33,553 nucleotides of DNA, taken from positions 1 to 33,553 of the forward strand of contig DASUYB010000013.1 in NCBI GenBank assembly GCA_036377595.1, written 5' to 3'. The stretch is from Longimicrobium sp. GTDB taxonomy: Bacteria > Gemmatimonadota > Gemmatimonadetes > Longimicrobiales > Longimicrobiaceae. The notes under the pieces were generated by a model. The model saw nothing but the letters and a program-made list of their open reading frames with translations, was not told the DNA's origin and did not search any database. The translations under genes were made by a program, and so were the position numbers. Positions 1 through 33,553 of this stretch are shown here, piece by piece (position 1 is the stretch's first letter; each line of letters begins with the position of its first letter).

Positions 1-635
1 ATCATGCTGCAGCCGAAGCGCTTCCCCGTGACCTTCACCACCGGCGTCTTTCCTCGGGGCGAGAAGGAGGTGCCCACCGTGTGGTCCGAGCGCATCCCGC
101 TCTCGTCCAGCCACTGGATCTGTGCTCCCTCGCGCTTGGCCGCAGCCTGAATGGCCGGATACTCCTCCTTCAGCCAGCGCTCCACTGCCTTGGGATCCTG
201 CTGGTACGCGCGGCGCGCGGGCTTCTGCGGCGTGAAGCCCCACTCCTTGAGGTACCTCCCCGCCGTCTTCTCCGAGATCACGATCCCGAAGCGCTCCTCG
301 ATGAGCTTCGCCACCGCCGCCCGGGTCCAGAGATAGAAGGGCAGCTTCAGTTGATCGGGGCAACGGTCGCGCACCAGTTCGGCGATCACCGCCGCCTGCT
401 CCGGCGAGAGGCTTCTCTTCTCTCCCCGGCGCCGGCCACGCTTGCGTGCCACCAGGGCGGACGCGCCGCCTTTCGCATGCGCCTTCAGCCAGTTGCGCAC
501 CGCCTGTGCGGTGACGCCAACCAGCCCGGCCGCCTGGGACTTCGACATCCCCAACGTTCGCACCGCGTGCACGGCGATGCGCCGCTTTTCTTCCTGGGCA
601 GCCGGGGACAGGGACCGCGCATCACGATTTTCCAT
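1..635 (-). CDS. IS630-family transposase, 3' part beyond window
   Basis: Reading the minus strand from the ATG at 635 gives an open frame of about 211 residues that runs off the left edge without a stop. It begins MENRDARSLSPAAQEEKRR, then has a helix-turn-helix (SKSQAAGLVGVTAQAVRNWL, about residues 31-50), a basic linker rich in RKRGRRRGEKR, and a second winged-helix region (SEKTAGRYLKEWGFTPQKP). After that comes IQWLDESGMRSD, which fits the first catalytic Asp of the IS630/Tc1-mariner DDE domain. This order is typical of IS630 transposases. The remaining catalytic acidic residues and the left terminal repeat lie outside the window, so activity cannot be judged. The bases just upstream (641-700) are unusually AT-rich for this genome. 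Confidence 0.88.
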   Translation of the reverse strand, partial: MENRDARSLSPAAQEEKRRIAVHAVRTLGMSKSQAAGLVGVTAQAVRNWLKAHAKGGASALVARKRGRRRGEKRSLSPEQAAVIAELVRDRCPDQLKLPFYLWTRAAVAKLIEERFGIVISEKTAGRYLKEWGFTPQKPARRAYQQDPKAVERWLKEEYPAIQAAAKREGAQIQWLDESGMRSDHTVGTSFSPRGKTPVVKVTGKRFGCSM

Positions 636-640
636 GCCCC

Positions 641-705
641 CAATATATCGCTCCAGTCTGCAATATGCAAACTATTTATCGTCCGGAGTAATAATTGGCG
701 GAGAT
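641..705. other. AT-rich patch upstream of the transposase, possible IS end
   Basis: This stretch contains CAATATATCG, GCAATATGCAAAC and AGTAATAATTGG in a background of about 70% GC. It lies between the transposase start and the host sequence, where the right end and promoter of the insertion sequence should be. The terminal inverted repeat and the TA target duplication cannot be identified because the other end of the element is outside the window. Confidence 0.35.
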
Positions 706-748
706 GCTTCGACCGGCAAGCCGTGCGGGACCGGCATCGAAAAAGAAA

Positions 749-823
749 ATCTCACCCAGAGGACGCAGAGCCGCAGAGGAAGGCACGTCCCTCCTCTGCG
801 GCTCTGCGTCCTCTGCGTGAGAT
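749..823. repeat. Intergenic long inverted repeat, copy 1 (CGCAGAG type)
   Basis: Arms 749-780 and 792-823 are 32 bp long and complementary except at one position, with an 11-base loop. Each arm opens with ATCTCAC(G/C)CAGAG and is built from 8-9 base units of the form CGCAGAGN. It starts 8 bases beyond the stop codon of the minus-strand gene that ends at 831. Six further copies with different internal sequence lie in the window. Confidence 0.9.
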
Positions 824-830
824 AACTAGA

Positions 831-1223
831 TCAGGTGGCGGCCACGAGCGCAGCCAGCGTGCCCGATGCGCCCCACTGCTCGCAGAACGCGACGAGCGCG
901 TCGGCATTGTCCTCCGCCTGCGCTTGGAGCGCGTGGGTGAGGAGTGCGTCCGCCGCGAGGAGCGGGAGCGCGTCCTCGCGGCAGCCGGAGCCGCCGCGGA
1001 GGTCGCCGTACAGCCGCATCGCTGCTGCGGCCAGCGCGTCGGCGACGGGGGCGTGCGCGTCCGCCGGCAACGCGGCGAGCATCGCGTCCATCAGCGCGGG
1101 CGGCGCCTCAGGCGCGTTCGCGCGCAGCCACCCTGCGGCGGGGGAGATGGTTGGCTCTGCCAAACGTTCGTACGTCTCCGTCGGCGGTCGTGTGGGGTCG
1201 GTTATAGATCCTTCGGCCTGCAA
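831..1223 (-). CDS. Hypothetical protein, Ala-rich, downstream of alaS
   Basis: This minus-strand frame gives about 130 residues, ending AFCEQWGASGTLAALVAAT. It is rich in Ala and Leu and looks all-helical. I recognise no family and see no signal peptide, membrane segment or catalytic motif. The start is unsure: the frame opens with a TTG at 1223 with no clear ribosome binding site, and another TTG lies in YERLAEP. I prefer this strand because its residue composition looks like a natural protein, whereas the overlapping plus-strand frames are low-complexity Arg/Ser/Ala strings. The gene lies about 110 bases downstream of alaS on the same strand and could be cotranscribed with it. A hairpin repeat follows its stop. 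Confidence 0.6.
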   Translation of the reverse strand: MQAEGSITDPTRPPTETYERLAEPTISPAAGWLRANAPEAPPALMDAMLAALPADAHAPVADALAAAAMRLYGDLRGGSGCREDALPLLAADALLTHALQAQAEDNADALVAFCEQWGASGTLAALVAAT

Positions 1224-1300
1224 CCGACCGTGGGTACGCTGGTTACGGTCTGGCCGGCCTCAGGATGACGTCTGTCTGCTGCTCGTGCGAGTGCCTCCGT

Positions 1301-1331
1301 CACTGGGCACTGGGCACTGGGCACTGGGCAC
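1301..1331. repeat. Tandem heptamer repeat abutting the alaS stop codon
   Basis: Four and a half direct copies of CACTGGG; on the alaS strand this reads AGTGCCC repeated. It begins with the first base after the alaS TAA. A related tandem of AGTGC-type units lies 3 bases after the stop of the ABC transporter gene ending at 21693. Confidence 0.85.
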
Positions 1332-3965
<2,634 letters not shown>

Positions 3966-4077
3966 GTATCCGTCAGGAAAAGGCTTGCGGTTGATGGTCC
4001 TTCGACAACTTAACCTGCCGCGGGGGACGGTCTCAAGGCCGAACCGGCGCGGGCGGCGGCCCCGCAAGGCCCTCACC

Positions 4078-4132
4078 CGAAAATCCGGAAGGGCCGAGAC
4101 ATAACCCCCGTCTCGGCCCTTCCGGATTTTCG
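4078..4132. repeat. Perfect 23-bp inverted repeat upstream of alaS
   Basis: Arms 4078-4100 and 4110-4132 are exact reverse complements with a 9-base loop (ATAACCCCC). The arm core is ATCCGGAAGGGCCGAGAC. It lies about 110 bases upstream of the alaS start. There is no U-run, so it is not a typical intrinsic terminator on either strand; it may be a mobile palindromic element or a leader structure. Confidence 0.85.
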
Positions 4133-4539
4133 ACCTCTCCCGACAGCAGGAGAGGTGAACTGCAACTGCAACTCAGCGCACACCCTGCCTTCTGTTCTCC
4201 CCTCTCCTGCGCAGCGGGGGAGGGCCGGGGGAGGGGGTCAGCCGGGCGGGCAGGATCCGTCCCGGATCGAGCCGAAGCCTCTCCCCACGCTGAGGTCTCC
4301 CCCTCCCCCAGTCGGTTTTGGGGGAGGGGGCCCGGGGGGAGAGGGCCTCCGCGCCGGTCCCCTTTCTTCGTTCCGCAGCATCGCCTGCACTGATTTCAGG
4401 CGAAGGCGATTCCGGCAAACTGTTCCGGTCCCATACACGCTGTGCGGAATCGCGACGGAGGTTGCGGCGCGAAAACGCGGCGGCGCCCGCCCCGGAGTGG
4501 GGACGGACGCCGCCGGTTCGTGCGGAGATGCGCGCGGGA
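4133..4539. other. Gene-free stretch with purine/pyrimidine-rich hairpin repeats
   Basis: I see no convincing coding frame here. The stretch contains C-rich/G-rich blocks, including a perfect 12-bp inverted repeat (4299-4310 and 4319-4330, CCCCCTCCCCCA and its complement, 8-base loop) and a weaker one near 4199-4240. These resemble dispersed intergenic repeat debris rather than genes. The open frames that cross it are low-complexity Pro/Arg/Gly strings. Confidence 0.6.
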
Positions 4540-4719
4540 TCAGTTGTACGCGCGGCCGTGCTGGTCGGCGCGCGTGGCGCAGCGCCGGCACAACAGCAAC
4601 GGATAGCACAACTTGCGGTCCCACTTCTTCGACTTGCAGCGAGGGCAGGCAGGAGCCATCACCTGCCGGATCACCCACCACCCCACCCCTAGCACGATGG
4701 CGCCTGCGGCGATTCCCAT
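4540..4719 (-). CDS. Small membrane-anchored zinc-ribbon-like protein
   Basis: A 59-residue frame from ATG 4719 to TGA 4540. Residues 3-20 form a hydrophobic segment (IAAGAIVLGVGWWVIRQV). Four CxxC-type cysteines follow: CPRC at 25-28, then C38, and CRRC at 44-47, with a basic KSKKWDRK between. The layout is one membrane helix plus a small zinc-ribbon-like head. I do not recognise the family. No good ribosome binding site precedes the ATG. The frame continues upstream to a CQEC motif but has no ATG or GTG there, so the true start, or a frameshift, is open. The gene is isolated between alaS and the MgtC-like gene. Confidence 0.5.
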   Translation of the reverse strand: MGIAAGAIVLGVGWWVIRQVMAPACPRCKSKKWDRKLCYPLLLCRRCATRADQHGRAYN

Positions 4720-4954
4720 GGAGATGCGTTCGCGGGTTGACAGCCTGGGCGGCGAGCGCGCGCCGCCGCGCCCTCCAGCCGGACGGGCGCATTCCTGACA
4801 TTCGGTCTCTCAAGAACGGTGCCACGTGCGTATCGATTCCACCGCAGCTCCGTCACGCTTCAACGCGCGGGACAGCCGGGTTGTGACGCACCGTTTTCGA
4901 GGGATTCGGCGACAAACCTGTCGCCCCCGGCGCCGTCCCGCAACTCCGGCCGCG

Positions 4955-6235
4955 TCAGGGCGGCGCCAGCGTCACGCGCGCGCCCAGCCAGAGCCCCGCG
5001 CCCACCGCCGCCGCCATCAGCGCCAGCCCCGCGCCCGCCGTCCGCCGGAAAGACGGCGAGCCGAGCGCCAGCGTCACAGCCAGCTTCAGCGCCGTGTTGG
5101 CGAGGATGCCGATGGCGATGGCCCGCGCGCCGAGCGCGGCCGCGGCGGCGGTGGGGCCCAGGCGGCTCATCGACAGCGTCAGCGCGTCCATGTCGGTGAG
5201 CCCCAGCGCGGCGGCGCTCGCCAGCACGCCCGGGCTCCCCCAGGTCTGGCGGACGAAGGCGACGGCGTAGAGGACGAGCTGGAAGGCCACCGCCATCTGG
5301 ATGGCGGTCCACAGGTTCAGCGGGCTGCGAGGCTGCGGCGGGGCGGCGGCCGCGGCGGGCCCGGGGCGCAGGAGCGACCACGCCACCATCGCGCCGCCGG
5401 CCAGCAGCGGGGGCGCGAGGTAGGGCGCGAGCGCCACCGTCACCGCCGGGTTGAGGATGGCGGTGAGGACGGCGATGCGCGGCAGCAGCACGGTGCACGC
5501 GCCGACCACGCCCGACGCCAGCGGCCGCGCCATCTCGGGCTCGCGGCGGCTCAGGCGCGAGAAGTGGAGGGTGACGGCGGTGGAGGAGATGAGCCCGCCC
5601 AGCATCCCCGCCACGCCGTAGCCGCGCTCGGCGCCCACCGCGCGGCGCGCCAGGTACCCGGCGAAGTTGAGGCCGCTGAAGAGGAGGACGACGATCCACA
5701 GCCCGCGCGGGCGGATGCCGCCCAACGGGCCGTAGCTGCCGTCGGGAAGGAGGGGGAGGACGACCAGTGCCAGCACGGCGAACTGCAGCGCGCCCCGCAA
5801 CTCGTCGGCGTCGATCGCGCGCACGGCGCGGTGCAGGCGCGCCTTCTCGCTGAGCGCCAGGACGACGACGGCTGCCGCGCCGCTGGCCAGCGCCTCCTCG
5901 CCGGTGCCCGCCAGGGTGCCGAGGGCGAGCACCGCCAGCGCGGCGGCCTCGGTGGTCCCGTCCACCGCCTCGCCGTCGCCCCGGCGTCTCGCGGCGGCGA
6001 GGTAGCCGGCCACGGAGAGCGCGGCACCGCCGGCGAGGAGCGCGACGGCCAGCGGCAGCAGCGGCCCGCCGGCCAGCGTTCCCGCCACGCCGCCGGTCAG
6101 GCCCAGGAGGAAGAAGGTGCGCGCGCCGGCGAACCGGGCGTGCGGGCCCGAGGCGTGGCCGGACCACTCGCGCTCGATCCCCACGGCGGCGCCGACCAGC
6201 GCCGCCACGGCCAGGCGCTCGGCCCCGGCGATCAC
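4955..6235 (-). CDS. MgtC/SapB family membrane protein with DUF4010 domain
   Basis: A polytopic membrane protein of 426 residues. The N-terminus (AALVGAAVGIEREW, about residues 10-23) carries the G-x-E-R-E signature of the MgtC/SapB family. The rest, with many hydrophobic helices and the segment GLISSTAVTLHFSRLSRR near residue 230, matches the DUF4010 half of longer family members. The function of this long form is not established; short MgtC proteins are linked to magnesium starvation and virulence. The start is a GTG at 6235 and no stronger start is visible. It follows the 2TM gene (stop at 6267) by 31 bases on the same strand, so the two probably form an operon. Confidence 0.85.
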   Translation of the reverse strand: MIAGAERLAVAALVGAAVGIEREWSGHASGPHARFAGARTFFLLGLTGGVAGTLAGGPLLPLAVALLAGGAALSVAGYLAAARRRGDGEAVDGTTEAAALAVLALGTLAGTGEEALASGAAAVVVLALSEKARLHRAVRAIDADELRGALQFAVLALVVLPLLPDGSYGPLGGIRPRGLWIVVLLFSGLNFAGYLARRAVGAERGYGVAGMLGGLISSTAVTLHFSRLSRREPEMARPLASGVVGACTVLLPRIAVLTAILNPAVTVALAPYLAPPLLAGGAMVAWSLLRPGPAAAAAPPQPRSPLNLWTAIQMAVAFQLVLYAVAFVRQTWGSPGVLASAAALGLTDMDALTLSMSRLGPTAAAAALGARAIAIGILANTALKLAVTLALGSPSFRRTAGAGLALMAAAVGAGLWLGARVTLAPP

Positions 6236-6266
6236 CCCGGCCGTCCCGCCCGCGCGGGCACGGCGG

Positions 6267-6557
6267 TCACCGCGCGGAGCCCGGCGCGCGGCCGGCCTCG
6301 CGGGCGAGCAGGTCGGCCACCTTCCGCTCCTCCCACTCGGGGCCCCACCAGCGCCTGCCGGCCATCGCCACGCAGTGCGACACGATCCCCACGCCCCACC
6401 CCATCGCCGGCCACTGCACCCACCAGCCGCGGCCGGTGGCGGCGTCGACCAGCGCCAGCAGCAGCATCACTCCCATGTACAGCGTGAGGTGGGAATAGAA
6501 GCCGCGCAACTCGGCCGCGTCGCGGTGCGCCCAGTCGATCCGTTCCTGCTCCGTCAT
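6267..6557 (-). CDS. 2TM-domain protein
   Basis: A 96-residue protein with the 2TM-domain pattern: a short polar N-terminus (MTEQERIDWAHRDAAELRGFY), then SHLTLYMGVMLLLALVDAAT, then a second hydrophobic stretch (WWVQWPAMGWGVGIVSHC) and a charged tail ending in a WEERKV helix. Such proteins are small membrane proteins of unknown role, sometimes fused to sensor kinases. The ATG at 6557 has a strong ribosome binding site (GGGAGGGAACG just before it), which excludes the longer frame upstream. It is the first gene of a likely two-gene unit with the MgtC-like gene. Confidence 0.85.
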   Translation of the reverse strand: MTEQERIDWAHRDAAELRGFYSHLTLYMGVMLLLALVDAATGRGWWVQWPAMGWGVGIVSHCVAMAGRRWWGPEWEERKVADLLAREAGRAPGSAR

Positions 6558-6700
6558 CGTTCCCTCCCTTCGGGTTGAAACGCCTGCCGATCCAAGCTTA
6601 TGCGGGAGATGCGGGGACGGATGTCGGGAGTGCGATGGATGCGCTGTCGGGCGGGAGGCCGCGTCGAGGCGAGGAAATGCCTCACACGGAGGGGGATGGA

Positions 6701-6765
6701 ATCTCACGCGGAGCCGCGGAGGAGCATCGGCACCTCCTCCGCGTCTCCGCGCCTCCGCGTGAGAT
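6701..6765. repeat. Intergenic long inverted repeat, copy 2
   Basis: Arms open with ATCTCACGCGGAG and close with its complement. The right arm carries one extra 8-base unit relative to the left, so the palindrome is imperfect in the middle. Unlike the other copies it lies between divergent genes (6557 minus, 6875 plus) and not just after a stop codon. Confidence 0.8.
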
Positions 6766-6874
6766 CTAACGATTTCTAATGTGATCGATTCGTGGCTGGC
6801 GCGCCGGGCGCGGAACATTAGAATCCCCCAATATCCCAGAACGTCCAATCCCCATGGACCGCTGGAGCCCGCGG

Positions 6875-9394
6875 ATGAGCCGTCGTACCGTCGTACTGTG
6901 TGCCTGCGCCGCGATCGCCGCGTGCGCGCCGTCATCCCCATCTCCCACCCCCACACCCGCGCCGCCCGCCGCAGCCCCTGTGCCCGCAGCGGCGCCGGCG
7001 CCGCTGCGGACGGTGTCGCGCGACTCGCTGCGGCCGCGGCTGCCGACGGGTGCGACCCTCGACCCCGCCGCGCCGATGACCGACGTGGGGCCGATGCCGC
7101 TGGCCATGCTCCCCGCGCCCGAGGGCGACCGCGTGGTGATGCTGATCTGCGGGTGGCGGCAGCAGGGGCTGCAGGTGGCGGATCTCAACGGCCGCGTGCT
7201 GCAGACGGTCGACCAGCCCGCGGCGTTCGTGGGGCTCGCCTTTTCGCCGGACGGGCGCACGCTGTACGCGTCGGGGGGCAACCAGGACGTCGTCTACCGC
7301 TATGCCTGGGCGAACGGCGCGGCCACGCTGCGCGACTCGCTCGTCCTGGCGGTGAAGCAGCCGGGGAAGAGCGGGACGCGCTACCCGTCGGGGATCGGCG
7401 TCTCGCCCGACGGGCGGTGGCTGTACGTGGCCGAGAACCTGGCCGACTCGATGGCGGTGGTCGACCTCTCCACCGGCCGCGTCACGCGGCGCTTCGCCAC
7501 GGAGCCGTATCCCTACGGCGTCGCCGTCGCCCCGGACGGGCGCGTCTACGTCTCCGCGTGGGGCGGGGCCACGGTGTCGGCGTTCGCGCGGCGCGGCGGC
7601 CGGCTCGTCTCCGCGGGGCGGATCGCCGTCGGCCGCCATCCCTCGTCGCTGCTGCTGAACCGCGCGGGGACGCGCCTCTTCGCCGCGTCGGCGTCGACGG
7701 ACCGCATCGCCGTGGTGGACACGCGCACGCGTCGGGTGATCGCCCAGCTCGACGACGGGCCGCCGGCCGGGCCGCACGAGGGGAGCACGCCCAACGCGCT
7801 CGCCCTCTCCGCCGACGGCACGCGGCTCTTCGTGGCCGAGGGCGACGCGAACGCGGCCGGCGTGTTCGACCTCTCCGCGGCCACCTCGGGCATCCCCGCT
7901 GCGCGGGGGAACGACCGGCTGGCGGGGCGGATCCCGGCCGGGTGGTATCCCTCGGCGATCGCCGCGGTGGGCCGGACGCTGCTGGTCGCCAGCGGGAAGG
8001 GGCGGGGGACGATGGCGAACCCCGACGGGCCGCAGCCGACGGGGACCATCATGCACCAGGGCGGCCGCGGCAACACCACGCAGCGCCAGATCTCCGGCAC
8101 GCTGATGGCGGCGCCGCTGGCGGGCGCATCCGGCGGCGAGCTGGCGGCGCTCACCGCGCGGGTGGCGCGGGCCAACGGGTGGGACCGGCCGCGCACCGCC
8201 TTCGCCTATCCCCCCTTCACCCACGTCATCTACGTCATCAAGGAGAACCGCACGTACGACCAGGTGTTCGGCGACCTGCCGGAGGGCGATGGGGACACCA
8301 CGCTGCTCTTCTTCGGCCCGCGCTCGGCGCCCAACCACAAGGCGCTGGCGCGGCGCTTCGGGCTGTTCGACCGCTTCTTCGTGAACGCCGAGGTCAGCCC
8401 CGACGGCCACAACTGGTCCACCGCCGCGTACACGACCGACTACCTGCAGAAGACCGTGCCTTCGCAGTACTCCAGCCGCGGGCGGACGTACGACTACGAG
8501 GGGACGAACGGGGGATGGGAGGTGAGCGACATCCCCGGCGACGACGTGAACGAGCCGGCCAGCGGCTACCTGTGGGACCTGGCGGTGCGCAGGGGGATCA
8601 CGCTGCGCAACTACGGCGAGTTCGTGGTCTCCGCGCGCAACGACAGCGGCCGCGTCACCCATTACGTGGGGACGAAGCGCGCGCTGGCGGGGACGACCCA
8701 TCCCCGCTTCCCCGGCTTCGACCAGTGGATCCCCGACCAGCGGCGCGCGGACATCTGGATCGAGGAGCTGCGGGAGCACGCGCGGCGGGGGCAGATGCCG
8801 GCGCTGGAGATCGTGCGGCTGCCCAACGACCACACCTCGGGCGCGCGCGCCGGGGCGCCCACGCCGCGCGCGGCCTTCGCCGACAACGACCTGGCGCTGG
8901 GGCGGATGGTGGAGGCGCTCAGCCGCAGCCCGTTCTGGCGCAGCACGGTGATGTTCGTGCTGGAGGACGACGCGCAGAACGGCCCCGACCACGTGGACTC
9001 GCACCGCTCGCTGCTCCTGGTGATCAGCGCGTGGAACCGCCCCGGCACCGTCAGCCGCTTCGCCAACACGACGGACGTGATCCGCACCATCGAGGAGATC
9101 CTGGGGCTGCAGTCGCTCAGCCACTTCGACGGCTTCGGGCGGCCGCTGCGCGAGATCTGGGCGGCGGAGCCGGACCTGTCGCCGTACGCCGCCATCACCC
9201 CCGTCCAGCCGCTGGACGAGAAGAACCCGCCGAACACCGCGCTCGCCCGCGCCAGCGCGCGGCTCGACCTGCGCATGGAGGACGTGGCCGACGAGGAGCT
9301 CTTCAACCGCATCCTCTGGGAGGCGATCAAGGGCCCCGGCGTGCCCTATCCCGGCACGCGCCGCATGCCCGCGCTCGAGGCGATCGGACGGTAG
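6875..9394 (+). CDS. Lipoprotein: YncE-like beta-propeller fused to phosphoesterase (alkaline phosphatase fold)
   Basis: About 839 residues. A signal peptide ends in a lipobox-like IAAC (RTVVLCACAAIAAC), followed by a Pro/Ala/Thr linker, so the protein is probably lipid-anchored and faces the periplasm or exterior. Residues of about 60-430 contain repeated SPDGR/APDGR/SADGT blades of a YncE-type beta-propeller (AFSPDGRTLYASGG, GVSPDGRWLYVAE). From about residue 450, HVIYVIKENRTYDQVFGDL opens a phosphoesterase domain of the alkaline phosphatase-like superfamily (PF04185 type); DGHNWSTAAYTTDYLQK and VLEDDAQNGPDHVDSHR hold likely metal ligands. This is the known 'bifunctional YncE/alkaline phosphatase' architecture; the substrate is unknown. 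I chose ATG 6875 (MSRRTVVL) over 6854 because it gives a normal signal peptide. Confidence 0.88.
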   Translation: MSRRTVVLCACAAIAACAPSSPSPTPTPAPPAAAPVPAAAPAPLRTVSRDSLRPRLPTGATLDPAAPMTDVGPMPLAMLPAPEGDRVVMLICGWRQQGLQVADLNGRVLQTVDQPAAFVGLAFSPDGRTLYASGGNQDVVYRYAWANGAATLRDSLVLAVKQPGKSGTRYPSGIGVSPDGRWLYVAENLADSMAVVDLSTGRVTRRFATEPYPYGVAVAPDGRVYVSAWGGATVSAFARRGGRLVSAGRIAVGRHPSSLLLNRAGTRLFAASASTDRIAVVDTRTRRVIAQLDDGPPAGPHEGSTPNALALSADGTRLFVAEGDANAAGVFDLSAATSGIPAARGNDRLAGRIPAGWYPSAIAAVGRTLLVASGKGRGTMANPDGPQPTGTIMHQGGRGNTTQRQISGTLMAAPLAGASGGELAALTARVARANGWDRPRTAFAYPPFTHVIYVIKENRTYDQVFGDLPEGDGDTTLLFFGPRSAPNHKALARRFGLFDRFFVNAEVSPDGHNWSTAAYTTDYLQKTVPSQYSSRGRTYDYEGTNGGWEVSDIPGDDVNEPASGYLWDLAVRRGITLRNYGEFVVSARNDSGRVTHYVGTKRALAGTTHPRFPGFDQWIPDQRRADIWIEELREHARRGQMPALEIVRLPNDHTSGARAGAPTPRAAFADNDLALGRMVEALSRSPFWRSTVMFVLEDDAQNGPDHVDSHRSLLLVISAWNRPGTVSRFANTTDVIRTIEEILGLQSLSHFDGFGRPLREIWAAEPDLSPYAAITPVQPLDEKNPPNTALARASARLDLRMEDVADEELFNRILWEAIKGPGVPYPGTRRMPALEAIGR

Positions 9395-9405
9395 AAGAAG
9401 GGGAA

Positions 9406-9480
9406 ATCACACGGAGGGAACGGAGGAAACGGAGGGGCGAGTGAATCGTTCCTCCGTTTCCTCCGTTCCCTCCGTGTGAT
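9406..9480. repeat. Intergenic long inverted repeat, copy 3 (CACGGAGG type)
   Basis: Arms 9406-9435 and 9451-9480 are perfectly complementary over 30 bp with a 15-base loop. The arm starts ATCACACGGAGGGAACGG. It begins 11 bases after the stop codon at 9394, in a terminator position but without a U-run. Confidence 0.92.
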
Positions 9481-9603
9481 ATGAGCCTCTTCTTTTCAGA
9501 TCCTGATTCGCGGGCGGAGAGGTTGCGCGGATGTTGGAACCGGGCTTGCAAGTGCCTGCGCCGCCCCTGGTTGCGACGGGAACGTGTGGCGAAGGTGGGA
9601 GCG

Positions 9604-10845
9604 ATGGCGATCAATGCGAAGGACGCGTTCCAGCTGGTCAAGCGCTCGGCGAAGGACTTCGGCGACGACGAGTGCCCGCGGATGGCGGCGGCGCTCGCGT
9701 ACTACACCGTGTTCGCCCTGCCGCCGCTGCTGATCCTCATCCTGATGCTGGTGAGCGCGTTCGTCAGCCGCGACCAGGTGCAGGCCGCGCTCAGCGGCGA
9801 GGTGGGGCGGATGATGGGCGGCGACGGCGCGCGCATGGTGCTGACCATGATCACCCAGGCCAAGCAGCCCGGCGGCGGCCCCATGGGCACGATCCTGGGG
9901 ATCGGCGCGCTGGTCCTGGGCGCCACGGGGGCCTTCCTGCAGCTGCAGGCCGCGCTCAACCGCGCCTGGGAGGTGGAGCCCGATCCCGAGGCCGGCGGGC
10001 TGAAGAACTTCATCACCAAGCGCGTGCTGTCGCTGGGGATGGTGCTGGGGATCGCCTTCCTCCTCCTCGTCTCCCTGGCCCTGAGCGCGGCGCTCTCCGC
10101 CGTCGGCCACTGGATCGGCGCGCTGATCCCCGGCGGGTCGCAGGTGGTGGCGTGGATCGTCGGCGAGCTGGTGGCCATCACCGTGGTCTTCCTCCTCTTC
10201 GCCGCCATCTTCAAGGTGCTGCCGGACGCGGAGATCGCCTGGAAGGACGTGTGGGTGGGCGCGCTGGTGACGGCGGTGCTGTTCGAGGTCGGCAAGGCGG
10301 CGCTGGGCATCTACCTGGGGAACAGCAACCCGGGGAAGGCGTACGGCGCGGCCGGGTCGCTGGCGGTGATCCTGGTGTGGATCTACTACTCGGCCATGAT
10401 CGTGCTCTTCGGCGCCGAGTTCACGCAGACCTGGGCCACCACCCGCGGCGAGGGGATCCGCCCCGAGGAGGGAGCCGTGGCGATGGCCGACGACGCGGGC
10501 GACGCCTCCCGCCCGCGCGCGGCCGCAACGGAGCGCGCCCGCGGCTCGCGCAGGGAGGGAGATCGCGATCGCGGCGCGCGGACGACGGCGATCCCGCGGC
10601 AGGAGCCGGTGTCGACGCCCGCGCAGGTCTCCGAGCGCGCGATGGCCGCCGCGAAGCGCGATCGCGAGCCCGAGCACACGCCCGAGAACGAGCGCGGCCT
10701 CCCCGGCGGAGGCGTGGGCCGGCGCGAGGCGGTGGGCGGCTCCGGCATCCACCCCGTCTCCGCGGGCGACCTGCCCAAGGGCGCCGAGCCCCGCGCCCCC
10801 GGCCAGATCGCCGAGCCAAGGCGGCGCGAGGACGACGTGGCGTGA
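9604..10845 (+). CDS. YihY/virulence factor BrkB family membrane protein
   Basis: A 413-residue integral membrane protein. The start MAINAKDAFQLVKRSAKDF is followed by the family signature MAAALAYYTVFALPPLLILI and several hydrophobic segments up to about residue 280 (AAGSLAVILVWIYYSAMIVLFGAEFTQTWA). The family (once misnamed RNase BN) has no settled function. The last 130 residues are an unusual hydrophilic tail rich in Arg, Glu, Pro and Ala, probably disordered and cytoplasmic. I chose the ATG at 9604, which follows GGTGGGAGCG, over the longer frame from 9481, whose N-terminus is Arg/Cys-rich and begins directly after the hairpin repeat. Confidence 0.9.
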   Translation: MAINAKDAFQLVKRSAKDFGDDECPRMAAALAYYTVFALPPLLILILMLVSAFVSRDQVQAALSGEVGRMMGGDGARMVLTMITQAKQPGGGPMGTILGIGALVLGATGAFLQLQAALNRAWEVEPDPEAGGLKNFITKRVLSLGMVLGIAFLLLVSLALSAALSAVGHWIGALIPGGSQVVAWIVGELVAITVVFLLFAAIFKVLPDAEIAWKDVWVGALVTAVLFEVGKAALGIYLGNSNPGKAYGAAGSLAVILVWIYYSAMIVLFGAEFTQTWATTRGEGIRPEEGAVAMADDAGDASRPRAAATERARGSRREGDRDRGARTTAIPRQEPVSTPAQVSERAMAAAKRDREPEHTPENERGLPGGGVGRREAVGGSGIHPVSAGDLPKGAEPRAPGQIAEPRRREDDVA

Positions 10846-10860
10846 TCGCGTGAGCTGACG

Positions 10861-10942
10861 AAAGGATCACACGGAGGAAACGGAGGGAACGGAGGACCGC
10901 GATGAGTTCTCCGTTTCCTCCGTTCCCTCCCTGTGATCCTTT
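10861..10942. repeat. Intergenic long inverted repeat, copy 4 (CACGGAGG type)
   Basis: Arms of about 35 bp (10861-10896 and 10908-10942) open with AAAGGATCACA and are built from CGGAGGAAA/CGGAGGGAA units. The order of the two unit types differs between the arms, giving a few mismatches. It begins 15 bases after the stop of the YihY gene. Confidence 0.88.
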
Positions 10943-11020
10943 CTGTTCCGTCTTGTATCGGCGGAGACGGGACTTAGCTTGTGGCAGCCGATTCCTCGTC
11001 CATCCCCCGTCCGCAGAGCG

Positions 11021-11908
11021 ATGCCGTCATCCCCACCCGAATCCCCCGATCCCCAGGCGCAGGCCGAGCCGCGGCGGATCGAGCTGAGGTACCGCGCGTG
11101 GAACGAGGGGCGGCCGCCGCGCCGCATCCGCCTGGCCATCCCCGGCTGGGCGGGTGAGGAAGGCGCGGCGGAGGACGGCGCGCGCCCGCAGCCGTGGCAC
11201 TGCCGTCCGTTCGTGGACGCGGCCACGTACGGCATCGAGCTGGTCTACGCGTTCGAGACGGAGTGCCGCGTGACTCGCGGCGGCGACGGCGTGGTGCGCT
11301 TCGAGGGCGATTTCTCGGACGAGATCGCGCGGGCGGAGGGGAAGGGGCAGCGGGTGGAGGTCCCCTTCGGCACCTTCGCGCCGCACCACTACGGGATGAC
11401 CACGGCCATCGACATCCTGCCGCCACCCGGCTACGTGCTGCGCATCGAGTCGCATCCGCGCTTCTATACCGACACCACCGGCGAGGTGCCGTGCGCCGTT
11501 CCCGGGCACATCGAGCGCTTCTGGCCGCGGATGTTCTTCGCCGTGTTCAAGGCGCCGCGCCCCGGCGAGACGCACGTGTTCCGCAACGGCGAGCCCTTCG
11601 CCCAGCTGCTGGTCGTCCCCGCCGCGGCGACCTACGCGCTGACGCCGATGGACGCGCCGCAGGCGGAGGACCGCGCCACGCAGGACCACCAGATGTCGTC
11701 GCTGCAGTGGCTCGTGGCCAAGCACATCTGGAAGGCGGACAACGGCCTCTGGTTCGACGACAAGTACAAGCAGCTGCTGCGCATCTACCGCGCATCGGGG
11801 CTCGACGGCGTGCGCGAGCACCTGCGCGGGCTCGCCGTGCTGGCGCGCCTCGGCGGCAAGGGCGATCGCCCCTCCCCGAACGCCGGGGGCACGGAGCCGG
11901 GCGGGTAA
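11021..11908 (+). CDS. Uncharacterised protein, DUF6065-like layout
   Basis: About 295 residues from MPSSPPESPD. Notable segments are WHCRPFVDAATYGIELVYAF, PHHYGMTTAIDILPPPGYVL, PCAVPGHIERFWPRMFFAVF and EPFAQLLVVP. The layout, with a catalogue of 'PPGY', 'W..P..F...' and 'GEP..QL..VP' blocks, resembles what I remember of DUF6065 proteins; this is memory and not a search. It has no signal peptide and no membrane segment, so it is probably cytoplasmic. A Gly/Pro tail follows about residue 275. The start is unsure: the frame opens at 10979, but the first residues there look untranslated. It may be cotranscribed with the S41 gene 95 bases downstream. Confidence 0.7.
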   Translation: MPSSPPESPDPQAQAEPRRIELRYRAWNEGRPPRRIRLAIPGWAGEEGAAEDGARPQPWHCRPFVDAATYGIELVYAFETECRVTRGGDGVVRFEGDFSDEIARAEGKGQRVEVPFGTFAPHHYGMTTAIDILPPPGYVLRIESHPRFYTDTTGEVPCAVPGHIERFWPRMFFAVFKAPRPGETHVFRNGEPFAQLLVVPAAATYALTPMDAPQAEDRATQDHQMSSLQWLVAKHIWKADNGLWFDDKYKQLLRIYRASGLDGVREHLRGLAVLARLGGKGDRPSPNAGGTEPGG

Positions 11909-12003
11909 ACGGGTGGAGTGGGCCGCCGGGCTGATTTTTGCAGTCATTTTCTCCCGCCCACCGCGATCCGTTCGACCTGCGACCGATCCCTTCCATGCGT
12001 CCC

Positions 12004-13515
12004 ATGCCCAAGCGAACGGCGGTGCTGCTCGCCGCGGCGGTGGCTGTACGCGCCGCCGGCGTCCACGCCCAGGCCGGCAGCGCGCCGGTACTCCCCGCCC
12101 ACGCGGATACCGCGTGGAGCGCGGTGTTCCGCATGGACCTCGACACGGCGCGCGCGGTGATCGCCGCCAACCACCCCGGCGCCGTGGACGCGCGCAACCC
12201 TGCCTTCCGCCGCACGCTGGAGTCGGCGTACCGCGAGGCGCGGGCGGCCGCGCCGGGCGTGAACAGCTACGCGTCCTACCGCATCGCTCTGTCGCGCTTC
12301 GGCAACCGCTTCCAGGACGCGCACCTCAACATCGGTGGCACCCGGCCCGTGGCGCAGCTGCGCGAGGCGGGGCTCTATCCCGTGTATCGCGGTGGCGCCT
12401 TCGTGGTGCGCGAGGCCGACGAGCGCTACGGTGCGCAGGCCGCGGAGCTGCGCGGGGCGATGGTGGAGGCGTGCGGGGGAGTGCCGGCCGCGCGGGTGTT
12501 CGCCGACCGGGTGCTGTCGTGGCGCGGCCGGCCCGGCGTGCAGGCCGACTGGCACACCTACGCGCCGCTGCTGCTGGTGGACTACGGCCCGCCCACGCCG
12601 CCGGGGCCGGCCGAGTGCCGCTTCCGCGCGGGCGGCCGCGCCATCACCCTCCCCCTGCAGTGGCGCGACGCCGCTCCGCAGGAGGTGCGCGCGCGGGTGC
12701 TGCGCGTGGCCGCGCTCCCCGTGCTGCGCCCGGCGCTGGAGCGGATGGACGGCGGGCGGACGCTGTGGGTGAACGTCCCCAGCTTCTACGCGTCGGCCGA
12801 CAGCGAGGTGGCGGCGATGAACGCGCTGACCGACTCGCTGCGCGCGGAGACGGAGCGCAACCGCGGGTGGGGGGTGATGGTGATCGACCTGCGCGGCAAC
12901 TCGGGCGGGTCGTCGGTGTGGGCCGACCAGGTGGCGTCCGCCGTCTTCGGCAAGCCGTGGGTCGACGCCGCCCGCGCCTACCTCCGCGACGGCGTCTACA
13001 CCGAGTACCGCGTGTCGCGCGACAACGTGGAGACGGCGCGCGCGGCGGTGCGCGAGTCGGAGCAGCGCCACGGCGCCAACAGCGAGGCGGTGGCCGACGC
13101 CCGCGCGCTGGCCGACTCGCTGGCGGCGGCGCTGGCCCGCGGAGACGCGCTGTACGGCCACGCCGCGCGCCGCACCGGCGTGCCGCTTCCCGCGCCGCCG
13201 GCTGTCCCCGGGCGCGTGGTGGTGGTCACCACCGCCTCGTGCTTCAGCGCCTGCCTGGACTTCCTCGACGTCGTCCGTCTCCATCCCGCCATCGTCCAGG
13301 TGGGCGAGACGACGGGCGTGGACACCGACTACATGGAGAACTGGGGCCGCCCCCTCCCCAGCGGCCTCAGCTCCATCGGCTACCCGATGAAGGTGTACCG
13401 CAACCGGCGGCGGCTGAACAATCAGGCATACGCGCCGCGGGTCCCCTATCCCGGCGAGATCGGCGACACCGGGGCGCTGCGCCGCTGGATCCTGGCCGGG
13501 TACGCGCGCTGGTGA
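12004..13515 (+). CDS. S41-family (C-terminal-processing-like) peptidase, secreted
   Basis: About 503 residues. MPKRTAVLLAAAVAVRAAGVHA is a signal peptide with an AxA-like cleavage site, so the product is exported. The middle has VMVIDLRGNSGGSSVWADQ, the typical 'DLRxNxGG' strand of S41 peptidases, followed by VVVTTASCFSACLDFLD near residues 405-420, where the catalytic Ser of the S41 fold is expected (FSAC). A possible catalytic Lys lies in YPMKVYRN further on. I see no PDZ domain. An insert of about 80 residues rich in Ala/Arg/Glu separates the two motifs. Substrate unknown. The ATGs at 11995 and 12004 are both possible. It ends just before the minus-strand RiPP cluster, and the two converge. 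Confidence 0.82.
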   Translation: MPKRTAVLLAAAVAVRAAGVHAQAGSAPVLPAHADTAWSAVFRMDLDTARAVIAANHPGAVDARNPAFRRTLESAYREARAAAPGVNSYASYRIALSRFGNRFQDAHLNIGGTRPVAQLREAGLYPVYRGGAFVVREADERYGAQAAELRGAMVEACGGVPAARVFADRVLSWRGRPGVQADWHTYAPLLLVDYGPPTPPGPAECRFRAGGRAITLPLQWRDAAPQEVRARVLRVAALPVLRPALERMDGGRTLWVNVPSFYASADSEVAAMNALTDSLRAETERNRGWGVMVIDLRGNSGGSSVWADQVASAVFGKPWVDAARAYLRDGVYTEYRVSRDNVETARAAVRESEQRHGANSEAVADARALADSLAAALARGDALYGHAARRTGVPLPAPPAVPGRVVVVTTASCFSACLDFLDVVRLHPAIVQVGETTGVDTDYMENWGRPLPSGLSSIGYPMKVYRNRRRLNNQAYAPRVPYPGEIGDTGALRRWILAGYARW

Positions 13516-13552
13516 TCCGCCTCGCTTCGCGGCGAGACACCATCCCCAAACG

Positions 13553-13588
13553 ACGGCGGCCGCGCATCGGAAGAAGCGCGGCCGCCGT
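13553..13588. terminator. Strong hairpin between convergent S41 and precursor genes
   Basis: A perfect 13-bp stem (13553-13565 ACGGCGGCCGCGC with 13576-13588) and a 10-base loop. It lies 38 bases past the S41 stop and 18 bases past the last precursor stop, so it could end transcription from both sides. There is no clear U-run, so termination may need Rho, or the hairpin may stabilise the 3' end. Confidence 0.6.
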
Positions 13589-13605
13589 GCCGTGCGGGGT
13601 GCCCA

Positions 13606-13785
13606 TCACGCATAGTACCGGTAGACCGTGTCGTTGATCATCGGCTCCTGCTGCTTCGGCGGGCACGTGCAGCTGTAGCAGTTCTGGTTGACGTCGGTCT
13701 CGCCGCCAGCCACCTGGTCCAGCTCCTCGACCTCGAGCGAGTCGACGTCGATGGCCTCGGGGTCCAGCCGCTTCTTCTCGGTCAT
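13606..13785 (-). CDS. RiPP precursor peptide A (NQNCYSCTC core)
   Basis: 59 residues. The leader MTEKKRLDPEAIDVDS is followed by LEVEELDQVAGG, a double-glycine leader of the type cut by C39 peptidases. The core after GG is ETDVNQNCYSCTCPP, then KQQEPMINDTVYRYYA. The three Cys (C36, C39, C41) are the only ones in the peptide. A good ribosome binding site (GGAGGACGCA) precedes ATG 13785. It is the last and longest-tailed of four near-identical copies behind the radical SAM gene, which is the likely modifying enzyme. I infer cleavage and export by the C39 ABC transporter encoded at 24578-26818. Confidence 0.9.
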   Translation of the reverse strand: MTEKKRLDPEAIDVDSLEVEELDQVAGGETDVNQNCYSCTCPPKQQEPMINDTVYRYYA

Positions 13786-13935
13786 TGCGTCCTCCTCCGC
13801 GATAGGGAAGGGGTGGTGGGCCGCGCCCGCTCGCGCGGTGTGGCATGGGCCACGCCGGGGGGCGCCGGGGAAGCGTGGATCGATCCGGGAATTCCCACGA
13901 ACGGGAGGTCATCCCGGTCGTGGGTCCGGGGTGCG

Positions 13936-13976
13936 GGAGCGGCCGTCCGCCCCGGGAGGGGGAGGACGGCCGCTCC
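13936..13976. terminator. Hairpin after precursor B
   Basis: A perfect 13-bp stem (GGAGCGGCCGTCC at 13936-13948 with 13964-13976) and a 15-base loop, starting 18 bases past the stop of precursor B on the minus strand. No U-run. It may be an RNA stabiliser or a partial terminator inside the precursor operon. Confidence 0.6.
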
Positions 13977-13993
13977 GGCCACCGTTGCGCGGC

Positions 13994-14158
13994 TCACACC
14001 AGGATCGGCTCGGCCGGGGCCTGCTGCCTGGGCGGGCAGGTGCAGCTGTGGCAGTTCTGGTTGATGTCGGTCTCGCCGCCGGCCACCTGGTCCAGCTCCT
14101 CCACCTCGAGCGAGTCGACCTCGATCTCCTCGGGGTTCATCCGCTTCTTCTCCGTCAT
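13994..14158 (-). CDS. RiPP precursor peptide B (NQNCHSCTC core)
   Basis: 54 residues with the same plan as precursor A: leader MTEKKRMNPEEIEVDS, then LEVEELDQVAGG, core ETDINQNCHSCTCPP and the tail RQQAPAEPILV. Leader and core are almost identical to A, with Tyr replaced by His between the first two cysteines. The tail differs freely, which suggests that selection acts on the leader and the Cys core. Ribosome binding site GGAGGCGGTG before ATG 14158. Same operon as the radical SAM maturase. Confidence 0.9.
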   Translation of the reverse strand: MTEKKRMNPEEIEVDSLEVEELDQVAGGETDINQNCHSCTCPPRQQAPAEPILV

Positions 14159-14219
14159 CACCGCCTCCACGGGTTGATGGTTGGGTCCCTCCCCGGCAGG
14201 CCGCCGGTGCGTACGGCGC

Positions 14220-14250
14220 GGCCGGCCCGCCGGCGCGTCGGGGGCCGGCC
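14220..14250. terminator. Hairpin directly after the six-Cys precursor
   Basis: A perfect 9-bp stem (GGCCGGCCC at 14220-14228 with 14242-14250) and a 13-base loop; it touches the stop codon of the gene ending at 14251. No U-run. Confidence 0.5.
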
Positions 14251-14454
14251 CTACTCCGCCGCTCCCTCGGGCACGGGCCCGCACTCCAGCGACAGCGCGC
14301 ATGCCAGCCAATGGCAGGTGACGCTGCACTGGCAGGTGCAGGTGCCTTCGTTGATGTTTCCCACCTCGTCGGCCGTGACCAGGTAGTCGAGCTCGTGCAC
14401 TTCGAGCGACTCGACCACGATCTCCTGCGGCCGCAGGCTGATGCGATGCTTCAT
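14251..14454 (-). CDS. Divergent RiPP precursor with six-cysteine core
   Basis: 67 residues from ATG 14454. The leader MKHRISLRPQEIVVESLEVHELD is exactly as long as that of precursors A, B, D and E and keeps the same Leu, Pro, Ile, Val and SLEV..ELD positions, which decides the start over the ATG at 14475. The Gly-Gly is lost: YLVTADEVG stands where DQVAGG should be. The core NINEGTCTCQCSVTC then HWLACALSLEC holds six cysteines, with Ser/Thr between them. It sits inside the precursor array. The six-Cys core might suggest a lanthipeptide or thioether peptide, but no lanthipeptide synthetase is visible here, so the radical SAM enzyme is the only candidate modifier in the window. Removal of this leader would need another protease or a different cut site. 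Confidence 0.8.
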   Translation of the reverse strand: MKHRISLRPQEIVVESLEVHELDYLVTADEVGNINEGTCTCQCSVTCHWLACALSLECGPVPEGAAE

Positions 14455-14475
14455 GGACGCCGCCTTTGCCGTCAT

Positions 14476-14751
14476 GGGCGCTCCCGGCGGGAGGGGACCG
14501 TCCCCGCGCCGCCATCGGGGGAAGATTCCCGGATCCGGGCAATCGCGTCTCGCGATGCCGCGGCCCGGCGCGTGCGTGGAGACGCGAGGCTTCCGGCCGG
14601 GCCGGCTCCGGGAGGACGTCGACCCGGCGTCGCCGGGCGGACGGAGCGGAGGTGGGGACGGTGGAACGGCCGTCCCGCCGCCGGACGGGCGGCGGCGGGG
14701 GCGATCCGCCGGTGCCGCGGCGGACCGGGATGGCTCCCGGGCCCCGCGGCG
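14476..14751. other. Gap without genes inside the precursor array
   Basis: About 276 bases between the decayed copy at 14752 and the six-Cys precursor. It is very G/C-rich with many short inverted repeats. I see no coding frame and no precursor-like leader sequence. It may be the remains of a lost precursor, but nothing recognisable is left. Confidence 0.5.
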
Positions 14752-14883
14752 CTACGCCGGGTGGGTGCGGCTGTAGCAGTTCCTGTTTTCGTCCAGCGCG
14801 CCGCCTGCCGCGGCGTCGGGCGCTTCGGCCTCGACCGGGTCGGCGTCGCGCTCCCGCGGGTCGAGCATCCGCGGCTCCGCCAT
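14752..14883 (-). pseudogene. Decayed RiPP precursor copy
   Basis: A 43-residue frame MAEPRMLDPRERDADP, then VEAEAPDAAAGG, then ALDENRNCYSRTHPA. It lines up with precursor D along its whole length, but LEVEELDQV has become VEAEAPDAA and the core NCYSCTCP has become NCYSRTHP, so two of three cysteines are gone. There is no ribosome binding site before the ATG at 14883, unlike the intact copies. It reads as a duplicated precursor that has drifted. It could still be a functional variant with one cysteine, which is less likely. Confidence 0.7.
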
Positions 14884-14936
14884 GGTGTGCCCGGCCGAGC
14901 GCAAGGCCGCCACGGCGGCCTCGTGCCGGGGGCCGG

Positions 14937-15098
14937 TTACGCCAGGACGACGGTGTCGCCCGGATCCCGCGCGGGGCAGGTGCAGCTGTAGCAGTTCTTG
15001 TTCACGTCGGTCTCGCCGCCCGCCACCTGGTCCAGCTCCTCGACCTCGAGGGAGTCGACGTCGATCTGTTCGGGATCGAGCTTCCTGGGTTCGGACAT
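14937..15098 (-). CDS. RiPP precursor peptide D (NKNCYSCTC core)
   Basis: 53 residues: leader MSEPRKLDPEQIDVDS, LEVEELDQVAGG, core ETDVNKNCYSCTCP, tail ARDPGDTVVLA. It keeps the three-cysteine CxxCxC spacing and the Gly-Gly site. The ribosome binding site (GAGGA, 7 bases before ATG 15098) is good. Its tail is nearly the same as the orphan fragment at 15159-15203, which shows that the array grew by duplication of this type. Confidence 0.9.
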   Translation of the reverse strand: MSEPRKLDPEQIDVDSLEVEELDQVAGGETDVNKNCYSCTCPARDPGDTVVLA

Positions 15099-15124
15099 GG
15101 GGTCCTCGTCGTGAAGGGGGTGAG

Positions 15125-15148
15125 GGGGCCCGGAGCACGCCGGGCCCC
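15125..15148. terminator. Hairpin between the orphan fragment and precursor D
   Basis: A 9-bp perfect stem GGGGCCCGG/CCGGGCCCC with a 6-base loop, without a U-run. It lies 27 bases upstream of the precursor D start and may block or slow ribosomes or polymerase between the copies. Confidence 0.5.
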
Positions 15149-15158
15149 GTGCGCGCGA

Positions 15159-15203
15159 CTACACCAGGATCACCGTGTCGCCCGGGTCGCGCGGCGCCGG
15201 GCA
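15159..15203 (-). pseudogene. Orphan 3' fragment of a precursor gene
   Basis: Fifteen codons including the stop read CPAPRDPGDTVILV, matching the end of precursor D (CPARDPGDTVVLA). No leader or start precedes it; the upstream bases belong to a hairpin and the end of precursor E. It is best read as the remains of a deleted or truncated precursor copy. Confidence 0.75.
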
Positions 15204-15221
15204 GGGTGAGGGAGGAAGGTT

Positions 15222-15252
15222 CCGGCGCGGACCGGGACGTGGTCCGCGCCGG
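15222..15252. terminator. Hairpin after precursor E
   Basis: A perfect 12-bp stem (CCGGCGCGGACC at 15222-15233 with 15241-15252) and a 7-base loop, 7 bases after the stop of precursor E on the minus strand. No U-run. Confidence 0.6.
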
Positions 15253-15259
15253 GCGGGGG

Positions 15260-15415
15260 CTACACGAAGATCGGCTCCTTCTGCGCCGGCGGGCAGGTGC
15301 AGCTGTGGCAGTTCTGGTTGACGTCGGTCTCGCCGCCGGCCACCTGGTCGAGCTCCTCCACCTCCAGCGAGTCCACTTCCACCGCCTCGGGGTCCAGTCG
15401 CTTCTTGTCGGACAT
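15260..15415 (-). CDS. RiPP precursor peptide E (NQNCHSCTC core)
   Basis: 51 residues and the first precursor after the maturase gene (78 bases between them). Leader MSDKKRLDPEAVEVDS, LEVEELDQVAGG, core ETDVNQNCHSCTCPP, short tail AQKEPIFV. GAGGAGACGGGACG precedes ATG 15415. The gene order puts it nearest the promoter, so it should be the best expressed copy if transcription decays along the array. Same inferred modification and export as its paralogs. Confidence 0.9.
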   Translation of the reverse strand: MSDKKRLDPEAVEVDSLEVEELDQVAGGETDVNQNCHSCTCPPAQKEPIFV

Positions 15416-15493
15416 CGTCCCGTCTCCTCGCTGGGATGAATGGGGGGCGCCGGGGGTCGGCGCTCCCGGGTGGCGCGGCCCGGACGGCCGCGG

Positions 15494-16972
15494 TCAGGCC
15501 TGCGCGGCCGCCAGGGCCGGGGCGGCCGCCGCCGCCCGCGCCCGGTCGTGCTCCGCCAGGGTAAAGCGCATCTCCTGCTTGAGCGTGCCCTTGATCCCGC
15601 AGCAGGTGCGGCGGTTGTCGGTGATGCGGGTGAGCGGGCAGTGCGCGCCCTGGCACACCGGCAGGACGTGGCAGTGCTGGCAGAGCTGGTCGGTCTCGTA
15701 GGCGGGGTTCACCCAGCGGAGCATGTGGTCGTCCTTCAGCTCCAGGGTGCCGTCGGGAAGCACCTTCCCCACCACGTTGCTGGCCTCCTCGTACAGCGCC
15801 ACCGTGCACTTCATCAGGTCGCCGTGCGCGCCCACGATGAAGGAGTACGGGCGCGCGGCGTAGCACACGCCGCTGCCCAGCGTGGCCATCTGGTGGATCC
15901 CGCCCTCCTGCGTGAGCCCCACCTCGTCGGCCTTCTTCTGGAGCATCTGCGCCACCCGGCGGTCCTCGCCCAGCCCGCAGGTGTCGAGGTTGTCGTCGTT
16001 GCTCCCGCCCCACTTGCCCACGGCGCGGAAGCGCAGCACGAAGCGCGGGTCGCCGGCGAAGTCCTCGGACAGTGCCTCGAGGAAGGCGCCCAGGCGGGGG
16101 AAGTTCCTGTGGTCGAAGTTGACGCGGACCTTGACCTTGAACTCCTCGCCGCGGCGATCGCGCAGCGAGCGCAGGTTGTCGAGGATGGTGGAGTAGGTGC
16201 CGCTGCCGTCGCGCCCCACGCGCTTGCAGTCGTGGTCCTCGGGGAGGCCGTCGATGGTGATCTGCCAGTCGCGCAGCCCCCACCCCAGCAGCCTGGTGGC
16301 CCGCTCCTCGGTGAGGAGGTAGCCGTTGGTGGTCATGTGCTGGCGGTAGTGTATCCCGTGCTGGCGCGAGACGTCGTGGAACACCGGCGCCAGCTCCTCC
16401 ACCGCCTCCCACCCGTACAGCGGCTCGCCGCCGAACCACGACACCTGCAGCTCGCGCAGCGTGGGGGCGCGGTTCCGCGTCAGCGCCATCAGCCCCTGGC
16501 GCACCTCGGGCGTCATGGTGCCGCGGGCGAACTTCTCGTAGCAGTAGACGCAGCGGAAGTTGCAGTCCTCGCTGGTCAGCAGGATCAGCTCGAGCTTGTC
16601 GGTCCTCCACTGCTCCTGCGCCCAGCGGTAGCGGAAGCGGTCCATCTCGCTGACCGTGTCGCGCACGAGGTAGCCGCGCCGGTGCAGGTACTCGCCGGTG
16701 GAGTCCAGCTTGCCGCGGCTGCCGCCCGAGTCCAGCCAGGCCAGCACGCGGTCGGCGTCGCGCGCGCCGAACACGCTGATGGCGCCGGTGAAGGTGTTCC
16801 ACAGGATGAGCCGGCCGTCCTCGACCACCGTGCGCGCGTTGTAGCGCGAGGGCACCCAGCGCTGGCCCGGCGTGTAGCCGAGCTTGACCAGCGTCACGGG
16901 CGTCTCGGGCGCGCCGCGGTCGTACGGCGACACCTGCATGTCGATGGTCGGCTTCATCGCGGGGATCTCCAT
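15494..16972 (-). CDS. Radical SAM/SPASM peptide maturase
   Basis: 492 residues. The N-terminal 110 residues (SRYNARTVVEDGRLILWNTF, then a Leu-rich helical part) look like the leader-binding front domain common in radical SAM RiPP maturases. The radical SAM cluster motif is CNFRCVYC (C137, C141, C144), followed by WFGGEP (residues 179-184), typical of this superfamily. The C-terminal SPASM region has C370, C389, CQHC (431, 434), C440, C445 and CC at 457-458, enough for two auxiliary iron-sulfur clusters. Such enzymes make radical-based links in peptides, often thioethers to cysteine. The precursors with the CxxCxC core follow directly, so they are the likely substrates; the exact bond is not predictable. 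ATG 16972 (AGGACAGC before it) and ATG 16957 are both possible. A sigma-54-like promoter lies 48 bases upstream. Confidence 0.93.
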   Translation of the reverse strand: MEIPAMKPTIDMQVSPYDRGAPETPVTLVKLGYTPGQRWVPSRYNARTVVEDGRLILWNTFTGAISVFGARDADRVLAWLDSGGSRGKLDSTGEYLHRRGYLVRDTVSEMDRFRYRWAQEQWRTDKLELILLTSEDCNFRCVYCYEKFARGTMTPEVRQGLMALTRNRAPTLRELQVSWFGGEPLYGWEAVEELAPVFHDVSRQHGIHYRQHMTTNGYLLTEERATRLLGWGLRDWQITIDGLPEDHDCKRVGRDGSGTYSTILDNLRSLRDRRGEEFKVKVRVNFDHRNFPRLGAFLEALSEDFAGDPRFVLRFRAVGKWGGSNDDNLDTCGLGEDRRVAQMLQKKADEVGLTQEGGIHQMATLGSGVCYAARPYSFIVGAHGDLMKCTVALYEEASNVVGKVLPDGTLELKDDHMLRWVNPAYETDQLCQHCHVLPVCQGAHCPLTRITDNRRTCCGIKGTLKQEMRFTLAEHDRARAAAAAPALAAAQA

Positions 16973-17018
16973 GCTGTCCTGGGGTGCCCGGCCGGCGGCG
17001 CCGGGTAGGCGGGGAATG

Positions 17019-17034
17019 GGCAGGAGTCAGGCCG
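17019..17034 (-). promoter_or_regulatory. Putative sigma-54 promoter of the maturase/precursor operon (weak match)
   Basis: The minus strand reads CGGCCTGactcCTGCC. Against TGGCACG-N4-TTGCW it keeps the GG, the GC and their 10-base spacing, but matches only about 7 of 11 defined bases. The GC is 48 bases before the ATG at 16972, close to the 52-53 seen for the two better promoters in the cluster. Confidence 0.45.
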
Positions 17035-17110
17035 ATTCTGGCGTTAAATGCAAGCCATTGTCACGTATGCGGTTGGTCGTTCCGACGGGGATCGGCCGGC
17101 GCGCTCCGTC

Positions 17111-17146
17111 CAGCGGCCCGGGTCTACTCCTAGAGCCCCGGCTCTA
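17111..17146. promoter_or_regulatory. Tandem dyad, putative activator-binding site upstream of the maturase gene
   Basis: TAGAGCCCCGGCTCTA at 17131-17146 is an almost perfect dyad. A second copy, CAGCGGCCCGGGTCTA, lies at 17111-17126, 20 bp away and on the same face of the helix. Related pairs lie at 30321-30357 and 31963-31998, each 140-165 bases upstream of a minus-strand start. The position fits an upstream activating sequence for a sigma-54 activator, and such a gene starts at 18693. Confidence 0.6.
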
Positions 17147-17210
17147 CCCGCGCCCCGCTTCTCCACGGTTCGATGGGCGCCCATCTCGCCGCCTCGGCGG
17201 AGGAGAAATC

Positions 17211-17234
17211 AAAAGCCCCCGCAGGTGCGGGGGC
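17211..17234 (-). terminator. Intrinsic terminator after the sigma-54 activator gene
   Basis: On the minus strand a 9-bp GC stem (GCCCCCGCA/TGCGGGGGC, nominal 2-base loop, so really 8 bp with 4) is followed by TTTT. It lies about 205 bases past the stop of the activator gene (17440) and upstream of the maturase promoter, separating the two transcription units. Confidence 0.65.
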
Positions 17235-17277
17235 GCGTGCAGGAGACTGTTCGTCATACGAGATCCATAAAAAACAA

Positions 17278-17363
17278 TCTCACGGAGGGCACGGAGAACA
17301 CGGAGGCACAGAGAACCGATCGCAGTTCTCCGTACCTCCGTGTTCTCCGTGCCCTCTGTGAGA
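17278..17363. repeat. Intergenic long inverted repeat, copy 5 (CACGGAG type)
   Basis: Two 39-bp arms (17278-17316 and 17325-17363) match except at three positions; the loop is 8 bases. The arm opens with TCTCACGGAGGGCACGGAG. It lies 77 bases past the stop of the activator gene. Confidence 0.9.
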
Positions 17364-17439
17364 GATCAGGGATCCCTGCTACACGAGCGGCATTCGGGAT
17401 TCGCGACCGGACCCAGGGCTCAGGACTTCCGTCGAGAGC

Positions 17440-18693
17440 TCACCCGGCCTGGCGCGAGAAGGACTCCGGCTTCAGGCGGTGATGGCGGAGGAAGTCCATG
17501 AACTTGAGATAGTCGGCCGCGTCCACGCCGATGCGGCGGAGCAGGCGCTTGTAGCTGCCGTTGCTCTCGGCCAGACCGCGCTGCAGGATCGCGCGCACCT
17601 CGCCGCGGCTGATCTCGCGCTCCATGAACGGCTCGCGCACCACGTCCCAGAAGCTCTCGCCGCCGCGCGACATGCGCTCCCACGCCTCGGCCGCCGCGTC
17701 GCCGCCGGGACGGGGGGCGGGGGCGTGGCCGTTGCTCCCGGCGGGCGCGTGGCCGTTGCCGCCGGGCGCCGGCGCCGCGTGCGCGGCAGAGCTCTCCAGC
17801 GCGGGGATCAGCTCGTCGACGGTGATCTCGCGCCCCTCGGCCAGGTGGAAGCCCATGTCGATCAGCCCGTTCAGCTCGCGCACGTTGCCGGGCCAGTGGT
17901 AGCGCCCCAGCAGGTCGTGCGCCTCGGACGACAGCGTCTTGCAGCTGCCGTGCGAGGCCAGCCCCGCCAGGCAGTGGGTGGAGATGAGCTCCCAGTCGGT
18001 CCCCCGCTCGCGCAGCGCGGGAACGTGGATCCAGAAGTAGCGCAGGCGATAGAACAGGTCCTCGCGGAAGGTGCCCGCCTCCACCATCGGCCGCAGGTCG
18101 CGGCTGGTGGCGGCGATCACCCGCACGTCCACGTAGCGCACCACCGATCCCCCGACGGGGACGACCTCGCCCTCGCTGAGCGCGCGCAGGAGCATGGCCT
18201 GCGCGGCGGGCGACAGCTCGCCCACCTCGTCCAGGAACACCACGCCCCCGCTGGCTTCCTCGAAGATCCCGCGGTGGTCGTTCACCGCGCCTGTGAAGCT
18301 GCCCTTGCGGTGGCCGAACAGCTCGCTGGCCATCAGGTTGCCGTCGTGGTACTGCGCGCAGTTCACGCGCACGAACGGGCGTCCCCGGCGCGGGCCCAGG
18401 AGGTACAGGGCGCGGGCGAACAGCTCCTTTCCCGTCCCCGTCTCGCCGGTGAGCAGGATGGGCGCGCTGGAGGCGGCGAAGCGCTCGAGCTTGCGCTGCG
18501 ACTCGAGGAGCGCGGCGTCGCGGCCGATGAGCGTGACGGCGTGGGCCGCGCCCCAGCTTTCCACCGAGCGCAGGCGCACCGCCTCGGCCAGCGGCGAGAG
18601 CGCGCCGGCGGGGGGTACGGGTCCGGCAGGGTGGGTGCGCGGGCTCACCGCGGCCTCAAACGCACGAAGCCGCCCGGGTCCACAGTGCGCCAT
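17440..18693 (-). CDS. Sigma-54-dependent transcriptional activator (bEBP) with GSFTGA loop
   Basis: About 417 residues from ATG 18693; a TTG at 18726 would add 11. The AAA+ domain has Walker A GETGTGKE (83-90), the sigma-54 contact loop GSFTGA (131-136, against the usual GAFTGA), Walker B VVFLDEVGEL (about 151), FREDLFYRL and WPGNVREL (267-274). The first 60 residues are short and carry no recognisable receiver, GAF or PAS domain. A Gly/Pro/Ala/His linker follows the AAA+ part, and the C-terminus (LQRGLAESNGSYKRLLRRIG) looks like a Fis-type DNA-binding helix-turn-helix of a variant type. The gene lies inside the RiPP cluster, and paired dyads occur upstream of three cluster operons, so it probably activates them. 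Confidence 0.9.
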   Translation of the reverse strand: MAHCGPGRLRAFEAAVSPRTHPAGPVPPAGALSPLAEAVRLRSVESWGAAHAVTLIGRDAALLESQRKLERFAASSAPILLTGETGTGKELFARALYLLGPRRGRPFVRVNCAQYHDGNLMASELFGHRKGSFTGAVNDHRGIFEEASGGVVFLDEVGELSPAAQAMLLRALSEGEVVPVGGSVVRYVDVRVIAATSRDLRPMVEAGTFREDLFYRLRYFWIHVPALRERGTDWELISTHCLAGLASHGSCKTLSSEAHDLLGRYHWPGNVRELNGLIDMGFHLAEGREITVDELIPALESSAAHAAPAPGGNGHAPAGSNGHAPAPRPGGDAAAEAWERMSRGGESFWDVVREPFMEREISRGEVRAILQRGLAESNGSYKRLLRRIGVDAADYLKFMDFLRHHRLKPESFSRQAG

Positions 18694-18884
18694 GACGGGC
18701 GCATCCGTGTTCCTCGGCGGCTTCAACAGCAGGGCGAGACAGACACCGGGGCGCGCAACTCCCCCGGCGGTGTGAGGGTGGAACTGTCATCTGCCCTCGC
18801 GAGACGCGGAGACCCGGCCGTGAGGAGGGCCGGGGGATCGACATCCCCTGGGGGAGATCAGGATAAGCCTCAAGAGCGCGGCTG

Positions 18885-20063
18885 TCAATGAACAGTCGTG
18901 AAAAATGTGCTTTCTGAACGCGGTTCTACACCATTTGTCCAAGGACGGCGGCGTGAACGGTACAGACGCGCCATCGCATCCTCCGACGCCAGCGCTTCCA
19001 GCGGCAGCGCGAAAAGAGCGGCGAGGAGCGCGCCCCGCTCCGCGGACCCGCCGCGGGCACGGCGCGCGGCGTCCCATTCGCCCAGCGCGGTGACCGCGGC
19101 GTGCGCCATCGAGCGCAGCACCGCGAAGGCACCCTCTCCCAGGGCGCCGCGATAGTTGGCCAGGCGCCCGCCGGGGCGGAAATGGGGATGGTCCTCGATT
19201 CCCAGGAAGCGCAGCGCCCAATCGGAGCGGTAGCGCCCGGCGGCGGCGGTGATCCCCGCGAAGTCGGCCACGATCTCGTCGAGCGCGTGGGTCCGCATCG
19301 CCCCCAGCACGCGGCGGCAGAAGTAGTGCGCCGCCTCGTGCTCCAGGCGGATGGCCAGCGAGAGCGCGTCCCACCTCTCCGGCTCCATCCCCATCTCCCG
19401 TGCCGAGACGCCGCTGTACGGGCCGGGGGAGAGGATCACGAAGCGGTCCTGGTACAGCTCCTTGCGGGGGATTATCTCTCGCCACGCCGCGCGCCATCCC
19501 TCACCGTCTCCCGGATGATCCGCCTCCCACGCCCGCCGCAGCGCGGCGATGCGGTCCCAGTTGGCGAACCCCGCCACCATCAGCGCGCCCATCGAGTCGG
19601 GGATGGGGTCGGGCTCGCCATGCCGCGCCAGCGCGCGGACCAGCGTGGCGAAGTCGTCGCGGCACCCGGCGGCGAGGACGGGGAGGCGTCCCGCGGGGGT
19701 GGGATGGACAAAGAGACGGAGCGCGTCCGGCCGCGCGAGCTCCACGCCGGGCCCGTCCGGCGGCGGCGCGCCGCGTAGGGTGGACGCGCGGTACGCCTCC
19801 GTCTCGCTCATCCCCCTGGCGATGGGGAAGGCGAGCTGGGGGAGGCGCGCGCGCAGCACGGGCCAGGCGCCGCGCGCCTCCGCCTCGGCCTGGTAGCCGA
19901 GCCACGCAGCGGCGAACGGTTCGTCGGGGAGGGGGAGCGCGGGTGGGCGCGGGGGGCGGCGGAGGTGGACGCGGGTGTACGCCAGCAGCTCCTCCACCTC
20001 GGCGGGGCCGGCGCCGTGGCTGCGGTGGACCGCGGCGCGGAAGGCCGCCCCGCGCGCGCTCAC
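18885..20063 (-). CDS. Unknown protein with HEAAH metalloprotease-like motif
   Basis: 392 residues from a GTG start that overlaps the stop of the gene upstream by four bases (GTGA), so the two are translationally coupled. Residues 242-246 read HEAAH, preceded by LAIRL, followed by YFCRRVLG and then LDEIVADFAG (262-271). H242, E243 and H246 with a downstream acidic residue (E263 or D267) would fit a zincin metal site of the HExxH...E type. There is no signal peptide. I do not recognise the family. The motif and its place between the exporter genes and the activator make a peptidase or a peptide-handling enzyme attractive, but this is inference. A non-enzymatic or lipase-like role is not excluded. 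Confidence 0.75.
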   Translation of the reverse strand: MSARGAAFRAAVHRSHGAGPAEVEELLAYTRVHLRRPPRPPALPLPDEPFAAAWLGYQAEAEARGAWPVLRARLPQLAFPIARGMSETEAYRASTLRGAPPPDGPGVELARPDALRLFVHPTPAGRLPVLAAGCRDDFATLVRALARHGEPDPIPDSMGALMVAGFANWDRIAALRRAWEADHPGDGEGWRAAWREIIPRKELYQDRFVILSPGPYSGVSAREMGMEPERWDALSLAIRLEHEAAHYFCRRVLGAMRTHALDEIVADFAGITAAAGRYRSDWALRFLGIEDHPHFRPGGRLANYRGALGEGAFAVLRSMAHAAVTALGEWDAARRARGGSAERGALLAALFALPLEALASEDAMARLYRSRRRPWTNGVEPRSESTFFTTVH

Positions 20064-21298
20064 CGCTGCCCCCGCGCGGCCAGCGTCTCGGGCGGGGGCG
20101 CGGCGGTGCCGGCCGCGTAGTCGAGGTAAACGAAGCGGCCGCCCTGCACGGTGATGGTGGTGATGGGCTTGGTGGGGAGGTCGCCGTTGGCGTCGTAGGT
20201 GAAGGGGCCGGTGACGCCCGCCCAGCCGCGGGTGGCGTGCAGCGCGGCGGCCACGCGGTCGGGCGCGGTGCTCCCCGCGCGGGCGATGGCGTCGGCCAGG
20301 ACGCGGACGGCGTCGTAGCCCAGCGCGGCGGCGGCGTCGGGCGGGCGGCCGTAGCGCGCGCGGAAGGCGGCGCCGAAGCGGCGCACCTCGTCGCGCGGCG
20401 CGTCGGGGTGGAAGGCCGCCACGATCGTCGTTCCCTCGGCCGCGGCCCCGGCGGCCATCAGGTCGGGAACGCCGAGCGCGTCGCCGCCCAGCACGGGCTG
20501 GGTGATGCCGCGGCGTCGCGTCTCGGACAGGAAGGTGGCGGCGTGCGGCGTCTCGCCGGCCAGAAGGATGGCGTCGAAGTCCAGCTGCTTCCACTCGTCG
20601 AGCAGGGGATCGAGCGCCGAGGCGCCGGGCGCGGCGTTGGGGTCGTAGCTCTGCCGCGCGGCGATGCGGATCCCCAGCTCGCCGGCGTGCTCCTCGAAGG
20701 CGTTGGCCAGCGAGCGGCCGTAGGCGTTGCGCACGTAGTAGATGGCGATGCTGCGCCAGCCGCGGCGGTGCGCGACGTCGGCCAGCTGCGCCCCCGCGGC
20801 CACGTCGCTGAAGGTGCCGCGGAAGACGTGCGCGTAGCGCGAGCGCGTGAGCTCGGGATCGGTCGCCGCGGGCGCGAGGAGGACGACGCCCGCCAGGTCG
20901 TAGATGGGCGCGGCGGGGATGGTCACGTACGACTGGAGATGGCCGATCACGGCAACGACGCCGGGGTCCTCGGCGAAGCGCTGGGCCACGAGGCGGCCCT
21001 CGTCGACGGATTCGTGGTCGTCGGCCGCGAGGATGCGGATGCGCCGGTGGAGGACGCCGCCCCTGGCGTTGACCTCGTCGACCGCCATGTCGAGCCCCTG
21101 GCGGTAGAGGAGCTGGCTGCGCGCGGCCCACGGCCACGCCGCGCCGATGACGACGTCGCCCTTGCCGGACTCGGCGCGGCGGAGGCGCTCGGCCGCGGGG
21201 TCGGCGGTGCCGCCGCACGCCTGCAGCGTAGCCAGCGCCGCCAGTGCGGCGAGCGCGGCGGCGATGCGGGCGCCGGGGAGCGAGCGGAACGTGCGCAT
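20060..21298 (-). CDS. Branched-chain amino-acid-type substrate-binding lipoprotein
   Basis: 412 residues. MRTFRSLPGARIAAALAALAALATLQAC is a lipoprotein signal with a lipobox (LQAC), so the protein is anchored on the periplasmic side. The rest is a type I periplasmic-binding fold of the LivK/Peripla_BP_6 kind: DVVIGAAWPWAARSQLLYRQ, GVVAVIGHLQSYVTIPAAPI and ALGYDAVRVLADAIARAG. No permease or ATPase for an uptake transporter lies beside it. The ATG at 21298 gives a sensible signal peptide; the frame continues upstream to 21409 without one. It overlaps the HEAAH gene by four bases. Given the cluster, it may sense or capture a peptide or amino acid, but its ligand is unknown. Confidence 0.88.
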   Translation of the reverse strand: MRTFRSLPGARIAAALAALAALATLQACGGTADPAAERLRRAESGKGDVVIGAAWPWAARSQLLYRQGLDMAVDEVNARGGVLHRRIRILAADDHESVDEGRLVAQRFAEDPGVVAVIGHLQSYVTIPAAPIYDLAGVVLLAPAATDPELTRSRYAHVFRGTFSDVAAGAQLADVAHRRGWRSIAIYYVRNAYGRSLANAFEEHAGELGIRIAARQSYDPNAAPGASALDPLLDEWKQLDFDAILLAGETPHAATFLSETRRRGITQPVLGGDALGVPDLMAAGAAAEGTTIVAAFHPDAPRDEVRRFGAAFRARYGRPPDAAAALGYDAVRVLADAIARAGSTAPDRVAAALHATRGWAGVTGPFTYDANGDLPTKPITTITVQGGRFVYLDYAAGTAAPPPETLAARGQR

Positions 21299-21644
21299 CG
21301 GCACCGCCTTCGGAGGGGGAAGCCCGGCTCCATCTCGGATCGAGACGGGCGAATGAATTCGCGGCAACAACGGCCCGAAGTCCGCCTTCGCGGACTCCCG
21401 CGGCGGCATCCGCGCGGACGGGACGCATCGAGGCGGAGACGGGCATCCCGAAACTGCATCGACGCGTCAGCGCGGCATCGACCGGGGCAAGTCGATGACC
21501 GGCGGCAACCTCGATCCCATCTACCCAAACGTCCGCGCGGCCGTCCGCCGGGTCCCCGGGTTGAAACCCGGGGCTGGAACTGCGGGAAGTCCGCCTTCGC
21601 GGACTGCGCGGAGACGGTCGAGCGCGCTAGGGGCGTCGATCCAG
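21299..21644. repeat. Gene-free region with two copies of a palindromic repeat and a hairpin
   Basis: The 18-base palindrome AGTCCGCCTTCGCGGACT occurs twice, at 21379-21396 and 21588-21605. Between them is CCCCGGGTTGAAACCCGGGG (21554-21573), a perfect 7-bp stem. No coding frame is convincing. These look like small dispersed intergenic repeats. The region separates the exporter operon from the binding-protein gene, so it probably holds the latter's promoter, which I cannot point to. Confidence 0.7.
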
Positions 21645-21689
21645 CGCACTCACGCACTCACGCACCCGCGCACTCAGCACTCAGCACTT
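21645..21689. repeat. Short tandem repeats just after the ABC transporter stop
   Basis: On the minus strand the units AGTGCTG and AGTGCGTG follow each other several times, beginning 3 bases after the stop codon of the gene ending at 21693. The same AGTGC core forms the heptamer array behind alaS (1301-1331). Confidence 0.75.
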
Positions 21690-21692
21690 CCC

Positions 21693-24581
21693 CTACGCGA
21701 TCTGCCTTCGCGCCAATTCCCGGAACGGCCCGTCCACCGCCATCAGCTCGTCGTAGCGCCCCGACTGGACGACGGTGCCGCGCTCGATCACGCAGATGCG
21801 GTCGGCGTGCACGATGGTGCTCAGGCGGTGCGCGATCACCAGGCGGGTGGCGCGCAGGCCGGCCAAGGAGTCGCTGACGATGGCCTGGGTGCGGTTGTCG
21901 AGCGCGCTGGTGGCCTCGTCGAAGAGGAGGATGCGCGGGCGCGTGACGATCGCCCGCGCGATCATCAGCCGCTGCCGCTGGCCGCCGGAGAGCGTCGTCC
22001 CGCCCTCGCTCACCATCGTGTGCATCCCCATCGGCATGGCCTTGATGTCGGCGTCCAGCCCGCTCATCCGCGCCGCCTCCCACGCGTCCTCGAGGTTCGC
22101 GCCGGTGGAGCCCACGATGTTGGAGAAGAGGTCGCCCGGCATCAGCCGCCCGTTCTGCAGCACTACCCCGATCTGCCGCCGCAGCAGCAGCACGTCCACC
22201 CCGCCCAGCTCCTGCCCGTCGAAGAAGATCGACCCCGACTCGGGCTGCTCGAAGCCCAGCAGGAGGCGGAAGAGGGTGGACTTGCCCGACCCCGACGGCC
22301 CCACCAGCGCCACGAACTCGCCCGGCTCGGCATGGAACGACAGGTCGTCGAGCACGTAGGCGCCGTCCTCGGCGTAGCGGAAGAAGAGGTGCTGCACCGA
22401 GACCTCGCCCTGCAGCACGCCCGGGTCCGCGCGCCCCGCGTCGATCTCGGGCTCGGCCTCGAGGATCGGCCGCGCGATCTCGTACTGGGGGATGGCGGAA
22501 AGCGCCTGGGTGACGGCGATGCTGGTGCTGAGCAGCGCCGCGGTGAAGGAGCCGAAGGCGGCCATGAACGCCAGGAAGTCGCCCGTGCGCATCCCGTCTT
22601 CCTTCCCCACCATCCCCGCCGCGATGGCGAAGACCACGGCCTGCGCCAGCACCGGGAAGCCGGAGTTGAAGGAGGCCAGCCCCCCCGCCGCGCGGCGCAC
22701 CGCGTACCTCAGCCGCCGCTGCTCGGCGAAGCGGTCGGCCCACAGCCCGAACGCGCGGGCCTCGGCCGCGGCGGCGCGCAGCTTGGCGATCCCCGTGAGC
22801 AGCTGCAGCACCACCCCCTCGATCTCGGCCTGCAGCCGGCTGAGCACCCGCTGCCGCCGCAGCTGCACCACGCTGCTGGCCACGGTCGCCACGACGAGAA
22901 GAGAGGCGAGGAACGTCGCCCACAGCGCCAGCCTGCCGCTGTAGTGGAAGAGCAGGGCGAAATTGAAGAGGGAGAAGAGAAGCCCGAGGAGCGCCGTGGC
23001 GGATGCGCCCGATAGCGCCTCGCGGATGGCGTCGACGCCCATGGCGCGCGAGGCCAGGTCGCCCGCGGCGCGCGCGCGGAAGAAGTTGGGCGGCAGCGAC
23101 AGGAGGCGGTCCCACACGGCTCCCTGCACCGCGCTTCCCGCCTTCCCCTCGATGCGCGTGAGGGCGACGGCGCGGGTGAGCTGGAAGAGCGCGGCGGCCA
23201 CGGCCACCGCCAGGAGGACGGCGGTGAGCTGCGCCAGCTGCGCCCGCTCCGCCCCCGGGATCACCGAGTTGAAGAGCAGCCCCGTGGCGACCGGGGGCGC
23301 CATCGCCAGCGCGCCGCCGGCCGCGCCCACGGTCAGCAGCGTGGCCAGGTCGCGCCCGCACCCCCGCACCCCGTGCCGCAGGAGCCCCAGGATCCCCACC
23401 GGCCCCGGCGCGAAGGGGCGGTAGAACGACCAGGCGAAGGGGGAGAGGGTGCCCGCCTCCTTCGCGTCCATCGGGGTCCGCGTGCGGTCTGTAGGGTCGC
23501 ACAGCACGTAGCGGTTCCCCCGCTCGGGGAGGAGCGCCACGGCGCGGAGGCCGTTCTCGCGCACCGCCAGCATCGGCCCGCCGTCGCGGCGCCACCAGTC
23601 GTCGCGCAGCATCACCTTGCGCGTCTGGTAGCCCGACGCGCGCGCGATGGCCGCCAGGTCGCCCGTCACCGACGCCGGCGGGGGGCGGACGGTGAGCCCC
23701 TGCGCCTCGGCCACCAGGCGGCAGGCGGCCAGGAGGGCGTTCTCCTCCTCGCCGGGGGCGCGCAGCCGCATCCCTCCCTTCAGCCGGCGCGGATCGATGA
23801 CCGTGGCCAGCCGCCCCGTGGCCCGCGCCAGCACCGCCCGGTCGAGCGCGGCGCGCCGGCGCAGCCGCTCGCGCCCCGTCTTCTCCTCCGCCTCCGCCAT
23901 CACCCCGGCGGCGGCCAGGACGAGGTCGTGCAGCCGCTCGAGCCCCACCCACGCTTCCGCGGCGGGGGGCATCGCCGTCCCCGCCGTCACCCGCGCCTCG
24001 TTCTCCGCCGTCACCCACGCCGGCGCGGCGATGGGGACGGTGGCGCCGCCGTTCAGCGGGAGCGCGCGCATCGACAGCAGGTAGGTCGTCCCCTCGCCGT
24101 GGCGGAGCCAGGCCACGCCGACGGGGCGCACCGTGGCGCCGGCGGCCAGCGTGCGGGTGCCGCCCGGCGCCAGGTCGTCGGAGCGGCGGGGGACGGCGTC
24201 GCGGGCGATCCCCGCGCAGAGCGCCGCGGCCCACCCTTCCACCGCGTGCACGGCCGCCTCGCGCTCGGCCCCGTCCGCGGCAAGGCGGAGATGCCCCTGC
24301 GCCAGCGCCAGCAGCCGCGTCCCCGCCGCGGCGGCCGCCAGCAGCCCCATCCCGTGCGCCCCGGCCGACGCGCCGAGGCCCAGCAGCGCGCCGCCGGACT
24401 CCACGCGCACCAGGTGGCGGCGCGGCCCGTACGGCTCGGCGTCGCGCACGCGCACGGCGAACACGTCCACGTGCCCCTGCGCCACCAGCCACGCGGTGTC
24501 GCCGCCCAGCAGGAAGGGCCGCGGGGCGGACACGGGCGCGCCGTGCGCCGCGAAGAGCGAGCGGAGGGCGGGCGCGCTCAC
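21693..24581 (-). CDS. NHLP-type bacteriocin ABC transporter, permease/ATPase with inactive front domain
   Basis: 962 residues from a GTG start overlapping the upstream stop by four bases (GAGTGA). A long N-terminal part (about residues 1-400) has a cyclic-nucleotide-binding-like beta region and a C39-like segment without catalytic Cys/His. After it come the ABC membrane domain and the ATPase: Walker A GPSGSGKST near 762, signature LSGGQ near 861, Walker B ILLFDEATSALD near 885. This is the second transporter of the NHLM (NHLP) export pair; its partner upstream holds the active peptidase. Together with HlyD and TolC it should form the export route for the mature peptides. The open frame continues upstream to 25172, but that part is a shadow of the partner gene. 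Confidence 0.92.
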   Translation of the reverse strand: MSAPALRSLFAAHGAPVSAPRPFLLGGDTAWLVAQGHVDVFAVRVRDAEPYGPRRHLVRVESGGALLGLGASAGAHGMGLLAAAAAGTRLLALAQGHLRLAADGAEREAAVHAVEGWAAALCAGIARDAVPRRSDDLAPGGTRTLAAGATVRPVGVAWLRHGEGTTYLLSMRALPLNGGATVPIAAPAWVTAENEARVTAGTAMPPAAEAWVGLERLHDLVLAAAGVMAEAEEKTGRERLRRRAALDRAVLARATGRLATVIDPRRLKGGMRLRAPGEEENALLAACRLVAEAQGLTVRPPPASVTGDLAAIARASGYQTRKVMLRDDWWRRDGGPMLAVRENGLRAVALLPERGNRYVLCDPTDRTRTPMDAKEAGTLSPFAWSFYRPFAPGPVGILGLLRHGVRGCGRDLATLLTVGAAGGALAMAPPVATGLLFNSVIPGAERAQLAQLTAVLLAVAVAAALFQLTRAVALTRIEGKAGSAVQGAVWDRLLSLPPNFFRARAAGDLASRAMGVDAIREALSGASATALLGLLFSLFNFALLFHYSGRLALWATFLASLLVVATVASSVVQLRRQRVLSRLQAEIEGVVLQLLTGIAKLRAAAAEARAFGLWADRFAEQRRLRYAVRRAAGGLASFNSGFPVLAQAVVFAIAAGMVGKEDGMRTGDFLAFMAAFGSFTAALLSTSIAVTQALSAIPQYEIARPILEAEPEIDAGRADPGVLQGEVSVQHLFFRYAEDGAYVLDDLSFHAEPGEFVALVGPSGSGKSTLFRLLLGFEQPESGSIFFDGQELGGVDVLLLRRQIGVVLQNGRLMPGDLFSNIVGSTGANLEDAWEAARMSGLDADIKAMPMGMHTMVSEGGTTLSGGQRQRLMIARAIVTRPRILLFDEATSALDNRTQAIVSDSLAGLRATRLVIAHRLSTIVHADRICVIERGTVVQSGRYDELMAVDGPFRELARRQIA

Positions 24582-26818
24582 TCGGCCTCCAGCAGCGCGC
24601 GGTAGGGGCCGCCGGCGGCGTACAGCTCGTCGTGCGTTCCCCGCTGCACCACCTTGCCGCGCTCCAGCACCAGGATCTCGTCGGCGTCGCGGATGGTGCT
24701 GAGGCGGTGGGCCACGATCAGGCAGGCGCATCCCCGCCGGCGCAGCGCGTCGTCCACCGCCGCCTCGGTGGGGGGATCGAGCGCGCTCGTCGCCTCGTCG
24801 AGGACGAGAAGCGAGGGATTGCCCACCAGCGCGCGGGCGATCTCCAGCCGCTGGCGCTGGCCGCCGCTGAAGTTGCGCCCCGCCTCCTCCACCCGCCCGT
24901 GGTAGCCCCCCGGGCGCGCGGTGATCTCGTCGTGCACGCAGGCGTCCCGCGCGGCGCGCACCAGCTCGGCCTCGGACACGCCGGGGTCCCACAGCGCCAG
25001 GTTGTCGCGCACGGTGCCGGCGAACAGGAACACGTCCTGGTCCACGAAGGCCAGCGACGAGGCGATGGCCGCCGGCGCCAGCGCGTCGCGCGGGCGGCCG
25101 TCCAGCAGCACCTCGCCCGCCCAGGGGTGGTGGAGCCCGGCCACCAGGCGCGCGATGGTCGACTTCCCGCACCCCGACTCGCCCACGAGCGCGATCCGCC
25201 GCCCCGGCTCGAGGACCAGCGACAGGCCGTCGATCAGCGGCGGCTCCAGCGGGCTGTAGCCGAAGGTCACCCCGCGCAGCTCCAGCCGCCCCTCCAGCCG
25301 CGGCGCCTCTTCGGCCTCGTCGGCCGCGAAGGCGCCGGCCATGGGGTCGGGAGTGGCGTTCAGCACGTCGTCGAGGCGCGCCAGCCCGCCCTTCACCTCC
25401 TGCAGCGTCCCCCCCAAGTCCACCAGGCGGTTGACGGGAGAGATGAAGGCCAGGAGAAGGGCCTGGAGGGCCACCAGCATCCCCATGCTCAATCTCCCGT
25501 CCATCACCCGCACCCCGCCGATCCCCAGCAGCAGCGCGGTGTTCACGGCCATCAGGAAGGGGGGGACGACGGAGAGGAGATGGGTGTACAGCGCCAGCTC
25601 CTGCTGCGCGTTGACCACCTTGGCCTGCTGCCCCGCCCAGCGGCTGAAGAAGGCCGCCTCGCTCCCGGTGGCCTTCAGCGTCTCGATGGTCTGCAGCCCG
25701 CCCATGGCCACGCCCATCAGCTTGCCGCGGTCCTGCTGCAGCCGCTGCGAGATGTCGGTGCGCCGCCGCGACACCCAGCGCAGCGCGAGGACGTTGAGCG
25801 CGGCCACGGTCACGCCCAGCCCCGCCAGGAGGAGGTCGTACTGCACCATCACCGCGGCGTAGAAGGCGATCACCAGCAGGCTCAGCAGCGTGGTGGCCAG
25901 CTCGCCGGAGAGGAGCTGGGCCACGCGGTCGTTGATGGCCACGCGCGAGCTGATCTCGCCCGCGAAGCGCTGGGTGAAGAAGCCCACGGGAAGGCGGAGG
26001 ACGTGCCAGAGGAAGCGCCCCGAGCTTCCCAGCGCCAGCCGCGTTTCCAGCCGCAGGAGCTGCCGCTGCTGCAGCCAGGTGAGCCCGCCCATCACCAGCC
26101 CCGCCGCGGCCATCGCGACGAGGAGGGGGAGGGTCCAGGCGGAGAGCCCTTTCACCAGCACCTGGTCCACGAACACGCGCGAGAAGGCGGGGGCGACGAG
26201 GCCGGGGACGACCAGCACCGCGCCCGCCGCCACCGCGAACGCCACCGCCGCCTGCGCGCCGCGGAGGCGCCCCCGCAGCGACTGCACGATCCCGGGGAGC
26301 GCGCCGCCGCGGGCGAACGCCTCGCCCGGGCGGAAGGTGAGGACCACGCCGGTGAACGCCTGGTCCAGCTCCTCAAGCGTGACGCGGCGTGGGCCGGTGG
26401 CGGGGTCGTTCAGGTACGCCCATCCCTTGCGGAACCCCTCCAGCACCACGAAGTGGTTGAAGTTCCAGTGCAGGATCGAGGGTACCGGGAGGTCGCGCAG
26501 CTGCGCCGGCTCCTTCTTGAACCCCTTGGCCACCATCCCGTAGCGGACGGCGGCCTTGACCATGTTGCTGGCCTTGCTCCCGTCGCGGCTGACGCCGCAG
26601 GCCAGGCGCAGCTCCTCGAGCGGCACCCAGCGGCCGTGGTGGGCCAGGACCATCGCCAGCGTGGCGGCGCCGCACTCCACCGCCTCGAGCTGCAGGATGG
26701 TGGGTACGCGCACGCGCGTCTGCGCCTCGCGCCGCACCAGCCGCAGCACGTCGCGCGGCCGGAACCCGCGCGCGGCCGGCTCCGGCTGCGCGACGGCGGC
26801 GGGCGCGGCCTCAGACAC
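24578..26818 (-). CDS. C39 peptidase-containing ABC exporter (NHLP family)
   Basis: 746 residues. The N-terminal C39 peptidase has the expected triad: Q43 and C49 in LQLEAVECGAATLAM, H122 in HWNFNHFVVLEG and D138 in YLNDPATG. It cuts leaders after Gly-Gly, which occurs in at least six precursors here (VAGG, AAGG). A six-helix exporter domain and an ATPase (GESGCGKST, FSGGQRQRLEIARAL, LLVLDEATSALD) follow. The start is GTG 26818 with GGAGGGGCGC before it. It overlaps the NHLP partner transporter by four bases. HlyD ends 177 bases upstream with a hairpin repeat between, probably still one operon. Confidence 0.95.
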   Translation of the reverse strand: MSEAAPAAVAQPEPAARGFRPRDVLRLVRREAQTRVRVPTILQLEAVECGAATLAMVLAHHGRWVPLEELRLACGVSRDGSKASNMVKAAVRYGMVAKGFKKEPAQLRDLPVPSILHWNFNHFVVLEGFRKGWAYLNDPATGPRRVTLEELDQAFTGVVLTFRPGEAFARGGALPGIVQSLRGRLRGAQAAVAFAVAAGAVLVVPGLVAPAFSRVFVDQVLVKGLSAWTLPLLVAMAAAGLVMGGLTWLQQRQLLRLETRLALGSSGRFLWHVLRLPVGFFTQRFAGEISSRVAINDRVAQLLSGELATTLLSLLVIAFYAAVMVQYDLLLAGLGVTVAALNVLALRWVSRRRTDISQRLQQDRGKLMGVAMGGLQTIETLKATGSEAAFFSRWAGQQAKVVNAQQELALYTHLLSVVPPFLMAVNTALLLGIGGVRVMDGRLSMGMLVALQALLLAFISPVNRLVDLGGTLQEVKGGLARLDDVLNATPDPMAGAFAADEAEEAPRLEGRLELRGVTFGYSPLEPPLIDGLSLVLEPGRRIALVGESGCGKSTIARLVAGLHHPWAGEVLLDGRPRDALAPAAIASSLAFVDQDVFLFAGTVRDNLALWDPGVSEAELVRAARDACVHDEITARPGGYHGRVEEAGRNFSGGQRQRLEIARALVGNPSLLVLDEATSALDPPTEAAVDDALRRRGCACLIVAHRLSTIRDADEILVLERGKVVQRGTHDELYAAGGPYRALLEAE

Positions 26819-26849
26819 GCGCCCCTCCGGCCGTCATCCAGAAAGAAGG

Positions 26850-26921
26850 TCTCACGCAGAGGGCGCAGAGGTCGCAGAGAAGGAATCGGTTCTCTGCGTC
26901 CTCTGCGCCCTCTGCGTGAGA
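26850..26921. repeat. Intergenic long inverted repeat, copy 6 (CGCAGAG type)
   Basis: Arms 26850-26880 and 26891-26921 (31 bp) differ at one position, with a 10-base loop. The arm opens with TCTCACGCAGAGGGCGCAGAG. It lies inside an apparent operon, 74 bases past the HlyD stop and 31 bases before the C39 transporter start, so it may modulate the downstream genes. Confidence 0.92.
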
Positions 26922-26995
26922 AAAAGGATCACCCGATCCCGCGCGAATCCCGGGGATCGGGAAGGAAGGCGAGCGCGGGGACCGGGAGCGCATCC

Positions 26996-28255
26996 TCATC
27001 CCCCCGCCAGGCGGCGGAAGATGGGAAGGACGAGCGCCACGGGCCGCACCTCGCGCAGGGTGATCTGTGCCTTGCAGAGGGTGCCGCTGCGCACCTCCAG
27101 CGGCGGGCCGGCTGGGCTCGACCAGCGGTAGCGGCTGACCGTGCGCGGGTCGGGGATCAGGTCGGCGTGCACCTCGTAGGGCGCGCCGGTGCCGGCCAGC
27201 GCCTGCGCCAGCGCCTCGTTCTTCAGCACCCGCGCCAGCCCCTCGGGGGTGGCCGGGAAGTCGGAGACGTAGGTGACCGTGCCCAGCATCAGCCCGTACT
27301 CCTCCTCGCGCACGGTGCTGGGGGCGATCTGGATGCGCATCCCCGGGCGGATCTTCTTCCCCGCGTCGGACGACACGTAGACGATGGCCTCCAGGTCCTT
27401 CACCGTACGCCCCACGGGGTCGATGCGGACGACGGGGCGGCCGCGCTCCACCACGTGCCCCTGCTCGGCCATCACCTCCACCACCCGCCCCGTGTAGGGC
27501 GACACGACATTCGAGGTGCGCTCGAGCTCCGCCTCCAGCCGCTGCACCTCGCGCTGCGCCTCTTCCACCTGCAACTGCCCGGTCAGCAGCGAGGCGTCGG
27601 TGCGCTGGCGCACCGCCACCTGGTCGGCGTCGAGCTGCTTCAGCTGGCTCTGCGCCTGGCGGATCTGCTCCTGCACGTTCTGGTACTCCTGGCGCGTGCT
27701 GAGCAGCGTCTGCCGGGTCACCAGCCCGTCGCGCACCAGCCGCTCCTGGCTCTCCATCTTCTGCTCCAGCAGCTGCAGCGTCTGCTGGCTGGCGCGGATC
27801 CCCGCCTCGAGGTTGCTGCGCTGCTGCGACGCGTACGAGGCCTGCACCGAGCGCTCGCGCGAGGCCGACTGGGCGGTGCGCTGCTGCGAGAGCCGCAGGT
27901 CTTCCAGGTGGTTGCGCGCCTCGGTGAGCTTGTCCTGCAGCTCCGGCTGCGCCACCCGGGCCACCACCTGCCCCTCGTTCACCGTCTCGCCCACGTTCAC
28001 CGCCACGTCGGTCACCCGCCCGCCCTCCAGCGGCACCACCTCGTAGATCCCCCCGCTCTTCACCAGGATCCCCTGCCCGGGGATCTTCTCGGGGACCGCG
28101 CCGGCCACCCCCCAGCTCACCGTCACCGCCAGCAGCAGGGCGATGGCGCCCAGCGCCAGCCACCCGCCGGGGGTGGTGGCCTGCATGGCTTGGTCGAGCT
28201 GCTCGGGGCTGGCCAGCCGGTCGAGCGACACCTTGCGGAAGATGCTGTCGGCCAT
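26996..28255 (-). CDS. HlyD-type membrane fusion protein (NHLP secretion protein)
   Basis: 419 residues. A cytoplasmic start (MADSIFRKVSLDRLASPEQL), one membrane helix (LALGAIALLLAVTVSWGVAG, about 32-51), then a lipoyl/barrel part (VPLEGGRVTDVAVNVGETV), a long Gln/Glu/Arg-rich coiled coil (about 108-245) and the second half-barrel (SPYTGRVVEVMAEQGHVVER). This is the periplasmic adaptor that links the inner-membrane ABC exporters to TolC. The ATG at 28255 shares one base with the TolC stop (TGATG), so the two genes are coupled. Confidence 0.93.
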   Translation of the reverse strand: MADSIFRKVSLDRLASPEQLDQAMQATTPGGWLALGAIALLLAVTVSWGVAGAVPEKIPGQGILVKSGGIYEVVPLEGGRVTDVAVNVGETVNEGQVVARVAQPELQDKLTEARNHLEDLRLSQQRTAQSASRERSVQASYASQQRSNLEAGIRASQQTLQLLEQKMESQERLVRDGLVTRQTLLSTRQEYQNVQEQIRQAQSQLKQLDADQVAVRQRTDASLLTGQLQVEEAQREVQRLEAELERTSNVVSPYTGRVVEVMAEQGHVVERGRPVVRIDPVGRTVKDLEAIVYVSSDAGKKIRPGMRIQIAPSTVREEEYGLMLGTVTYVSDFPATPEGLARVLKNEALAQALAGTGAPYEVHADLIPDPRTVSRYRWSSPAGPPLEVRSGTLCKAQITLREVRPVALVLPIFRRLAGG

Positions 28256-29823
28256 CAGCGGCTCGCCTCGGCTGCGGCGGGTGGGGGGGATGGAGATTCG
28301 GCCAGCGGCGACGCGTCGGCCGCGGCGCGGCCGCCGGCGTCGCGCACCAGCGCCCCGGTCTCGAACGCCAGCCGGGCGCGCGCGGCGGCGTAGCGCTGCT
28401 GCGTGGAGATGCGCGACAGGAGCGCGCCGGTGAGCTGGTCCTCGGCCTGGATCACGTCGAACAGCGTCGACATCCCCAGCTGGAACTTGCGCTCCTCGTT
28501 CTCCACCGAGGTGCGCGAGAGGGCCACGGCCTCGTCAGCCCGCTCCATCTCCTCCTGCCCGTGCCTGAGCGCCTCCGCGGCGACCGCCACGCCCGCGCGG
28601 ATGCGGCGCTCCAGCTCCTCGGCGGCCACCTGGCCCTGGCGCTGCAGGGCGCGGCTCTGCGCGGCCCCGCCCGCGGCGGCCGAGTTCCCCAGCGCGGCCT
28701 GCCAGCTCACCTCCAGCGAGGCGCTCCAGGTGTTCAGGTCGCGGTAGAAGGGGGTCACCAGCGACGACCACGCCTCGCCGGGGACGGCGCCGGTGTAGCC
28801 CACGGAGAGCTGGAGGTCGAGCCGCGGCCGCGTGCCCGCCTGCGCGGCGTCGGCCAGGACGCCGGCCGCCCGCACCGCCTGCCGCGCGGCGGCCAGGTCG
28901 GCGCGGCGCTCCAGCGCCTGCCGCACCAGCGCGCCCGTCTCCGCCCCCGCCCCGCGGGTGATGGAGGGGAGCGGCGTGGCGGGGAGGGCGAGCGTGGAGA
29001 TGGCGTCGCCTTCCAGCCCCATCACCAGCCCCAGCGTGCTGCGCGCCTCCACCAGCTCCTGCTCGGCGGCGGACCGCGCCGCCTGCCGCGTCGCCAGCGC
29101 GGCCAGGAGGGGGTTGAGGTCGGCCTGCGCGCGCTCCTGCGCCGCGACGAGGATGCGCGTCTGCTCCACCAGCCGGCGGGCACGCGCCTCGGCCTGCCGC
29201 TGCACCTCGAGCCGCTCGGCCGCGGCGGCGTAGGCCCAGTAGGCGTCGGCCGCGTCGAGCGCGCCCACCGCCGTGGCATGCAGCAGGTCCGCCCGTGCCG
29301 CGTCCGACGTGGCCGCCGCCGCGCGCTCGGGCGCGGCCAGCTGGCCGCCGGCGCCGCGCAGCAGCGGCAGCTGCATCACCATCGACACCGACGCGGTGTT
29401 GTTGCGCCCGGTGGCGTCGGGGCTGAACTCGCGCCGCGTGGCCCGCACCTCGGGGGAGACGGAGAGGCCGGAGCGGAAGCGGCGCTCCAGCGCCACCCCG
29501 TACGATGACGCCAGCGTGCGCGAGGGGAGCACGGAGTCGGCGCCGCGGCCGGTCCACCCCAGCGTGTTGTCGCGCGTGCTGGTGACGAACGAGGTGAGCG
29601 TGGGGTCGAACGCCCCCCGCGCGGCGCGCGCCGCGCCCAGCGCGCCGGCCAGTTGCTCGCGCGCCAGCCGCACTCCGCCCGAGCGGTCGGCCGCCGCGTC
29701 CAGCGCCTGCTGCAGCGTGAGCCCGGGCTGCGGCGCCTGCGCCCACGCGCGCGGCGGGGCCCCGGCGGCGGCCAGTGCCGCCGCCAGGGCCGCGATCTCC
29801 CGGCTCGGGAATGCCCGCCGCAT
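28255..29823 (-). CDS. TolC-family outer membrane efflux protein
   Basis: 522 residues with a signal peptide (MRRAFPSREIAALAAALAAA, then GAPPRAWAQA). Two related halves of helical, coiled-coil-type sequence follow (LTLQQALDAAADRSGG; later ATRQAARSAAEQELVEARS; EEMERADEAVALSRTSVEN), and FQLGMSTLFDVIQAEDQL is the conserved 'GxxxxxDVLxAE' segment of outer membrane efflux proteins. It should provide the exit duct for the exporter encoded downstream. ATG 29823 follows the NHLP precursor stop after 5 bases (TGAGGCGTATG), so precursor and exporter are in one operon. A Pro/Ala-rich tail ends the protein. Confidence 0.93.
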   Translation of the reverse strand: MRRAFPSREIAALAAALAAAGAPPRAWAQAPQPGLTLQQALDAAADRSGGVRLAREQLAGALGAARAARGAFDPTLTSFVTSTRDNTLGWTGRGADSVLPSRTLASSYGVALERRFRSGLSVSPEVRATRREFSPDATGRNNTASVSMVMQLPLLRGAGGQLAAPERAAAATSDAARADLLHATAVGALDAADAYWAYAAAAERLEVQRQAEARARRLVEQTRILVAAQERAQADLNPLLAALATRQAARSAAEQELVEARSTLGLVMGLEGDAISTLALPATPLPSITRGAGAETGALVRQALERRADLAAARQAVRAAGVLADAAQAGTRPRLDLQLSVGYTGAVPGEAWSSLVTPFYRDLNTWSASLEVSWQAALGNSAAAGGAAQSRALQRQGQVAAEELERRIRAGVAVAAEALRHGQEEMERADEAVALSRTSVENEERKFQLGMSTLFDVIQAEDQLTGALLSRISTQQRYAAARARLAFETGALVRDAGGRAAADASPLAESPSPPPAAAEASR

Positions 29824-29828
29824 ACGCC

Positions 29829-30173
29829 TCAGGGCTTGAGCGGGTCGGGCGGGGGCGGCGGGGGAGGAGGAGGCGGGTCGTCGCTCCACGTGCCGTCGCC
29901 GCCGGCGGCCTCTTCCAGCTCGTCCTCGCTCAGCTCGTCGGTGTCGCGCGCCGGGTCGGGGAGCACCACCAGCGCGTCGAGGTCGCGCGGCCGCTCGACG
30001 AAGCGCACCCGGTAGCCGGCGGGAAGGGTGATCCCCAGCGTCTCGCGGAGCGCCCGCGCCGGGTCCGTCAGCAGCGCGTGGCGGAACTCCGGGTCGTGGG
30101 CGGCGCGGTCCGCCACCCTTTCCCACCCCGGCTCGCGGGGCGGGCCTGAAGAACCGGTCGGGTGTGGCGGCAT
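29829..30173 (-). CDS. NHLP-leader RiPP precursor with deca-proline core
   Basis: 114 residues. WERVADRAAHDPEFRHALL, TDPARALRETLGITLPAGY and RVRFVERPRDLDALVVLPDP form a nitrile-hydratase-like leader peptide (NHLP). LSEDELEEAAGG (81-92) ends it at a double glycine. The 22-residue core starts DGTWSDD, then has ten consecutive prolines (P100-P109) and ends DPLKP. The proline codons are mixed (CCG, CCT, CCC), so this is not a simple slippage run. It has no Cys and only one Thr and one Ser, so the usual TOMM or thioether chemistry is not obvious. Translating the run should need EF-P. GGAGACGACC precedes ATG 30173 and a good sigma-54 promoter lies 52 bases upstream. It is the first gene of the TolC/HlyD/ABC operon. 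Confidence 0.88.
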   Translation of the reverse strand: MPPHPTGSSGPPREPGWERVADRAAHDPEFRHALLTDPARALRETLGITLPAGYRVRFVERPRDLDALVVLPDPARDTDELSEDELEEAAGGDGTWSDDPPPPPPPPPPDPLKP

Positions 30174-30223
30174 GGTCGTCTCCGGCGTCGGGTGCGGGGG
30201 CCTGCTCGGGCGGCGGTATCCGG

Positions 30224-30239
30224 GGCAACGAGCGTTCCC
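30224..30239 (-). promoter_or_regulatory. Putative sigma-54 promoter of the NHLP precursor/exporter operon
   Basis: The minus strand reads GGGAACGctcgTTGCC. Against TGGCACG-N4-TTGCW it keeps GG, A, C, G and the full TTGC with exact spacing (9 of 11 defined bases). The GC is 52 bases before the start codon at 30173, which places the transcription start near 30213 with a leader of about 40 bases. Confidence 0.65.
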
Positions 30240-30253
30240 GCCGCGGTTCGGTT

Positions 30254-30296
30254 CGGAGATGTGGAAGTCGTTGCGGTGGAATCGGTTACATCTCCG
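30254..30296. promoter_or_regulatory. 9-bp dyad between the dyad pair and the sigma-54 promoter
   Basis: CGGAGATGT at 30254-30262 is the exact reverse complement of ACATCTCCG at 30288-30296, 25 bases apart. It lies between the promoter (30224-30239) and the upstream dyads (30321-30357), where a second regulator could bind. Confidence 0.4.
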
Positions 30297-30320
30297 TCCA
30301 CTTATCCGGACGGATACGGC

Positions 30321-30357
30321 TGGAGCCCGGCCTCTATCGAGTAGAAGCCGGGCTCCA
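30321..30357. promoter_or_regulatory. Tandem dyad, putative activator-binding site of the exporter operon
   Basis: TGGAGCCCGGCCTCTA at 30321-30336 and TAGAAGCCGGGCTCCA at 30342-30357 lie 21 bp apart, two helical turns. Together they can also fold as an 11-bp hairpin (TGGAGCCCGGC/GCCGGGCTCCA, 15-base loop), so a terminator role for the gene upstream is an alternative reading. The first copy is 96 bases upstream of the -12 GC of the sigma-54 promoter. Confidence 0.55.
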
Positions 30358-30497
30358 CCCCGCGGGCGGGAACGCGCCCGCCCACGTGGTCCGCGCGGGG
30401 GGACGAGGAGGACGCGGGGCGCCGCCCGGCGCCGCCGCGTTCCGCCGTCTCCGTGCCGCGCGGGGCCGTCGTGCCTGGTTCCGCGGTCCGGGGGAGA

Positions 30498-30671
30498 TCA
30501 GCCGCGGATCGGCGTTCCCGCGGGCTGCGTGGTGGCGCCGCGCGCGTCCGCCGGCTCACCTGCCGGCCAGGCGCGCGCCAGCCCGCCCGCCACCTGGTCG
30601 AGCTGCTCCAGGTCCAGCTCGTCGTCGGGCAGGGAGGCGATGCCTCCCGGCACGCGGATGCGCTCTTCCAT
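30498..30671 (-). CDS. RiPP precursor peptide G (Gly-Gly leader, no Cys)
   Basis: 57 residues. The leader MEERIRVPGGIASLPDDELD runs into LEQLDQVAGG, the same end as the precursors behind the radical SAM gene (LEVEELDQVAGG). The core LARAWPAGEPADARGATTQ, then PAGTPIRG, has no cysteine, one Trp, four prolines and three threonines. GGAGGCCTGAGC precedes ATG 30671. It begins 2 bases after the stop of the 381-residue gene (TGAGCATG), so translation is probably coupled; that protein may modify or handle it. Export by the C39 transporter is inferred from the Gly-Gly site. Confidence 0.82.
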   Translation of the reverse strand: MEERIRVPGGIASLPDDELDLEQLDQVAGGLARAWPAGEPADARGATTQPAGTPIRG

Positions 30672-30673
30672 GC

Positions 30674-31819
30674 TCAGGCCTCCTCTCCCTCGCGGTTGAC
30701 CCGGGCCGTGTGCCGCGCGGCCAGGTATGCCTTGGGCTGCGCCGGGCAGCCGTCCTGGAACACCAGCTTCACGTGGTTCACCCGCCGCACCAGCAGGCTG
30801 CGCCAGGGCTGGTGCGGCAGCACCGTGGCCGTCCACCCCGGCCACGCCTCCAGCGCCGCCACCTTCTCGGCCGCCGCGCCGGCCAGCGCGCGCAGCCACG
30901 CGGCCTCGCGGATCCCGCCCTCCAGCTGCGCGCGGCGGTGCAGCGGCACCTCCACCCCCAGCCGCGCCCCCGCGCCGCCGTCGCGCGCGTCGAGGTGCAC
31001 GTAGCCGGGAACCGGGCCGGGCCCGTGCTCGGTGCCGCCGCCCAGCGCGCGGAGGACGGGGGCCACGTCGCCCGGCCACCCGGCGCGGTGGAGGTACTCC
31101 TCCAGCGCGCCCGCGTCCACGCCGGCCGCGCACACGCGGATGGCGCCGTCGCCGCGGCCGGGGAAAAAGCCGGCGTAGACCATCCGCGCGCCGGCCGGGA
31201 GCGCCTCCATGCACCGCCGCACCGCGCGGATCGATCCCGACGGCGGAGGCCGCCCGCAGAGCCGCGCGCCGGCCGCCGCGGCGTGCGCCGTCCACTCCGC
31301 CGGCCCCGCGCCGCGCAGCGACAGCCACGAGAGGTCGACGAAGGTCCCCGGCTCGTCCAGGCGCAGCTCGCCCCCCTCCAGGTCAAGCTCCACCCAGAGC
31401 GAGCTGGCCGCGCGGTGGAAGATGGAGCGCGGGTCGGCCCACTCGCCGCAGAAGCGCCGCAGCCGCGTCCACCCGGGCCGGTCGGCCAGCGGGGCGGGAA
31501 GCGGGATGGCGTGGTTCACGCCGGCCAGGATCTCGCGCCCCGGCTCGCGCACGTGCAGCACCGCGTCGACCCGCGCCGCGCCGGCGTCCAGCCGGCACTC
31601 CAGGTACAGCTCGTCCGTCACCGCCGCGGGGATCTGCGCCAGCGCCGCGCGCAGCGCTTCCCGGGCGCGGGGGCTCGCCAGCGCGGGGGGAAGGTGCGGC
31701 TCCAGCACCTCCAGCGTCTCCGACAGCGGAGCGCGCACGAACCCGTCCCCCCCCGGCGCGGGGCGCCGCCGCGCGCGTGGCGCGGGGGCCTTGGGAAGCT
31801 CCGAGGCGGTGAGGTGCAT
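30674..31819 (-). CDS. Unrecognised protein coupled to precursor G, candidate RiPP enzyme or partner
   Basis: 381 residues from ATG 31819, which follows GGGGGAGGGA, a strong ribosome binding site; the open frame upstream (to 32059) is not protein-like. I recognise no family. It is soluble, with no signal peptide or membrane segment. Notable stretches: LRRFCGEWADPRSIFHRAAS, SLWVELDLEG, SIRAVRRCMEALPAGARMVY, GGTEHGPGPVPGYVHLDARD and, near the end, VRRVNHVKLVFQDGCPAQPK. No Walker, HExxH, radical SAM or ATP-grasp motif is visible. The tight coupling with precursor G and a near-consensus sigma-54 promoter tie it to the RiPP cluster. A modifying enzyme, a leader-binding partner or an immunity protein are all possible. 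Confidence 0.8.
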   Translation of the reverse strand: MHLTASELPKAPAPRARRRPAPGGDGFVRAPLSETLEVLEPHLPPALASPRAREALRAALAQIPAAVTDELYLECRLDAGAARVDAVLHVREPGREILAGVNHAIPLPAPLADRPGWTRLRRFCGEWADPRSIFHRAASSLWVELDLEGGELRLDEPGTFVDLSWLSLRGAGPAEWTAHAAAAGARLCGRPPPSGSIRAVRRCMEALPAGARMVYAGFFPGRGDGAIRVCAAGVDAGALEEYLHRAGWPGDVAPVLRALGGGTEHGPGPVPGYVHLDARDGGAGARLGVEVPLHRRAQLEGGIREAAWLRALAGAAAEKVAALEAWPGWTATVLPHQPWRSLLVRRVNHVKLVFQDGCPAQPKAYLAARHTARVNREGEEA

Positions 31820-31870
31820 TCCCTCCCCCCGCTGCAGGCCATCGGACGAACCGCACGGCCGGTTGGGATC

Positions 31871-31886
31871 GGCAACGGGCGTGCCG
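31871..31886 (-). promoter_or_regulatory. Near-consensus sigma-54 promoter of the 381-residue gene
   Basis: The minus strand reads CGGCACGcccgTTGCC. Against TGGCACG-N4-TTGCW it differs only at the first T and the final W. The GC is 53 bases before ATG 31819, giving an expected start near 31860. It is the best -24/-12 match in the window. Confidence 0.75.
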
Positions 31887-31962
31887 GATTGGACGAAATG
31901 GGCAACCCCTTCTCCCGCTTGCGGTTGGCGTTCCCCCGCAGGCTGTTCGCTCGGGCGGGGCC

Positions 31963-31998
31963 TAGAGGCGGCGGGCCGCGGGTAGAGCCCCACGTCTA
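31963..31998. promoter_or_regulatory. Dyad plus partial copy, putative activator-binding site of the 381-residue gene
   Basis: TAGAGCCCCACGTCTA at 31983-31998 is close to the dyad at 17131-17146 (13 of 16 positions identical). A partial copy with an intact left half, TAGAGGCGGCGGG, begins at 31963, 20 bp away. The full dyad is 111 bases upstream of the -12 GC, the same distance as at the maturase operon. The rest of 31820-32097 is gene-free and must also hold the promoter of the plus-strand DUF892 gene. Confidence 0.55.
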
Positions 31999-32097
31999 TC
32001 CGACACGCGCCTGTCCCGGGCGGTGGTACACGCCGTGCAGCCTCCTTCGCCCCTCGCACGAGCGGAAGGAGACGGGCCCGTAGCCAAAGGAGGGACG

Positions 32098-32604
32098 ATG
32101 TCGATGGACTCGCTGAAGGACCTGTACGTGGAGCAGCTGCGCGACCTGTACAGCGCCGAGACCCAGATCCTCAAGGCGCTGCCGATGATGGCCGAGCGGG
32201 CGCACAACCCCGAGCTGAGGAGCGCGTTCCTGGAGCACGAGCGGGTGACGCACGACCAGGTGAAGCGGCTCGAGGCCATCTTCGACGGGATGGGCGAGAA
32301 GCCGGGCGGCCACCACTGCAAGGGGATGGAGGGGCTGCTGAAGGAAGGGCAGGAGATGGTGAAGGAGAAGGGCGACCCCGACACCATCGACGCGGGGCTG
32401 ATCGCCGCGGCGCAGCGGGTGGAGCACTACGAGATCGCCGGCTACGGCTGCGTGCGCACCTACGCCGACCGGCTGGGGATGGCCGACCACGCGCGCACCC
32501 TGCAGCAGACGCTCGACGAGGAAGGCGACACCGACCACCGCCTGACCGCGCTCGCCGAGACCATCATCAACCCCCGCGCGCAGCAGGGAGACGGCTACCG
32601 CTGA
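32098..32604 (+). CDS. Ferritin-like DUF892 protein (YciE/YciF family)
   Basis: 168 residues of mainly helical sequence: MSMDSLKDLYVEQLRDLYSA, then ETQILKALPMMAERAHNPEL, then HERVTHDQVKRLEAIFDGMG, HHCKGMEGLLKEGQEMV and AAQRVEHYEIAGYGCVRTYA. The Glu and His positions (ETQ, EHERVTHD, EHYE) are those of the ferritin-like four-helix bundle of PF05974. The family is induced by stress and may bind a di-iron site; its role is unsettled. ATG 32098 follows AAAGGAGGGACG, a strong ribosome binding site that rules out the upstream frame. A perfect hairpin repeat starts 15 bases after the stop. Confidence 0.92.
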   Translation: MSMDSLKDLYVEQLRDLYSAETQILKALPMMAERAHNPELRSAFLEHERVTHDQVKRLEAIFDGMGEKPGGHHCKGMEGLLKEGQEMVKEKGDPDTIDAGLIAAAQRVEHYEIAGYGCVRTYADRLGMADHARTLQQTLDEEGDTDHRLTALAETIINPRAQQGDGYR

Positions 32605-32618
32605 TCCGGCTGTAAAGG

Positions 32619-32693
32619 ATCTCACGCAGAGTCAGCAGGGTCAGCAGAGGAACTGCGGTTTTCTCTGCTGACCCTGCTGACTCTGCGTGAGAT
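32619..32693. repeat. Intergenic long inverted repeat, copy 7 (perfect)
   Basis: Arms 32619-32649 and 32663-32693 are perfectly complementary over 31 bp with a 13-base loop. The arm opens with ATCTCACGCAGAG but continues with GTCAGCAGG units seen in no other copy, and both arms carry the change. Confidence 0.95.
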
Positions 32694-32743
32694 AATCTTC
32701 TTCGAATCTCGGAACGAGAAGGATCTCTGCGTGGGAAATCTCT

Positions 32744-33127
32744 TCAGCTGTCGTCGTGCGCGCGGTGGCGGAGGTCTTCGAGGGTAGCGATGTCTTTGCG
32801 CCAGACGGTCTTGAGCACCGGGTGCAGGTCCATGTAGCTGCGCAGCCCGTCCACCAGCGCGTCCAGGTTCACCCCCGCGAAGTCGTCCTCGAACGAGGCG
32901 TCCTCCCGCGCGGAGCCGTTCGCCTCCCCGGGCGCGGCGCCGTCGCCGGGGGGCGCGGTGCCGAGCCAGACCACGTTGCCGTCGGGATACTGGATCCCCA
33001 GCCGCTCGCCGTCGGTGGCGTAGCTCACGGCGCCCTCCCACGGCATCACGTCGCGGACCTCGCGGCCGTCGGCGTCGGTGCGCGGGAGGTAGAAGCGGTC
33101 GGGGAGTCGGATGGCGCGGGCGGTCAT
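32744..33127 (-). CDS. Hypothetical protein
   Basis: 127 residues from ATG 33127 (a GTG at 33133 would add two). MTARAIRLPDRFYLPRTDAD, EVRDVMPWEGAVSYATDGER and LGIQYPDGNVVWLGTAPPGD suggest a small beta-rich front, followed by an acidic Gly/Ala linker and a helical end (VNLDALVDGLRSYMDLHPVL, KTVWRKDIATLEDLRHRAHD). I see no known motif, signal peptide or membrane helix. It starts 75 bases after the stop of the partial gene at 33202, on the same strand, and may be cotranscribed with it. Confidence 0.65.
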   Translation of the reverse strand: MTARAIRLPDRFYLPRTDADGREVRDVMPWEGAVSYATDGERLGIQYPDGNVVWLGTAPPGDGAAPGEANGSAREDASFEDDFAGVNLDALVDGLRSYMDLHPVLKTVWRKDIATLEDLRHRAHDDS

Positions 33128-33201
33128 GGGCACGGCGATGGCTCGGGTCCGCGGGCCTGCTTGTACAAGGGGCGCCCCCGCATGGAGGCGCCCCGGACTG
33201 C

Positions 33202-33553
33202 TCAGACGACCGACACCGGACGGGCCCGGCCGTGCGCCGGGGCCGCTGCGGTTCCGGGCGCCTCCGCTGTTTCCAGGGCCTCGGGGTGGATCCGCTCGAG
33301 CTGCGCGCGCACCTCCACGAAGCGCTGCGCCTGGGCCACCAGCCCGCGCCGCTCCAGGAAGGTGTTCAGGTGCTGCAGCACCGAGCAGAGCGACTCGTGG
33401 CGCTCCTCCACGCGCCGCAGCCGCCGGATCTCGCGCACCAGCCGCAGCGCCGCGTCGGGGTGCAGCGCGGCGATGTAGCGCTGGTCCTCGTCCAGCAGCT
33501 CGCCGTCGCGCTCCACCACGTACAGGTACTCGTCGCCGGTCTCGGGCGCGTGC
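33202..33553 (-). CDS. Hypothetical protein, 5' end beyond window
   Basis: The frame is open from the right edge and reads HAPETGDEYLYVVERDGELL, then DEDQRYIAALHPDAALRLVR, EIRRLRRVEERHESLCSVLQ and HLNTFLERRGLVAQAQRFVE, with an Ala/Pro tail. A GTG at 33519 could start it, but EYLYVVERDGELL reads as a continuous strand, so the true start probably lies outside. It is helical and charged, possibly coiled-coil. I do not recognise the family. Confidence 0.65.
   Translation of the reverse strand, partial: HAPETGDEYLYVVERDGELLDEDQRYIAALHPDAALRLVREIRRLRRVEERHESLCSVLQHLNTFLERRGLVAQAQRFVEVRAQLERIHPEALETAEAPGTAAAPAHGRARPVSVV

Follow-up and report, generated by a model that had tools for sequence, protein, structure and literature searches.

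The window, by which we mean the whole stretch of 33,553 nucleotides that was analysed, holds among its ORFs a gene for a radical SAM/SPASM maturase followed by four intact precursor genes, all on the minus strand. The four precursors have a common leader, SLEVEELDQVAGG, and a common core, ETD[VI]N[QK]NC[YH]SCTCP, so the enzyme and precursor array reported in the original prediction are present as described. On the same strand, at 21.7-30.2 kb, lies an NHLM export module that had gone unremarked. The features are as follows.

13606..13785, minus strand: precursor 1, core ETDVNQNCYSCTCPPKQQEPMINDTVYRYYA
13994..14158, minus strand: precursor 2, core ETDINQNCHSCTCPPRQQAPAEPILV
14251..14475, minus strand: divergent precursor that retains the leader ESLEVHELD, with core NINEGTCTCQCSVTCHWLACALSLEC (NINEGTCTCQC)
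14752..14883, minus strand: decayed precursor copy, ALDENRNCYSRTHPA, leader degenerate, NRNC retained, CxC gone
14937..15098, minus strand: precursor 5, core ETDVNKNCYSCTCPARDPGDTVVLA
15160..15210, minus strand: remnant precursor tail, SPCPAPRDPGDTVILV then stop, resembling the tail of the copy at 14937
15260..15415, minus strand: precursor 6, core ETDVNQNCHSCTCPPAQKEPIFV
15494..16972, minus strand: radical SAM/SPASM RiPP maturase, 492 aa (PF04055, 1.1e-13)
17440..18726, minus strand: sigma-54 activator (PF00158, 6.1e-60)
18885..20036, minus strand: DUF7005 protein, predicted accessory (PF22541, 1.8e-117)
20060..21409, minus strand: periplasmic binding protein (PBP), in the same conserved cassette as DUF7005 (PF13458, 3.8e-52)
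21693..24577, minus strand: second NHLM ABC permease-ATPase, start uncertain (TIGR03797, 901.6 bits against a cut-off of 709.4)
24578..26818, minus strand: NHLM peptidase-permease-ATPase with C39 peptidase (TIGR03796, 1083.6 bits against a cut-off of 853.3; PF03412)
26996..28255, minus strand: NHLM HlyD-type adaptor (TIGR03794, 355.6 bits against a cut-off of 156.2)
28255..30228, minus strand: TolC-like outer membrane efflux protein (PF02321, 1.4e-31)

The host of the array is a soil bacterium (Longimicrobium sp.), and no further array copies were found in its 7.2 Mb genome. The decayed copy, the divergent copy and the remnant tail indicate that the array gains and loses members; no other genome of the maturase family has the divergent precursor. 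Between pairs of precursors, the 27 leader-core codons show 2-7 synonymous and 1-3 non-synonymous codon differences, and the tails, which had been said to vary freely, are indeed unalignable between copies. Thus, the core of the precursors is under selection and does more than reflect a recent duplication. The pattern N.NC..C.C is seen four times in the window and not once in 20 shuffles. With the core numbered N1xN3C4xxC7xC9, NQNC or NKNC is present in all four intact precursors, C7 has an Asn at -4, and C9 has no matching Asn before it.

The maturase carries the radical SAM motif CxxxCxxC (C137, C141, C144) and a complete set of SPASM cysteines (C370, C389, C431, C434, C440, C445 and C457), all of them invariant across 23 relatives. 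It therefore has the auxiliary-cluster cysteines looked for in a ranthipeptide enzyme, and the assignment of the locus to the RiPP clusters with a SPASM maturase holds. Compared with RiPP family profiles, as had been proposed, it reaches the cut-off of no named maturase family. Its best NCBIfam profile, which is also the best for its distant relatives, is TIGR04463 (rSAM_vs_C_rich), yet the score is 182.1 bits against a cut-off of 525; no mention of this profile was found in the literature searched. Scores against TIGR03974 (SCIFF/CteB; 74.2 bits, cut-off 425) and NF047865 (PapB; 99.5 bits, cut-off 340) also fall short, and filing the enzyme under any of the three was rejected. In an AF2 model (pLDDT 87.9), the N-terminal domain is RRE-like in its three strands and helices. 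The closest fold is that of CteB (5why; Z 24.9 over 388 residues, rmsd 4.7, the match including maturase residues 42-120 of that domain), a ranthipeptide synthase (PMC11002830) that is also the best PDB sequence match (1.7e-17), although a fold similarity at 19% identity in the structural alignment does not fix regiochemistry.

To place the array among its relatives, the window was compared with some forty related clusters drawn from a wide range of phyla. A single-sequence query with the maturase gave no match in the genome contigs, and the distant relatives come from an alignment-based scan of those contigs. Within the genus and family, homologues are 50-65% identical, and more distant ones, at about 31-50%, occur in Myxococcota, Acidobacteriota, Pseudomonadota, Deinococcota, Actinomycetota, Cyanobacteriota and others. 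Cluster L018 in genome G003 occupies the same chromosomal site as the window array, with neighbours 68-85% identical; its enzyme is 65% identical, and its precursors, about a dozen, mostly have a DNTNCSQSCTSNTNC-like core. Cores of other clusters are given here by cluster number.

L019: NQNCFC, NLNCGC
L108: NIYCPTTNKESCNSGC, NYNCGC
L110: NNLCIC
L026: NGNCSC, twice
L025 and L027-L029: CNGRC
L031 and L032: DNTWCDEGC
L035: NTNC..NSNC
L036: DNCNC
L056: NYQC
L061: NFGC (single core Cys)
L059: NIGC (single core Cys)
L075: NVGC..NISC

Even at 57-65% enzyme identity, relatives have the Cys patterns NTNCSQSCTSNTNC, NQNCFC, NLNCGC and NIYCPTTNKESCNSGC. Thus, the core that was called invariant is so within the window array but not in homologous clusters, where Cys spacing changes freely; the proposed fixed CxxCxC warhead is rejected, and the fixed element is N-x-x-C. 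Two cores, those of L020 (NVNVQAC) and of the divergent window precursor (NINEGTC), have NxNxxxC in place of NxxC, and the Cys-rich peptides of L042 (Tumebacillus avium) contain no Asn. A cyclophane at the three-residue motif [YH]-S-C was also considered and rejected for the family as a whole, since L018, L026 and others lack conserved aromatics.

Counts bear this out. Short ORFs were picked by strand, distance, an acidic leader and a Cys among the 22 C-terminal residues, with Asn ignored; redundancy was cut at 70%, and non-Cys residues were permuted within the last 30 residues. Asn at -3 of a Cys was found 39 times in the close clade against 8.1 expected (sd 2.4; z 12.8; 0 of 1000 permutations) and 25 times in the wider in-group against 4.5 (sd 2.0; z 10.2; 0 of 1000), whereas outgroup loci gave 3 against 2.8 and the opposite-strand control was near chance. 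All pooled, the count is 60 against 14.1 (0 of 2000 permutations). Asn at -1 is enriched as well (18 against 7.3 in the close clade, 14 against 4.8 in the wider in-group), and other offsets are near expectation. An NxxC peptide is present in 36 of the 54 loci that have any candidate. In a quick enzyme tree, in which L027, L030, L033, L034, L035 and L040 were labelled by inspection or by near-identity to an already labelled locus and not from the automatic set, NxxC loci fall in a 61-row clade (SH-aLRT 91), and the clade holding the window enzyme has NxxC in 19 of its 22 rows (SH-aLRT 100). The other three rows are L020, with its NVNVQAC core, and L109 and L111, where the contig ends and the expected precursor region, judging from its position in L110 and L021, appears to be missing.

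The spacing in question has a precedent. In a streptococcal RaS-RiPP, the ranthipeptide NxxcA, the enzyme NxxcB joins Cys23 to the beta-carbon of Asn20 (PMC8326336; PMC13361665), so the earlier view that no described spacing fits the window core is partly wrong, N(i) to C(i+3) being the NxxcA spacing. This bond, together with the CteB-like fold of the maturase, suggests an Asn-Cys thioether at NxxC, most likely at the beta-carbon, and the NxxC enrichment and the fold likewise favour the radical thioether chemistry that had been anticipated. We consider it probable that the locus is a multi-precursor RiPP cluster with an RRE-guided NxxC Asn-Cys thioether, likely at Cbeta, Gly-Gly cleavage and NHLM export. 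The RRE-like domain of the enzyme would bind the acidic leader SLEVEELDQVAGG, and the enzyme would oxidatively join a Cys sulfur to the Asn three residues upstream, with a loss of 2 Da per link; in the window array, Asn1 and Cys4 would form the first link. The C39 peptidase-ABC transporter would then cut after Gly-Gly and the HlyD- and TolC-like parts would export products with a common stapled NxNC head and tails that vary. Their role is perhaps antibacterial or signalling.

Several observations lie outside this explanation, namely the enrichment of Asn at -1, the NxNxxxC cores, and C7 and C9 of the window core, two of its three cysteines, which have no Asn at -3, so that NxxC explains at most part of that core. 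One proposal, which we put forward tentatively and which may well prove mistaken, is that Asn-Cys crosslinked RiPPs occur in at least seven phyla and that the NxNCxC cores of L019, L026, L108, L040 and L085 form a fused bicycle of two interleaved N-x-x-C rings, of which the window core would be a variant with a widened second ring (N1-C4, N3-C7). Such a bicycle is not among the topologies found described in the literature searched.

Alternatively, the enzyme may make alpha-carbon thioethers (sactionines) at Asn instead of beta-carbon bonds. Asn has been documented as an acceptor in sactipeptides (PMC8326336) and alpha and beta links are indistinguishable from sequence, but the closest match by both fold and PDB sequence is a non-alpha synthase (PMC11002830), the NxxC spacing matches that in a beta-linked peptide, and in most sactipeptides the donor Cys lies upstream of the acceptor (PMC8326336), whereas here Asn is upstream; we therefore regard this reading as unlikely. 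Slightly less likely still is that Asn serves as a recognition or folding element, with some other chemistry (Cys-Ser/Thr/Tyr links or epimerisation) or with the cysteines in disulfides or metal binding. The unmatched C7 and C9, the enrichment at -1 and the aromatic [YH] at C+1 in the window array would suit it, yet across the family Asn alone keeps a set position relative to Cys (at -3, N is counted 65 times and the runner-up, S, 19), the aromatics are missing in L018 and many relatives, and the Cys-Asn distance is kept even in the single-Cys cores of L061 and L059. That shared ancestry or ORF picking gave rise to a spurious enrichment is very improbable: related peptides are not independent and the motif was partly first noticed in the close clade, but the selection took no account of Asn, redundancy was reduced, the wider in-group repeats the signal with unalignable leaders, and the controls stay near chance.

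The Asn-Cys thioether reading can then be set against known systems. NxxcA/NxxcB resembles the present family in an Asn three residues before a core Cys, a radical SAM enzyme and a short precursor. In the literature read, however, NxxcA appears as a single-link subfamily of narrow, streptococcal range, tied to Rgg quorum sensing, whereas here there are arrays of several precursors, repeated or interleaved NxxC, Gly-Gly leaders, NHLM export and a sigma-54 activator in many phyla; no Rgg was found among the Pfam-scanned window ORFs, the neighbouring regulator being the sigma-54 activator. CteB/thermocellin and other SCIFF synthases share the RRE-radical SAM-SPASM architecture and fold, but the CteB acceptor is a Thr downstream of Cys. 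PapB/freyrasin, with CX3D Cys-Asp Cbeta thioethers, is likewise a radical SAM ranthipeptide maturase system with a repeated motif, but its acceptor Asp follows Cys, while here Asn precedes it. No LanB/LanC/LanM-type synthetase was found among the Pfam-scanned ORFs, and the cluster does not classify as a lanthipeptide cluster. No description of the maturase or precursor family was found in the literature searched, most subscription papers lying outside its scope; the family is apparently undescribed and spans at least seven phyla. Its type of chemistry would be a known one in a new architecture of arrays, repeated or interleaved NxxC and NHLM export.

Should NxxC mark where modification occurs, peptides with Asn-Cys thioethers would extend to Gemmatimonadota, Myxococcota, Acidobacteriota, Pseudomonadota, Cyanobacteriota, Actinomycetota, Deinococcota and others, and the site would be predictable from sequence alone. 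Such arrays would also be natural libraries, with the same stapled head, different tails and their own protease-exporter.

The export genes fit this picture. All three NHLM transport families exceed their cut-offs at one locus, and the C39 peptidase has its catalytic residues (Cys of ECG, His of NHFVV and Asp of NDPA). This module explains the Gly-Gly site in the window leaders. Gly-Gly leaders are also seen in L018, L108, L026, L031, L056 and L061, and at many other loci C39 ABC genes adjoin the rSAM homologue. It is likely that the C39 transporter cleaves the precursors after VAGG and exports them. The system resembles NHLM/NHLP bacteriocin export in its transport families, but its precursors have short acidic GG leaders and gave no profile match to nitrile hydratase or Nif11 leaders.

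Between the export genes and the maturase sit the PBP, DUF7005 and the sigma-54 activator, the last being the probable regulator of the cluster, with a 57% homologue in cluster L108 of genome G018. In that cluster, ABC2, DUF7005, precursors and a radical SAM gene recur, and the activator is close by. However, the ABC2-PBP-DUF7005-sigma54 cassette is also found without such a radical SAM gene in the 12-20 kb around it; thus, the export part is a module common to other peptide systems, and DUF7005 was rejected as a dedicated maturase part. A role for DUF7005 as a protease or an alpha-ketoglutarate HExxH oxygenase is unsupported, as the model is poor (mean pLDDT 65) and gave no significant fold match (best Z 4.6, Foldseek E 1.0). 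The protein has conserved LEHE(A/C)(A/T)HY and DE(I/L)(V/I)AD motifs, with HExxH invariant in five sequences, and is present in 7 of 249 Gemmatimonadota genomes.

A single genome, G003, encodes four homologous maturases (loci L018, L019 and L020), and its maturase loci carry three mutually unrelated leader types and likewise unrelated cores; at L019, two radical SAM genes have one precursor apiece, with a TPR-repeat-like gene in between. An alternative spacing, NxNxxxC in place of NxxC (Asn three residues before Cys), is common to two unrelated precursors, the divergent one in the window at 14251-14475 and the one at L020:2890-3366, where it reads NINEGTC and NVNVQAC, respectively.

Two other loci hold precursors or a precursor-like ORF:
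L042:9146-9686, three identical tandem precursors of Tumebacillus avium, C-terminal end SGCSTCGSSSCCGSC
L008:1477-1698, precursor-like ORF, leader LEVDSLSMEDLEAVAGG
NxxC is absent from the T. avium precursors, near which lies a related radical SAM gene, and the core of the L008 ORF consists of repeated SYTCP units (CPQSYTCPGSYTCPASYTCPQSYTCPN).

At a further locus, an additional gene sits between a distant maturase and its EFSILELEDRLEFA precursor:
L021:7945-9600, gene with weak lipid A acyltransferase similarity (PF03279, 1.9e-5)
This weak match suggests that the EFSILELEDRLEFA peptides may possibly be acylated.

The window also encodes a protein found at L108, L056, L063, L032 and L113-L118:
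18885-20036, minus strand, DUF7005 protein (PF22541)
Its invariant motifs are LEHE[AC][AT]HY and DE[IL][VI]AD, and it belongs to a conserved cassette in NHLM export loci, ABC2-PBP-DUF7005-sigma54 (second ABC transporter, periplasmic binding protein). In genome G125, this cassette lies within the same 20-kb stretch as Cys-free precursors:
L121:1384-2545, three NHLP/Nif11-like precursors, no Cys
These carry LETVAGG followed by hydrophobic tails.

Follow-up and report, generated by a model that had tools for sequence, protein, structure and literature searches.

The operon around precursor A, a poly-proline peptide gene in a 33,553-nucleotide stretch of Longimicrobium sp. DNA (the whole stretch analysed, hereafter the window), probably encodes secreted linear prenylated RiPPs. 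Their core Trp would be prenylated under guidance of the leader, the leader would be cleaved off after Gly-Gly, and the peptides would be exported, the proline run serving as a stiff tail. Precursor A lies beside a gene for an enzyme with a tryptophan-prenyltransferase-like predicted fold, which suggests that its single Trp is converted into a lipid anchor carried by a rigid stretch of prolines. The genes, their recurrence in relatives, the fold prediction, and the pattern of Trp and proline in the cores are shown by the data; catalysis, prenyl donor, site, cleavage, the polyproline-II rod, and any signalling or antimicrobial use are inferred from them. The features of the operon and its surroundings are as follows.

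30674-31819, minus strand: prenyltransferase-like protein, 381 aa; predicted ABBA-type aromatic (tryptophan) prenyltransferase; no Pfam or NCBIfam family
30498-30671, minus strand: precursor B, a 57-aa Gly-Gly peptide with core LARAWPAGEPADARGATTQPAGTPIRG
30318-30360, minus strand: very stable RNA hairpin (z -5.0 vs. 200 shuffled sequences), located between precursors B and A
29829-30173, minus strand: precursor A, 114 aa, with NHLP leader (residues 1-92) and 22-residue core; stop codon inside the coordinates
28255-29823, minus strand: TolC-like outer-membrane efflux protein (Pfam OEP, 111.4 bits; TIGR01844, 80.6 bits, under the cut-off)
26996-28255, minus strand: NHLM HlyD-type secretion protein (TIGR03794, 355.6 bits; cut-off 156.2)
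24578-26818, minus strand: NHLM ABC1, peptidase C39/permease/ATPase (TIGR03796, 1083.6 bits, cut-off 853.3; PF03412, 113 bits)
21693-24500, minus strand: NHLM ABC2 permease/ATPase (TIGR03797, 902.6 bits; cut-off 709.4)
20060-21319, minus strand: periplasmic-binding-protein-like lipoprotein, Peripla_BP_6/ANF_receptor-like (PF13458, 178.8 bits)

Precursors A and B and the NHLM exporter

The ATG start of precursor A has GGAG ~10 nt on its 5′ side, and its TGA stop codon is 5 nt short of the ATG that starts the TolC-like gene. The leader matched NCBIfam TIGR03793 at 49.6 bits (E 2.7e-13), 1.3 bits short of the curated cut-off of 50.9, and matched Pfam NHase_alpha (PF02979) at 33.8 bits, exceeding the cut-off of 27.2. 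Gly-Gly occupies residues 91-92. The core, DGTWSDDPPPPPPPPPPDPLKP, has the layout DGTWSDD-P10-DPLKP and carries a lone Trp, W96. Residues L81 and L86 (an LxxxxL motif) and A90, G91, and G92 were invariant in 8/8 aligned precursor A orthologues. Precursor A thus has a nitrile-hydratase-like leader that ends in Gly-Gly, and its gene clusters with those of an NHLM exporter; at the level of sequence, it is confirmed as an NHLP-leader RiPP precursor adjoining its own NHLM exporter. The original prediction of an NHLP leader, a Gly-Gly site, and a 22-residue core with prolines P100-P109 was borne out by these profile matches and by the position of Gly-Gly.

The prenyltransferase gene and precursor B sit upstream of precursor A; tolC and the HlyD, ABC1, and ABC2 genes then follow downstream. 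ABC1 is likely the Gly-Gly protease-exporter, judging from its family matches. Precursor B contains the motif GGLxR[AVTI][WYHL], which is recurrent in relatives, and shares LxxxxL with precursor A; against TIGR03793 it gave a weak match in the tail (12.4 bits). We infer from its context and this motif that precursor B is an NHLP member. The hairpin between precursors B and A is a possible attenuator or processing site; an equally long stem was not found in G011 or G001. A homologue of the lipoprotein adjoins ABC2 in at least seven related loci (L023, L024, L026, L028, L157, L158, and L161), and the protein is a possible sensor, immunity factor, or peptide-binding partner.

Linkage of the predicted prenyltransferase to Trp-containing precursors

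Homologues of the prenyltransferase were found in 34 of the 154 genomes of the order and in 42 of 395 genomes sampled from the phylum. Loci that scored >150 bits were taken as close (n = 17). A precursor was present nearby in 16 of the 17, and all 16 had a core Trp. The 16 loci were made up of 13 with Gly-Gly NHLP precursors, two (G015 and G017) with NHLP precursors that have no Gly-Gly, the G015 precursor lying ~4 kb from the enzyme, and one (G007:C4) with two lanthipeptide-like precursors. No recognisable precursor was found near the seventeenth close prenyltransferase (G007:C200).

The enzyme, NHLP precursor A, precursor B, and the NHLM exporter recur jointly in two families of one class, probably of Gemmatimonadota. 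In families f1 and f5, precursor B accompanies the prenyltransferase at 10 of 12 linked loci; it was not found at G251 or G326. In G037 a B-like peptide lies ~5 kb away, beside another exporter. Exporter genes share a stretch with the prenyltransferase in most loci; none were found in G009, where the contig is 13 kb long.

Linked cores were compared with 15 unlinked Gly-Gly NHLP cores from the fetched loci, the thresholds and the linked/unlinked split having been chosen after the data were seen. Trp was present in 13/13 linked and 7/15 unlinked cores (Fisher p 0.0025, a guide only because the rows are related), and it made up 6.5% vs. 1.9% of the residues. One precursor profile included core columns and may favour W- or P-containing cores; a second, used for the locus surveys, was trimmed at Gly-Gly. 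Excluded from the core count were NHLP-like precursors in which Gly-Gly is unclear (three in L033; one each in L032, L034, and L067), L149, precursors that end in AGLCCCG or AGLCCCW, and leaders fused to a cyclase. The enrichment of Trp in linked cores is real but not absolute; two of the seven unlinked cores with Trp come from genomes with no detected prenyltransferase (G004 and G005). The cores of G012, G013, and G009 terminate in Trp. The core of precursor A had originally been described as nearly free of residues that are targets of known RiPP enzymes. This was wrong, since Trp is a known target: Trp96, which has a counterpart in 13/13 linked cores, had been overlooked, as had the adjacent prenyltransferase gene.

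In G007:C4, a paralogue of the enzyme lies beside a LanM (PF13575/DUF4135, 358 bits; PF05147/LANC_like, 159 bits) in a class II lanthipeptide cluster (L065 = L100). This cluster also encodes two small precursors, with SCWS and SCWA at the ends of their cores. Remote homologues from families f2 and f7 (~100-120 bits) adjoin NHLP precursors that end in AGLCCCG and have no Trp. The model of one of them, L131, had pLDDT 84.8 and an ABBA fold according to Foldseek (best E 6.7e-6, to PriB). Either the f2 and f7 enzymes have a different acceptor, or Trp is the rule in the closer clade only.

Two further features were observed at loci with remote homologues. Whole cores of the form ~LCCCG stand beside remote ABBA-fold homologues in L131, L132, L133, L134, L137, L138, L164, and L165. 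In the same clusters as remote prenyltransferases, a protein at L139:8689-10008 has an NHLP-like domain N-terminal to a weak squalene-hopene-cyclase-like match (PF13243, 21.8 bits; NHase_alpha, 26.6 bits; both under the cut-off), and similar proteins were seen in L068, L135, L136, L141-L146, and L150.

The proline run in linked cores

The ten prolines of precursor A are encoded by 4 CCG, 3 CCT, and 3 CCC codons, in agreement with the mixed codon usage reported originally. CCT is rare locally: five neighbouring genes together use 155 codons for proline, and 2 of these are CCT. The proteins encoded by these five genes contain 4-9% proline with no run longer than 3, so a P10 run is improbable by composition. 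Exact (CCN)10 matches occur on 10 contigs of the 7.2-Mb source assembly, so CCN tracts of low complexity do form in this genome. The run alone is consequently weak evidence, and we rejected it as a key feature by itself; its recurrence in relatives is what counts.

Runs of PPPP or longer were present in 7/13 prenyltransferase-linked Gly-Gly cores and in 0/15 unlinked cores (Fisher p 0.0014, again only a guide for related rows). Run length was 10 in the window, 8 in G011, 4 and 7 in G014, 6 in G007, 9 in G001, 7 in G256, and 4 in G251. The G012 core has a broken run, PPPSPPPAP, and no run was present in G013, G009, G326, G180, or G037. Where it occurs, the run mostly comes shortly after Trp (WSDD-P10, WSDPLN-P8, WA-P6, WEDPNN-P9, and WSDPS-P7). 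The proline run is a semi-conserved tail, dispensable in the 6/13 linked cores that have no intact one. The original prediction called for a search for poly-proline homologues next to the same exporter type, and the seven cores with PPPP or longer provide them. It also held that absence or irregular variation of the run would point to drift; this was seen in part, in the six cores in which the run is absent or broken and in run lengths that range from 4 to 10. Its proposal of a structural poly-proline peptide is compatible with these data and forms part of our preferred reading.

The run could instead be a CCN tract that drifts and is expanded by slippage, only the leader and Trp being of importance. 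The (CCN)10 DNA on 10 contigs of the source genome, the range of run length across homologues (0 to 10), and the cores of G013 (DGTPW) and G009 (ADTDVCGSW), which have no run, all agree with such drift. However, the run was kept in loci whose prenyltransferases are only ~35-41% identical to that of the window (G014, G007, and G001), and in two families, and PPPP was absent from all 15 unlinked NHLP cores of the fetched loci. The proline codons of eight cores are also mixed (41 CCG, 21 CCC, 7 CCT, and 2 CCA of 71) while their first two positions stay CC, an argument that is partly circular, the count having been limited to codons for proline. Most of a tree of 14 prenyltransferases lacked resolution, with 1 of 11 inner branches starred. 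On this tree the PPPP label required 3 changes, vs. 5.0 with shuffled labels, and 20 of 500 shuffles were as low; clustering of PPPP on the tree is thus weak. We consider drift of the whole tract unlikely, although it deserves to be kept in mind.

Predicted fold and substrate of the 381-aa protein

A Pfam and NCBIfam scan of nine family members gave no NCBIfam match and two unrelated weak Pfam matches. A profile search against PDB sequences returned chance matches only (best E 0.35) and recovered no known prenyltransferase. ABBA families diverge strongly in sequence. The 381-aa protein and its homologues, nine sequences in all, were aligned. The AlphaFold2 model (pLDDT 86, pTM 0.86) has ten strands with helices between strand pairs, in agreement with the five alpha-beta-beta-alpha repeats of an ABBA barrel. 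A Foldseek search of the PDB gave 20 matches with E<=1e-3; 20/20 were prenyltransferases, and the first 12 were tryptophan prenyltransferases. The top match was 5-DMATS (6zs0, E 5e-7), and PriB and IptA were also matched. VIA-align matched the indole prenyltransferases MpnD (Z 17.2, rmsd 4.3, 304 residues aligned) and CymD (Z 17.0, rmsd 4.2, 296 residues aligned). TM-scores of ~0.5 and identities of no more than ~20% indicate that the 381-aa protein is only a distant relative of solved prenyltransferases.

Polar residues invariant in the nine-row alignment were E74, R76, D85, E144, D146, R222, R228, E290, K351, K363, and Y365. Invariant residues alternate (i/i+2) along predicted strands (E74/R76, W142/E144/D146, and K363/Y365), an arrangement that fits the lumen of a barrel. 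On the basis of the model, the 381-aa protein is predicted to be an ABBA-type prenyltransferase that is deeply diverged and unmodelled in Pfam and NCBIfam. Because the ABBA fold is common to prenyltransferases of other acceptors, it leaves the substrate unfixed.

Judging by their titles, most of the solved structural matches have free tryptophan or small indoles as their substrates, and Trp is not rare in unlinked NHLP cores (the 7/15 above). Both observations would suit an ABBA-fold protein that prenylates a small molecule, or merely binds peptides, and leaves precursors A and B unmodified. This is improbable in view of the tight recurrence of the enzyme with precursors and exporter, the Trp in 16/16 linked precursors, the paralogue inside a lanthipeptide cluster, and the precedent of MppC (PMC12715784). 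Trp prenylation of the precursors remains the reading that we prefer.

Other suggested roles for the proline run

The original prediction also suggested that the proline run stalls ribosomes before the exporter genes. From the stop codon of precursor A to tolC the distance is 5 nt in the window and 4 nt in G011, and EF-P is present in the genome; however, EF-P is also present in all 14 control genomes, so its presence does not discriminate. Precursor A directly precedes tolC in these two loci, but in G014 precursor B lies between A and tolC, in G256 other NHLP genes and B lie there, and in G012 the exporter is on the other side of the prenyltransferase. With gene order varying in this way among relatives, and the position not conserved, stalling as a general role was rejected, and we regard an element that tunes exporter-gene translation as very unlikely. 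Modification of the prolines themselves, e.g. by a hydroxylase, has the number of prolines as its sole point in favour and is hardly credible, since a scan of the operon genes revealed no recognisable proline-modifying enzyme and the extra enzyme that recurs has a predicted prenyltransferase fold.

Proposed pathway and comparison with known systems

In the pathway that we favour, the ABBA prenyltransferase would recognise both precursors by their leaders, the acidic LxxxxL stretch that precedes Gly-Gly being the probable contact. It would then transfer a prenyl group from a presumed donor onto the core Trp, which is Trp96 for A and, for B, the Trp within LARAW. Cleavage after Gly-Gly would fall to the C39 peptidase domain of ABC1, and ABC1/ABC2, HlyD, and TolC would export the peptides. 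Mature A would keep the proline run, which would form a stiff polyproline-II rod with the lipidated Trp at its head, and might be used as a signal, antimicrobial, or surface anchor.

The closest parallel is found in Moorena, in which the ABBA prenyltransferase MppC geranylates Trp82 of MppE and needs the Nif11-type leader of MppE with its LxxxxL motif (PMC12715784). Like that system, the window has a predicted ABBA-type enzyme, a long RiPP leader with an acidic LxxxxL before the core, and a core Trp as putative acceptor. The lanthipeptide context has its counterpart in the G007:C4 member of the window's enzyme family, which occurs with a LanM. MppE differs in having a Nif11-type leader and a lanthionine macrocycle, whereas in the window the leader is of NHLP type, the poly-proline core is linear, and there are two precursors. 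No lanthionine synthetase was found in the window operon.

PalQ of Paenibacillus prenylates the C-terminal Trp of the NHLP RiPP PalX (PMC10853753). An NHLP-type precursor and Trp prenylation would be common to both systems, and the Trp-terminal cores of G012, G013, and G009 may be compared with that of PalX; however, PalQ has an isoprene-synthase superfamily fold that is unrelated to the ABBA barrel (PMC10853753). Cyanobactin prenyltransferases resemble the predicted enzyme as alpha/beta barrel peptide prenyltransferases but are leader-independent and act mostly on macrocycles (PMC10853753, PMC12715784). The enzyme family of the window matched no prenyltransferase model in Pfam or NCBIfam.

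The leader, Gly-Gly, HlyD, ABC1, and ABC2 correspond to the NHLP/NHLM system of Haft 2010 (PMC2887384). Heterocyclisable residues abound in the cores of that system, unlike the core of precursor A, and the paper contains no word starting with prenyl or proline (PMC2887384). The literature searched included few subscription journals and covered prenyltransferases together with NHLP, proteusins, Gemmatimonadota, or Longimicrobiaceae, poly-proline or proline-rich RiPP cores, and Longimicrobium RiPPs; no description of the present combination was found in it.

We therefore raise, tentatively and with somewhat less than even confidence, the idea that the operon represents a kind of linear two-peptide RiPP not described before. 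Its products would be prenyl-Trp lipopeptides, guided by an NHLP leader, with the lipidated Trp at the head of a rigid polyproline-II rod, and they would be made by a new, deeply diverged ABBA family that perhaps acts on CCC-type cores in other families of the class. If true, this would explain how an NHLP core can do without residues for heterocyclisation or lanthionine formation, assign a role to proteins that Pfam and NCBIfam do not model, and provide a peptide Trp prenyltransferase acting on linear, proline-rich cores.

Other features of the window

Several further features were recorded. A DUF7005 protein (18888-20090, minus strand, 395.8 bits) contains HEAAH, which we take to be a possible metalloprotease motif; a partial match to this protein lies downstream in the G011 locus. 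A regulator with a sigma-54 interaction domain is encoded near the operon (17443-18726, minus strand; PF00158, 202 bits). A second RiPP cluster (13,600-17,000, minus strand) encodes a radical SAM/SPASM protein whose best match, TIGR04463, scored 182 bits and fell short of the cut-off of 525. The same cluster has several short precursors with Gly-Gly whose cores contain Cys, one example being GGETDINQNCHSCTCPPRQQ. At the window edge (3-635, minus strand) there is a truncated transposase-like ORF with HTH_33 and a weak DDE_3 match. A long palindrome at 32617-32697, consisting of tctcacgcagagtcagcagggtcagcagag and its complement, lies downstream of a DUF892 gene.
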